Shown piece after piece: positions 1 to 64,000 of a stretch of DNA of 64,000 nucleotides. The notes under the pieces were generated by a model, which ran no database searches, was not told the origin of the DNA, and saw only the letters and a program-made list of their open reading frames with translations. The DNA is from Cinnamomum chago (lineage: Eukaryota > Streptophyta > Magnoliopsida > Laurales > Lauraceae), in NCBI GenBank assembly GCA_038049695.1, contig CP142460.1, positions 23,439,001 to 23,503,000 on the forward strand. Direction: 5' to 3'. A program made the position numbers and the translations under genes. The number at the start of each line of letters is the position of its first letter. The stretch's first letter is position 1.

Positions 1-840
1 TATTGGTTTTGCCGGAACGAATCTGTGCTTGTCGTTGCAACCGTAGCCAGTGTTGCTCCATCATCAGCAAAGAGGAAGACAACAGATTGTCATCTCTTGG
101 ATACTATTGCAGAACCAGAACGGAGGTGGTCATGGGGCTCTGTTACTACGCACAGTCTCCGACGAGGAAGGCACAAATCCGAGTTTGCGAAGAAGACGAC
201 CAGAAGTTGTAGAGAAAATCGGAGTCAGGGCAGAGGCAGTGAAGATCTGAGAAGATTTTTGGTTTTGTTCACAGACGCCAGAGAAAGAGGGAAGTCTTTG
301 CCCGGAGACCACTGCTTATCTGAGTTTTCTCTAATTCATTTGAGTTTTTGTGAAATTTATTTGATTTTTTGTAAATTTTATTTGAGCTTTTTGGAAAATC
401 TATTTGAGTTTTTTGGTAAATTTTGAATTTTCCAGAAAATCAAATTTTGAATTTTTTGAATTCAAATCTTCCAAGAGGATCCTAACTTTGTGCGGTAAAA
501 AGGCAATTTTTTGGAAAATTTATTTGAGTTTTTTTGGCAAATTTTGAATTCGCCAAAACATTAAATTTCGAATTTCTTAATTTCAAATCGTCCAAGAGGA
601 TCCGAATTCAAATTTTTGAGATCTATTTGTGTTTTTAAGTTTTATTTATCTTTTGAAATGGTAGTTGACTATTATTAATGACATATTCCACTAATCATGG
701 GATATGATTTATCTTTAAATAAATAAAAGCTTTTAAAGAAATGATAACTTGGAGATTTTAGATATTCAAATTTGAAAAAAGGACCTACCACACTATGAAA
801 AAAGATTGTTGATTTAAGACCAGAAAGTGAAATTTCGAGG
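1..840. other. Unassigned T-rich DNA, no gene supported
   Basis: Several overlapping open frames exist between 3 and 426, but none matches a family I recognise. The longest plus frame (25-426) runs into low-complexity T-rich sequence rich in Phe and Leu codons, so its length is not good evidence of coding. From about 330 to 620 the DNA is built of T/A-rich imperfect repeats. A fragment of an exon or UTR at 1-310 cannot be excluded. Confidence 0.3.
391..604. repeat. Two-copy tandem duplication, about 120 bp apart
   Basis: The stretch from about 391 to 483 (ttggaaaatctatttgag to ccaagaggatcc) recurs at about 512-604 with scattered substitutions. Both copies end in the same ccaagaggatcc motif, so this is a local tandem duplication in non-coding DNA. 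Confidence 0.6.
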
Positions 841-1035
841 GATCTATCACCAAATGCCCCTTAAATTTGCACCCCTCTCTGTTTTTTTTTTAGTATGCTA
901 GAGCTAATAATGGCCTACTATATCAGTTCGTGATTCCTTCCAGAATCGTAGAGACTAAAATCATGTGAACATTACCATTGGCTTCAAGGAATGAGAGAAT
1001 TGTAGATGGATATTAAAAGAAAGTAAATGAGATCA

Positions 1036-1266
1036 TCAATGTAGTGAGTGCACTGTCAATTGGCCATCATGAAGAAAGTCTACACCAATTGCGTAAACCA
1101 TTTCCCCAAATAATTGTCCTGATAAATGGACATTAATGTCAAAATGGTCCCTTTCTTCGTAGTCATCCATCGTCAGCTTCCTGTAATGGGATGGTAGGAC
1201 TTCACTACTATCAAGAATTTTCAACCTAAAGCAATCTAACAGGAAATTCTCCACGTGGATTTGGAT
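1036..1266 (-). CDS. Unrecognised open frame, possible exon fragment
   Basis: The minus strand is open for about 75 codons with balanced amino-acid use, unlike the T-rich shadow frames around it. Residues include VENFLLDCFRLKIL, a charged stretch MDDYEERDHFDINVHL and FGEMVYAIGVDFLHDGQL. There is no in-frame ATG at the beginning; the first usable codon is GTG and an in-frame stop precedes it by a few codons. It is therefore more like an internal or relic exon than a complete gene. I do not recognise the family. No neighbouring exon could be linked to it. Confidence 0.22.
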   Translation of the reverse strand: MQIHVENFLLDCFRLKILDSSEVLPSHYRKLTMDDYEERDHFDINVHLSGQLFGEMVYAIGVDFLHDGQLTVHSLH

Positions 1267-1842
1267 ATTTCAGTTGGATACTTGGATCAACCACATGTTA
1301 AATTCACTTCATTTACTTAAGATATTAGTTAGATAGCTGGGTAGTAGTTCTATAAATATATGCGTTGGGTAGTTCCATACATATGCATCCATGTGACTAA
1401 AGATACTGGGTAGTTCCATATAGATCCATCCATGTGAGGGAGGGGGGTGGCCGGGGACATGAAAGTAAAGGGTTGAGCACGTTATCAATAACCAAATACA
1501 GCCATCATTCGTTTGGGATGGGAATGCAACTTGAGACTTCCTTTCACATCATATTGGATGACAGACATTGATAGCACAGTACAGCATTCCAATGGGAACA
1601 GTGCCTGAACACAGCTAAAAAGTGTGTTCATTGGTCACTTGTTTTCTTTTACCTTGTTTTAAAGCTTATCTTGATTCGAATGATTTGAGCCCGCATTCAC
1701 TTTTTTCCCCTCACAATCTTTGAGGTTATTCGGATGACCCACATCGTGCAGTCTAAAGCCTACTTCAACATGGTGCGACTGGGCCTGTTAATCTCTTTCT
1801 TTTAGCACCAGTGTCTCTTGCATATAGACGATGTATACTCGC
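1267..1842. other. Intergenic DNA, nothing recognised
   Basis: A+T-rich sequence with a G-run near 1438-1455. No open frame, RNA gene or element end was recognised. Confidence 0.4.
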
Positions 1843-1873
1843 TATCCTGCCACTGTTGTAGATCACAATCAGA

Positions 1874-1908
<35 letters not shown>

Positions 1909-2027
1909 ATATATATATATAAATATATCCTGCCACTGTTGTAGATCACAATCAGCTCTCTCGCTCTTTCTCTATCCTGCCACTGTTGTAGATCACAATC
2001 AGCCCTCTCGCTCTTTCTCTATCCTGC
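1843..2027. repeat. CT/AT microsatellite and 47-bp tandem array
   Basis: A unit beginning atcctgccactgttgtagat and ending in a CT-rich tail starts at about 1844, 1927 and 1974. A fourth copy starts at 2021 and is cut after atcctgc by the large retrotransposon. Its continuation lies at 28266-28310, beyond the other end of the element. The first copy carries (CT)n followed by (AT)n at 1868-1922. The split copy identifies both element boundaries and the 5-bp duplication cctgc. Confidence 0.8.
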
Positions 2028-2847
2028 TGTAAGTGCATAAAATATTAACTCATAAGATTAGGGGAGCCTTTGAGGACTTATCCAAATGACTGGAGAGCTA
2101 TCCGCCTCAGGGACCTGAAAGGGAAGAAAAAACGATCAAAGGACCCTGGCTGTGGGCAGCGCAGGGCTCTCCGATGCCTAAGTTAGTGTAGGAATAAAGG
2201 TCGGAGAAGAAGAGAGGCAGAGTAACGACTAGGAAATTGCATGCATGTATGCGTACCTCGTTTTTTGGTGGCAAATCACCTAATATGAGAAAAATCCTAG
2301 ATGCCTGCCAGTGGGCTTAACGATTTGACTGCTAGGGTCTCATTAGCCCATAGAGTAATTAATGAGGATCCATCATAGCCTATGTTGCATTAAATGCGGG
2401 TCCGATTAGCCCATACTACATTAAATGCTAGTCACATTGGGCCTGATCTCGCCTTGTCCTGCTGGCGGCTAACGCCCTATTGGATCCTTTCTTGGGCCCT
2501 GTCTCGGTATGACTGCAGCCACCGGATGTGGCTCTGTCAGGGATTTGATGAGGATGGACGGTTGAGATGGTGTATCTGTCCCATCAGCGCGTGCCTCCAT
2601 CTTGCCACGTGCCCATATGTGAGACGTGGCTGTCAGCGTCTATCTCGGATAGCGGCTCGTCACTTCGGCTGTAGCCGAGATGCACCACCTGTTTGATGAG
2701 GCATGTGGCTAAGATCGTTGCGATCAGTGCTGGTCTCGGCAAGTGCAAGAGCGTTCGTGCCGAGACGCGCACGACTGAAATGGAGTACAAGAGCTGGCGT
2801 TACCGCTGACCTTAACATAACTTGTGCATTAAGAATTGCCCCACACA
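2028..2847 (-). repeat. 3' LTR of the Tat-type element
   Basis: About 820 bp, paired with 27445-28265 along its whole length, with TG..CA ends and an adjacent cctgc target copy. The region near 2595-2635 holds ccacgtg and gacgtgg motifs of the plant G-box type. Being downstream in element orientation it is the 3' LTR. Confidence 0.9.
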
Positions 2848-2866
2848 ATTGCCCCTAGCTTCCGAC
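2848..2866 (-). promoter_or_regulatory. Polypurine tract of the Tat-type element
   Basis: Read on the minus strand, the bases abutting the 3' LTR are ggaagctaggggcaat, a G-rich purine tract in the place expected for plus-strand primer formation. The assignment rests on position and composition. Confidence 0.6.
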
Positions 2867-2934
2867 TCCTTGGGATCTCGGATTCCATGGGGTTGGGAGC
2901 TATAATTACAAAAAATCGCCAGAGATTTCTGCCC

Positions 2935-3163
2935 TGACGTCAACAGTTGACACGTGGCGCTGGTTCAACTTCTCTTCGCACGCTAGGGGTAATTAATTGC
3001 AGTAAATGCAACGCTCGAATTATTGCAGGAGATAAACCACCGATGACACGCGTCGCCATCCGGTTAGCCACGCTGTCACGCAGGGTACTCGTGCGGTCTT
3101 TGAAGCGACATTTTTTTAATTTTGGAAACGGCGCCATTACGGGGCGCTTCCTTTTTATAAATA
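2935..3163 (+). promoter_or_regulatory. Promoter-like block for the antisense extra ORF
   Basis: TGACGTCA (2935-2942, a palindromic bZIP-type site), then CACGTGGC (2951-2958, G-box/ABRE core), then TATAAATA (3156-3163), in that order upstream of the plus-strand ORF starting at 3373. The spacing suggests transcription starting near 3190 and a leader of about 180 bases. The motifs are seen directly; promoter function is inferred. The Tat lineage is known to carry antisense ORFs outside gag-pol. Confidence 0.5.
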
Positions 3164-3372
3164 GATGCATCTTCACCTTCTTCCCCTTTCTTACTTTTCA
3201 TTTTCGAAAGAACGTTTCCGAGAACTAGAGTAGAGACTTCGTTAACACACAGCACATTCACAGCCTCCGTTACTTTCTAGGTCTCCCGTATCAGTAAGTC
3301 CTCCGAGTCCTCGTTCCTTACTGCTTTCTGTCTTGTTCCTCTTCCCTTTTTCTTCTTTTTCCTTAATCAGCC

Positions 3373-5343
3373 ATGGGGGTATACAGCCACTGGTTAGATA
3401 GTGAAGAGGCCATAGAGGGACTTAGGTCTGCGTATGGGATACCGAATGACGTCTTCGTCCGGAAGGCAGACCCCATTGACCATATAAGCCGGTTGTACTC
3501 CGACGGTTGGATGCCCATCCCGCTTATAACGGTTATAGAGGGGGGCGTTAGGTTCCCATTAGATCCACTGGTTAGGGCCTGCCTTAGCACTTGGAACCTC
3601 ACCCCTTGCCAGCTGATACCCAATGGCTACAAGATCATTATGGGCACAGCTGCGCTCAATAGGCACCTTCACATAAACCTCGGCATCCATGATATTGAGG
3701 ACGTCTACGATATCTGAAAATCAAAGGAGGACACTTACTACCTCCGGGTTAATCCGAAGCGAAAGAGTTTCATCACGACGCTTGAAGACTCTAACAAGTA
3801 CGTGGGGGACGACCTTTTGTCCGTCTCGGGCAATTAGGAGTTCGGCGCCGAAGAGGTCAGATCGTACAGTGTCCTTCGTCGCCCCTGGAGATCTTCTAGT
3901 TTTGATTTTGTTTTCCCGTCCTTTCTTTCATTTTCCCGAACTGACGCTTTTCCTGACCCTGCAGCCGCTCGACAGAGGAAAGCCAGGCAGGTCGGTTGGA
4001 GAAAGAACGAGGGCTGGCATCAGCGGGTCTCGAGGTGCACTGAATTTTCACACAGGGTGGCCTGGGCACTTCTCGGCTATGAGCCTAAGTACCGAGGCTA
4101 TTACAAGAGAGTTGAGGCCACTCAGGAGTCGCCGCAGGGAAGCCCGAAGAGGAGGAGCCCGAGACCGAGGCGGGTCCTTCCCGGATAGCACCCGAGGTCA
4201 GCAGGGTCGCAACAGGCGCCGAGGTCTCCACCTCTGAGACGGAATCGAGCGGGACCCCCCTCATCAGACGACCTCACCGCTCTTTTCCCAGCCCAACAAC
4301 AGAAGAGATGCCGCCTCGCCGCTAGCCCGTATTCAAGGATCTGAGCTCGCTGGCATTCGGCGGCTCAAGGCGGACTCCCCGGACCACTCCGGCACCGGTC
4401 GTCGATAGGGTTCCCTCACCACCCCCGAATTCTGAAGACCAACAACAAACTGGGGGGCCGCAGCAGAGGAAGAAACCGGGCCTAGGAAAAGGCCTAGGAC
4501 GGTGGCTGTGGCCGAGGACACCCCGGAGACCACAGTGGTGCCACCCCTCGGGCCTGCCCCCTGGAGACTTTCTTTAAAGATAGGTCCCGGGAGGCCTGTC
4601 TCAGTGGATGACTAGGCCCCCGGGAATCCTCTGGTGATGGCGGCCCTCGCTGCCGCCTGTTCGCTGCCCAAGGACATGGCCCGGCAGAGGGACCATGATG
4701 ATGTGGCGCTAGCGATGGCGTCAATGCAGGCGGGGCTTCTGGTGAGTGTTGGAGCTCAAGTTCTTTATGGATTTCGATCTCTATCATGGTTCTCACTGTA
4801 TTCTGTTTCCTTGCAGTTAGTGCAGAGGTCCCACGTTCTGCTGGAGAGGGCCCGACAGAGTGGCGCTGAGAGGGCTGCCGAGAGAGCTGAGGCGGAGGCT
4901 CAGAGGAGGGCGCTGGAGGCCGCAGTGGAGGAGATTGGGAGAAAGGCGGGATAACAGGAGTGGTTGATCCAAAGTCTCACTGCCGAGGTGGAAGCTGCGA
5001 AGGCCGAGACCAAAGCATATAAAAAGAAGGTGGCCGAGCAGACTAAGGAAGCCGAGGCTAAGTTGGAGGCCAGGCCAAGGCAGCCTACGACGAGGGGGTA
5101 GCCGAAGCGACCGCTTTGTACGAGGCGCAGGTCTTGACCATCCGAGACAAGGCTTGGGAACTTGGTTGGCTCGCTGCGCTGGGTAAGGCGGGCGTCCCCG
5201 AGGAAGACCTAATTTGTAGGAGCCCAGCTAAGTTCTCAAGCTCGGATCCAGAACCAAGCTCCGCCCCCACTCCGACCGAAGCTGCTGCCGCGTCAACCGA
5301 AGTTCCTCTGGCTGAGGAAGCTAACACGGGCGCCACTGAATAA
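3373..5343 (+). pseudogene. Antisense extra ORF of the Tat-type element (fossil)
   Basis: The first segment begins MGVYSHWLDSEE and contains VRFPLDPLVRACLSTW and CQLIPNGYKIIMG, the pattern of the plant-specific antisense ORFs of Tat-lineage retrotransposons, often labelled putative plant transposon protein. The distal part (about 4820-5340) is rich in Ala, Glu and Arg with heptad-like spacing, so it is probably coiled coil, and ends in a Pro/Ser/Thr/Ala-rich tail. At 4742-4816 a gtgagt..ttgcag segment looks like a canonical intron, consistent with splicing of this transcript. It lies convergent with gag-pol, between integrase and the 3' LTR. The region is decayed, with several breaks. Its molecular function is unknown. 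Confidence 0.65.
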
Positions 5344-5816
5344 ACTCCTGATGTATTTTCTTTTACTCTCAATTGTAATGACTCAGTTGTAATGAAACAA
5401 TTGTATTATCTAGTGAATCAATGCAATTGAACTTTTGTCTCAAATTGTGAATTTTTTTTCTCTGTTGTGCCTTTCCATTTTCCTCTTGTGTTTTGTTTCT
5501 ATTGCCTTTCACTTTTGCGCAAGTGTTTGAGTTCGGTTATATATATGATCCGAATTGGAAAGCATGGTCGAGCTGAAACACCTTGTGAGATAGGTAGTGG
5601 GTTTCCGTTGCCACTTATGCTCGACACAGTTCCGCCGCTTTGTCTTGTAACGGCTCTGACGCTCAGTAAGTTAGTATCGTATACAATACGTTTGATGCAT
5701 ACCCGGGGTTGATTTTATGACACACCGGCCTTTAGACACCATTTTGAGTGGAAGATTTCGTATCAACCGAGTCACCTTTAGCCAAAATGGATTTGTGCGA
5801 GTGGGGTGTAATGACC

Positions 5817-5960
5817 TTAAGGCAATCTAGATGGCCGAAATGGCTTCATGCCTGGGTGGGACTTGTTCCAACCCTAAGGCAATCTCATCAGTGGCCGTAA
5901 TGGCTTCATGCCTGGGTGGTGTAGACCAACCCTAAGGCAATCTCATCAGTGGCATTGTCG
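5817..5960. repeat. Short tandem repeat in the Tat element 3' region
   Basis: The phrase ccctaaggcaatctcatcag with ggccgtaatggcttcatgcc occurs in two to three tandem copies about 60 bp apart. It lies in the non-coding stretch between the antisense ORF (ending 5343) and the end of the integrase region (6050). Nothing else is recognised in 5344-6049. Confidence 0.6.
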
Positions 5961-6049
5961 CCGAACTGCCGATAGCCGCAACCGGATTTTAACTAAATCA
6001 ATGGACAAGAATGAAGACTTCTTTCATTGATCTTGAAATTTTTTACAGA

Positions 6050-6878
6050 TTAGAAATAGAACTTCTTGAGGTGTGACGCGTTCCATGGCCGTGGTAGCTG
6101 TCGGCCCTGCATATCTTCAAGCCTATAGGCTGATTGTCCGGTAGTGGAAATTACTTTGAATGGTCCATGCCAATTCGGCGCCAGCTTGCCCTGATTAGGA
6201 TCCTTTTCGCCTGGGAGTGTCTTCTTCGAAACCAGCTCACCAACTGAGAATTTCCTCTCCCTGACCTTCTGATTATAGCCTCTGGCCAACTGTTGCTGAT
6301 AGGCGGCCAATCTGATTGCTGCTGCTTCTTTGCACTCGTCGGCCAAGTCCAGCTCCAGAGCTAGGTTCGCCTCATTCCGACCTTGATCAAAGAGTTCGGA
6401 TCTCAGAGTTGGGAGGCCAATTTCTAAGGGAATGACCGCCTCCATCCCATAGGCTAGGGAGAAAGGCATTGTCGAAGTGGAGCGCCTTAGGGTTGTTCTG
6501 TAAGCCCACAAGACGCTCGACAGTTCTTCTACCCATCTTGGTTCTGTCGAGTCGCTTCTTCAGTCCATCTAGTACCACCTTGTTAGAGATTTATGCTTTG
6601 CCATTGCTCTGCGGGTACGCTAGGGTGGAGTAGTGGTTCCGGATGCCGAGCTCTTGGCAGAAGCTCCTGAAGAGGTTGGAATCGAATTGGGTCCCGTTGT
6701 CCGAGACCAGAGCTCTTGGAATACCGAACCTCGTGATGATGTTCTTCCACACGAAATTCTTGGAATCTTGCTCTGTGATGGAAGACAAAGGTTCCGCCTC
6801 GATCCATTTGGTGAAATAGTCAGTGGCTACAATCAGCCACCTCCTGTTCCCCGGAGCTCGGTGAAGTGGTCCCACGAT
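6050..6878 (-). pseudogene. Integrase core end and C-terminal part, Tat element
   Basis: Fossil pol segment on the minus strand. The integrase core is recognised from ATDYFTKWIEAEPL, VSDNGTQFDS and LAYPQSNGKA. The C-terminal domain is recognised from VGELVSKKTLPGE, KLAPNWHGPFKVI and YRLEDMQG. It is the continuation of the pol region at 16068-19056, from which it is separated by the copia element at 6884-16062. It is broken. Integrase joined the element's cDNA ends to host DNA. Confidence 0.8.
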
Positions 6879-6883
6879 ATCGA

Positions 6884-8635
6884 TGTTAGTTTTATGGTCT
6901 CAATACCAAGTATATGGTGTAATAAATTGATTCATTTCTTTATTAATCAATACAATCATGTTTTCCTTTCATGAGATGAATGATGTTTAATTATATACTT
7001 GCACATAACCAATACGAATGAGATAATGGTTCATGAGATGAACCGGAGTCCACAAGTATACTAGATGTAATATATGTGTATGGATGAGATCCACATACAA
7101 TAGACATGTATTGCAAATCTTATACTTAAATATCTTCACAACCAGTGATGAGATTGGGCATCTCATCTAACAAGGTTGCAACACTGTGATCACTATGAGA
7201 TAGTGTGATTGTCTCGATCATCGGAATGTAAGATTCTGGATCATGGTGCTGGTACATTGGATGTATTAAAGGACCATGAGAAGCACCTTATATACATTGT
7301 CTTTACTTTAAGGTCTGCTCTCATAATTCCCTAGCAATAAGCTTATAATCCTGAGACATTAATGAACTCAAGTTTCTATCTATGCATTTGCTTTGAGTCA
7401 CCAATGAGTGAGGCCAATTGTAGGTCAACACCTCGGTGATTTGGGTACGTGGTAGTAGAGTTGTGGGAACATTCAATGGTCAAGATGGAATCTATCTTTA
7501 ATATCCCCTTGTGCCAATTAATGGATTTATCATTGGTAAGTGCGCACCCATTCCAATTAAGAGTTAATTGGATTGGTACCAAATGATCACTATAATTAAT
7601 TGGGGCTCAAGGATAATAAGATATGGATCTACTTTGGTGGACATGTCCAATTGATCCATGGATATAGATGGAGTTGTGGTACTGAGGAAGTTTAGGGTCT
7701 TCATTTTAATATATTCCTAAGACTGGAGTGCAATTGCATTTATATAGTGAAGTTATTTGCAATTAACTGTGAGCCCGGATTGCACATGAGATGTGGGGTC
7801 GCGTGTCCCAGTTGGAGCCAGCTTTCTAAGGAATCCCTAGTGGTCCCCACGCTAGCCCAAGTTATTAGAAAGATACTAATTCTACTTGAACTATAAAAGG
7901 AAGGTTGCTATTTTTATTTGAAGTGAGACTTCTAATAGTGGTAATGGTAAGCTACTAATTATTAATGGAAGTGGGACTTCTATTTTAATTAGAAAGGAGA
8001 AAGCTACTAATTGTTGTGGAAGTGAGACTTCTATGACAACTAGCAAGGGAGAAGTTTACTATTTTGTAATGGGAGTTAAAATTCTTTTCAAATAGGAAAA
8101 GAAGTGGAATGGAGGGCTATAAAAGGAGGAACAAACCCCTCTTGAACGTCCATAATACATAGAGCAATTCCAGCCCCTTTGTGCAAGTGTTGCACAAGTT
8201 CTCTTCCTCTCTAAGTTCTCTTCTCTTTCTCCTCTAGTTCCTTGGAGTTACTGTTAGGTTTTCTCTTGGAGATTCCACCATCTTCTTAAGAAAAGAGATC
8301 TAATACGGGTAATAGCGTGGAAGATCAAAAGGTGTTGGAGATTCTGAATTGGATAGTGAAGGTGTTCATCATCAAAAGAAAGAACTCAAATTCTCCATTA
8401 GAGCACTACAAAGCTCCAAAGGTATAAATCTACATCCTTGTATGTTGTGGATTTCGTGGTTGCATGTTTAGGTGTTGTTTTCTATCTTCTAGATAAGATG
8501 TATTGCTGTACATGTTTTATGAGTTTGAGGGAATGCATCTTGGATTGGTTTTGTTGGCTTCTAGATAGATGATCCCTTCATCAAGTGGGTCAAAAGTTTT
8601 GAAACCTATCTGGAAGGCTCACCTATTTTTCAACA
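6884..8635 (+). repeat. 5' LTR of the nested copia element
   Basis: 1,752 bp, starting tgttagttttatgg and ending ctatttttcaaca, directly followed by the primer site. A TATA-like ctataaaagg lies at about 8109-8118, followed by a C/T-rich stretch, a plausible transcription start region. The pairing 3' LTR is at 14348-16062. Confidence 0.93.
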
Positions 8636-8650
8636 ATTGGTATCAGAGCC
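8636..8650 (+). promoter_or_regulatory. Primer-binding site (initiator-Met tRNA type)
   Basis: tggtatcagagcc begins two bases after the LTR terminal CA, the standard plant copia primer site complementary to the 3' end of initiator methionine tRNA. Confidence 0.92.
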
Positions 8651-10398
8651 ATACCTCATCTCTAATCATGTTAGATCAGTAAGCTTGCTCTGTTCTTTGC
8701 ATGAGATGCGAAGAAGATGAAGCAAGGGTTATGTAAGGATCAATTTTGATGAATTTATTTGGTTTAATAGCATATTCATGTTTGGATAGTTACAAAAATG
8801 TTTAAAAATGATGGAGGGATGGTAGGAAGCTATTGGAACACTTTAGAAGTGATTTGGTGAAGAATGGACACGAAATAGAAAAATCCAAGTTACAGGTTTT
8901 CGTCAGTCCAGTCGACCTGGCCCGTGCTCGGTCGACCGGGTGACTTGCAGGTCAGTCAACCGAGCCCTCTGGCCGGTCGACCGAGGACCCTTCACAGAAT
9001 GTTGCAGAAACTGGATGTTTCAATTTCGGGTGTTCTCTTGCATCCTTTTTTCCCAGCATTATTTGGTAGCCTGTTTTTGTGATTTGTATGGTTGTATGAG
9101 ATACTAACTAGCAGATGATCATGTCCTCTCCATATGGCCCACAATTCTTTTGCTTTCTATTTATGGTTAATGGTTTGTTTAAGGCTAAATGTAAAGGGCA
9201 TCATGGTTTCCTTGGTTTCCCTTGAAAGGGCAAGGCATGATGAATTTCCTTATAGCCCTTTTATTTCCATGTTTAGATTACCATGTAAGTCTCATAATTG
9301 AGGCATAGGAATTTATGTAATTTTTCTAAATTTGTAAATTCTGGCGATGTCCGAGACGAAGAAGGAAATCGATGTTGGACTCCTAATCAAAGAGCTTGAA
9401 GATTACCAAAAGAGTTTTGGAGTTTCCCAAAGAGTTTGAGGAATTCCAAAGTTTTGGAAAGTCTAGAAGTCCAAAAAGTTTATTCTGCTAGGGCCATGTG
9501 GAGGAGAGGACTAGTTTCTAATTTTAACACTTTCTATTTATGGATGCATGCTTAATTTAGAATATTTCCAAATCTGATCCAAACATAGCAAGTTACTAAA
9601 ATTGGTCAAATCAAATTAATTTTTGGAAAGAGTTCTAATTAGTGTTGATGACCCATGAGATGGACACATTGCTAACACTAATTTAGAAACTGGACTTTCC
9701 TTAAAATAACTTGACTTGGAACCAATCTTTGATCATATCATGAGATGATTTGATGTTCATATATACATGTGGGCCCTAATACTTAAAAGAAAATCCTCAA
9801 TTCTAAAATATTAAGTGGGAGCGGGGCATTTATATTTAGAAATCCCCATGGTTTTCCACCATAGGTCCATTGTAAGGAAAGTATTAGCCTCGCGCCAACT
9901 TGAGAATGGCCGTTCCCCACGGAGGGCTTTTACTTGTCTGGTTGCTAGATATGGATCTCCTATGGATAGTGTTGGTGAGACGGGGCGGGGGCCCACTCCC
10001 CAAGGAGGAGCTGCCCGCAACGGTTGTCATGCAATGCTAGTTGGTGGGTCACACTTAACTAAAATAATGATGTAGTATCCCCAAGGATTTGCCTCATGTA
10101 TTTTAGAAACCAAAGCAAATCGGGAGTCATACATTATTTGGTATGAGATACCTAGATAATAATGAATGATGGGGATCATGGATAGTTAGTCTTAAATACG
10201 ATTTTGACCAACTTTGATCCGCACCAATCTAGGTGGTATTTGCACTCCCCAAGGAGGCATACCCCGGGGATTGGGATTCCGATCTATTCTGAATTTAGTG
10301 GTTATGAGGATTCCATATAAATTTGGTAGAATACTGAACCCTAATTTCATTTAAATTTGTTAATTGAATGTATGGTTATGTGCTACAGTATTACAAGC
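8651..10398 (+). other. Long 5' leader of the copia element, with palindrome cluster
   Basis: About 1.75 kb of untranslated leader between primer site and gag. At 8908-8992 it holds a cluster of SalI-like palindromes (cggtcgaccg and variants). The same motif recurs in the LTRs of the unrelated SIRE-type elements at 35230, 59737 and 60538. An 86-codon open frame at 9815-10075 is not recognised as a gene. Confidence 0.7.
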
Positions 10399-11220
10399 AT
10401 GAATTCAAATACTTTCAATCCACTTGCGACCATCCTCAACCAGAATAAGTTGATGGGATCCAATTATGTAGACTGGAAACAGAACCTGGATATAGTCCTG
10501 ACAGCTTCAGGATATAAATATGTCATTACCAAACCCCCCCTTGATGGGCCATTGCCAGAAGCATCACAGGAAGAAAAGGAACTTTACACCAAGTGGGCCA
10601 AAGACGATGAGATGGCCAGATGTTATATACAGGCATCCATGTCTAGTGTTTTGCAACACCAACATCAATCCTTTAAGACTGCATATGATATGATATCAAA
10701 CTTAAAGGAGATGTTTGCGGAACAGGGCAGGCCTGCTAGACAGGCTGCTATGAGGGTGCTTATAAGCACCAAGATGGCTGAAGGCACACCAGTACAGGAC
10801 CACATGTTGAAAATGATGGACTCATTGAATGAGTTAGATGTACTGGGGGTTGCGATTGATGTAGAATCGCAGATTGACATAATTCTTGAGTCACTACCAG
10901 AGTCATTCAACAATTTCAAGGTCAATTATAATATGAATAAGATGAATTTGACTCGAGCTGAGCTTTCTAGTCAGCTGGTGGTGACTGAAGGGATTATGAA
11001 GAAGCCAACTGCCCTGATGACAGAAAAGTCATTTGCCAAGTCCAAACCGAAAGGCAAAGGGAGGAAAGGCAATAAGAAATCAGTTCCGAAAGGTCCTAAG
11101 GTGGAGAGTGGTCCTAATGGTGGTGTTGGCAAAGCTAATGGGTCGGGGACAAAAGGAAAGTGTTTTAATTGTGGTATGACATGACATTGGAAAATGAATT
11201 GTCCAGATTATCTGTCTAAG
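10399..11220 (+). pseudogene. gag region of the nested copia element (fossil)
   Basis: The frame starts at MNSNTFNPLATIL, continues with NYVDWKQNLDIVLTASGY typical of copia gag (UBN2-like), a Lys/Gly-rich basic stretch and a nucleocapsid knuckle beginning CFNCG. It packaged the element RNA into cytoplasmic particles. An in-frame ATG about 40 bases upstream exists, but the later ATG fits the family N-terminus better. The whole element is counted as broken. Confidence 0.8.
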
Positions 11221-14200
11221 AAGAAGACCTCAGGTATGATTGAGTCACTTATTTCTGAAGTTAGTTTTGCAACTGGTACTTCAGAATCTTGGTGTGTGGA
11301 CTCCGGGGCAACTAATCACATATGTAATTCGTTGTAGGGGTTCCGGGAAACCAGGAGACTCAGTGACGGCGAAATCATTGTCAACCTAGGATCTGATGCT
11401 AAGGCGGATGCGGTCTCAGTAGGAGTTATTACTTTATGTTTTCAAGATAATAAGTTGGTTTTGTCAGACACTCTATATGTACCGTCTTTAAGACGGAATC
11501 TAATTTCAGTTTCTAGTTTGGTGAATAAAAGTTATTCTATTACTTTTGGTACTGAAGTTGTCATAAAGAGGAACGGTACTTTTATATGTTCTAGCAAGGT
11601 AACCAATGGGCTTTATCTGTTAACTCCCACAATGTATGAGATACATGATACCGAAATAATTAATAGGCCATCATTAAAGAGAAGGTCACCTTCATCTAAT
11701 CCAACAAAACTTTGGCACTTGAGGCTAGGTCATATAAATCTAAATAGGATTGACAGGCTAGTGAAATATGGTATCTTGCTTTCATTGGTTGTAGAACCAA
11801 TGCCTGTCTTTGAGTCCCGTCTGGAAGGCAAAATAACCAAAAGACCATTTTCATCCAAGGGCAATAGGGCCAAAGATTTATTGGAATTAGTGCATACTGA
11901 TGTGTGTGAGCCAATTAATGTCAGGGCCAGAGGAGGATATGAATAATTTATCACTTTCACAGATGATTATTCAAGATATGGATACATATACCATATGCAC
12001 TGCAAGTCCGAGGCTTTTGAAAAGTTCAAAGAGTTTCGAGCGGAAGCGGAAAAGCAATTTAGTAAAAGTATCAAGACTCTTCGATCAGATCGAGGAGGGG
12101 AATATCTCTCTGGTGATTTTATGGCATACTTATCAGAAAATGGGATTCTATCCCAGTTGTTTGCTCTTGGTATGCCTCAACAGAATGGAGTAGCGGAAAG
12201 AAGGAACTTGACTCTTTTAGATATGATTAGGTCTATGTTGAGTTTCTTATGATTACCTATATCCTTTTGGGGATATGCCTTGGATACTGCGATGTACATA
12301 CTAAGCCTTGTACCATCTAAGTCTGTACCTAAGACTCCCCAGGAGTTGTGGTCTGGGCGAAAGCCTAGTCTACAACATTTACACATTTGGGGTTGTCCGG
12401 CACATGTGCTAAAGGTTAAGACGGATAAGTTGGAAACGAAGTCGGAAGTATGCACGTTTGTAGGATATCCTAAAGGAACCAAAGGTTGGTTATTCTATAA
12501 TCCCAGAGAGCAGAAAGTGCTGGTAAGCACCAATGCGGTTTTTCTGGAGGAAGATTATATGATGGACTGGAAATCTTTAGAAAAGGTGATCTTGGAAGAG
12601 ATTCAAGAACAATCAATTCCAAATCCAAGTTTGACCGAACTTGAGGAAGAACCGCCCTTACCAGACCCAGTAATTACACCAGTGCCTCGTCGTAGTGGGA
12701 GAATAATCAGGCCCCCTGATAGGTTCTTGTTCTTGGGAGAGTCTTACGAGGTAATCTCGGAAGAACTGGAAGAGGATCCCTGTAACTATGATGAAGCAAT
12801 TAATGACATTGGCAAGATGCTATGAAAGCTGAGATGGAGCCTATAATCAGGTCTGGACACTTGTGGACTTGCCTGCCAATATCAAACCTATTGGGTGCAA
12901 GTGGGTCTACAAGAGAAAGAGAGGACCAGATGGAAGAGTTGAGACCTTTAAGGGCAGGCTTGTTGCGAAAGGGTATACTCAGAAAAAGGGTATTGATTAT
13001 GAGGAAACCTTCTCGCCGGTAGCCATGCTCAAGTCCATCCGGATACTCTTATCCATTGCGGCTCATCTCGATTACGAGATTTGACAAATGGATGTCAAGA
13101 CGGCGTTTCTCATTGGCCATCTTGAGGAAGACATCTATATGATGCAGTCAGACGGTTTTATAGCGAATAACCAAAAGCAAAGAGTTTGCAAGATGCAAAA
13201 GTCCATTTATGGGCTGAAGCAGGCATCCCGAAGCTGGAACATCCGTTTTGACCGGGCAATCAAATCACTTGGTTTTATTCAAAATCCGGATGAGTCATGT
13301 GTGTACATGAAAAATGAAGGTGACATGGTAGTTTTTTTTATTTTATACGTCGACGACATCCTTCTCCTTGGGAAAGATATAGGAATGTTGTCAACAGTAA
13401 AAGTTTGGTTAGCAAAGACTTTTGATATGAAGGACTTGGGAGAAGCTAGTTACATCCTAGGGATCAAACTCCATCGAGACAGAAAAAATAGGATGATTGG
13501 CTTATCTCAAACTGCTTACATAGATAAGGTACTGGTACGGTTTGCTATGCAGGACTCCAAGAAGGGTATCACACCTTTTAGGCATGGAGTGCACCTTTCC
13601 AAGGATTAGGGTCCCAAGACCCCAGAGGAAAAGGAGCAAATGAGAGCAATTCCATACGCTTCAGCTGTTGGTAGCCTCATGTATGCTATGCTATGTACTA
13701 GACCGGATATCTGTCATGCAGTGGGCTTAGTCAGCAGATATTAGTCTAACCCAGGCCCTGACCATTGGACTGTTGTAAAATGTATCCTCAAGTACTTGAG
13801 AAGAACTAGAGATTACATGTTGATTTACGGCAGTGATGAGCTGATTTCAGTCGGATACACAGATTCTGACTTCATGTCAGATAAGAATTCCAGAAAATCC
13901 ACCTCTGGTTATGTGTTTATGCTTGGCGGAGGAGCTATCAGCTGGAGGAGTATTAAACAGGAATGCACCGCTGATTCCACTTCTAAGGCTGAATATGTAG
14001 CGGCTTGTGAAGCAGCTAAGGAAGCAGTATGACTCAAAAGATTCCTTTTGGAACTAGGAGTGGTACCTTTGGCGCGACAGCCGCTCACAGTTTACTGTGA
14101 CAGCAACAGGGCAGTTGCTCAGTCCAAGGAACCCAGGAGCCAAAAAAGCTAAAAGCACGTCCAGAAGAAGTATCACTTTGTCAGAAAGATTGTGCAGAGA

Positions 14201-14330
14201 GGTGATATTGCAATCACCAAGATAGCCTCTGCGGACATTCTGGCAGATCCCTTTACTAAGCCTTTGACCACCAAAGTCTTTGAGCAGCACGTAGACGGGA
14301 TGGGCATTAGATGCAATCCTGATTGGCATT
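11221..14330 (+). pseudogene. Copia pol region: protease, integrase, RT, RNase H
   Basis: Parts in order: protease (WCVDSGATNHI near 11290), GAG-preINT (LWHLRLGHINLNRI near 11710), integrase core (RSDRGGEYLSGDF, PQQNGVAERRN near 12085-12210), reverse transcriptase (CKWVYKRKR near 12900, ILYVDDILLLGKD near 13345) and RNase H (YTDSDFMSDKNSRKSTSGYV near 13857). This order, with integrase before reverse transcriptase, defines Ty1/copia. The region is decayed, with several breaks, and is non-coding as it stands. Confidence 0.88.
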
Positions 14331-14347
14331 GAGCCCAAGTGGGAGAT

Positions 14348-16062
14348 TGTTAGTTTTATGGTCTCCATACCAAGTATATGATGTAATAAATTAGATGAAT
14401 GATGTTTAATTATGTACTTACACATAACCAATACGAATGACATAATGGTTCATGAGATGAACCGGAGTCCACAAGTATACTAGATGTAATACATGTGTAT
14501 GGATGAGATCCACATACAATAGACATGTATTGCAAATCTTATACTTAAATATCTTCACAACCAGTGATGAGATTGAGCATCTCATCTAACAAGGTTGCAG
14601 CACTCTGATCACTATGAGATAGTGTGATTGTCTCGATCATCGGAATGTAAGATTCTGGATCATGGTGCTGGTACATTGGATGTATTAAAGGACCATGAGA
14701 AGCACCTTATATACATTGTCTTTACTTTAAGGTCTGCTCTCATAATTCCCTAGCAATAGGCTTATAATCCTGAGACATTAATGAACTCAAGTTTCTATCT
14801 ATGCATTTGCTTTGAGTCACCAATGAGTGAGGCCAATTGTAGGTCAACACCTCGGTGATTTGGGTACGTGGTAGTAGAGTTGTGGGAACATTCAATGGTC
14901 AAGATGGAATCTATCTTTAATATCCCATTGTGCCAATTAATGGATTTATCATTGGTAAGTGCGCACCCATTCCAATTAAGAGTTAATTGGATCGGTACCA
15001 AATGATCACTATAATTAATTGGGGCTCAAGGATAATAAGATATGGATTTACTTTGGTGGACAGGTCCAATTGATCCATGATCATATATGGAGGGGCCTAC
15101 TTATGGTACTGAGGAAGTTTAGGGTCTTCATTTTAATATATTCCTAAGACTAGAGTGCAATTGCATTTATATAGTGAAGTTATTTGCAATTAACTGTGGG
15201 CCCGGATTGCACATGAGATGTGGGGTCGCGTGTCTCAGTTGGAGCCAGCTTTCTAAGGAATTGCTAGTGGTCCCACGCTAGCCCAATTTATTAGAAAGAT
15301 ACTAATTCTACTTGAACTATAAAAGGAAGGTTACTATTTTTATTTGAAGTGAGACTTCGAATAGTGGTAATGGTAAGCTACTAATTATTAATGGAAGTAG
15401 GACTTCTATTTTAATTAGAAAGGAGAAAGCTACTAATTGTTGTGGAAGTGAGACTTCTATGCAACTAGCAAGGGAGAAGTTTAATATTTTGTAATGGGAG
15501 TTAAACTTCTATTTCAATTAGGAAAAGAGGTGGAATGGAGGCCTATAAAAGGAGGAACAAACCCCTCTTGGACGTCCATAATACATAGAGCAATTCCAGC
15601 CCCTTTGTGCAAGTGTTGCACAAGTTCTCTTCCTCTCCAAGGTCTCTTCTCTTTCTCCTCTAGTTCCTTGGAGTTACTAGTTAGGTTTTCTCTTGGAGAT
15701 TCCACAATCTTCTTGAGAAAAGAGATCTAATATGGGTAATAGCGTGGAAGACCAAAAGGTGTTGGAGATTCTGAATTGGATAGTGAAGGTGTTCATCATC
15801 AAAGGAAAGAACTCAAATTCTCAATTAGAGTACTACAAAGCTCCAAAGGTATAAATCTACATCCTTGTATGTTGTGGATTTTGTGGTTGCATGTTTAGGT
15901 GCTGTTTTCTATCTTCTAGATATGATATATTGCTATACATGGTTTATGAGTTTGAGGGAATGCATCCTGGATTGGTTTTGTTGGCTTCTAGATAGATGAT
16001 CCCTTCATCAAGTGGGTCAAAAGTTTTGAAACCTATCTGGAATGCTCACCTATTTTCCAACA
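14348..16062 (+). repeat. 3' LTR of the nested copia element with polypurine tract
   Basis: 1,715 bp pairing with 6884-8635. The purine tract aagtgggagat (14337-14347) abuts it. It ends tattttccaaca at 16062, followed by the target copy atcga. Confidence 0.93.
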
Positions 16063-16067
16063 ATCGA

Positions 16068-19056
16068 GCCCCCATTGGGCGAATGGCCATGGGTTGGAGA
16101 GCGGACTTAGATCTTGTGCTGGCTGGTGGAGGGAGTGGGAGAATTTTTGACACTTCTCACATTTTCTAGCATATACATGCGCATCCTTCTGCATATATGG
16201 CCACCAGTAGCCTTGGCTGATAGCTCGGTATGCTAGTGATCTTCCTCCAATGTGGCTCCTGCAAATCCCTTCGTGTATTTCATAGAGGAAGTCCTCGACT
16301 CTGCTTGGATGAACACACTGGAGGTATGGGCCTGTGAATGATTTCCTGTACAACTTGCCTTTGGGAGACAACCAGAACCGGGCCGCTTTGAGCCTGATTC
16401 GGTGAGCCTCACTTTTGTCCTCGGGGAGCTGGCCGTCCTTTAGGTAAGCTATGATCGAGTCCATCCAGCTCGGGCCAAGATCGAGGCATAGCACCTCTCG
16501 AGGTGGATGGAGCTCTATACTGGGCATGGCCAACGATCTTACTTCATTGTTTCTTCTCCTACCGGCCTCGACAGCAGAGGCTAAGTTAGCAAGGGCGTCG
16601 GCGTGAGAATTTGACTCTCTGCCTATTTGCCTGATTTCAGCTGTCTGAAACTGAGTGAGTATCTTTTTTGCAAGGGCTAGATAGGAGGCCATCCTGTCGT
16701 CGCGAGCTTGGTAGCCTCCGGTCAGCTAGTTCACCACCAGCTGTGAATCACTGAAGACCACTAGCTGTTGAGCTCCGAGGATTTTGGCACTGTTTAGTCC
16801 TGCTATCAGGGCTTCATACTCAGCTTCATTGTTTGACGCCTTGAAATACAGGGTCAGAGCCTGCTCGATGACCAGCCATTCTGGAGATTAGAGGGCAACT
16901 CCGGAACCAGCTCTTCTTGAAGTGGAGGATCCGTTGACGAAGACTCTCCAAACTGGGGTAAGGGCTTGACCTTATGATTGTTCATCAGGGTCCATGGACG
17001 CTTCATGCTCCCTGCCCCCCAGTTCGCCGAGCTGGGTTGGTGCCGAACTCGGAGAGAACTACACGAGGAAATCTACCAACACTTGGGCCTTAATCGCTGT
17101 CCTAGGTTGATACTAGATATCGTACGGTCCCAGTTCGTCAACCCCTTTGGAGATTCTTCCTGAAAAGTCAGCCTTTTTGAAAACGGATTTAAGTTGATGT
17201 TCCGTAACAACCACTATAGTGTGAGTTTAAAAATAGTGGGAGAGCTTGCGCGAGGCACTGACGAGTGCCAGCGCGAGCTTCTCTAATGGTAAATATCTGG
17301 TCTCGGCATCAATGAGGGTTTTGCTCATATAATAAATTGGCTTTTGAAGTTTGCCCTCTTCTCTGACGAGGACCGAGCTCACCGCATGATCCGAGACCGC
17401 TAAATACAAGTACAAAACCTCTCCGTGTTTCGGAGTTGAGAGTATTGGGGGTGAAGAGAGATAGGCCTTGAGTTCCTACAAGGCCTAGTCACATTCTGGA
17501 GTCCATTGAAATTTTAAGTTTTTTCTAAGAAGATGAAAGAAAGGCCGGCACTTATCGGAGGATTTACTGATGAAGCGGTTCAGTGCGGCGGCCATTCCAG
17601 TGAGTTTCTGGACTTCTTTCGCAGTGGTTGGACTCTGCACTCTGAGGATGGCAGATATCTGTTCTGGATTAGCCTCAATTCCTCTGCGCGTGACCAAGCT
17701 TCCAAGGAACTTGCCGGAGCCGCACCAAAGGCGCACTTAGAAGCGTTGAGCTTGAGTTTGAACTTCTTTAGGACGTCGAAAACTTGAGTCAGGTCTGCCA
17801 AATGATTTTGTGCTTGTTTGGACTTGACGACCATGTCGTCAATATATACTTCGACGGTCTTGCCGAGCTGATCTTGGAACATCCTGGTGACGAGTCGTTG
17901 GTAGGTGGCTCCCGCTCCCGCATTCTTCAGCCCAAACGGCATCACCTTGTAATAGTAGATGCCTCTGGGTGTTATGAAGGCGGTCTTCTCCTCGTCGGGC
18001 CCATACATTGGTATCTGGTGATAGCCGCGGTATGCGTCAAGGAAACTTAATCTGTCATGTCCAGCGGTGGCATCAATCATCTGATCAATCTTTGGGAGAG
18101 GGAAGCTATCCTTGGGGCGAGCTTTGTTGAGGTCAGTAAAGTCGACGCACACTCTCCACTTGCCCGTTTTCTTCTTGACAACCACCGTGTTGGCTAACCA
18201 GGTCGGGTACTGGACTTCTCTAATCACTCCAGCTTCCAGCAGCTTGTCCACCTCCTCGATCACGGCCTCTATCTGTTGTACCCCAGACCTGCGAGCTCTC
18301 TGCATTACCGGCTTGTGGCTAGGGTCCACATTCAACTTGTGGCACATGACCTCGGGGTCAATGCCGGGCATCTCGTAGGGCGTCCAGGCAAAGACTTCTC
18401 TGTTCTGTACCAAGAATTGGCCCAATTCTGACTTTTCTGGCTCTACGAGCTGGCTCCCGAGTAAGAAGAATCGTTCCGGATCGTTTGCGTCGATCCTGAT
18501 TTACGTCAAATCTTCCACGCTCTTCGTCTCTGTGTCCTGGCCGACCTCATCCAATTTCTTCTCCATCTCGGCCATATTGACCTGCTTGGGCTCTCGTTCC
18601 CGGACACTACGGCCATCAGGCACTGCCTGGCCATCTGCTGGTCTCCTCGGACTGTAACTATCTCCACCTTGCCATTTCTACGTTGCAATGGGAACTTCAG
18701 CTTCTGGTGGTGAGTATAGAGGACTGCTTCATGCTGTGGAGCCAGGTCCTGCCCATTATGGTGTTGTAAGGCGATGGCGCGTCAACCACCAGGAAGTCTG
18801 TCATCACGGAAGCTCCGCCGACTTGGACTCTGAGGGTCACCCTTCCCTTAGGGTACACTGGCTTGGCACCGAAGCCTATGAGAGGAGTTCGGGCCTCTTG
18901 CAAGTCTAGCTCTGTCAGGCCGATCCTTTTAAAGCAATCGAAGTAGAGGACCTCGGATGAGCTGCCGGGGTCGACGAGGATCCTCTGCACAGTGCAATTC
19001 TTCAGCTTCAGGGTGACAATGAGCAGGTCGTTGTGGGGGAGCTGGACCCCTTCCAA
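16068..19056 (-). pseudogene. Tat element pol: protease, RT, RNase H, integrase N-part
   Basis: Fossil on the minus strand. Protease-like segment 19056-18697 (ILVDPGSSSEVLYF, then NTIMGRTWLH). Reverse transcriptase about 18425-17580 with KKKTGKWRVCVDFTDLNKA, a DSFPLPKIDQ stretch and the catalytic YIDDMVVK. RNase H follows, with SDHAVSSVLVREE and RQIGRESNSHADALANLAS. Integrase zinc-binding segment has EIHEGICRSHIGGRSLAYRA and CEKCQKF. The gypsy order (RT before integrase) is clear. Several breaks are present. The integrase continues at 6050-6878 beyond the inserted copia element. Confidence 0.85.
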
Positions 19057-19059
19057 ATT

Positions 19060-20111
19060 TGCATCTGAGAACCAGATCTTGGGCCACTTCTCCTGGCCCT
19101 TTTGGCAGTTGATCCGAGTTCGGCCGCCATCACCTGTTCACCATGGGAGACTCGCCTAGACTCGGCACGAGATCGGTTACTTCCCTTGGGAGGGGGAGCC
19201 AGGTGAATGACATTTATGAATTTCTTGAACTCATCACTGTCTTGGCCCCTCTCATCTCGGCTCAGAGCCTGGTTTTCATCCTTGGCGCCCGCCTTGATAC
19301 ATTCCTTCAGGTGCCTGTCTTGGACGAGCTTCTCCAAGTGTGACCTCAGCATTCTGCATTCTGCACTCTTCGGTCTTATGTCCGCCCTGCTTATGATAAG
19401 CGCAGAACCTGCTCTGATCTCGCGTAGACGGGTCTCCCCTCATGGGCTGTGGCCAACTGAAGAACGACTTTGACTTGATCTTATTCATGATCTTGTGAAT
19501 GGGCTCTTTGAAGATGGTGTTTACAGCTCTGTAGGGGTCGATGGACAACCTAGGCTTCTTATTACCTCCCGAAGTGGCTGTAGGAGCCTTCGCCGAACTG
19601 GCGGGCATCTAGCGTCTGTCCGGCTCGTTCCTTCGGAACGATCCCTTGTCCTTTTTTGAGGCTTTACCATCTCGGCCTCCCTGCGTAATCCCTAAGCTTT
19701 CCCAAGCTCGGATCTGGTCGTCCTCTTGAGCAATGGAGCGGTTGACTTTGGCCATCAATGCTGCTATGGACGTCACAGGGTCTATGGCCAGATCTTTGCG
19801 AAGATCACTATTTGGCAACAGAGTGTTCTGGAAGGAGAAGATTGCTACTTCGTCTTTGGAATTCTCAACCTGGCTGTAGACTGTCTAAAATCGCTTGGCG
19901 AACCGGGTGATGTTCTCCTCTCACTTCATCTTCAAGGCCATATGTCTACATCCGTCTTCGGCATGACTCTGTAGGCTTAGAACTTCTTCATGAAGGACTG
20001 CTGGAGTTGTAGCCAACTTGAGATGGACCCCTCCGGGAGCGTGCAAAACCATTTCAGGGGGAGGTCACCCAAACTGCAGGAGAAGACTCGACAGTTCAGA
20101 TGACCTTCGTC
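19060..20111 (-). pseudogene. Tat element gag, distal part (fossil)
   Basis: Minus-strand gag remnant. Near 20080-19990 it reads NCRVFSCSLGDLPLKWF and LPEGSI, the retrotrans_gag pattern. Near 19400 it has FCAYHKQGGHKTEECRMQ, a CHHC-like nucleocapsid motif usual in the Tat lineage. The proximal part of gag lies at 26509-27443, across the inserted solo LTRs. Broken. Confidence 0.75.
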
Positions 20112-21473
20112 TGTCGCGACCAAGGACCGGGCTGCCGAGGTCCTAATCCGGGATCGGGACTAATGATTGTAATATTGTGATGAGTGAATGGTTAATATGT
20201 AGAGTGTGTCAACAAGGTGCACACATTTATTTAATTTCCCACAGGTGTCCGCAGTGAGGATATCATAACCATATATGAATATTTCTATTAAGTGCGGAAG
20301 CGTGTAGCAAATCAAATATTCAATCCATCCCAAATTATAAAGATAATAACACAAGTATAGTACCGTACCAGAATGAGCAATGATCAATAACATGTTACCC
20401 AAAAATAAGGTTAACGTTTATACAAAGATCATTTAATTACATTTCCCAAAAACAGAGGCCAACGAGGCAAATATGAACAAAACACCAATCCCCAAAAGAA
20501 TGGTTAAAAGTTCTCCCAAAATGTTATCTCTCTCTAACAATCTAACGTCTACATGACATCATCAGCACGCCCCTCAACTAACTACTGCGGTTCACCGACC
20601 GCCTCCTCGTGCTCCTCCTCGAGATAACCGACGATGGGACCTGAGTACCAAAAAGTGGGTCAAACACGACGGTTGGGGAAATGGGTAAAATACAATGACA
20701 ATATGATAATAAAAGAATTTACCTTCAAAAGCATTTAAACCTGTTTAAATAACGATTTCTATGAATGAGATAAGCTTTTATTCAAATATGAGTATGCTTT
20801 ATAAAACATGTAAAGGTAACCAAGGAAATGGGAAACAAGCAAGATGACAACCGCACGAAGCTAAGTCCTCTATTACTAAAGTGACAGAGCAATAACTAGG
20901 CACTGATCTCAGCCACTCGAGGTGAGGAGAAACAGTGGATCTTATAAATACATATACATATACTATACATGACCACGGTAGCGAGCTGGGCATCGGGAAC
21001 CACAGTAGCAATCTGCGGCATCGAGACAAGACCACGGTAATAACCGGGTAGCGGGATCCAAACTGCAGCTGGCGGGACAAGAGGGGGGGTCTCCAAGTCG
21101 GTGGATCAGACCAGCAGGGTTATCCAAGCTTAGTGGTGCCGACTAATAGGTCAAATAACAAATCGAGACATATGCAAGTAAATCAAGTATAAATAAATAA
21201 ACGGGCAAGACGGGGGTGCTCAAGGGCACACTGTCGTTTCATGTCGTGCAATGCACTTCAAGACAAGTAACTATTATAAGTGTCATCCAATGTTTTCGGG
21301 AAAACAAGACATGTAATATAAATCTCTGGATCGATAAAGTACAATAAACAATTGAAATCTCTGGTAAAATATCGGGTTCAAGATTTATTTGAAGTGAATA
21401 GGGATCCCGTATGTCGATCTAATAATAATAATTTGGCACTCTTTGAGTTTGGGGACATTCTGGGCTCCTTATG

Positions 21474-24400
21474 TGTCGCGACCCCGGATCGGGAATCCGG
21501 GATCGGGACTAATGATTGGTGGTGTGTGGTGAGTGAATGGTTAATATGTAGAGTGTGTCAATAAGGTGCACACACTTATTTAATTTCCCACAGGTGTCCG
21601 CGGTGAGGATATCACGTCCATATATAAACATTTCTATTAGGTGTGGAAGCGTGTAGCAAATCAAATATTCATTCCATCTCTAATCACAAAGATGATAACA
21701 CAAGTATAGTACTGTATCAGAATGAGCAATGATCATAAGCATGTTACCCAAAAGTAAGTTAAAGTTTATACAAATATCATTTAATTACATTTCCCAAAAA
21801 ATAGAGGCCAACAAAGGCCAATATAAACAAAATACCAACCCAAGAATGGTTAAACAATTTTCCAAAATATTAAGTGTCTCATAGCAACCAAACGTCTAAA
21901 TGACGTCATTAGCATGCCACTCAACTAATTGTTGCGGTTCTCCGACCGCCTCCTCAAGTTCCTCCTCGGGATAACCAACAACGGGACCTGAGTACCGAAG
22001 AGTAGGTCAAACACGACGGTTTGGCAAATGGGTAAAATGCAATGACAATATGATAATAATTGAATTTACCTTCAAAAGCGTTTAAACCTGTTTAAATAAC
22101 AATTTCTATAAACGAGATAAAACATTTATTCAAATACAAGTATGCAATGTAAAACATGTAAGGTAACCAAGGAAACGGGAAACAAGCAAGATGGCGACCA
22201 CACGAAGCTAAGTCCTCTATCACTAAAGCGATAGAGCAATAACTAGGCACTGATCTCAGTCACTCGAGGTGAGGAGAAACAGTGGATCTTATAAATACAT
22301 ATACATATACATATACTATACATGACCACTGTAGCGAGCTGGGCATCGGGAACCACAGTAGCAATCTGCGGTATCGGGACAAGACTACGGTAATAACTGG
22401 GTAGCGGGATCCAAACTGCAGCTGGCGGGACAAGAGGGGGATCACCAAGTCGGTGGATCAGACCAACAGGGTTATCCAAGCTTAGTGGTGCCGACTCATA
22501 GGTCAAATAACAAATCTAGACATGTGCAAGTAAATCAAGTATAAATAAATAGACGGGCAGGACGGGGGTGCTCAAGGGCACACTGTCGTTTCATGTGGTG
22601 CAAAGCACTTCAGAGCAATTAACTATTATAAGTGTAATTTAATGCTTTCAGGAAAACAAGACATGTAGTATAAATCTCGGGATCGATCAAGTGCAATGTA
22701 CAATTGAAATCTCGGGTAAAGAATCAGGTTCAAGATTTATTGAAGTGAATAGGGATCCCGTATGTCGATCTAATAACAATTTGGTACTCTTTGAGTTTGG
22801 GGAACATTTCGGGCTCCTTATACACTTTGAATTTTTCAAAAACTTCGAATGAAGTCTTCGTGATATGGTTTCTTCCTCAAATGGCCTCATACAATGCTTA
22901 ATAAATCCTCTTGACATAGAGGGATTCTCAATGGATAGTCCCAAAACATTTAAACAACTCATCTTTATCTCAAACATAGCCCATGACAGACAAACCTCAT
23001 CGCTCGAGCGAACCAGAGAGTTCGCTCGAGCGAGGAGCTCTCTGGAATGGTTGTTTGGGTGGGTTCGCTCGACCTAAGTTGAGGTCGCTCGAGCGAACTC
23101 ATCAGCTCGAGCGAAGTTTTAGTGCGCTCGAACTAACGACTCTCTAGAACGAGTTCTGGGATGTCCGCTCGAGTGTCCGCTCGAGCGACCAAGCTACTGG
23201 AATGCTCTGAACCCTTTTCTAGACACTTCGCTCGAGCGAAGTGTCATGTTCGCTCGAGTGAACTGTCCAGAAACTGAATTCGGGGCAGTTCAGCTCCTCT
23301 CTAACTCTTCCTTCTACAACCTCTTTCTAGCCACTTTTATACATCCAATGAGGAGTCTAAAACTTCATTTAAACAACATCAAATCTCTCACAACATCCAT
23401 CCCATTCTCCTCCATCATCATCACATTCAATACAAGGAAAGAAAGAAGGAAACCATTTCACATAAGAGTGCATTTGTGACAAAACAAGAGGAAATTAAAT
23501 GCTATGAACCAACATATCTTTATGACCATAAATGCACCATTAATACTCTATCATGAATAATTATTTCAAGGTAAAGCAATAAATAGGCATAAGCGGGAAA
23601 ATACCAAAATCCTTGAAAACTTATAAAATCAAATCATCCACTTGCCTTAGGTCTCTACTCAAGCAAGTAAAGCTCTAACAAGCCCTCCAAATCAATGGTC
23701 CAAGCTACAAGGAAAAACCCAAAATAAAACCCTAGAAGAGTCAAAACATAGCATAGGGAGGAAGAAGCTTCAATAATAGGGACAGAGATTTCCTTAGGCT
23801 AGGAGAACATAAATCTAGAAGAAGGGAAATATTACTTACATGAGGGTTCTTCAAAAGGCAAAGTGAGCTCAAAGAAAGTCTTGGAATGGAGGGTTTTCTC
23901 TAGCAATGGTATCAATAGAGAGCTATAATGATGAGGAAAAAGATGATGATCTCCACCTCTCAATTTGTGCAAGGTTGGTGGTGGATTTGGTGATAGAAGG
24001 CAAGAGCAAGAAGGAAGGCAATGGAAACCCTAGGTTCTCTCTCTTGTGCTGGAAAAAAGGAAATGAAAGGGGAAGGGCTTCCTTATAAACAAGTGGGGAG
24101 TGGGCTCCACTACTAATAATCTAATTGTGCTTAAATCATGGCTTTCGGGGCTTCTAATGAATTCGACGAAGAAGAGAAAAGTGATCGTCGAAATATCTAG
24201 TTTCCAAAAAATATATGTTTCGTGGGTTTCGGGAATATCAAGATTTGGGTACAGATTTTGTGTGCAATGACTGTTTTGCCCTCGAGGATATGAAATCGGG
24301 TTTCGGGATCTCAAACGGGGACGGGATCAATATGAAAGTTGTAGGGGTTAACAATACAAATAAGATGGGATTAAAACAATGATTGAAAAATCTCTGATAA

Positions 24401-24590
24401 ATCTTCAAGCGCATGCAAGGTCATAAAAAGGAACCCCAAAGGGCCCCACTGACACAAAGCAATCAAAATTCCCAGAACTATATCAAAAGCTATTCCAAAC
24501 CCAACTTAGCCAAAATCACTAATCAAGCTTAGAACTAACACACGACTTAATTAGTACTCTAATCGAGTTCACTCGGGTCAGGGTCTTACA
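21474..24590 (+). mobile_element. Solo LTR of the same family nested in the first
   Basis: 3,117 bp, tgtcgcgaccccgg to gggtcttaca, flanked by the duplication ttatg (21469-21473 and 24591-24595). Its first about 1.34 kb matches 20112-21473 and its last about 1.78 kb matches 24596-26501. This explains what looks at first like a tandem duplication. Same orientation as the host LTR. Confidence 0.9.
22999..23338 (+). promoter_or_regulatory. CTCGAG palindrome cluster and TATA of the inner solo LTR
   Basis: About ten copies of cgctcgagcg or one-base variants lie between 22999 and 23270, many extended to ttcgctcgagcgaa. They end about 60 bp before ttttatacatc (about 23334), a plausible TATA box. Enhancer-like use is an inference from position. 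Confidence 0.55.
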
Positions 24591-24703
24591 TTATGCACTT
24601 TAAATTTTCAAAACTTGGAATGCCATCTTCGTGATATGGTTTCTTTCTCGAATGGCCTCATACATTGCCTAGTGAATCTCCTTTGACCAACAAAGCTCAG
24701 CAC

Positions 24704-25247
24704 TCGAGTGAACCGGAGAGTTCGCTCGAGTGAGGAGCTCTCCGGAATGGTTGTCTGGGTAATTTCGGTTACCTTGCGGTCAGATGGCGGTTAGCCGCCG
24801 TTGGATTCGGCGGTTAGCCTGACAGAAAGACAGGTTACTGGAATTGTAACCAAAATGGTTCGGTTGGCTGGCGGTTAGCCGCTGATATGTTCAGCGGTTA
24901 GCCGCTAACTGACCGGGAGGCTGACCGTATTTCCAGGTGGAAATGTTGCTCTCTGGAAAAGTAACCGAATGGGTCGGTTGGCTGGCGGTTAACCGCCGAT
25001 GGGTTCGGCGGTTAGCCGTTGGCTAACCGTGAGGCTGACTGAGTTTTCAGGTGAAAAATGTTGCTCTTGGAAAAAGTAACATCGACTGTTCGGTTAGTTG
25101 GAGGTTAGCCGCAAGTCACCAGACGGCTAGCCGCCAGGTGATTGCTGGCTGACCGCCAGGTGCGGGAAACACCCACTGTGTTAAGATTTGAGCCATTTTC
25201 CTCCTCAAAACCATTATCTTCACTTCCACTTAATCCTTGCTATAAAA
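24704..25247 (+). promoter_or_regulatory. Composite palindrome cluster of the outer solo LTR
   Basis: At the position of the cluster in the inner LTR there are first a few ctcgag copies (24704-24745). A run of gcggttagccgc-type near-palindromes then follows (about 24770-25165). ccttgctataaaactg (near 25237) is the likely TATA box. Flanking LTR sequence matches the inner copy, but the repeated motif differs. Confidence 0.55.
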
Positions 25248-26508
25248 CTGAGCTAAAAGCTCCTCCAATGCATTATCTACATTTCTCAGCAACTCCAATA
25301 TGGGTTCATTCCATCACTTCCTCCATTAACATCAAATCCAATATAAATAAATAAAGAAGGAAACCATTTCACAATAGAGCACATTTGGCACAAACAAGAA
25401 GAAAATAAATGACATTCACCAATACACTTATAAGTCATAAATGCACTACCAAACTCTATCATGGACATTTATTTCAAACCAATGCAATAAATAGGCATGA
25501 GTGGAAAAATACCAAAATCATTGCAAGCTTATAAAAATCAAATCATCCACTTGCCTTTTGGTCTTCTAATAAGCAAATCAAGCTCTTATACTCTTCCAAG
25601 CCAAAGATCCAAGCTATGAACAAAATCCCCAAAAACAAACCCTAAAATGGTCAAACAATGAAATAGAAGGGGAAACCCTACAATAATGGAGATGAAGCTT
25701 CTATAGGTCTAGAAGAATACAAATCTAGAAGATGGGAAGGATTACTTACTTGTAAGGTCCTCTAATGGCAAGAGTAAGCTCAATGAAGATCTTGGAATGG
25801 AGGGTTTTCTTCACAAATGGTATCAATAGAGAGCCATGGTGATGAGGAAGAAGATGATGATCTCCATTTTGATGTTGGTGTAAGATTAGTAGGAGATTGA
25901 AATGGAGAGAGTAAGAAGAAGAAGAAAAGTTGCCAAACAAACCCTAGGTTCTTGTTCTGCTAGAAAAAAGGGAATGAAGAAGATGGGTCTCCTTATATAA
26001 GCAAATGGAAATGGGTCTCACTACTTAAGACATTCAAGGGCTAAAATCTTGGCTTTCGGGGCTTCTAATGAATTTGACGAAGAAGAGAAAAGTGATCATC
26101 GAAATATCTAGTTTCCAAAAAGTATATGTTTCGCAGGTTTCGGGAATATCAAGTTTTGGGTACAGATTTTGTGTGCAATGACTGTTTTGCCCTCAAGGCT
26201 ATGAAATCGGGTTTCGGGGTCTCGAACGTGGACGGGATCAACATGAAAGTTGTAGGGATTAACAATACAAATAAAACGGGATTAAAACAATGAATGCAAA
26301 AATCTCCGATAAATCCTCAAGCGCATGCAAGGTCATATAAGGAACCCCCAAAGGGCCCCACTATCACAAAGCAATCAAAATTCCCCAAAACTATATCAAA
26401 AGCTATTCCAAACCCAACTTATCCAAAATCACTAATCAAGCTTAGCACTAACACACGACTTAATTAGTACTAATCGAGTTCACTCGGGTTGGGGTCTTAC
26501 ATCTCGTC

Positions 26509-27443
26509 CCCCCAAACAGACATCCTCTGGGAGAAGTGTTGAAGGTACGCGGCCGGGTCCGAAGTCCCGTCATATGTGACGAACCTGAACTTCCTCGGAA
26601 GGGGATAATTCCTGATGTTGCGAGAGAAAGGGGACGCGCCGAGATCGGTGGACTTGTAGGCATCCTGTTGGTCTCGGGTGAGACCGGCCGCCTCCAGGTT
26701 GTGCTGGACTGTCCGCCTGATGCGCTTGCCGAGCCACTCCTGGTTGTCGTATCTGGCCTCTGGAATGGTCTCTGACGCCCTCCTTGAATGGCTACGACTG
26801 GTGCTTGAGCCTTCATCGCGAGCTCGATCACGCCTCTTCTCATTAAGATGAGTTCTCAGATCTCTTTCAGGGGGAGCAATATGCCTGCTACGAGAAACTC
26901 TCCCCTCGTCATGCCGTCGTGACTGTTGTTGCCTGGTCGAGCCTATCACTCTTTCCAGCTGCTGCTGGAGTTGGTGGATCAAAGCATCATTTTCTCTAAA
27001 GGTGGCATTTTGCGCTCGAATCTCTTCTAGGGTAGGATCAAAGTCTTCATCAAGGGCATCTCCATCATCCTCATGATGATCGGAGAGAACTGGTATGTTC
27101 ACTACCGGGGACTTACTCGTGGACCTTGTTCCAGCAGAGGAGCCTGATCCGGCAGAGGATCCTCTCTAGGCTGCTGCCGAGGGTCTCCCTGCCGAAGGGA
27201 CGTTGTTATTCCCCTCGAAAGTGACTCCGAGCGAAGATTATGCTCTTGGATGTTGATCGGGACGAAACCACGTTCATCGTAGTCGTCTGCAACAGCTTTC
27301 TTCTCAGCCCTCTTCTTGGCAGGAAGGGTGACACAGGATGGTTCTGTTCGCCGCGTTTTGGATGTTTCTTCGCCTTTCGTAGCTCTCTTATTCAAGGTGT
27401 TTGGGAAGACTCTGCAAATGTTCTTTCCCACAGACGGCGCCAA
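26509..27443 (-). pseudogene. Tat element gag, proximal part and leader (fossil)
   Basis: The minus-strand segment contains the charged RRHDEGRVSRSR region, RIRRTVQHNLEAAGL and the gag core start KFRFVTYDGTSDPAAYLQHF. Upstream, 27102-27443 reads as a Lys/Arg-rich leader frame beginning close to the primer site, a common arrangement in this lineage. The rest of gag is at 19060-20111. Broken. Confidence 0.72.
27425..27443 (-). promoter_or_regulatory. Primer-binding site of the Tat-type element
   Basis: On the minus strand the sequence one to two bases inside the 5' LTR is tggcgccgtctgtggga, the primer site commonly seen in Tat-lineage elements. It fixes the orientation of the element. Confidence 0.8.
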
Positions 27444-27444
27444 T

Positions 27445-28265
27445 TGTAAGTGCAGAAAATATTAACTCACAAGATTAGGGGGTGCCTTTGAGGACTTATC
27501 CAAATGACTGGAGAGCTATCCGCCTCAGGGACCTGAAACGGAAGAAAGAACTGTCAAAGGACCCTGACTGTGGGCAGCGCAAGGCTCTCCGATGCCTAAG
27601 TTAGTGTAGGAACAAAGGTCGGAGAAGAAGAGATGCAGAGTAACGACTAGGAAATTGCATGCATGTATGCGTACCTTGGTTTTGGGTGGCAAATCACCTT
27701 ATACGAGAAAATTCCCAGATGCCTGCCAGTGGGTCTAATGATTTGACTGCTTGGGTCTCATTAGCCCATAGAGTAATTAATGGGGATCCATCATAGCCCA
27801 TATTGCATTAAATGCGGGTTCGATCAGCCCACACTGCATTAAATGCTAGTCACATTGGGCCTGATCCCGCCTTGTCCTGCTGGCGGCTAAGGTCCCATCG
27901 GGTCCTTTCTTGGGCCATGTTCCGGTATGGCTACAGCCACCGGATGTGGTTCTGTCAGGGATTTGATGAGGATGGACGGTTGGGATGATGTATCTGTCCC
28001 ATCAGCGTGTGCCTCCATCCTGCCACGTGCCCATATGTGAGACGTGGTTGTCAGTGCCTGTCTCGGATAGCAGCTCGTCACTTCGGCTGTAGCCGAGATG
28101 CACCACCTGTTTGACGAGGCATGTTGCCAAGATCGTGGCGATCAGTGCTGGTCACGGCAAGCGCAAGAGCGTTCGTGCCGAGACGCGCACAGGCGAAATG
28201 GAGTACAATAGCTGGCGTTACCGCTGGCCTTAACATAACTTGCGCATTAAGAATTGCCCCACACA
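27445..28265 (-). repeat. 5' LTR of the Tat-type element
   Basis: 821 bp, the mate of 2028-2847, with about 6-7% difference by eye. It is followed by target copy cctgc and then the continuation of the 47-bp tandem array interrupted at 2027. Confidence 0.9.
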
Positions 28266-28359
28266 CCTGCCACTGTTGTATATCACAATCAGTTCTCTCT
28301 CTCTCAAAATACTTTGACACAAGACTCATACTTTTTGAAGAAAAGCACTTCATAAAGAT

Positions 28360-29700
28360 TGAGGGCCCGTTTTGGCAAATCTTATGTATATGAAATAGAT
28401 CAATGTAGAATAGATGTTTTACAAATAATTTGTTTGGTAGGATAAATACATTGTTTGAAATAGATGTTTTACAAATTTGATAGTTGGTAGTTTTTACAAA
28501 TCTCTCAAGATCCCCAACGAATAATGCAAAAAATTTGATCGCCAAACAGTTATTTGTTTTCCAAAGAGGATAGATAGCTCGGATATTGGTTAAGGGCCTA
28601 CAGAAGGCCAGAAATATAGATTTATAGTTTGTGGTTTCTTGCAAATATCTTAAGGCTCATAATGAATCAAGAGGTGAAATTTGATCCTCTAGACGTGTTT
28701 GAACTTCTCAAGACAGCGGATAGTTTGGATCATAATTTAAGGTCCCACAATTTAAAACGAGGAAAAGAAAAACACAGTGTATTATAACATGAAAATCCAG
28801 CCATGTGCATCAATGGTTCACGGTCTTTCAAGAGTTTTGCAAGATCCACAGTGAATCCTTGGCTAATATTTGACCTAATCGTTGTTTTTAGCATTCCATA
28901 GAGGATCACAATTTAGATCTTGATCTAGGGCTCACAGAATTCCAGAGAAGCATATCTAAGGGTTTACGACTTTTCACAAATATCTTGAGATTTGTGATGG
29001 ATCAATGACTCAAACATGACTCCTACCCATTCTTGGTCTTCTGAAGATTGTCAACGGTTTCGATCCCAATTTAGTGGTCCCCAATTTAAAAGAAGATAAA
29101 AACTGGATATGGTGAATTATGTGATCACATGGAAACCCAAACTTTTTAAACTTAAATAGATCAACAGTCCACAATTTTTTTAATAAATTCTCAACAATCC
29201 GCAAGGAATCAAGGGCTGAAAATTGAAGCCATAGCTGGTTTTAGCTTTCCACAATAGTTTGGATCTTGATCTAGGGGCTCATAGAAGTTACAAAATGCAA
29301 ATTTAAGGTCTGTGATTTTTAACAAATATTTTGAGATCCATGAAAAACCGAGGATTCAAACTTGATACTATGGCCATGTTTGTGCTTCTGAAAGCATCCA
29401 ATGGTTCGGATGTCAACTCAGTTGCCCATAATTAAAAGGAAAACGGATAATGCATCTGTTCGCATATAACACTAGCAACTCTTCGTGCGTGCACTTCAAA
29501 CACAAATGCCTGTTTGTAATGGTCGCTATGGAGCACTTTTTGAGGTTGTCCCATACAAAGGGTTTTTTTTTTTTTTTAGTTTTTCTCTCTATATGCGGTT
29601 TGAAACAAAAGTTAGAAAAATGGATCCCAAATGGACTAAAGCTGTTTTAAACCGATTTGAAGTCAAATAGAGGCAAACAGTATAGATGCCAAACACTACT
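28360..29700. mobile_element. hAT-like non-autonomous repeat with degenerate internal units
   Basis: The left end reads gggcccgttttggcaaat and the right end agatgccaaacactac, so the ends are roughly inverted around tttggca. The interior has five or six diverged units of about 150-190 bp, recognisable by caaatatcttgagat, a caatttaa phrase and a ttttggacttctgaag-like phrase. No transposase. No clear 8-bp target duplication was found, so class and exact ends are uncertain. A related copy is at 34075-34755. Confidence 0.38.
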
Positions 29701-30494
29701 TCAATGTTCAACCACTCCATGGGCCTAGATTAATTAGAGACCAATGAGGACATGAAGGCCTAAACATACGCCAGGCCGAACATGCATGGGCCTTGGCAAA
29801 CCTGGTTTTGAGCACACCCAATAAGGGTTATGTGAGGCTTGTGCATGCTGAAAAAGGCTTACCCTAGCGGGCTGAGTCCAATAACAATTGAAATCTCTAT
29901 ATGGGTCTGGCATAAAAAGGATTTGGACCCTAAACTTTGGTCCTCGTCTTGCCCATTGGATCAGATCAAAGGTTAAAATAAGTTCTCAGGGAAAATGAGA
30001 AGTGACCAATCGTGCGCTATCATAGTGGGGCCCACCTCCTCCACATTCCCAACATGAATGTTCATGAGCCAGCCTGCAAACCACATTGAATTAATAATCT
30101 AAAGCCACAACAATATATCGACCATGCGTCTGCCTTTTGTCCCTAATCTAAGGAATATTGTGTCATCTTGGGACATTTTGGCAAAAACAAAATAAAAAAA
30201 TCAAGAACAAGCTAAAACGAAAAGTGACATCCACCGTCTTAAAGTTGTCTTTAGAATTTGTTCCCATACCCCACAAGAATATCATTTTGACAGTCATCAA
30301 CACTGACCTACCTAAATATCTATTTTCAAAAACAAAACTATAGCCAAGAGTAAAAGAAGTGACCTTTTGAGTTAAATGATATTTGAGAGATGATTTTCAA
30401 GTTTTAATAGGCATTTCGCATGAGACTCCATTCCTAATTTCAGCCCAGTTTCCATCATTAGAGTTTATTGCGCATAGTTTATATAATGCTTATC
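29701..30494. other. Intergenic DNA, nothing recognised
   Basis: Mixed-composition sequence without a convincing open frame, RNA gene or element end. Confidence 0.4.
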
Positions 30495-30580
30495 GAGTAC
30501 TGTTTTATCCAATCAACATTCGCCAGCTGGCATGAGATTTTATACAGCTAGCGAATGTTGATTGGATATATGTACAGTAT
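30495..30580. repeat. Near-perfect inverted repeat, hairpin-forming
   Basis: The arm tatccaatcaacattcgcc..agctg (30506-30529) pairs with 30545-30568 with one mismatch over 24 bp, around a 15-base loop. Pairing extends outward imperfectly through gtactgt / acagtat to about 35 bases per arm. It could be a miniature foldback element, a small-RNA hairpin or a cruciform site. Nothing in the sequence chooses between these. Confidence 0.75.
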
Positions 30581-30890
30581 CTTCCTGTTTCATACAAACA
30601 GGGGATTAAGACTCGATGCTTATCACTTTGCAATTTAGTTTCTAACATAATCTTTTTCTTCATAGGAACTATATGAGCGAGGAAAGTTACTTGGATTCAT
30701 GTATGTGAAAGAAACTCTGGGATCCCAGTGAAAGAAGCTAGATATGCGATACCCAGCTGTGATGAATCTAAATCCTCTCATGTTCCTAACCTTACATGTA
30801 TTGCTACTCACCTCTATATTAGGAGCATATTTTCCTGCACATTGTTCACGTAAGAACAAACAACAAGAAACTCCATCAATAAGTAGGCAT

Positions 30891-33265
30891 TTTTTTTTTT
30901 TTTGCTTTAAGGGTAATTGTATTGAAAAGAAGAAGGGAAACAGAGGAGAGAATTTACAAGGGTCTAATAGGACCCCCAAAAGGAAAGAAAAACACAAAAA
31001 AGAGGAGCCAGCTCAAAAAGAAAGCAAGCCCACAACTTAAACTTTCAGAAATTGGCCAATTGACTGTAGCTAGGGGCTACAAAAAGACTTAGTTATATTC
31101 TTCAGAGATAAGGAGATGTCTACTTGCAGCTGCAGAATAATGAGATTGAGGGGGAGATAGATATCTTCAAAGATAGACTTGTTTCTGACCTTCCAAAGAG
31201 AATAAATAACTTCAATGAAAACAACTGCCATTAGCTTGAAACCTGATGAATCATTGCCTTGAGAGAGAGCTTGCCAAATTGCTGCAGCAGAGAAGGTCCT
31301 GGGAGGCCTTAATTCAGCAACTCTAAAGAGCCAGAGCCATATCGATCTAGCTTGAGCACAGGAGAAGAAAAGGTGAGGAACTGTTTCTTCATCTTGGAGG
31401 CAGCCACTGCACCTGGAGGCTAGAGAAAATCCCAGGCGTTTCAAGAGGGATTCGGTTGGAGTTTTGTTATGCATCAATCGCCAGCCAAAGCACTGCAATT
31501 TGGGAGGGGAGATGTGATTCCAAATAAACTTAGGCCAGGGAAGAGAGTTTGCTCTATGTCTGACTGAATTCCAGGCTGTTTGCAGGGAGAGATGACCATC
31601 TGGAGAGTCTTTCCATCTAAGACTGTCTCTGACATCCTGTCTAGGAGTGAGATCTAGGAGCTGTCTAGAGAGCTGTAACTGGACAGCAGGCAGGATGTCT
31701 TCAGGAAGAGACCAGGATCCCAATTGGAAAAGAGAAGAAAGAGGTTGGTCCTGGGGAAACTGCATTAATGGAAATCTGTCAGAGAGAGGCTCACCTCCAT
31801 TCCAAGAATCCCTCCAGAGATTTATGTCTTGACCATTACCAAAGTCCCAAGTGCTGCCACTGTGAAGAAGAGGAGCCAGACGTCTCATTTTTTTCCAAAT
31901 ACATGAGCCATAGATCGAGGTCTGCTGGTGCCAGATAGGCTTAAATTTGAAGTATCTATCCTTGAACCATTTAGACCAAAGAGAAGAAGCAGTGGACGCA
32001 TGCCAACCGAGCTTGAGAAAAGAGGCAGTGTTAACTTCATCAATTTTTCTAATGCCAAGACCCCCTTCAGCCTTTGGAAGCATAATTGTAGCCCAATTAA
32101 CATAGTTAATCTTGGAGTGGGTAGCATTACCTGACCACAGGAATTGCCTCATCAATCTTTCTAGCTCTTTACAGATAGATGCAGGAAGAGGTAAGATGGC
32201 AGCTAGATGGATCGGCATACTGGAAATGACATGCTTAATCAAGATCAAACGACCCGCAAAAGAGAGAGATTTAGCTTTCCAAGCGCTGAGCTTAGCATTG
32301 ACTGTATCCAGCAGAGGGAAGAAATGGCGCCTCTTGGGAGTTCCAAAGCAGATTGGAGTTCCTAGATATTTGAGCTGGGTCTGAGATTCTTCTATTCCCA
32401 GGATTGAACTGATTCTGTTTTTTCTTCTGGAGCCGCATTTGCCTATGTGGAGATGGCTCTTTTGGAGATTGAAGAACTGGCCAGCTGCTGCTTGATAGGT
32501 CTCTAACAAATCCTGCAGAACAAGGATGCTGGAGGTTGCCCCTTTCATGAAGATGAGAATGTCATCAGCATATAACAAGTGACAAGGAGTGGAGGGGATA
32601 GTGGATATCTGGCGAAAGATTCCTTGGTTTAAAAGACTTTGCAGATGCAAGCTCAGGATTTCTTCTGCTAAAATGAATAGGTAAGGGGACAAGGGGTCTC
32701 CTTGTCTCAGGCCACAAGAGGAGCTGAAGAAGCCATGAGGGGTGCGGTTTACCAACACAGAGCATTTAGAAGTACAAATACACTCTTTGATAAGGTTGAT
32801 CCAAGTGTCTGAGAAATTGAAGAATTGCAGGGCAGAGAAGAGAAAGGACCAGTTGAGTTTGTCAAAAGCTTTGGTGATGTCTAGCTTAAGGCAGAAACTA
32901 CCTTTAGATTGCTTGAAGTTCATCTTCTGGAATAACTCAAAGGCCAAACCTGAATGGTGTTGAATGTTTTCCCTTTGATGAAGGCAGCTTGATGATAGGA
33001 TACCAGCTTTGGGATGATATTGGCAAGTCTACTGGCGAGGATTTTTGATATTATCTTGTAGGTAAAGTTCAGCAGGCTGATGGGTTTGTAGTCAGCAAAA
33101 TTTGAAGGTGATTTAGATTTTGGAATGAGGGCTAAGAAGAAGGTGTTAGAGGCTTTATGAATTCTCTTGGAATGGAAGAAGTGTTGCACCGCCTTAGTAA
33201 CAGAATGACCAATGATGCTCCAAGTTGAAGTAAAGAAGACTCCATTAAAACCATCTGGGCCAGGG
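30891..33265 (-). mobile_element. 5'-truncated L1-type LINE
   Basis: Minus-strand insertion of about 2.4 kb. Its poly(A) tail appears as the T-run at about 30890-30904. Host sequence caataagtaggcat is duplicated exactly at 30877-30890 and 33266-33279, a 14-bp target-site duplication typical of target-primed reverse transcription. The element begins at the first RT block (CPGPDGFNGVFF), so ORF1 and the endonuclease are absent. The 3' UTR (about 30905-31069) is short. The exact duplication and a long open frame suggest a fairly recent insertion. Confidence 0.93.
31070..33265 (-). pseudogene. LINE ORF2 fragment: reverse transcriptase and zf-RVT
   Basis: The frame opens with the RT fragment CPGPDGFNGVFF and FFLALIPKSKSPSNFADYKPIS (33279-32920). 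One frameshift near 32950 moves it into a second frame running 625 codons to the stop at 31070. This holds KLDITKAFDKLNW, GLRQGDPLSPYLF and the catalytic LLYADDILIF. The C-terminal zf-RVT domain has WNHISPPKLQCFGWRLMHNK and CSGCLQDEETVPHLFFSC. Full plant L1 ORF2 is about 1,200-1,300 residues, so roughly the first 40% (endonuclease and start of RT) is missing. It cannot be mobile by itself. Confidence 0.93.
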
Positions 33266-33319
33266 CAATAAGTAGGCATTTAAGCCAACGGAAGATGAGT
33301 GCTGCTATTTTTCCTGTAA

Positions 33320-34074
33320 GATATAGGCTAGATTTGGTGTTGCAGTGGCACTAACATCATCCGCAGCAAGAAACTATGTCCTTTTTTTTTTTGGTAGAAT
33401 GGTAGGAAGAAACTGTAACGAACTCAGGAAGGAGCCATAAGAAAATGCTTCTCTTATAATAATTACTGTAGAATTTTTAAGGGAATTCAATGAATTCATT
33501 ATCTTGTGTGGAAAGCAACTCCAAAGCTACTTGGACGATTTCTTTCAGAGTCAATCAATTAAAGAAATGCATTGTCTTCTATTGTGGAGTCTTTGCATAT
33601 GTGCTGAAAAAATTAAATGAGGCCAATAGACTTTAACAGAGGGTAAAGAGAAAAACTCTTTTAGTGGAAAATGCTCAATTTCATTGTAAAATATCTCTTA
33701 GTCAATAGCCTCTATGAACATGTATATTGTTCCCTCTTGTAATAGTTTTTATTTCTTTTCTTCCCTTCTTTATTTAGTTATTATCTTCGGAATGGTCCCT
33801 TGCATAGTTTATTTTGTTTATAGGGAAATTTCATTGCCTCTAGAGGCTAGGGAGCCATTTATTACACTCCTTAAAGATTGTTAAAATATTTTCCAATCTT
33901 ACCGGACGTGCTGCCTTTTCTCTACCATCTATATTAGCTAAGACTATAAAAATCAAGCAAAGACTAAAACAAGTGCCCCAACTCATCCATCTTTACACCG
34001 GCAAAGCTCAACTTCTCTAGATCTCTTGTGGCCTACAACCAATTCACACCTTGTCTCCATTTTATAGAGACACT
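33320..34074. other. Intergenic DNA, nothing recognised
   Basis: A/T-rich. If 30744-33315 is a first exon, its intron would begin here. No second exon was recognised. Confidence 0.4.
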
Positions 34075-34755
34075 CTATTTGGCAAGTCTTATCTTTATGA
34101 AATAGATCTGCATGAAATAGATGGCAAGTCTTATCTTTACGAAATAGATCTGTTTCAAATGGCCTCATTTGAAATAGATGTTTTAAAAATAGTTTGTTGG
34201 GTAACGCAAAAATATTGATTGAAATAGATCTTTTTAAAGCAATGGTTGAAATTTTTTCATAAATATCTCGAGATCCACAAAGAATCAAGCATTGCGATTT
34301 GACGCCATAGTCGTGTTTAGTCTTGCAAAGAGAATTACCGGTTTGGATCTTTAAATTAAAAAAAAATAGATAAAAATGTCTGGGTTTGTTTGATCTCAAA
34401 ATCCATGATGATCCAACGACTAGAATTTGGACACGTTGCCATTTTTGGACCTTCTGAATATATTTCTAACGGTCTAGATCATGATTTGGTTTCCTATAAA
34501 TTGAAAAAAATAAAATAAAAACCGGATTGCCATAGAGGACATCAAAAACATTGTTGCTCCATTAGTCTTTCCGCTAAAGACCCGCCCGTTTCTCTGATTC
34601 ATTTGTCTGCCTCTTGCAAATAATTTGAAAATGATATGTTATATCTAAATACCACTCCAAATGGACACAGTAAAAACCGTTACCTAACACTTTAAAAGTG
34701 GATTGAATTGGTTTTAAGACAATAAAACCTGAAAGTAAAGATGCCAAACAGCCTC
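34075..34755. mobile_element. Second hAT-like non-autonomous repeat
   Basis: The left end is ctatttggcaagtcttatc and the right end aaagatgccaaacagcctc, again inverted around tttggca. It shares the gaaatagat-rich start and the cttctgaatatatttctaacgg-type internal phrase with 28360-29700, but is half as long. No transposase, and no sure target duplication. Confidence 0.38.
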
Positions 34756-34831
34756 TAGTTGTTGGAAAAATAATTTTGCAGAAATTATAAATAAATTAAG
34801 TTTGAAAAATAAATATTTAAAGGAAAGAAAT

Positions 34832-36051
34832 TGTTAGAGTTTTTGTTTTGTTGCAATTTGATAGGATGCATTCACTTTCATAAGCTTGTCCTCTCATTCA
34901 TTCATGGTCTTTGTCTTAGGATCTATCTTCATGCATATCTCGTTTTCTTAATCTTTGTTTTTATCTCATGATATGCATGATTTTCAATTCAGGTTTATCT
35001 CTTAGATCATGGAGTTTTTGGTTTCAAAAATCATCCAAGCTTTCCAAAGTTTTTATCTTTAAAATCATTATTTTGATTTGGAGTTTTCATGACTTTAGAA
35101 ATTCAGTTTTCATCTTTTGTTGTGTCATGAATTCATGCTTGGTTATGTGCCTCAAAGTCCCCTGGATAGGTGCCCTCCAAAAGTTGCAATTTTATAAATT
35201 TTCAGATTTCTGGGCACTCCTGCCAGTGTAGCCGGTCGACCGGGCACACTGTAGGTCATCAGGGACTTTTGAGCAGTAGCCTCTCCAACAGATCTTTTTC
35301 TAGCCGTTGTGTGTACCCGGTCGACTGGGCCCTGTTTCCAGGTCGACCGGGGACTAGCCGTTGGCAACTTTTTCTTTATAAAAAGTGGCTTTTTGGTTGA
35401 AGAAAGTTGCTGACATTGGAGGGACTTTTGAGGCCAAGCATTAGCAACTTCTCAAGAGCATCTTTGAATGGATTATGAAGCCATTCCATTAATTCAACCT
35501 TTGATCTACCAATGGGTGTGCTTTCTTTAATCCTAAGTTCTTTAAAATCATGCATGTTTCTTTGTCTTTGATTTTATTCAATGCATGACTAGAATAGATG
35601 CCTTTCTATTGAATTGTTGTTCTTCATAACATGCTTAGAACTTTAAACATATCATAGCATTATGAAACCAACATATGATCTTTGTTTCACATGATTTTGT
35701 TTTCTTGTTTCAAAACCAACTTGTTAAGCATTAGTTTATCTTCTTTGAAAACAAGTTAGTTCACTTTGCTAAAATCATGTGTTAGGCAAACAACTCTTTC
35801 TCTATCTTGTTTATCATCTTTGCATCAATCAAAGTTTGGATGTAGGCAATTTGGCCGAACCACTATATATGCTTGTGTTATGGTGATTGTCTTTATGCTT
35901 TCTTTTTATGGATGATGCTCTCTTGGTTGATTTTATTATTCTTCTTCAAAGCATAAGAGACTTAAAAGCTAAAAGGATTAAAATTGGTCTAGGAATTTGA
36001 GCTCACCCTATTCACCCCCCCCCCCCTCTAGGATTCGATCTTGGACTTTCA
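34832..36051 (+). repeat. 5' LTR of the first SIRE-type element
   Basis: 1,220 bp, tgttagagtttttg to cttggactttca. A C12 tract (36015-36026) lies just before the 3' end. The related LTRs at 57377, 59386 and 60188 share the start, the poly-C tract and the ctctagg..gactttca end. Confidence 0.85.
35230..35385 (+). promoter_or_regulatory. GGTCGACC palindrome cluster and TATA in the SIRE LTR
   Basis: Copies of ccggtcgaccgg or near variants lie at about 35231, 35318 and 35340, followed by tttctttataaaaagtgg (about 35368-35386), a likely TATA box. Same layout as in the other LTRs of this window. Confidence 0.55.
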
Positions 36052-36053
36052 AT

Positions 36054-36066
36054 TGGTATCAGAGCC
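36054..36066 (+). promoter_or_regulatory. Primer-binding site (initiator-Met tRNA type)
   Basis: tggtatcagagcc begins two bases after the LTR end. Confidence 0.92.
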
Positions 36067-36138
36067 TAGGTGCTCTTGTTTAGGTCTAACAACCTAGAGT
36101 TAGAATCCTTAGAGTGAGTTTTTGCTTTTGTAGTCACC

Positions 36139-37713
36139 ATGCAATCCCAATTAGGAGAAGGTCATGCTACTAATAGACCACCCTTGTTTAATGGCTCCCA
36201 TTACCGGCATTGGAAGATTAGGATGCAAGTCTTTCTAGAATCTCAAAGTCTAGATGTTTGGAATATCATTGAAGAAGGGTATCATGAACCCATTATCACT
36301 GAAAAAGATTCTGAAGGACATGTCATAGCTATCAAGGATAAGCCTAAGAAAGATTGGACTCAAGGAGAGAAAGATAGGGCAAATCTAAATGCTAAAGCTA
36401 AAAATGCCTTGTTTTGTGCCTTGTCCCAAGAAGAGTTCAATAGGGTAGTAAATTGTATTACTACTAAGGAAGTGTGGGATACCTTAGAGACCACTCATGA
36501 AGGGACCAATCAAGTCAAAGTAGCTAAAATCCAAATGTTGTCTACTAAGTATGAAGAACTCAAAATGCAAGAGGAAGAAACCTTTGACGAGTTCTATACT
36601 AAATTCATGGAGATTGTTAATTCCCTCATAGGTCTAGGAGAGAAGATGGATGAGTCCAAAGCTGTTAGAAAAATATTAAGATCTCTCCCCAAAAGGTTCA
36701 AACCCAAGATAGTAGCTATAACTGAAAGCAAAGATGTTGACAAGATCAAAATAGAAGAACTTAGAGGAAATCTTCTCACTTATGAATTAGATTTTGAAGT
36801 CCCTAGCAAGAAGAAAGGTGTAGCTCTTAGCTCCCAACATAAAGAAAATGACAATGAGAGTGAGAGTGATGATGAAAACACTATTTTGCTTGCTAAGAAG
36901 TTTAAGAATTTCCTTAAGAACAAAAAGAACTATAAATATTTTGAAGATTCTAGAAATGAAAATTTTCAAAGGAACTCAAGGGGATCTTTTACCAAAAAGG
37001 ATGTGCAATGTTACAACTGTAAAGGTTTTGGTCACATCGCTCAAAATTGTCCCTCCCCTAAAGAATCTGAAAAGAAAGATAAGAAAGGAAAGAAAGTCTT
37101 GAACATAACTTGGGATGATAATGAAGATGAAAGTAGTGACAATAATGAACCTCAAAATGATGAAGATAATGATAATTCCACTTCTTGGCTTCTCTTCACT
37201 CCCATTGAAGAAAGCAATGATCATAATGTTTTAATAGAAGAAGTAAATGATGAGAATAGTGAAACTGATATTCATCAAGCCTATGAGGAACTATATGAAC
37301 TATGTGAAGTCATAACCAAGAAAAATAAAAGTTTAAAAAATGAATCTAAAAGGCTTGTGAATGATATAAATGTTTTAAAAGATCAATTAATCTTGAAAGA
37401 CAATGAGATAAAAAATGTTCAATCTAAGTTGACTACCTCTAATGACAATCTTGCTAAAGCTGAAAAAGAAATTCATAAATTACATTGTCTGCTAGAATCT
37501 AGTCAACAAGAATCAGAATCTCTTCAAATGAAACTTGAAAAGGGAAAACATGTTGTTAAAAAATTTACCTTAGGAAATGACAAATTCTATCAAATGTTAG
37601 GCTCGAATAAAGTCTTTGGTAACAAGAATGGTATAGGTTTTGAATGCTCCTCTAGTACCAAGAAGAATAGCTTTCAACATAATTCTAGGACTCATCTCAA
37701 ACCTATAGATTAA
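36139..37713 (+). pseudogene. SIRE-type gag (long open frame within a broken element)
   Basis: 524 codons from MQSQLGEGHATNRPPLFNG. The N-terminal copia gag domain has HYRHWKIRMQVFLESQSLDVW and a middle DUF4219/UBN2-like part (VWDTLETTHEGTNQVK). The CCHC knuckle CYNCKGFGHIAQNCPSP is at about residue 292, then a long acidic Asn/Asp/Glu-rich and coiled-coil tail. The long tail is usual in the SIRE/Maximus group. The start fits the family and lies about 70 bases after the primer site. The element as a whole is incomplete, so this is treated as a fossil part. Confidence 0.85.
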
Positions 37714-37714
37714 A

Positions 37715-39402
37715 TCTTTTTTTCCTCTAGATGGACTTGTCATTTTTGCAATCAAATAGGTCATCTAGTTCCAAACTATCCCTTTAAGTTTAGGATGTCT
37801 CAAAAGCATCTTTCTAGAGCTCATTTTAAGTTTATTCCCAAGACCTCTGCCTCTACCTTCATTAAGGCTACTTGGATTGAAAAAGAGAAAAGTGTTAAGA
37901 ATTTTCTAGTTCAAACCGCTCTCAAAGTTAAAGAAAACTCTAGATGGTTTTTGGACAGTGGTTGCTCCAAGCATATGACTGGAGACCGTTCTAGATTTAT
38001 CACTCTTGAGGATTATGATGGAGGAAATGTGTCTTTTGGGGACAATCGGAAAGCTCAGATTATAGGAAAAGGCTGTGTTGGAGGAGATCAAATGCCTACT
38101 TTAAAAGATGTTTTCCTTATGGATGGTTTAAAGCATAATCTCTTGAGCATAAGTCAGTTATGTGATAAAGGGAACAAAGTTGTTTTTGATAGCAAATCTT
38201 GCAAGGTTCTGGATGAGAAATCCCACAAAGTTCTACTCACTGGATTACGTACTAAAGATAACATCTACACCATAGAAGAATGTTGTGAAAATGAATCCAT
38301 GTGTTTAATGTCAAAAGTTCAAGAAAATCAGTTGTGGCATCAAAGAATGGGACATATAAATTACAAACTGATGAAGATCTTATCTAAGAAAGAAATTGTT
38401 AGAGGAATACCCAAATTAGATGATTACAAATCTGAATTGTGCAAGGCTTGTCAAATGGGTAAACAGATCAAGAAAAGTTTTAAGGGTATAAAAGATATAT
38501 CCTCTGCTCGTCCTCTTGAACTCATTCATATGGACCTCATTGGACCTGCACCTGTTCAGAGTATTGGTGGGAGAAAGTATATCCTAGTTATGGTTGATGA
38601 TTATTTGAGATTTGGATGGGTAGCCTTTCTTCATGCTAAATCAGATGCAGTAGATAATATCATAAGGATTTGCAAGAAAATTCAAGTTAAGAAGGACTGC
38701 AAAATTAAGAAGATAAGAAGTGATCATGGAGGCGAATTTGAAAATGAAAGATTTGCAGACTTCTGTGAAAGCCATGGGATCAGTCATCAATTCTCTGCTC
38801 CTAAAACTCCCCAGCAAAATGGAGTAGATGAAAGAAGAAACAGAGTTATTCAAGAAATGGCCAGAACCCTTCTTAATGAGAAAAATCTCCCGCGTAACTT
38901 ATGGGCTGAAGCTATCAATACGGCATGCTATCGTATTAACCGTGTTTATTTGACAAAGAACACTAACAAAACCCCTTATGAGCTGTATTTTGGAAGAAAA
39001 CCAAATCTGGGTTATCTTAAAGTGTTTGGTAGCAAGTGCTATATTTTAAGAGATAGAGAGCAGCTTGAAAAGTTCGATTCCAAATCTGATGAAGGGATCT
39101 TCTTAGGATATTCTGATAAAAGCAAGGCTTATAGAGTGCTCAACCTCAGATCAATGGCTGTCATGGAATCAGCTCATGTTGTCTTTGATGAGACTAATCA
39201 AATTAAGAAAGCTCCTCGTGATGAAGAAGAGACCTTAGTTGAGCACCCTATTTCATCTGAAATTGAAGAAGAGATTTCCTCAGTCCCTACTATGCCCACA
39301 AAGTTATTAAGAAATCACAACTTGTATAATGTCATTGGAGATATCACAAAAGGAGTCATGACAAGAAGACAGGTTCATAATCTGTGTGCTCACTATTCAT
39401 GA
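37715..39402 (+). pseudogene. SIRE-type protease and integrase region (fossil)
   Basis: A gag-end zinc-knuckle-like stretch (CHFCNQIGHLV near 37739), protease WFLDSGCSKHMTGD (near 37950), GAG-preINT LWHQRMGHINYKLM (near 38335), integrase zinc residues CKACQMGK and core with HMDLIGPAPVQS, IRSDHGGEFENERF and TPQQNGVDERRN, then the family's post-integrase segment to about 39400. The long open frame suggests moderate age. The sequence is cut short of the reverse transcriptase. Confidence 0.85.
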
Positions 39403-39406
39403 TATT

Positions 39407-40195
39407 TGTGAGTGCCTAAATATTATGGACTCGGTTTAGATGAGTGTGGAACTCATGATAATGATGTTTAAGCTTCTTTGGGGAAGATTGATCGCCATAG
39501 AACCTGAAAGGGAAGGAGAAATAGGGATCAGAGACCCTGGCTGTCGTCGATCAGTCGAAGGCTCGCCGATGCCTGAGCTAGTGCTATCACTGAACAAAGG
39601 TTGGAGATGAGGGGCAAGTATGCTAGCGTTGCATGATGTTGTAAAAAAAACATATCCTCCCTCCGAAGGGATTCTTACCTTTGTATATGTAGAGGTTTTC
39701 ACCTGGCGCTCCCTTAGTAGGGGTAGGTGAAAATGCTATCTGATCGACTCAAGAGATGACCTCTCATATTAATGTGGATGTGATTGATCAAGACGACACC
39801 TGATCATTATCCGACGCCTGTCTTATCTGCCTGCACGTTCTGTAACGTAGCAGTAACTTTATTGAAGTACAATCATGGTCCAGTACTCATCTCTATGGAC
39901 AGACCGAGCTGAAGATGACACTGAGACCAGATTTGGATGCATCCTGCCACTATTGCCGAGGTGCCTTATACCGAGACCGAGATGAGCCCAGTTGGTACCC
40001 TTACCGAGGGTGGCTCACGCTTGGCGCAAGTTGGCACTGTTTGTCGAGCGGAGATGAGATGTCTAGCTGGTACTGTTACCGAGCTAGATGAATCTTGGCA
40101 CTTTGGCCGAACTTGGATACCGAGATCGGGATGAGTTAAGCTGGTATTGCTACTGAGACTAGCGTAATCCTGCTCTTAGGAAAACTCCCCACACA
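39407..40195 (+). mobile_element. Tat-type solo LTR in the SIRE element
   Basis: 789 bp, tgtgagtgcctaaa to ctccccacaca, flanked by atatt (39402-39406 and 40196-40200). It resembles the LTRs at 2028-2847: the start tgtRagtgc, the phrase cctgaaaggga, accctggctgt, ctcgccgatgcctgagctagtg and the same terminus. It represents a different Tat-type subfamily. No internal region, so a solo LTR. Confidence 0.88.
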
Positions 40196-40200
40196 ATATT

Positions 40201-41682
40201 GATTTATGTTTATTTTCATAGTAGTGTCATCTTTGTGCATTTTTCAATCTCATAGTTATGGTCTTGCTCATATGAACCTCTTTAAAATCCATTATTTATA
40301 TTTCATAGTTATATCTATTGATTGATGGATGTTCACATGATGAGTTCATATGACTTTACATTTTGAAAATTGCATACATAACCAAGTCATATTTTTTTAT
40401 GCAATTTAACATGTTCATCACTATGCTTTCTAGTTATATTATTAAAAGTGATGAATATATCTTTAATGATGCTTAGTGGGATTTTTTGTCTGTCACATCT
40501 ATGTTCTTAATCATGTTTTCACAATCAATTAGTATCAATTGGTATCATATTCAATTGGTGTCATATCTGGAGAATGTGATAGACCTTGTGCACATTGGAT
40601 TGAACTTGATAATAATGTTTTTTTTATTCCATGTCACATTCCATTAGCATCATAAACCTTCATGTTTGCCACGTCTCATGCACATATAGGTAATTCTCAT
40701 AACCACTATTTTTTATGTGATTATAATCTTGGTTGTTTAATGGTTGATGACTGAACTTCATTTCATTCTCCTTGCACATTATAGTTATATTTAATGATGA
40801 AAGGAATTATTTCAAAAGATACATAATATATGGTTTTCATAGTCATATTAGTTGATGTTATGTTTAGTAAACCCCTACCACATCATAGATATCTCTAATT
40901 TGGACCGATCTTATTAGTGATAAGTTTCTTAACTCCATTTTAGAGTGATCGACATGTTAGTCATATCTTTTATTTCAATTGGAATTTTCTATCCATAATT
41001 GCATATTCCCTTGCCTATGCTCCAATTGTTAGTAATTTGATCATATTGAGCTCTATAGTTAAACATGTCTAATCCTTCCTTTAATGATCAACCCTCAATT
41101 GGTATAACCACCTTCTCTTTGTAATACATAGTTTAATCATTGTCAAATTCTTTACAGTAGGAGAGAATGGATTGAGGGAGTGTAGACAATCAAAGGAAGC
41201 ATTAGACTTGTGTAAATTGATCAAATTCACCCTTGAGTTAGCTTTGACCCCTTAGGATTGTTACCTATCATGCATGATAGCTCGTTATGCATTTCATTTT
41301 CAATTTCTTTTGTTAATAGGTGCTACTTAAGGTATTTTCCTTGTCTCATGTGTGTAGGTCTCATTATAATTTGATGTCAAAAGGGGAGAAAATGTTCAAT
41401 TTGTCTAAGGGGAGGTATTGCATAACTTGCCAAAAGGAGAGATTGCATGGTCAAAGGGGGAGAGATGAAGGAAGAGTAAAACTTGAGAGATAAAGAAGAT
41501 GCTTGGCCAAAGAGAGAAAATTGAATGAGAAGATTAAAGAATGATCAACCTCCAAGCATAAAGAATAATGAAGAAAAAGACCTAAAGCCTAAGCCAAGTC
41601 AAAGAAGCATCCAAGAGATTTCAAGACCTATCCACCTTAATTAGGGGGAGATGAAGACTTAGAATGAAAATTATGTGTGTGT
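40201..41682 (+). other. Non-coding 3' part of the SIRE-type element
   Basis: A/T-rich, no significant open frame. From about 41380 it has repeated ggggag-rich phrases (aaaaggggagaaaatg, caaagggggagagatg, attagggggagatgaag). The last (41642-41656) could be the polypurine tract. The CACTA element starts about 25 bases later. Confidence 0.5.
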
Positions 41683-41695
41683 ACCTACAACAAAA
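41683..41695 (+). repeat. Left terminal inverted repeat of the CACTA element
   Basis: acctacaacaaaa, compared with the inverted right end cacaacaacaaat at 57362-57374. Both are slightly decayed from the canonical CACTACAAC form. Confidence 0.6.
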
Positions 41696-41699
41696 TACA

Positions 41700-42880
41700 G
41701 TTTTACCAACGCAGTCACCGCATCTGGAAAAATCAGAATTGCGTCGGGACAGGCTTTACTGACGTAGTACAATGCGTCGGCACCACGTCGGAAACCTAAT
41801 GCCAAGAAAACCATTCCCGACGTAATAATGTTTAGCGTCGGCTAAAAAGGGCCATTCGCCGACGCAATGGTGCGTCGTCCCAAACGTCGGCAAAAAAATG
41901 AACTTAGTGGTCAACCTCACTTCACTGCCAACGCATGACAACGTCGGTTATACATTTGTCGACGCTAATACTAACGTCGGAATAGATATTTGAAGACGCA
42001 TACACAACGCATGTAATACATATCCCGACGTGTTGAAGCGTCGGGAAATGTCTTCAACGACGCATGAAAATTACTTTTAGCGACGCAAAGAATGCGTCGG
42101 GAAATAGATTTACCTAACTGCCGACGTATAACAACGTCGGTTATACATTTGCCGACGCTAATACTAGCGTCGGGATACATATTTGACGACGCATACACAA
42201 CGTCGGTAATACATATCCCGACGTGTTGAAGCATCGGGAAATGTCTTCAACGATGCAGGAAAATTATTTTTAGAGACGCAGACAGTGCGTCGGGAAATAG
42301 ATGTACCTAATTACCGACGCATAACAACATCGGTTATACATTTGCCGACGCACATACTAGCGTCGGAATACATATTTGACGACGCATACACAACGCCGGT
42401 AATACATATCCCGACGTCTTGAAGCATCGGGAAATGTCTTCAGCGATGCAGGAAAATTATTTTTAGAGAGCATAGGGTGCGTCGGCAAAATAGATGTACC
42501 TAATTGCCGACGCATAATAACATCGGCTATACATTTGCCAACGCACATATTAGCGTCGGAATACATATGTGACGACGCATACACAATGCCGGTAATACAT
42601 ATCCCGACGTGTTGAAGCATCGGGTTATGTCTTTAACGATGTAGGAAAATTACTTTTGGCGACGCAGAGAGTGCGTTGAGAAATAGATTTACGTCATTGC
42701 CGACGCATAATAACGTCGATTATACATTTGCCAACACACTTACTAGCGTCAAAATACATATTTGACGACGCACGCATACCGCTGGTCATACATATTCCGA
42801 CGTGTTGATGCGTCAAGAAATGTCTCTAACGAGGTCAAGAAATTTACTTTTGGTGACGCAGAGAGTGCGTTGAGAAATAA
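41700..42880. repeat. CACTA left subterminal repeats, 192-bp tandem units
   Basis: Units of about 192 bp start near 41930, 42121, 42315, 42507 and 42700 (cgacgcataacaacgtcggt and variants). Each contains several short hairpin-like pairs of gacgca and tgcgtcgg, in both orientations. In CACTA elements such subterminal motifs are the binding sites of the TnpA-type protein. Confidence 0.85.
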
Positions 42881-43338
42881 CTTTTCTTATCAATTAAGAA
42901 ATAATTGAAAAAATTAGGAAAAATTCCTGTTCAAATCTACATTTTTAACATTGCACAAGCATAAGCATTAATAAACAATAAATAATCCCACATTCATCAT
43001 GTAACAATAAAAAATAATGTGTCATCAATAAACTAAAACCAATCATAAAACTTGTCCATGCCACATAAAATGTAATATCCCACGTCAAAAAAAGTCAAAT
43101 ATCTCAATAAAGTAAATCTCAACTAAAATCTAATCATCAAATATCCAAAGCACGCCATGAAACACGGCCAGTAAGGAGCAAAATGAACTTGTTAGAGGGA
43201 TAACCCATGTCAGTTCATAAAACCATCAAATCCTTATCTTTCGGAGGAGCCCGAACCATCCATACCGACTCGGGAAAGCAACAATTGAATCTGACTCTGC
43301 ATGTGAACCCGCACAGCTGCCTGATCTTGCATTGGCTT

Positions 43339-44302
43339 CTACGAGTCCTCATACTGTCGCCGCAACTCTTCTCTCAAATCTTCTTGTGCTTTCAACGAAT
43401 CAACTAGTTGCTGCCGTAGGGTGCTTATCTCAGAAGACATCAAGATACCAGTAGAAGATGATGATGGGCCCCTCGAGCGGTACCCTTGCCTCCTTGCGAC
43501 CCTCTTCCCTAACAGATTCTCGATCACCTGTTGCTCAGCCACTGGAGAGTTAATTTCAGGCTGCGACAATGCCTCTTCCATTCTTCGCTGCATTATCGAA
43601 GCATGCAAATATGTCATGTAATTAATATATGTTAGGCAATTAAAATAAACGGGGATCTACAATACTAGCAAAGAGTGCCCCATGCAACTTGGTGGTCTTC
43701 GTCATATTAAGCTTAAAATCATAAGGCCTACCCATAAACACTACTATATGGACCATAAGCTTTAAGTATTGAATGAAAATTGACTTAAAAGGAGAGGTCA
43801 AATTGGATTTCTCAATAGTCAAAATCAAATTGGAATCAATCACTCACTTCACTTCATATATAATAATTGTAGTTCTTGCCTTGCCACGAACAATATGAGT
43901 AAAGAGAAGTTGCTAAATGGTAATGCAATATGGGATGAGCTATTGCGTGGCTATTAAATTGCAACATTGCATCACAACATGTTTAACTAGTGATAGGCTT
44001 AAAATGACCTTAAGCATAGGTTGTAAACTCCTTTTGCTTCACCTAAAGTACTATATAATACAAACAAATATTCTCATGTCAATGAAACAACTCACATGTG
44101 TCTCCTCAGCATGATCTGTGATCCATTTGTTCTTCTTATTGCTATAGTGTCGCTATCGATATAAATCAGGTTGAGATGGAGGAGCCTGTTGCTCATCTGC
44201 CTGCATGATCGAGAACTGGGCCGCAAATGATCGAGATCCAGATGTATGAAGCGACTTCACTTTGCTCCGGCTCTCTTTATTCCTCTGTGACTTGCGCTGA
44301 AA
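43339..44302 (-). CDS. Transposase_24-like (TNP1/TnpA-type) exons
   Basis: Two minus-strand exons. The first (about 44302-44096) follows ttttcag and reads RKSQRNKESRSKVKSLHTSG, then SRSFAAQFSIMQ, the basic N-terminal pattern of the plant Transposase_24 (Ptta/En/Spm) family, then KNKWITDHAEET before gtgag. It contains an in-frame stop between these blocks. The second (43604-43342, after ataatgcag) reads RRMEEALSQPEINSP, VIENLLGKRVARRQGYRSRG and a helical Gln/Glu-rich end. The family binds subterminal repeats during CACTA transposition. The protein is probably inactive. An additional open frame at 43843-43640 lies in the putative intron. Confidence 0.58.
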
Positions 44303-44661
44303 ATTACAAGTAATAGATAATGAATTGAGTAAGTAAATTTTTATAATAATAGGGATAAAAATATTTATAAATAATTATAATAATAGACATAAAAAGGGAC
44401 ACACACACCTAAAAGATTATTCTCTTTGGTTTTGGATGCTCATGCTCTGTTTTTCATTATTATTGAGACAAAAGGATTAATTGATTTGTTATAAACTTCT
44501 TTTTTCTCCTTATCCAATGAATCATTATATTTGATTCTGGAACCTATGAACACACCCATCCAAAGGAGCGGCTTGGATATTGTACTCACAAATTGGCATG
44601 AACACTGTAGGCTGTGGATGTAGGATATGTAAGTCCCCAGTTAAGCATATAATTCATGCAG

Positions 44662-44892
44662 GAACATGAAAAATTTGGTCTATGATATTTTTGATGATGT
44701 TTCTGAAACAAAGTTTCCAGGCTTTAAGGTAATATCTCTATATGATTACTAGCTTCTACTCTATCTCTCTATCTCTCCTCTCTCTAGCTGCTGATTGCAT
44801 GGCATTTGCAGACCATCTGGCTGGAATGTACTCAAGATCAGAATCAAATTAATTTTGTGCCAAGTGGATGGTATCACCAAGTTCTTAATATG
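44662..44892 (+). pseudogene. Captured fragment of a JMJD4-like JmjC oxygenase gene
   Basis: Two short exons with canonical borders. The first, 44662-44728, follows catgcag, reads NMKNLVYDIFDDVSETKFPGFK and is followed by gtaat. The second, 44812-44892, follows tttgcag and reads TIWLECTQDQNQINFVPSGWYHQVLNM, followed by gtatt. These are adjacent parts of the JmjC fold of JMJD4-type 2-oxoglutarate/Fe(II) oxygenases. FVPSGWYHQV carries the distal iron-binding His. Full proteins have about 400-500 residues; only about 50 are present, with no start, no HxD motif and no end. It lies on the strand opposite to the transposase, inside the CACTA element, so it is most simply a captured gene piece. A real gene cut by the element is less likely, because no flanking exons occur. 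Confidence 0.6.
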
Positions 44893-45355
44893 GTATTCTT
44901 CTAAGCCTTGAATTAGTGCTTGCTGACAGTACTGAAAAAAATAAAAAATTGTGACCTGCCCAAATCATGCAAACATTGATGAAAAGTGAAGATTGTGTTT
45001 TTCTGTGACTTTCCTGTAAGATGCCAAACTAATTAATTTGGTACTTGATGAGATCTTATTTTGTACTCCCATAAAATTCTGTACTTCATCATTGTTCTTA
45101 TGCTGTGTAATTGTATCTCAGTGTACCATTGTACTCTCTCAGTCTCTCTCTCTTTCAAGTAATGCTTTTGAATGAGCTTGCTAGTTCTTGTATAACTTCT
45201 CTTGGATTGGCTCTTTTTGACAAGATGGTTATCAACATAGCGAATGCATTTTTGGCTATTGGCAAGTATTCATTGTAAATTCATGCTGAAGTGCTCTACT
45301 TACGTGCGATTTATATCAAATATTCATGGTTAAATTGATGCCTTACTGGTTACAG

Positions 45356-45451
45356 GCTAACCGTGTTGTCTTTGATACCTTAGTGCTTGTATGGAAATCA
45401 CCTGCTAGAATGGCTCGACTACAAAATGAACAGGAGCTTAGCTTAGTGCAA
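45356..45451 (+). pseudogene. Captured exon resembling Tra1/TRRAP
   Basis: A 96-bp, 32-codon phase-0 exon between ggttacag and gtaagt, reading ANRVVFDTLVLVWKSP, then ARMARLQNEQELSLVQ. The protein segment is regular and gene-like, and I associate it with plant Tra1/TRRAP, the large HEAT/FAT scaffold of SAGA and NuA4 acetyltransferase complexes. That attribution is from memory and should be searched. An upstream stretch (about 45195-45262, LGLALFDKMVINIANAFLAIG) may be a further exon piece. It is only a tiny part of a protein of more than 3,500 residues. It lies 460 bp downstream of the JMJD4-like exons on the same strand. Confidence 0.4.
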
Positions 45452-45599
45452 GTAAGTTTTAATTGCTCATCAAGTTATTTTTTGATTTGTGGCTTCATTT
45501 GTTATTCCTTGAATGTTCAAATGTTTGTCCTGTCCTCCAGTATGTTGTTCATCTGCTTATGAGATTATCATGATTTTTAACTGTTTATGGTGTTTTAGT

Positions 45600-47103
45600 C
45601 AGTATCTGTCTATGCTATTTGCAGTTTGATTCCATAACTCTCAATTGTAGGAACTCTCTTGATAGTAAACATCTTTATATAACACACTAATATTTTTATG
45701 ACTTTTCCAAAACGGGAAGTCCCATTTGAAGCCATATGCTAATTTATGATGAGTCCCATTTGAAGCCATATGCTAATTTATTGGATTTGGCTACTTTTTT
45801 ATGCTTTTTCTGGTTTTGACTTTAGAGTTAGGGTATTTGTGTTTGTGTGTGTGTGTGTTTTTTTTTTTTATAATATTTGTATGCTGATGTAGTATAGCAA
45901 CTTTTTTTTTAATGTCTTCTTCACACTACCAACAGAATCCACTCCTTCAAATAGAAAACACATCAGGCCACTCCCCCAAAATTTATTAATTTAGGTTTTT
46001 TTAAGATGGCTGCAACCCGCAAATAGCAACAGAAATGGAGGGGCAAATGACACCAAATAAATTGACGCCCTATTGGTGTGGAACAGGGATTGATGCAGGG
46101 CAGGTAGGAAAAACAACTATTGGCATTTTATTATGCACAGAAAATAATTTCCTTCTTATAAAGCAAACACATCATACGTCAAAACTCAAAAGTGCATGAT
46201 TGTAAATCACCAGCAAATAGCTCATCCTTATTAAATAGAAGAAAAGGTAAACTAGTGTAGGAGTGAACATGCAAGGTCAACAAACCAACATAAAATAAAC
46301 ACTAGCTTCACTAGTGGATGATATCTTCAGAGAATCTGTTTAAAGCACATGTTGGACTCCTTCAAACAAAAGAGACATCGACAAACATATCTGTTGAAAT
46401 AGATTGGTCAGGACATGGACAAACATATCCGTTGATATACTAGTACATCAGAATCAAAACGTAAGATGCAAATTTCCTTCCTTTTCTAAGTAATGAAGAA
46501 TACATGCAAAAGGGAGTACAAATAATCACCACTTTTGAAGCATAGACAATATCTTGCAAAGTGAACTACACTCACCCATCCTTAAAATGCAGAGCATATA
46601 AGGCTTAACGCAAGGACCAATATGCGTTAAGCATGCAAATTTGCTGAGAAATCTCATAAACCAAGCTTACAAACACAATGAAAAAGCATAGCAGTACAGC
46701 ACCCAGAGATGACCAATGGAAAGAGAGCCCATTTCCAAACATTAAAAGAAAGAAAGTGACAACAACTTCACGCTGTCACTTCACAGGGCAGACAATGCGT
46801 TCGAATAACTAGCATAACATTTAATTTCATTCATCTAAGCTTCATACAGATGATAAAATCTGATTTGTGAAATTTTAAAAGCTTATATGCACCTGTGTAC
46901 TCAATAATATCTTTTGTGAATGTCAACACTATTCTCTTAACAGTGTTTTATATTGCGTTCTTGCAAGCAAGATCCTCAATATTGTCATAGAAATGAGGAG
47001 GGATGATTGATTGTAGTGAAGGAGAGGCGCTTAGAAAACTGGTGATCAAAATGTACCCATCCATTTAGATTTCTACTCAGCCTTGTAGTTTGATAATTTC
47101 TCC
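45600..47103. other. CACTA interior, nothing recognised
   Basis: A/T-rich sequence with intron-like character. A 30-bp duplicated phrase (gtcccatttgaagccatatgc) occurs at about 45719 and 45754. No exon or element end was recognised. Confidence 0.4.
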
Positions 47104-47330
47104 TTTTTTGAAAGGTAACCTGATTTTATTGTAAAAACTAACCAACATAAGAGACATTTCTTGAAAAACAAAAATAGAGAACCAAACAAAAAAGAAGGAA
47201 TACATCTACAAAAATAAGGGTAGCCCCAAAAACGCCTAGGCCAAAAAAACTAGTGAGGAAACATATCTGCAGCAAGGGTCTGCCAACCCACGCCCTCCTT
47301 GGCCACATTTGAGCCATGCAAGACATGAAA
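47104..47330 (-). mobile_element. Possible 3' end of a LINE
   Basis: The minus strand reads ..ttggtt, a T-rich segment, cttatgttggttagtttt, acaataaaatcaggttacct and a short A-run. This is the layout of plant L1 3' UTRs and similar to the end of the LINE at 30891. A short open frame at 47341-47138 (IFVDVFLLFCLVLYFCF) is probably not coding. No target duplication was found. Confidence 0.3.
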
Positions 47331-50300
47331 AAGGGAAGCACTGAGCTTCACAGCAAGCTACAGACCTACTTTACCTTATCTGCCAAACACCAAGGAAAGG
47401 AAGAAGACACTGATGCCCATCTAATGACACAAGAAGAGTCTTCCTCTACTATAAAAGTGCCACCCACTCTTTCTCACACCCAGTGGCCAAATCATTCGGT
47501 AAAAGTCATAAAAGTATAATGTAACAGTAAAAAAAAAGTGGTAAAAACTGAAGTTTTCACACAAAACTGTTATATACTTGACACCCTCATAAACAAAAAA
47601 TGGACTCCTGCACTGAGTGCATGAGTCTTACTTTAATAAGCCACTCCTTCATCCAATTGTGTGACTCATTCAATTATAAATGTGAAGAAGGAAACATTAT
47701 CAACTGGGAACAACAACTTAACAGAGCTCTATAACCAACAAAATTTCAGCAGAAACAATTAACCCAGTGTATTAAAAACAAAAGGAGAAGAACTGATGGA
47801 TAAACTAAAACTTTAGGAGATTTTATGTCCTGCATATTGAAAAAATTAACAAAGAAACTGAGTACTGAACTGAAATCAATAGAATTAGCCATACTGAGAC
47901 AGAAATAATAAAACCCAATCACACCCACTAAGCAAAATGCCAGAAAACAAAAACCCATTTCACGAAATTAGCAGAGACTCTGATGAAGATAGAAATAACA
48001 TCAATAAAATCAATGACACCCACACCATGTAAATAGCTAAAGCGAGATGAGCAAATTGAAATCGAGAAATTCAGTTAAACCCAGATTACAGAAGCTGCAA
48101 TAATGCAAGCAACAATCCTGAAATCACCAAACCCAAATCATACTCAACTGTAAAGATAGCAATAATCGGCAAGAAATTGTATAAAAAACCATGAGAGAGG
48201 AGATCAATGGTTAAAATCCAATCCAACCCAATAATTGAAAACAGTAGATGATTAGAAAAAAACCCGATCTGAAGCAAGAGAATCAACGAGCAAGAAACGC
48301 CTCTGAAAATGCAGAAAAGGCGACCCCAGATCGAAGAGTGAATTGGACTTTCCAGAGGTGTTTGCGAAGTAGGGAAGAAGGATAATGGAAGAGATACAAC
48401 AACAGAAGAGGAAGATGAAGGAAAAGGAACTGGGTTCTTTGAGACCCCGACCCGAGTGAACTCGATTAGTGTTAATTGAGTCTTGTGTTAGACTTAAGTG
48501 TGATTAGTAGTTATTGACTAAGTTGGGTTTGGAATAGCTTTTGATATAGTTTTGGGGAATTTTGATTGCTTTGTGATAGTGGGGCCCTTTGGGGGTTCCT
48601 TTTCATGACTTTGCATGTGCTCGAGGATTTATCGGAGATTTTACATTCATTGTTTTAATCCCGTTTTATTTGTATTGTTAATCCCTACGACTTTTATGTT
48701 GATCCCGTCCCCGTTTGAAATCCCGAAAACCCGATTTCATGGCCTTGAGGGCAAAACAGTCATTGTGCACAAAATCTGTACCCAAAACTTGATATCCCCG
48801 AAACCCGCGAAACATATACTTTTTGGAAACTAGATATTTCGGCGATCATTTCTTCCTTCTTCGTCGAATTCATTTGAAGTCCCGAAAACTATGATTTCAG
48901 CCAAAAGATATTTTCTAGTGGTGGGACCCATTCTCACTTGCTTATAAGAGGAACCCATCTCCCTTCTTTTCCAACTCCATTTTCCAGCACAAACCAGCAA
49001 CCTAGGGTTTCTCTTGTTTTTCTCTTCTTCTTCTTGCTCTCTCCATCTCCAAGCCACACCAAACTTACACCAATCAAGAAATGGAGGTTATCATTCTCTT
49101 CCCCACCTTGCAAGCTTCCTTTTGATACCATTTATTGAGAAATCCACCAACTTTGAGATCTTCATTGAACTAACTCTTGCCATTTGGGGACCTTACAAGT
49201 AAGCAATCTTCTTTATCTCCTAGACTTGTATTCTTCTAGTCCTTGAGAAGCTCCATTTTCATTATTGAAAGTTCTTTCTTCTTCATTCATGGTTTGACCC
49301 ATTTTAGGGTTTGTTTTGGGGGTTTTTGCTTGTAGCTTGGATTTTGACCTTGAGAGGTGATTAGAGACTTGGATTCGCTTGATTAGAGACCTAAGGCAAG
49401 TGGATGAATGGATAAGTTTTTGAACATTTACATGTTTCATGGAAATCTCTTGTTTTACACTATTGGTTCTTAATGATTTTTACATGTGTTTTCATAGTTT
49501 TCCTTGCCTTGATTTCTATTACTTTTGAAATGCATATTGATGAGTTGATTTCTCTATTATACATCTTGATAGATGTATCCATTATGTTGTTAAAGTGTAG
49601 ATGAATCTTATGGATAGTGGTTTTCATTTCTTTGATGTTTGAATGTGAAGAAGAAGGTGTTTGGATTCAATGTTCATTGGAATTTTGATGAAGGTTCTTA
49701 TATGATTGTTTGAAGAGATTTAATGGTTGTTATTGGGAGGCAAGAAGGCTTTTTGTTAGAAGAAAACATGTTTTGGAGATGAAGGAGAAAAAAAAAAGCC
49801 AAAATGGCCTTTCCCGGTAGCAGAAATGACTGCCCACTCGAGCGCGTATCAGTCCGCTCGAGCGCGCAGTCATTCTGACTGCAGCTCGGGCAACAAAAAT
49901 GACTGCCCGCTCGAGCGCGTATCAGTCCGCTCGGGCGCGCAGTCATTCTGACTACAGCTCGGGCCACTTTGAAATGCCTATAACTTTTTATTCCCATATC
50001 GGATTTGGAAGTTCTATATACCGTTGGAAAGCTCTTGAAGTAAGGAATCCAATGGTATACTTATCTTAGTGTTCAAATATTGAAAAGTGAAGTGGATATT
50101 TGAATCAATGAAAACTAGTATATGATTAAGAGTTTTTAGCTTGATATTGTGCATTTGAAAATCCTAAAGTGTATAAGGAGCCTGGAATGTCTTCAAACTC
50201 AAGGAGTACAAAGTTATTATTACAATCGACATACGGGACCCCTATCCACCTTAAAAAAATCTTGAAATCATTATTTTACCCGGAATTGTAATAGTTCATT

Positions 50301-50934
50301 GTACTCCCTCATTTTCCAAGATTTACATTACATGATTTGTGTCACGCCCCCGAACCAGAACTTTGGGGGCGGGAAATGGGATTAAGCATAAATGTATTTT
50401 TCTTCTCCCAGGATCCGCGTGTGTGAAGACAAGACATTCTGAATATTTTGCGGAAGCATTTGTGGCGTTGCGACCCGAAGTCCGTGGCCATCGGATTCCG
50501 CGTCGCACTCAAGCTTTAGCACATAGCTATTATATCAAGAATCATATCAGACTGGAGTAAACCATCACAATAAATTACAGAGCTGACAGTAACAGGATAT
50601 TACATTCCCAAATATGTTCAAGTTACAATTATCAATGTACATTAATTAAGAATCCCAAGAAAAAGGCTAATAAAAGCCATACAACAATAAGCTATTAACC
50701 ACTACCCAAAAAATGACGTAGCTCCGATGTCAGGCTCAATGTCTACATGACATAGCCGACAAAACAACCTGCAAAACATGGCTCCACAGCCAACCAAAGC
50801 ACTCAATTCGGGACGAAGAAATCCGAACCTGAGTACCAAAAGTAGTGGGTCAGACACGACGGTTTGGCAGGTGGATGAAAAGATAATAATATACTGAAGA
50901 ATAAAACATATGATAAATCATGCTATTCGATCAA

Positions 50935-51620
50935 ATGCTGCATATAATTAAACGGGTGCAAAATCGTGGATCTCGGGCAAAACATGTATTCGTTTCAAGC
51001 ATGGGTAAAACATGAAGATCAAATAAAACATGTGTTCATTTACATCATCTATAATCATAGATATTTGACAATCGGGTGCTCGTCTAAAACATGTATAAAT
51101 ATAGTGGTTTGACAAAACAAACGTTCATTTGAGACTTAGGTAAAAACATAATTATACAACAAACCAGGTATTCATAGCAGTCTGGCAAAACCAATGTCCA
51201 TTTGAAACATATGTGAAAATACGGATATTTAACAAACCGGGTGTTCATTTAAAACAGGTGTAACCAAAGAAATCTGACAAAACTAATGTTCATTTACACA
51301 TATTTCAAAGCAGGGATATTTAACAAATCGGATATTCATTTGAAACAAGTATAAACCTAGGGATCTGGCAAAACAAGTGTCATTTGAAATATTTTTCAAA
51401 GCATGGGTATTTAACAATACGGGTATTCATTTAAACAAGTATAAACCTAGGGATCTGGCAAAACAAGTGTCATTTGAAACATTTTTAAAAGCATGGGTAT
51501 TTAACAATACGGGTATCCATTTAAAACATGTGTAATCGTATAAATCAAGTAAAATCATCGACCGTTTGAAGCATATGTAAAAGCATGGGTATTCACCCAA
51601 CCGCCATTCATTTAAGACAT
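50935..51620 (+). repeat. About 90-bp tandem array inside the solo LTR
   Basis: About seven imperfect units of 90-110 bp with the phrases cgggtattcatttaaaac, ggatctggcaaaacaagtgt and atttttcaaagcatgggtat. The last two units (from 51361 and 51451) are nearly identical, indicating recent unit amplification. Confidence 0.8.
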
Positions 51621-52628
51621 GTACTTGTACAAGGAACAGAAAACAACATAATAACAATAACTGAATTCACTTTGGAGAATATTAACACTTTCTAAATAAC
51701 AACTTTCATAAAGGAAACGAATCATTTATTGGAAAACATATAAGCAATATAAAACATGTCGGGCATCCAAGGGATCGGGAACTGGCAATATGGCAATCAC
51801 AAAAAGCTAAGTCCTCTATCACCGAAGTGACAAGAGTATAACGGGATGTTGGTCTCAGTCACACAAGGTGAGGAGACTCAACGCAAATCATATATACAAT
51901 ATAAATATACGGGAACGGGACCACGGTAGCGAACCGGGTATCGGGACGGGACCACGGCAATAACCGGGTATCGGGATCCAAACTGCAGCTGGCGGGACGG
52001 GAGGGGGGATCTCCAAGTCAGTGGATGAGACTGACAAGGTTATCCAAGCTTAGTGATGCCGACTCATAGGTCAAAACCAATCGAGACATATGCAAGTAAA
52101 TCAAGTACAATAAATAAACGGGTAAAACGGGGGTGCTCAAGGGCACATTGTCATTTCATATCGGGCAATACATTTCGGGACAATTAACTGTTACTAGAGT
52201 AACTTCAAATGCTTTCGGGAAAACAAGTCATATAATGCAAATCTTGGAAATGAGGTGAAACAATAAAATATAACAATTTCGGGAAAAGTATTAATTTCAA
52301 GATCTATTTAAGTGAATAGGGGTCCCGTATGTCAATTATAGTCATTACTTGGTACTCCTTGAGTTTGAAGACATTCCGGGCTCCTTATGCACTTTTACGA
52401 TTTTCAAATGCACAACATCAAGTTGAAAACTCTTAATCACATACTAGTTTTCATTGGTTCAAATATCCACTTCACTTTTCAATCTTTTATCACTAAGATA
52501 AGTATACCATTGGATTCCTTGCTTCAAGAGCTTTCCAACGGTATATAGAACTTTCAAATCCGATATGGGAATCAAAAGTTATAGGCGTTTCAAAATGGCT
52601 CTTCTTTTTTTTTTTTTCCTGCAGGTTC

Positions 52629-52795
52629 CCGGCGTCTGGACGCCCGGAAGCAGAAAAGGGCGCCCAGGTCTCTGTCTCCTGGCGTCCGGACGCCCAAAAC
52701 CTGGCGTCGAGGCAGAAACCTCCCAGGCATCCGAAATTTTGCTATTTTTTTTTACATCCTTTCCCTCCTTTCTCTTCCACTTGAACTCTTATACA
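52629..52795 (+). promoter_or_regulatory. GGCGTCCGGACGCC palindrome cluster and TATA of the solo LTR
   Basis: ggcgtctggacgcccgg, gggcgcccagg, ggcgtccggacgccc and ggcgtcgagg occur between 52629 and 52715, followed by aactcttatacaaattgagc near 52785. Same layout as in the sister LTRs, but yet another palindrome. Confidence 0.5.
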
Positions 52796-55700
52796 AATTG
52801 AGCTTTTCCTTGCTTCAACAAACATCCAAACTAAAATAAAAACTCCCATCAAACTTCAATGAACATTAAATCCAAACACCTCTTTCTTCTCATTTCACAT
52901 TAAACAAAGGGAAGAATCCCCAATATACACAAGGGTCCATTTGAGCCAAGAATCTAGAGATAAATCAAGACTATTGATTCACATTTCCTTAACCATAGAT
53001 GATTTAGCAAAACTCATTAAATGAGCATCTATTTCAAATCAATGCAAGCTAGTAAACATAAACATGGGTGGAGAAACCAACCCCATTCATTTCAAAACCA
53101 TATGAATAAACTTTGACCAAATGAAATGCATATATTTCCAAGGGATTTAACAAGAGAGAAACAACCATTAATATGCATTTTCGAAATCAATAGAAATATG
53201 ACAAGAAGCATGTGTAGAAACATATATCACATTATCAAGAACAAGTAATAAAACTTAGGTTTTTCTCATAAAACTTAATAACATTCAAACCATCCATTCA
53301 TCCACTTGCCTTTGACTCTAATCAAGCAAATCAAGCTCCTAATCACCTCTCAAGCTCAAGATCCACAATCTCTACAAAAACCCCCAAAACAAATCCTAAA
53401 ATGGGTTAAACAATGAAATGACAAGGAAACCTTTCAATAATAAAGGTGGAGCTTCTCTAAGGCTAGAAGACTACAAATCTAGAAGATGAAGAAGAACACT
53501 TACTTGGATGACCTTCAAATGAGGAGAACAAGCTCAAGGAAGGTCTCAATATGGGAAGATTTCTCCAAGAATGGTATCAAGGTGAAGCTTGCAAGATGAG
53601 GAAGAGGTTGGTGATCTCCATTTCTTGATTGATGAACTATTGGTGTGGCTTGGAGATGGAGAAGCAAGAAGAAGAAGAGAAATACAAGGGAAAACCCTAG
53701 GTTCAGCTGGCTGTGCTGGAAAAATGGAGAATGGGATGCAATGAAGGGGGTGGGTTCTCTTATGTTAACAAAGGAGGTTGGGTCCCACAACTTAAGGGAC
53801 TAGTTTGGCTGAAATCATCTAATTCGGGACCTCGGATGGATTCGACGAAGAAGGAAGAAATGATCGTCGAAATATCTAGTTTCCAAAAAGTATATGTTTC
53901 GTGGGTTTCGGGAATATCAAGTTTTGGGTACAGATTTGGTGTGTAATGACTGTTTTGCCCTCAAGGCTAAGAAATCGGGTTTCGGGTTCTCAAATGGATA
54001 CGGGATCAACATGAAAGTTGTAGGATTCCTCAAGATGAATGGAACGGGCCAAAAACACAATACGAAACCAATCGGGAAAATCTCACAAGTAAATGCAAAG
54101 CCGAAAAGGGAACCCCCAAAGGGCCCCACAAGCTACCAAAGCACTCAAAAGCCCAAAACTAGAAGAAAACCCATTCTAGCTCACAAACTCAACCCAACAA
54201 ATATTAATCCCACTAAAAGAACTAATCCACAAATAAAACAGCACTAATCCAAGAGATTAGGGGTCGGGTTCTCACAATTTGTCTTCCCGAAAGTCTTGAA
54301 GTTACCCTAGTAACAGTTACTTGTCCCGATATGTATTGCCCGACATGAAATGAAAGTTATGCCTTTGAGCATTCTTGCCCCGTCCATTTATTTACTTGAA
54401 CTTGATGTATTTTACACATATCTCGATTTGTTATTTAACCTATGAGTCGACATCACTAAGCTTGGATAACCTTGTCGTTTGATCCACCGACTTGGAGATC
54501 CCTCTCCCGTCCCGCCAGCTGCAGTTTGGATCCCGATGCCCGGTTTATAACCATGGTCCCGTCCCGATACCCGGTTCGCTACCGTGGTCCCGTCCCGTAT
54601 ATTTATATTGTATATATGTTTTTCGTTGAATCTCCTCACCTTGTGTGACTGAGACCAACGTCCCGTTATACTTTTGTCACTTTGGTGATAGAGGACTTAG
54701 CTTTATGTGATTTCCATCTTGTTAGTTCCCGATTTCCTTGGATACCCATACCTGTTTTATACGGCACTATGTTTTCAGTAAATGATTCGTTGCTTTTATG
54801 AAAGTTATTGATTGAACAGGTTAAATGCTTTTACAGACGTTTTGCATGAATATATGATTTGTCAGATATCCATGTTTTACAGACGTTTTACATGAATATA
54901 TGATTCATCGGATATCCATGTTTTACACCCGTTTTACATATATACATGATTTGTCAGATATACATGATCTTTCCACTCGTCTTATTTATATGCAGTATTT
55001 GATCAAATAGCATGATTTATCACATGTTTTATTCTTCAGTATATTCATTATCTTTTCACCCACCTGCCAGACCGTCGTGTCTGACCCACTACTTTTGGTA
55101 CTCAGGTTCAGACTTCTTCGTCCCGAGATGAGTGCTTTTGTTGGCTGTGGAGCCATGGTTTGCAGGATGTTTTGTCGGCTATGTCATGTAGACATTGAGC
55201 TTGACATCGGAGCTACGTCATATCTAGGGTAGTGGTTAATAGCTTATTGTTGTATGGCTTTTATTAGCCTTTTCTTGGGTTTCTTAATTAATGTACATTG
55301 ATAATTGTAACTGGAACATATTGGGAATGTAATATCCTGTTACTGTCAGCTATGTACTTTATTATGATGGTTTACTCCAGTCTGATATGGTTCTTGATGT
55401 AATAGCTATATGCTAGAGGTTGAGTACGATGCGGAATCCGATGGCCACGGACTCCGGGTCGCAACGCCACGAAAGCTTTCGCAAAAATATTCAGAATGTG
55501 TTGGAATGTGTTGTCTTCACACACGCGGATCTTGGGAGAAAAATATATTTATGCTTAATCCCATTCGTATCCCCAAGGTTCCGGTTTGGGGGCGTGACAG
55601 GTTCCCACACCTGGGTCTCGATCACCACACCCATTACAGAGAAAAATGGATGGAGAGATCAAAATACAAAACCCTAGAAAAAGAAGAGATCCAGATGAGA

Positions 55701-55879
55701 ATCGATGGGAAAGATGTTTGGGAGTTGAATCCGAAATGCATGAAGGCCCCTTTTCCTTCTTCTGTTTACCAATACAATAACAAACAAAGAAATCAACTAA
55801 AGGGTTGCTGGCTGGGCGGGAGGGTTGCTGGAGGCAGGGGCGGTGGGAGAATAGGGAGGACTGGACAGCATAAAGCGAG

Positions 55880-56156
55880 ATGGAAAAGGAGAGATCATAC
55901 CTTTTCTTGCTGTACTTGCAAGAAGAAGATGATTCCGAAGAAAGGTTTGCCTTTCTTTTGCTGCAGTTACAGACGGCCGGGTTCACTTTGCTGCAGTTGC
56001 AAGAAGAAGACGATGGAGAAAGAGGAGTTTGCTTGTTGCTGTTGCAAGAAGAAGCCGAGTCCGAAGGACGATTTGGCTTGCAGGAATTGCGAGAAGGAGA
56101 AACGAGAAGAAGAAATTCGGACCGATTTAGAAACATGGTATAAGGGTTTGGTGTGA
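55880..56156 (+). CDS. Cys-rich 15-residue repeat frame, unrecognised
   Basis: The plus strand carries four to five units of about 45 bp built on ttgctgcagttgcaagaagaag. In the open frame they encode CCTCKKKMIPKKGLPFF, CCSYRRPGSL, CCSCKKKTMEKEEFA, CCCCKKKPSPKDDLA and CRNCEKEKREEE, then a stop at 56156. A period divisible by three and the conserved CCxCKKK core suggest coding, or a microsatellite-like expansion. The frame upstream runs back into solo-LTR sequence, so the true start is unknown. It lies upstream of the transporter exon on the opposite strand and may simply be its promoter region. No family recognised. Confidence 0.28.
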
Positions 56157-56159
56157 GTC

Positions 56160-56689
56160 TTTTATAATGCTGGAAATTTTAGCGGGAGATTCAGTGGCAC
56201 CAAAAATTAGGTTTAGTTCACCCAATAAAATATTAGCCGCTAAAAATATATCTTTAGCCTCAAAAGCATAGGCCGCCACAAAAAGTTAGATGCTATAAAC
56301 TAAATTTTTTTTATTTCCACCAAAATCTCATTTTGAATGGAGGTATCTTATTGTACGATTGAACACAAAAAAAAAGGTTAATAAAACAACATTTTTTTAG
56401 CCATGGTTTTCTGTTTGGTCAATCTTACAGTGGTTCCAACTCAATTCTAACAAAAAATTGGGATACCCCATAATTAAATGTGTATGAACTTTTTGAACGA
56501 CTCTGATTATCCATATATCGGCACGAGTGAGACCCATTCAAAAAAGTTCCCACCATACTCCGCTAAAAGCTATTGTTAAAAAAATTAAAAAGTAAAAACC
56601 CATGAAAAAGGTAGAGAGTTGGGAACAAATAAAAGCAGTTAAAACGGAGTGCTCATATTATTTTGGCAAAAATGAATTTTACTAAATGG
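56160..56689. other. CACTA interior near right end, nothing firm
   Basis: Several ccgctaaaa / ttagcgg phrases occur in both orientations (56180-56260 and 56560), perhaps a decayed repeat. No gene recognised. Confidence 0.35.
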
Positions 56690-57374
56690 GGCTTTGCAGA
56701 CACAGACCTATGCATCGCCAGTAATCAAAATAATTGTATGTTTTTCATAACTTTTGCCAACGTGGTCTTACTTGTGTTGGTAAAAGTAACAATTCTATGT
56801 GACTTTTGCCAACGCAGTCCAAATATGCATTGGAAATAAGACTTTTGCCAATGCCAATTTTCACTGCGTCGGCAAATAGTGTCGGGAAAGTTTTTCCACA
56901 GCTTTTGCCAACGCAGTCTTACTTGAGTCGGTAAAAGTAGCAATTTTCTCTGACTTTTGCCAACGCAACTTTTCACTGTGTCGGAAATAGTGTCGGAAAA
57001 GGTAAGTTCGTCATAAATGGGGCTTTGGGGACGCAACTCATACGTTGGCAATTATACGAATAAAAACTCAGACCTTTCCCGACGCACACTTGTGCGTCGC
57101 CAGTAAACAAGATAATTGCCAACGCATTATTGCGTCGCCATTAGATAAAAACGCGTTGGCAAAACTTTCCCTCTCTTTTGGTGTTTTTTTTGTTGGCGCC
57201 AATGCGGTTTCAATAGCTTTTGCCAACGCTGTCTTACTTGCGTCGGTAAAACTATCATTTTCCGACACTAATTGCCAACGTAGTCCAAATATGCGTTGGA
57301 AATAAGACTTTTGCCAACGCAAATTTTCCCTGCATCGGCAAATAGTGTCGGGAAATGTGCAATTTGTTGTTGTG
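56690..57374. repeat. CACTA right subterminal repeats and terminal repeat
   Basis: Repeated acttttgccaacgcagtctt / tgcgtcggcaaatagtgtcgg phrases, at least five in direct and inverted forms, mirroring the gacgca/tgcgtcgg motifs of the left end. They end in aatttgttgttgtg (57361-57374), the inverted terminus, then target copy tgt. Confidence 0.75.
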
Positions 57375-57376
57375 TG

Positions 57377-59175
57377 TGTTGCCATCAAATTGAATGTGTT
57401 GTAATTTGATGGACGCATTATCATTTAAGCAGCATTCAAATTTTCACATGAGCATTGATTTTGACAATTTTGAAATCTTGATTTTCACATGCGTTGTTTT
57501 AAAACTTTTAGAACTTGTGTTTCATGTATGCCTTGGATTTTAACATTGGATGCATAAATTGATTTTAAGCATGCATGCCCATGATTTGATAGTTAATTCA
57601 TTTTAGGTATAATAGGTTCAAGTTTTGAAACACACTTTTGAATTGATTTAAACGTGAATCTAAGCATGATCTCCATGGCTCAGAACTCTCACTAGCAAAA
57701 TACTTTGGATTAGCTCTTTGCTTAGTCTTCTTAAAAAATCATAATTTTTTAAGATAGGTGCTACGGTACTTTTGCTCCAGTACTTGTGCAACAGTGTTTT
57801 GCTACAGTAATTTCAGTTAACCGAACTCAAGTATGTTGGTTTAGCACCGAACCCAATTCAGTTCAAGTTGTCGGATGGTCAAAACTAGCCGTTTTTTCAC
57901 CATTGGGAGTTCGGTTAACCGAACTGTGAAGGGGGAGAACCGACAATTGGCCGTTGAACTACTTTTTCTATATAAATAAGCTCATTCCTAGGCCATTTGG
58001 ATCCAACTTTGAGGCATTCTTTGAGGTGAATTAAGGCCAAACAAGGGGGGATGAGCTAAGTAAGGCTAGTGGGTCAAAAGGGAAGTTAAAGCTTGGATTC
58101 ACTAACTTAAATAATCCATGTAAGCATTGTTTTTCATATCATATGTTACATGCTTTGTTTAAATTATTGGTAAATTAATTTTTGCATGGTAACTATGATT
58201 AGTCGAATCCATTACATGTATTACACTTTGAATTGCCTTGTTGTTTTGGATTCTTCATTTAGCTTCAAACCAATTTAGTTTTAATTGTTATATCATATTG
58301 GGTTCATGCTTGGTTTAAAACTTTGATTTCTCTCATAGCATGAATCTCATACTTGGTTGAATCTTTAGCTATTTATTTTCATACCATGATCTCATTGGTA
58401 AACTAATTTATTTCAAAAACAGCTATGATCTTGCATCACATGTTTTAGATTTGAGATTTCAATACAACTTGTGAGCTTTCGATAGACATATCATTAACAA
58501 CTTAATTTTTGAAAAACATGTGATTAGCATGCTTCTTGCTTCAATCAAAACATTTGTGATTTAAACTTTCAAAAGATTTAAGCTTACATTCATTGAGCTT
58601 TCATTTTTTAAACTTGATTGACGTTTTCACACAAACACAATGAGCATTCTTCTTTGCATTAAGTAAAGTGTTGTGTGAGTTGTGTTTTCACTTTCATACC
58701 CACCTAATTAAAAGGCATTGTAATTAAGCTTAGTTTGTATCTCTTCAAGTGTATTGCAGACACATCTTAGAGATAACCAATCTTAGGGTTATAGGTTAGT
58801 GCTTAACCTTAGAAAAGCATAAGTGTAAAGGCTCGGGGAGAACCATAAAACCCAAGAGGTTATTGATTAACCTTGAAAAGCGTATTGTAGAGGTTATTAC
58901 TTAGCCTATTGAAAAGCATAGATAGTGAAAATTTGGTGGGGTGTAAGAACATAAGCCGGGATTGAACGTAGGCATTGAGGCCAAACCATTTTAAATAGTC
59001 GTGTTATGGTGATTATTTTTGTTAGCTTCCGCACTTTAGTTCTATATCATCACTTGTGCTTAATTGATTTCAAGAAGTTAAAATTTGGCATAATTGGTCA
59101 CTAATTGAAGCTCATCTATTCAACGTCAACCCCGCCCCCCCCCCCCCTCTCTAGAGTTCGAATCGTAGACTTTCA
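57377..59175 (+). repeat. 5' LTR of the second SIRE-type element
   Basis: It ends gtagactttca directly before tatggtatcagagcc. A ggttaaccgaac palindrome cluster lies at 57815-57925, TATA tctatataaataag at about 57967, a run of ttattgattaacctt-like 35-bp units at about 58790-58925 and a C13 tract near 59135-59147. Confidence 0.7.
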
Positions 59176-60187
59176 TATGGTATCAGAGCCTAGGTGCTCT
59201 AAATTAAGATCAAGTGCATTGGAACTCTTATTTAAGTATAAAAACCTAGAGTAAGAACCCTATTCTTGTGCTTTCATGAAGATCATTAGAATGGATCCCA
59301 CCATATTAGAAAGTATAGATTCTTCTTCTAGCCCCTTCCTTCCAACAAATGGAGATTCAACGTTGAAATTAATGAATCGCAATGTTGTTAGGTTTTTGGT
59401 TGTTGCAATTTTGATGGATTCTCAATCACCTTCACTGTCAAATGATCACACACACTTACTCTTAGTTTTGACTTTGGAATCTAGGATTCTATCTGCATTT
59501 GCATATGTTTTTCAAATGATTTATTCATGCATGTTTTTAGAATCCAAATACTCTTTTGAAAACCTATTTATTCATTCATTATTTTGGAAAATCAAATTAA
59601 GAATTTAGGTTTGTGATTTGCATACTTTCTCCTTTTTTTAGAATCATTTTACTATGCTTAATCTCACTGGCCTTGAGTTCCAAGTTGCGTCTTTGGATTT
59701 TTGAAAACTCTGCAGGAGCTCATCCCAGGCCAATTTGGTCGGTCGACCGACCCCTGTGCCCGGTCGACTGGCCCAACTGACTGCTGGGAAAAACAGCCAG
59801 TGTACCCGGTCGACCGAGCCAGGCCCAGGTCGACCGGGTAACTAGTCGTTGGCCAATATGACCGTTGGGCCAGGTCGACTCGGGGGTCATGGGGTCGACC
59901 GGGCCAACTAGCTGTTGGACTGTTTTTTGGATATAAGTCCATTTCATTCCATTCTTTCAGAAGGCTTGATCTTTCAATCTTTGAAACCCGATTGAAGCCA
60001 AAAGAAGTGGAATAAGCCAAGAGAGCAAGAAGGCTATTGGAAATCAAATGTTTGAGTTTTAAAAGGTATATCTTACTAGTTAATTTTGATTTTCATTCCA
60101 ATTAAAATCAATGCATGTTTAACTCTTTGTATTTTCATAAATGCATGATTTCTAGCTTTTAAAGAGATGTTTTGCAAACACATTATC

Positions 60188-61770
60188 TGTTAGGTCCTTG
60201 TTTGTTGCAATTTTGATGGATTCACACACCTTCACTGTCACATGATCTCACACATGAGCTCTTAGGTTTTCACTTTTGGATCTTGGATTCTTTCTTGCAT
60301 TTACACATGTTTTTGAAATGAATTTGACTCATGCATGTTTTAGAATCCAAACTCTTTTGAAAACCTAATTCTTTGTGCATTATTTTTGAAAAATCAAATT
60401 GAGGTTTTAGGTTTGTGCCTTGCATACATTCATCATTTTTATAATCATTTTAGTATGCATAGGCTACATTGGCCTTGAGTTCCAAGTTGCACCTTTGGAA
60501 TTTTGAAAAACTTTCAGGAACTCATCCCAGGCCTATGTGGCCGGTCGACCGACCCCTGTGTCAGGTCGACCGGCCAAACAGGCCTGCTGGAGATTGGCCT
60601 GTGTACCAGGTCGACCAGGCAAGGGCCAGGTCGACCGGGAATATAGCCGTTGGGGTTTTTTGACCGTTGGGCCAGGTCGACCGAGCCAGGCCCAGGATGA
60701 CCCGGCAAACTAGCCGTTGGACTGTTTTTCACTTTAAAGTCTATTCTATTCCAACCTTTCTAAGTGCTTGATTCTTGAATCTTTGAGACTCTATTGAAGC
60801 CAAAGGAAGTGGAAAAAGCCAAGAAGGCTAGAAGACCATTGGAAATCAAATGTTGAGTTTGTAAATAGGTATATCTTACTTCTCATTTTGATTTCCATTC
60901 AAATTACAATCTATGCATGCTTAAATCTTTGTATTTTCATTTATGCATGATTTCTAGCTTTTAAAGAGATGTTTAGCAAACTCATTATCATCTTTGGAAC
61001 ATTAGAATGATTTGCAAACTCTCTTGTCTAAATCACATGCATTCTTAGTCTTTATTATTCATACAACTTGTTTAGTTCATTTCTTCAAGGTTGTCGAATC
61101 TTTCATGTGATTAGCATTTATCTTCAATCATCATTTTCTAAGCTTTGATTTTAAAATGTATCAAGCATTCATTTAAGAGCTTCATTGTAGAAATTGATTG
61201 AAGTAAAACATTCATACACTTGTGCACACACTTTAGTTTATTTTAGTGTATGTTTGTAATTTGTATTACACTTTCATATCAGCCTATTTAGAGGCAATTC
61301 AATTGAGCTTAAATTGTATCTCTTAGAGTGTTCTTGAAGAGACACCTTCTTAGAGAAAATCTTCATTTGTAAAGGTTATTGCTTAGCCTTAGAAAAGCAC
61401 ATTGTAAAGGCTATTGCTTAGCCTTGAAAAGCATCTTGTAAAGGTTGTTGTTGAGCCTAGAAAAACAACATTGTAAAGGTTATTGCTTAGCCTAGTAAAA
61501 AGCATAATTAGTGGAAATCCGGTGGGGTGATTGGATCACAAGCCGGTAGTGGACGTTGGCATTGAGGCCGAACCACTATAAATCTTTGTGTAGTGGTGTT
61601 TGCTTGTGTTGTTTGATTTCTTAGCTTCCGCATCTTGTCTGGTAAATCATCTTATGTGACTAGTTTACCTTAAAGAATTAAATTTGGTTTGAATTGGTCA
61701 TATTTGTAGGACACCATATTCAACCCCCCCCCCCCCCCCCCCCTCTAGGGTTAGGATCCCAGGACTTTCA
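60188..61770 (+). mobile_element. SIRE-type solo LTR nested in the previous one
   Basis: 1,583 bp, tgttaggtccttg to cccaggactttca, flanked by ttatc (60183-60187 and 61771-61775), same orientation. Highly similar to its host LTR throughout. GGTCGACC cluster at 60538-60700, C19 tract at 61725-61743. Confidence 0.92.
61370..61510 (+). repeat. 35-bp tandem repeat in the SIRE LTR
   Basis: Four units of ttgtaaaggttattgcttag + cctagaaaagca. The host LTR has the same array at about 62155-62290, and a more diverged version lies at 58790-58925. Confidence 0.8.
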
Positions 61771-63735
61771 TTATCATCTTTGGAATATTAGATTGCTTTG
61801 CAAACATCCTTGTCTAAATCACATGTTCTCTTAGTAGTTAATCTTCATACAACTTGTTTAGTTCTTTCCTTCAAGTTGCTTAAATCTTTCATGTGATTAG
61901 CATATAACTTCAATCATCATTTTCTGAGCTTAGATTTTAAAATGCATCAAGCATTCATTTAAGAGCTTCATTTTAGAATTTGATTGAAGTAAACATTCAT
62001 ACACTTTGTGCACACACCTTAGCTTCTTCTTAGTGTATGTTTGTACATTGAATTAAACTTTCATATTAGCCTATTTAAGAGGCAACTTCATTGAGCTTAA
62101 ATTGTATCTCTTAGAGTGTTTTTGTATAGACACCTTCTTAGAGAAATGCTTCATTTGTAAAGGTTATTGCTTAGCCTAAGAAAAGCACATTGTAAAGGTT
62201 ATTGCTTAGCCTTGGAAAAACATCTTGTAGAGGTTGTTGTTTAGCCTAGAAGAACGACATTGTAAAGGTTATTGCTTAGCCTATTAAAAAGTATAGTTAG
62301 TGGAAATCCGGTGGGGTGATTGGATCACAAGCCGGTACTGGATGTAGGCATTGAGGCCGAACCACTATAAATCTTTGTGTTATGGTGTATGCTTGTGGTG
62401 ATTTCTTTTGTTAGCTTCCGCATCTTGTTTGGTAAATCATCACTTGTGACTAGTTTATTTTATAGAAATTAAAATTGGTCATAATTGTAGCTCACCCTAT
62501 CTCTCCCCCCCCCCCCCCCGCCCCCCTCCTCTAGGGTTAGGATCCCATGACTTTCAAATGTAAATTGAAACAAGAAGAAAATGATGAAAATGAATATGAC
62601 ATTCAATAAGCTTATACTAAATTGTATACTTTATCCATAGAGCTTGTTAATAAAAATAAAATTTTAAAAGAAGACTCTAATAAACTAGCCAAAGAACTAG
62701 CTTCTTCAAAAGATAAACTTAGAGAGAAAGAAGAAGTTATAGATTGTTTAGACTCTAAGTTTTGTCATCTCCTTTCATAACCTATCTAATGTTCATGATG
62801 AATTAAATGATTTAAAGATAGGTTGTGATGAGCTTAAAAAGAAATTCTCAAAAATAAGAGAGGTTAATGAAAAATTAAACGAATTTAAGGGAATTGAAAA
62901 TGAACTTACAAAAGTGAAAACATAAAATTCATCCCTAAAAAACCAAGTCACTCAACTTGAAATATATAAACAAAAGTTTGAGTACAAGTTTACCCAAAGT
63001 AAAGAGAAATTTGAAAAAAATTTTAGATTGGGTACATCTTAAAGAGATATAGGGCTGGCGATGGTTTTGATAGGTATACTTCTTGTGGCCCTAGCACTTC
63101 TACTATATATGTGAATGGTGAGTCCTCTCTAGTACTCATTCTTCATTTCCCAAGATTGAATGTCATTATTGTGGTATTAAAGGGCATTTTAGGTTTGAGT
63201 GCAAACTAAGAAAAAGTCATGTGTCTAAACCCATCTATGAGCCTAAACAAGTGTAATAAAATTCTATGAAGGGTATGAGACTAACACCCAAGGAAGACTC
63301 AAAGAAATTTAGACAAGTTAAACCAATTAGAAAGGAGTCTCCTATGATAGATTCTAAAAAGCTTAAATAAGTGAAACCAAATAAAAAAGAATATATCAAA
63401 AAGAATCTTCTAAACATGCCTCCCTTCAACAAATGAAAGAACTTTTGATGCAAGTTGACAAGTTAAATTTGAAACTCAAAGGACATAAAGAGGGAGGAAA
63501 TAAGAAAAGTAATGAGAAGAGTAAACAGAAAACAACTCACCAACCTTAAAAGACTATTCACCAATCTAAGCTTAAATTAGTCAAATCTCAAAGTCATAGT
63601 GAAAAGTCAAAACCTATGATTTATCAAGTCAAAACTCCAAGAGTTGGTGGGACTTCCAGATTAGACCTCAAAGGACAACCCTCTCAAGACCTTAGGTGGA
63701 TTCCCAAGGGTAAGCACTTAGACAAATCTTAAGAC

Positions 63736-64000
63736 CTTGAACCTCATTGGACCAACATATTCTTTATAGTTATATCATTTTGTGCGTCATGACTGATTGT
63801 ATTATACGTTGTAGAAGCTCCAAGTTCAAAGCCTCGTTTGTAGTTTAGTAACCCAGTGAGTACGGGGTCGATCCTCAGGGAGCGACTTGAAATTCAAATA
63901 ATTTTCCACTTGAAATTATATATAGGAAAAAATAAAATAAAGTAAGAATCTAATAAGAAATTCTAATTAATTACGACTCTTTATTTCTAGAACTTTCTCA
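63736..64000. other. Unassigned DNA at the right edge
   Basis: The phrase agtacggggtcgatcctcagggagcgac (63856-63885) resembles a motif repeatedly seen in plant LTR-element leaders, but it is too short to assign. No open frame. Confidence 0.3.

Follow-up and report, generated by a model that had tools for sequence, protein, structure and literature searches.

Within the window, that is, the whole stretch of 64,000 nucleotides of Cinnamomum chago DNA that was analysed, positions 41683 to 57374 correspond to a single CACTA element of 15.7 kb (counting nested insertions) that carries fragments of three unrelated host genes, as a first-pass annotation had proposed and as alignments to probable parents on contigs C10, C9 and C5 support. 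It is very likely a non-autonomous deletion derivative within a multicopy family whose members transduplicate host genes. In the history proposed for it, the family would have taken genomic DNA, exons together with introns, in separate events from a JMJD4-like gene, an MFSD5-like transporter gene and a TRA1/TRRAP gene, the cargo then multiplying by transposition together with the element. Cargo from several genes is already known in CACTA elements (Tgm-Express1, maize Pack-CACTA, Tpn1), and the useful part here is the set of capture intermediates preserved among the family copies.

The limits of the element, its TGT target site duplication (TSD) and its subterminal repeats had been read correctly in the first-pass annotation. 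Except for one deletion and the nested insertion, the element aligns end to end with an intact relative at C1:84.09-84.10 Mb (13,393 bp, CACTA...TAGTG, TSD GAG), and its limits agree with the ends of other copies. The 3-bp duplications characteristic of CACTA elements are present in both cases, as GAG/GAG in the C1 copy and as TGT/TGT in the window, where they occupy 41680-41682 (sequence reading and empty sites) and 57375-57377 (sequence reading). The left subterminal repeats (41685-42900) contain a 193-bp tandem array of 4.9 copies (41926-42879), and the right ones extend with the right end from 56660 to 57374, as delimited by motif density and by the ends of other copies. These are the short repeat arrays typical of the superfamily, with CGACGC/CAACGC-type motifs at a density of 26.3/kb in one end and 16.8/kb in the other, compared with 0.15-0.36/kb elsewhere in the window. 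The tips of the window copy are decayed, its terminal bases being ACCTAC... and ...TTGTTGTG, but at the family level the termini are those of the CACTA (En/Spm, DTC) superfamily, which have the form CACTA/G: of the seven 5' ends read in other copies six begin with CACTA and one with CGCTA, while TAGTG closes all eight of the other 3' ends read. An empty-site query of 400 bases was built by joining the flanks after removal of the element and one TSD, and a place was accepted when the match began by base 5 and extended past base 320. The joined flanks aligned unbroken over the junction in 34 of 40 scored places (3375 candidates), with 72-80% identity. The element sits in repeated sequence, and these places are diverged, element-free relatives of the flanking repeat.

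Transposase_24-like coding sequence, also reported in the first-pass annotation, was borne out by a PF03004 match to an exon remnant at 44156-44374 on the minus strand (E 7.4e-7; 29.8 bits, cut-off 28.7), the same exon giving E 1.5e-9 in the C1 copy. The latter holds in addition a Transpos_assoc exon (PF13963, E 3.3e-19), which is missing from the window copy through a 4.85-kb deletion. An open frame at 43342-43656, equally on the minus strand and with no Pfam match, is probably the coding remnant of a TnpA-like protein, and scans of open frames gave no match to the catalytic Transposase_21. With Transposase_24 in the window and Transpos_assoc in the C1 copy, the family shows the transposase-related coding expected of CACTA elements and falls outside Pack-TYPE elements in the strict sense, which have no transposase sequence.

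The host DNA lying between these ends has its probable parents elsewhere in the same genome, as in transduplicating CACTA elements. The JMJD4-like fragment (44555-45328, plus strand), delimited by alignment to locus L021 and by an exon check, bears out the two exons proposed earlier (44662-44728 and 44812-44892), both with intact AG/GT borders, the remainder being intron. Its alignment of 798 columns with the probable parent at C10:65.85 Mb (C10:65852683-65858417), which has JMJD4-like exons on both sides, contains 29 mismatches and 47 gap positions. The gene is presumably JMJD4-like, from peptide similarity, the JmjC domain match (E 9.2e-5) being slightly below the cut-off. A fourth captured gene considered at 45167-45328 was ruled out, this stretch being an intron of the JMJD4-like parent. 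The JMJD4 exons are found at 20 loci besides the parent, of which the 19 that were read all lie in element sequence, and one copy (L022) carries up to 2.1 kb of parent sequence unbroken.

The MFSD5-like fragment, on the minus strand, is divided into an inner part (47746-48437, 96.8% identical to its parent), with a portion of exon 1 (48269-48437) followed by a mutated donor (AT, 48267-48268) and intron 1, and an outer part (55600-55740, 99.3%), with the start of exon 1 (ATG 55634-55632) and the 5' flank/UTR. The 5'UTR and first exon previously recognised are therefore present as a fragment with a probable parent gene at C5:87.84 Mb, but the exon is split by LTR-like insertions and its donor has changed from GT to AT, GT being kept in all 21 other copies read. 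This cargo was read in at least 22 copies. From 37 locus rows, several of which overlap, 36 reach the right border and every one of them stops at L073:172, and copies lacking the outer part match the element only from about position 55738. The gene is presumably MFSD5-like, again from peptide similarity: exon 2 of the parent gave a sub-threshold match to the MFS_5 model (E 0.018) and exon 1 gave none, the C5 gene was absent from the matches listed in a genome search with this model, and a PDB search with the MFSD5-like exons returned nothing up to E 10. An MFS_5 gene at C3:118.73 Mb was discarded as parent of the transporter piece, being similar only in GA-rich simple repeats.

The TRA1/TRRAP fragment (45325-45718, plus strand) lies inside the JMJD4-like fragment and is 98.5% identical over 395 columns to its probable parent at C9:54.10 Mb (C9:54.097-54.102 Mb), a locus with a Tra1_ring match (E 5.4e-40) and matches to TRRAP/Tra1 chains. 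It comprises the final 127 nt of an exon (45325-45451), the donor GTAAGT and then intron. In the C1 copy the 127 nt of exon are followed by about 1.05 kb of intron, with 97.9% identity to the parent over 1184 columns, and nothing else in that copy is similar to the 5-kb C9 locus save a 19-nt A-rich run. What had been described as a Tra1/TRRAP exon is thus a TRA1 fragment with a parent on C9, but it has no real 5' splice border: because the piece starts inside the exon, its apparent acceptor is not a splice site. Considering also the mutated MFSD5-like donor, the intact splice borders attributed earlier to the cargo hold for the two JMJD4 exons only. Introns were captured in all three pieces, and retro-capture of processed mRNA is rejected for this reason.

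TRA1 sequence was found at seven loci besides the parent. All seven copies share their first parent base, and the six without the deletion of the window copy also share their last one. Since borders are shared among copies, one TRA1 capture and one MFSD5-like capture, each followed by amplification, can be deduced, and the TRA1 copies and the JMJD4 exon loci display the recurrence of the same junctions at several loci that mobilised cargo should present. All three cargoes occur together in at least three of the seven TRA1 copies (the window, C1:84.09-84.10 and C4:50.35-50.37 Mb), a count that rests on the scoring of 40 out of 81 candidates in one search and 40 out of 220 in another. These observations bear directly on the opposite reading raised at the outset, that of genuine host genes clustered at this locus and subsequently invaded by transposons, which was checked within the genome and found no support. 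It is rejected as extremely improbable, given that the three fragments match multi-exon genes on three different chromosome-size contigs, that identical junctions are found in many copies and that empty sites exist.

The TRA1 block replaces about 38 bp of the JMJD4 fragment. In the TRA1 copies compared for their JMJD4 flanks (L010, L012 and L014, plus the C1 copy), parent bases 1501-2275 and 2314-2766 are kept around the block, and four TRA1-free copies (L017, L018, L019 and L022) read straight through the insertion point. As TRA1 sits inside the JMJD4 piece, JMJD4 was captured first. The left TRA1 junction shows a 4-bp microhomology (CATG) and the right one 5-9 bp, depending on the TRA1-free reference: L019 and L022 give 9 bp, L018 and the JMJD4 parent give 5 bp, and L016 and L017 are altered at this junction. 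Among 200,000 random position pairs, chance microhomologies of at least 4, 5 and 9 bp had frequencies of 0.022, 0.0075 and 9e-5, respectively. At parent base 2309, within the stretch replaced by TRA1, the TRA1-free copy L016 departs from JMJD4, indicating that this spot broke or rearranged more than once. JMJD4 copies L020 and L023-L028 are truncated or deleted otherwise and are uninformative on this point.

For the TRA1 capture only, the nested position, the junction microhomology, the unlinked donor and the TRA1-free copies favour template-switch repair over tandem insertion. The TRA1 piece would have been copied in while an element already in place was repaired after an internal break, the broken end switching, guided by microhomology, to TRA1 on a different chromosome and returning to the element after copying about 1.18 kb. 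Tandem insertion, in which two elements flank a gene piece and become one hybrid element by aberrant excision and complementary end deletions, is the model published for Pack-CACTA elements, having been proposed for those of Arabidopsis (PMC13317346, PMC8903248), and may still hold for the capture of JMJD4 or of the MFSD5-like piece, yet as an account of this cargo it is improbable. To explain TRA1 it needs two JMJD4-bearing elements flanking the 1.18-kb stretch and complementary losses whose ends would fall, within about 40 bp of each other, in one and the same JMJD4 cargo. No element trace was found in the 5 kb read at the TRA1 locus, so that here it is already unlikely. The 2026 review that presents the tandem-insertion model allows that DNA transposons may capture unlinked genes by some other mechanism that is still to be discovered (PMC13317346). 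The chances are roughly even that the TRA1-in-JMJD4 junctions catch such an undefined route, namely microhomology-guided template switching during break repair in a cargo-bearing element, repeated so that cargo becomes layered. Sequence comparison alone is enough to test the question, because one family offers an unlinked donor, pre- and post-capture copies and readable junctions.

The copies give no clear indication of selection on the cargo. Exon and intron divergence amount to 2.2% vs 2.5% for JMJD4 and 2.0% vs 1.6% for the MFSD5-like piece, and TRA1 copy-specific differences to 3 in about 889 exon sites vs 65 in about 6,600 intron sites, the exon count being slightly low for pure neutrality among copies that are not independent. 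This small shortage of changes could be taken as a trace of cargo kept for action on the parent genes (small RNAs, chimeric transcripts) or for shielding the element from silencing, considering that Tgm-Express1 is documented to yield chimeric transcripts (PMC1947982) and that a camouflage idea has been raised (PMC8978399). Such retention is nevertheless very unlikely: stop codons interrupt 12 of the 21 non-window MFSD5-like exon copies, the 13 JMJD4 copies include three with stop codons and four with altered splice sites, and the repeats listed for the element contain no inverted repeat of any gene fragment. MFSD5-like exon 1 was also considered as an exapted transposase leader, an idea set aside in view of an exon without sign of constraint.

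The presence of three sources in one element, regarded in the first-pass annotation as notable, is not remarkable, since the CACTA element Tgm-Express1 of the soybean wp allele has five host fragments (PMC1947982) and maize Pack-CACTA elements often hold several loci each (PMC8903248). Like the window element, Tgm-Express1 carries pieces of several unrelated host genes with their introns, but this 5.7-kb element lies in an F3H intron and its cargo is spliced into transcripts (PMC1947982), whereas the window element lies in repeated sequence and has transposase remnants and nested LTR-like insertions. Captured gene DNA likewise characterises the Pack-CACTA and Pack-TYPE elements of Arabidopsis, rice and maize, for which the published model is tandem insertion with re-mobilisation (PMC8903248), whereas the TRA1 capture fits template-switch repair better and the window and C1 copies keep transposase-related exons. 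In the CACTA-type Tpn1 family of Japanese morning glory, captured genic DNA replaces internal regions while the ends are conserved; host and cargo differ, and the excerpted text of PMC5105172 does not mention nested captures. Animal Pack-TIRs, although TIR transposons of animals and not plant CACTA elements, are comparable in their breakpoint microhomology, in gap filling or replication-fork template switching, and in the subsequent multiplication by transposition (PMC8277862). The titles and abstract openings listed in a literature search contained nothing on this element or cargo combination, and no wider claim is made. In practice, pieces such as these (about 49 amino acids of JmjC type, a partial TRA1 exon, a transporter start) can be mistaken for genes during annotation.

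After the captures, the window copy lost 4.85 kb, received two LTR-type insertions, one nested in the other, and had its terminal bases decay. The 4.85-kb deletion, defined by comparison with the C1 copy, has its junction at 45715-45718 and removed the remainder of both the TRA1 and the JMJD4 piece as well as the Transpos_assoc exon. The window copy is now most likely immobile and its cargo neutral. The TRA1 nesting, the before and after copies, the LTR-like insertions and the deletion are all additions to the first-pass annotation. The first insertion, solo-LTR-like and on the plus strand (48438-55599, about 3.2 kb of its own), splits MFSD5-like exon 1 and is flanked by the 5-bp TSD GGTTC (48433-48437 and 55600-55604). 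The second, of the same family and inverted, lies inside the first on the minus strand (50340-54276), with TG...CA ends and the TSD ATTTG. The other copies read are uninterrupted at the nested-insertion site.

The DNA between positions 41683 and 57374 of the window is a single CACTA element, as the first-pass annotation had proposed, with the target site duplication (TSD) TGT on both sides. Its terminal bases are decayed, and the other copies read in the same genome (1.06 Gb in 14 contigs searched, the window being C10:23439001-23503000) begin with CACTA in six of seven cases and CGCTA in one, and end with TAGTG in all eight. The left 518 bases have at least 148 matching stretches in the genome (40 of 409 candidates scored). 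At 34 of the 40 scored places the flanks, joined without the element, align continuously at 72-80% identity, meaning that the element ends correspond to insertion borders in repeated sequence. An intact relative on contig C1 (84.09-84.10 Mb, TSD GAG; hereafter the C1 copy) measures 13,393 bp versus 15.7 kb for the window element and aligns with it from end to end, except for a 4.85-kb gap and a nested insertion.

Probable source genes for the three cargo pieces were found in the same genome: a JMJD4-like gene on C10, TRA1 on C9 and an MFSD5-like gene at C5:87.84 Mb. Window 44555-45328 matches C10:65855933-65856707, and what we take to be the neighbouring JMJD4 exon peptides match both sides of that place (65852683-65858417) at 76-79% identity. 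The JMJD4-like exon peptide reaches the Pfam JmjC model slightly under the curated cut-off (E 9.2e-5), and a PDB search with the parent peptide finds JmjC proteins (best E 2.7e-4). With the exon peptides, 21 close loci were recovered (38 of 38 candidates scored), namely the parent plus 20 more, one of which is the window, besides two weak loci of 58% and 38% identity; 19 of the 20 non-parent loci were read, all of them lying within element sequence.

The TRA1 piece is 98.5% identical to the C9 gene over 395 columns in the window (45325-45718) and 97.9% over 1184 columns in the C1 copy. Although the window's 41-residue piece by itself gives a Pfam E of only 0.036, Pfam identifies the C9 parent as Tra1 (PF20206, E 5.4e-40), and the parent also matches PDB chains named TRRAP or Tra1. 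The piece begins within an exon, crosses that exon's donor and continues into the intron. The acceptor-like bases GGTTACAG ahead of GCTAACC are coding sequence in the parent, so that the presumed phase-0 exon is in fact a truncated one. The claim of intact splice borders thus holds for the two JMJD4-like exons, which keep AG/GT, but neither for TRA1, with its start inside an exon, nor for the MFSD5-like piece, which has lost its donor GT.

The TRA1 piece sits within the JMJD4-like fragment: in the TRA1 copies compared it is flanked by JMJD4-like parent bases 1501-2275 and 2314-2766. Among TRA1-free copies, L022 carries parent bases 1108-3233 unbroken, and L017, L018 and L019 are likewise unbroken at the insertion point; TRA1 was therefore captured after JMJD4. 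In a search with the window fragment (31 of 31 candidates scored), 7 of the 31 places that matched contain the query in full, TRA1 exon part included. Beyond the exon-peptide loci, this search lists six places with part of the JMJD4-like fragment only. All seven TRA1 copies share one starting base in the donor, and the six that the window's deletion does not affect also share one end point, indicating one capture followed by amplification.

The left TRA1 junction has CATG in common with the donor. At the right one, the match depends on which sequence stands for the state before capture: TCCTTAAGT (9 bp) with L019 or L022, and 5 bp when L018 or the JMJD4-like parent is used; L016 and L017 are altered there. 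In 200,000 random position pairs, the chance of such a junction match was 0.022 for at least 4 bp, 0.0075 for at least 5 and 9e-5 for at least 9. From these sequences we read the TRA1 piece as filler DNA, which would have been copied from the TRA1 gene through a template switch while a break was being repaired. Microhomology-associated gap filling is described for animal Pack-TIRs (PMC8277862), and filler DNA for rice transposon excision sites (PMC4423477). The tandem-insertion model (PMC13317346, PMC8903248) fits the TRA1 event poorly, and is possible for the JMJD4-like and MFSD5-like captures. No element sequence was found in the 5 kb read of the C9 donor locus. In the TRA1-free L016 (C8:41780377-41784191), the JMJD4 sequence stops at parent base 2309, a position within the short segment that is missing from TRA1-bearing copies; a second break may have occurred there, which would make it a repeated break point.

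On the minus strand, window 47746-48437 and 55600-55740 together match one continuous 831-bp stretch of the C5 gene, comprising 5' flank/UTR, start codon, exon 1 in full and a portion of intron 1, which bears out the 5'UTR and first exon annotated earlier; intron sequence is present in all three captured pieces. The downstream exons of the C5 gene match what is presumably an MFSD5-like peptide at 57-63%. Counting against that name, exon 2 of the parent scores weakly with the MFS_5 model (E 0.018), exon 1 gives no hit to it, and a genome search with this model listed a C3:118.73 Mb gene alone. The cargo pieces recur in the genome, JMJD4-like at 20 non-parent loci, TRA1 in seven copies and MFSD5-like in the 22 read, window included. 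Among the 22 distinct MFSD5-like copies read, the donor GT is lost in the window only, and the exon carries a stop codon in 12 of the other 21. In a search across this border with 40 of 220 candidates scored, at least 11 of at least 57 matching rows start only at query base 138 or 139 and so have no MFSD5-like part there. Of these, L074 (C10:43637444-43637744) was read and has other DNA where this part joins elsewhere. The piece is present in a C3:87.73-87.74 Mb copy giving no JMJD4 match in the fragment search. At C3:49.51 Mb, L057 (C3:49510557-49514601) holds a longer fragment extending beyond exon 2, adjoining a stretch that resembles element positions 2055-2239, out of order. Window 47475-47748 (~270-300 bp), next to the MFSD5-like fragment, also matches separately on C1, C2, C3 (twice), C4 and C6, six places in all, one C3 place being at L057.

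The JMJD4-like copies lie at a mean distance of 4.6% from their parent (n=13). TRA1 shows 12 differences common to all copies covering them, and its six full-length copies 7-15 additional ones each per ~1.18 kb. Assuming 1.3e-8 substitutions per site per year, these distances translate into rough ages of some 1-2 million years for the JMJD4-like piece and about or under 1 million years for TRA1. Cargo exons and introns show similar divergence, except that the TRA1 exon carries slightly fewer differences. Judging from sequence, we take the cargo to be passenger DNA; the element might still give rise to chimeric transcripts and small RNAs.

Several host genes within one CACTA element is an already known phenomenon, and three sources are not unusual: the element resembles Tgm-Express1, for which five host genes and spliced chimeric transcripts are described (PMC1947982). 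Several loci per element are likewise given for maize Pack-CACTA (PMC8903248), and captured genic regions for Tpn1 (PMC5105172) and Chenopodium elements (PMC8978399). The worth of the present case lies in its set of intermediates.

The two differences from the C1 copy are later changes in the window copy. It lacks 4.85 kb at 45715/45718, where the C1 copy retains the remaining cargo together with a Transpos_assoc-domain exon. The nested DNA is a solo-LTR-like insertion (48438-55599, TSD GGTTC) holding a second, inverted one of the same family (50340-54276, TSD ATTTG, TG...CA ends); none of the other copies read is interrupted here. Together they form a long inverted repeat that could yield a hairpin if transcribed. 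Further stretches of this LTR-like family, also repeated, lie ~22 kb off at 20145-26497. Elsewhere in the window, 6971-8637 and 14390-16064 are direct repeats (96% identity over 1.68 kb, 7.4 kb apart), probably the two LTRs of one retrotransposon.
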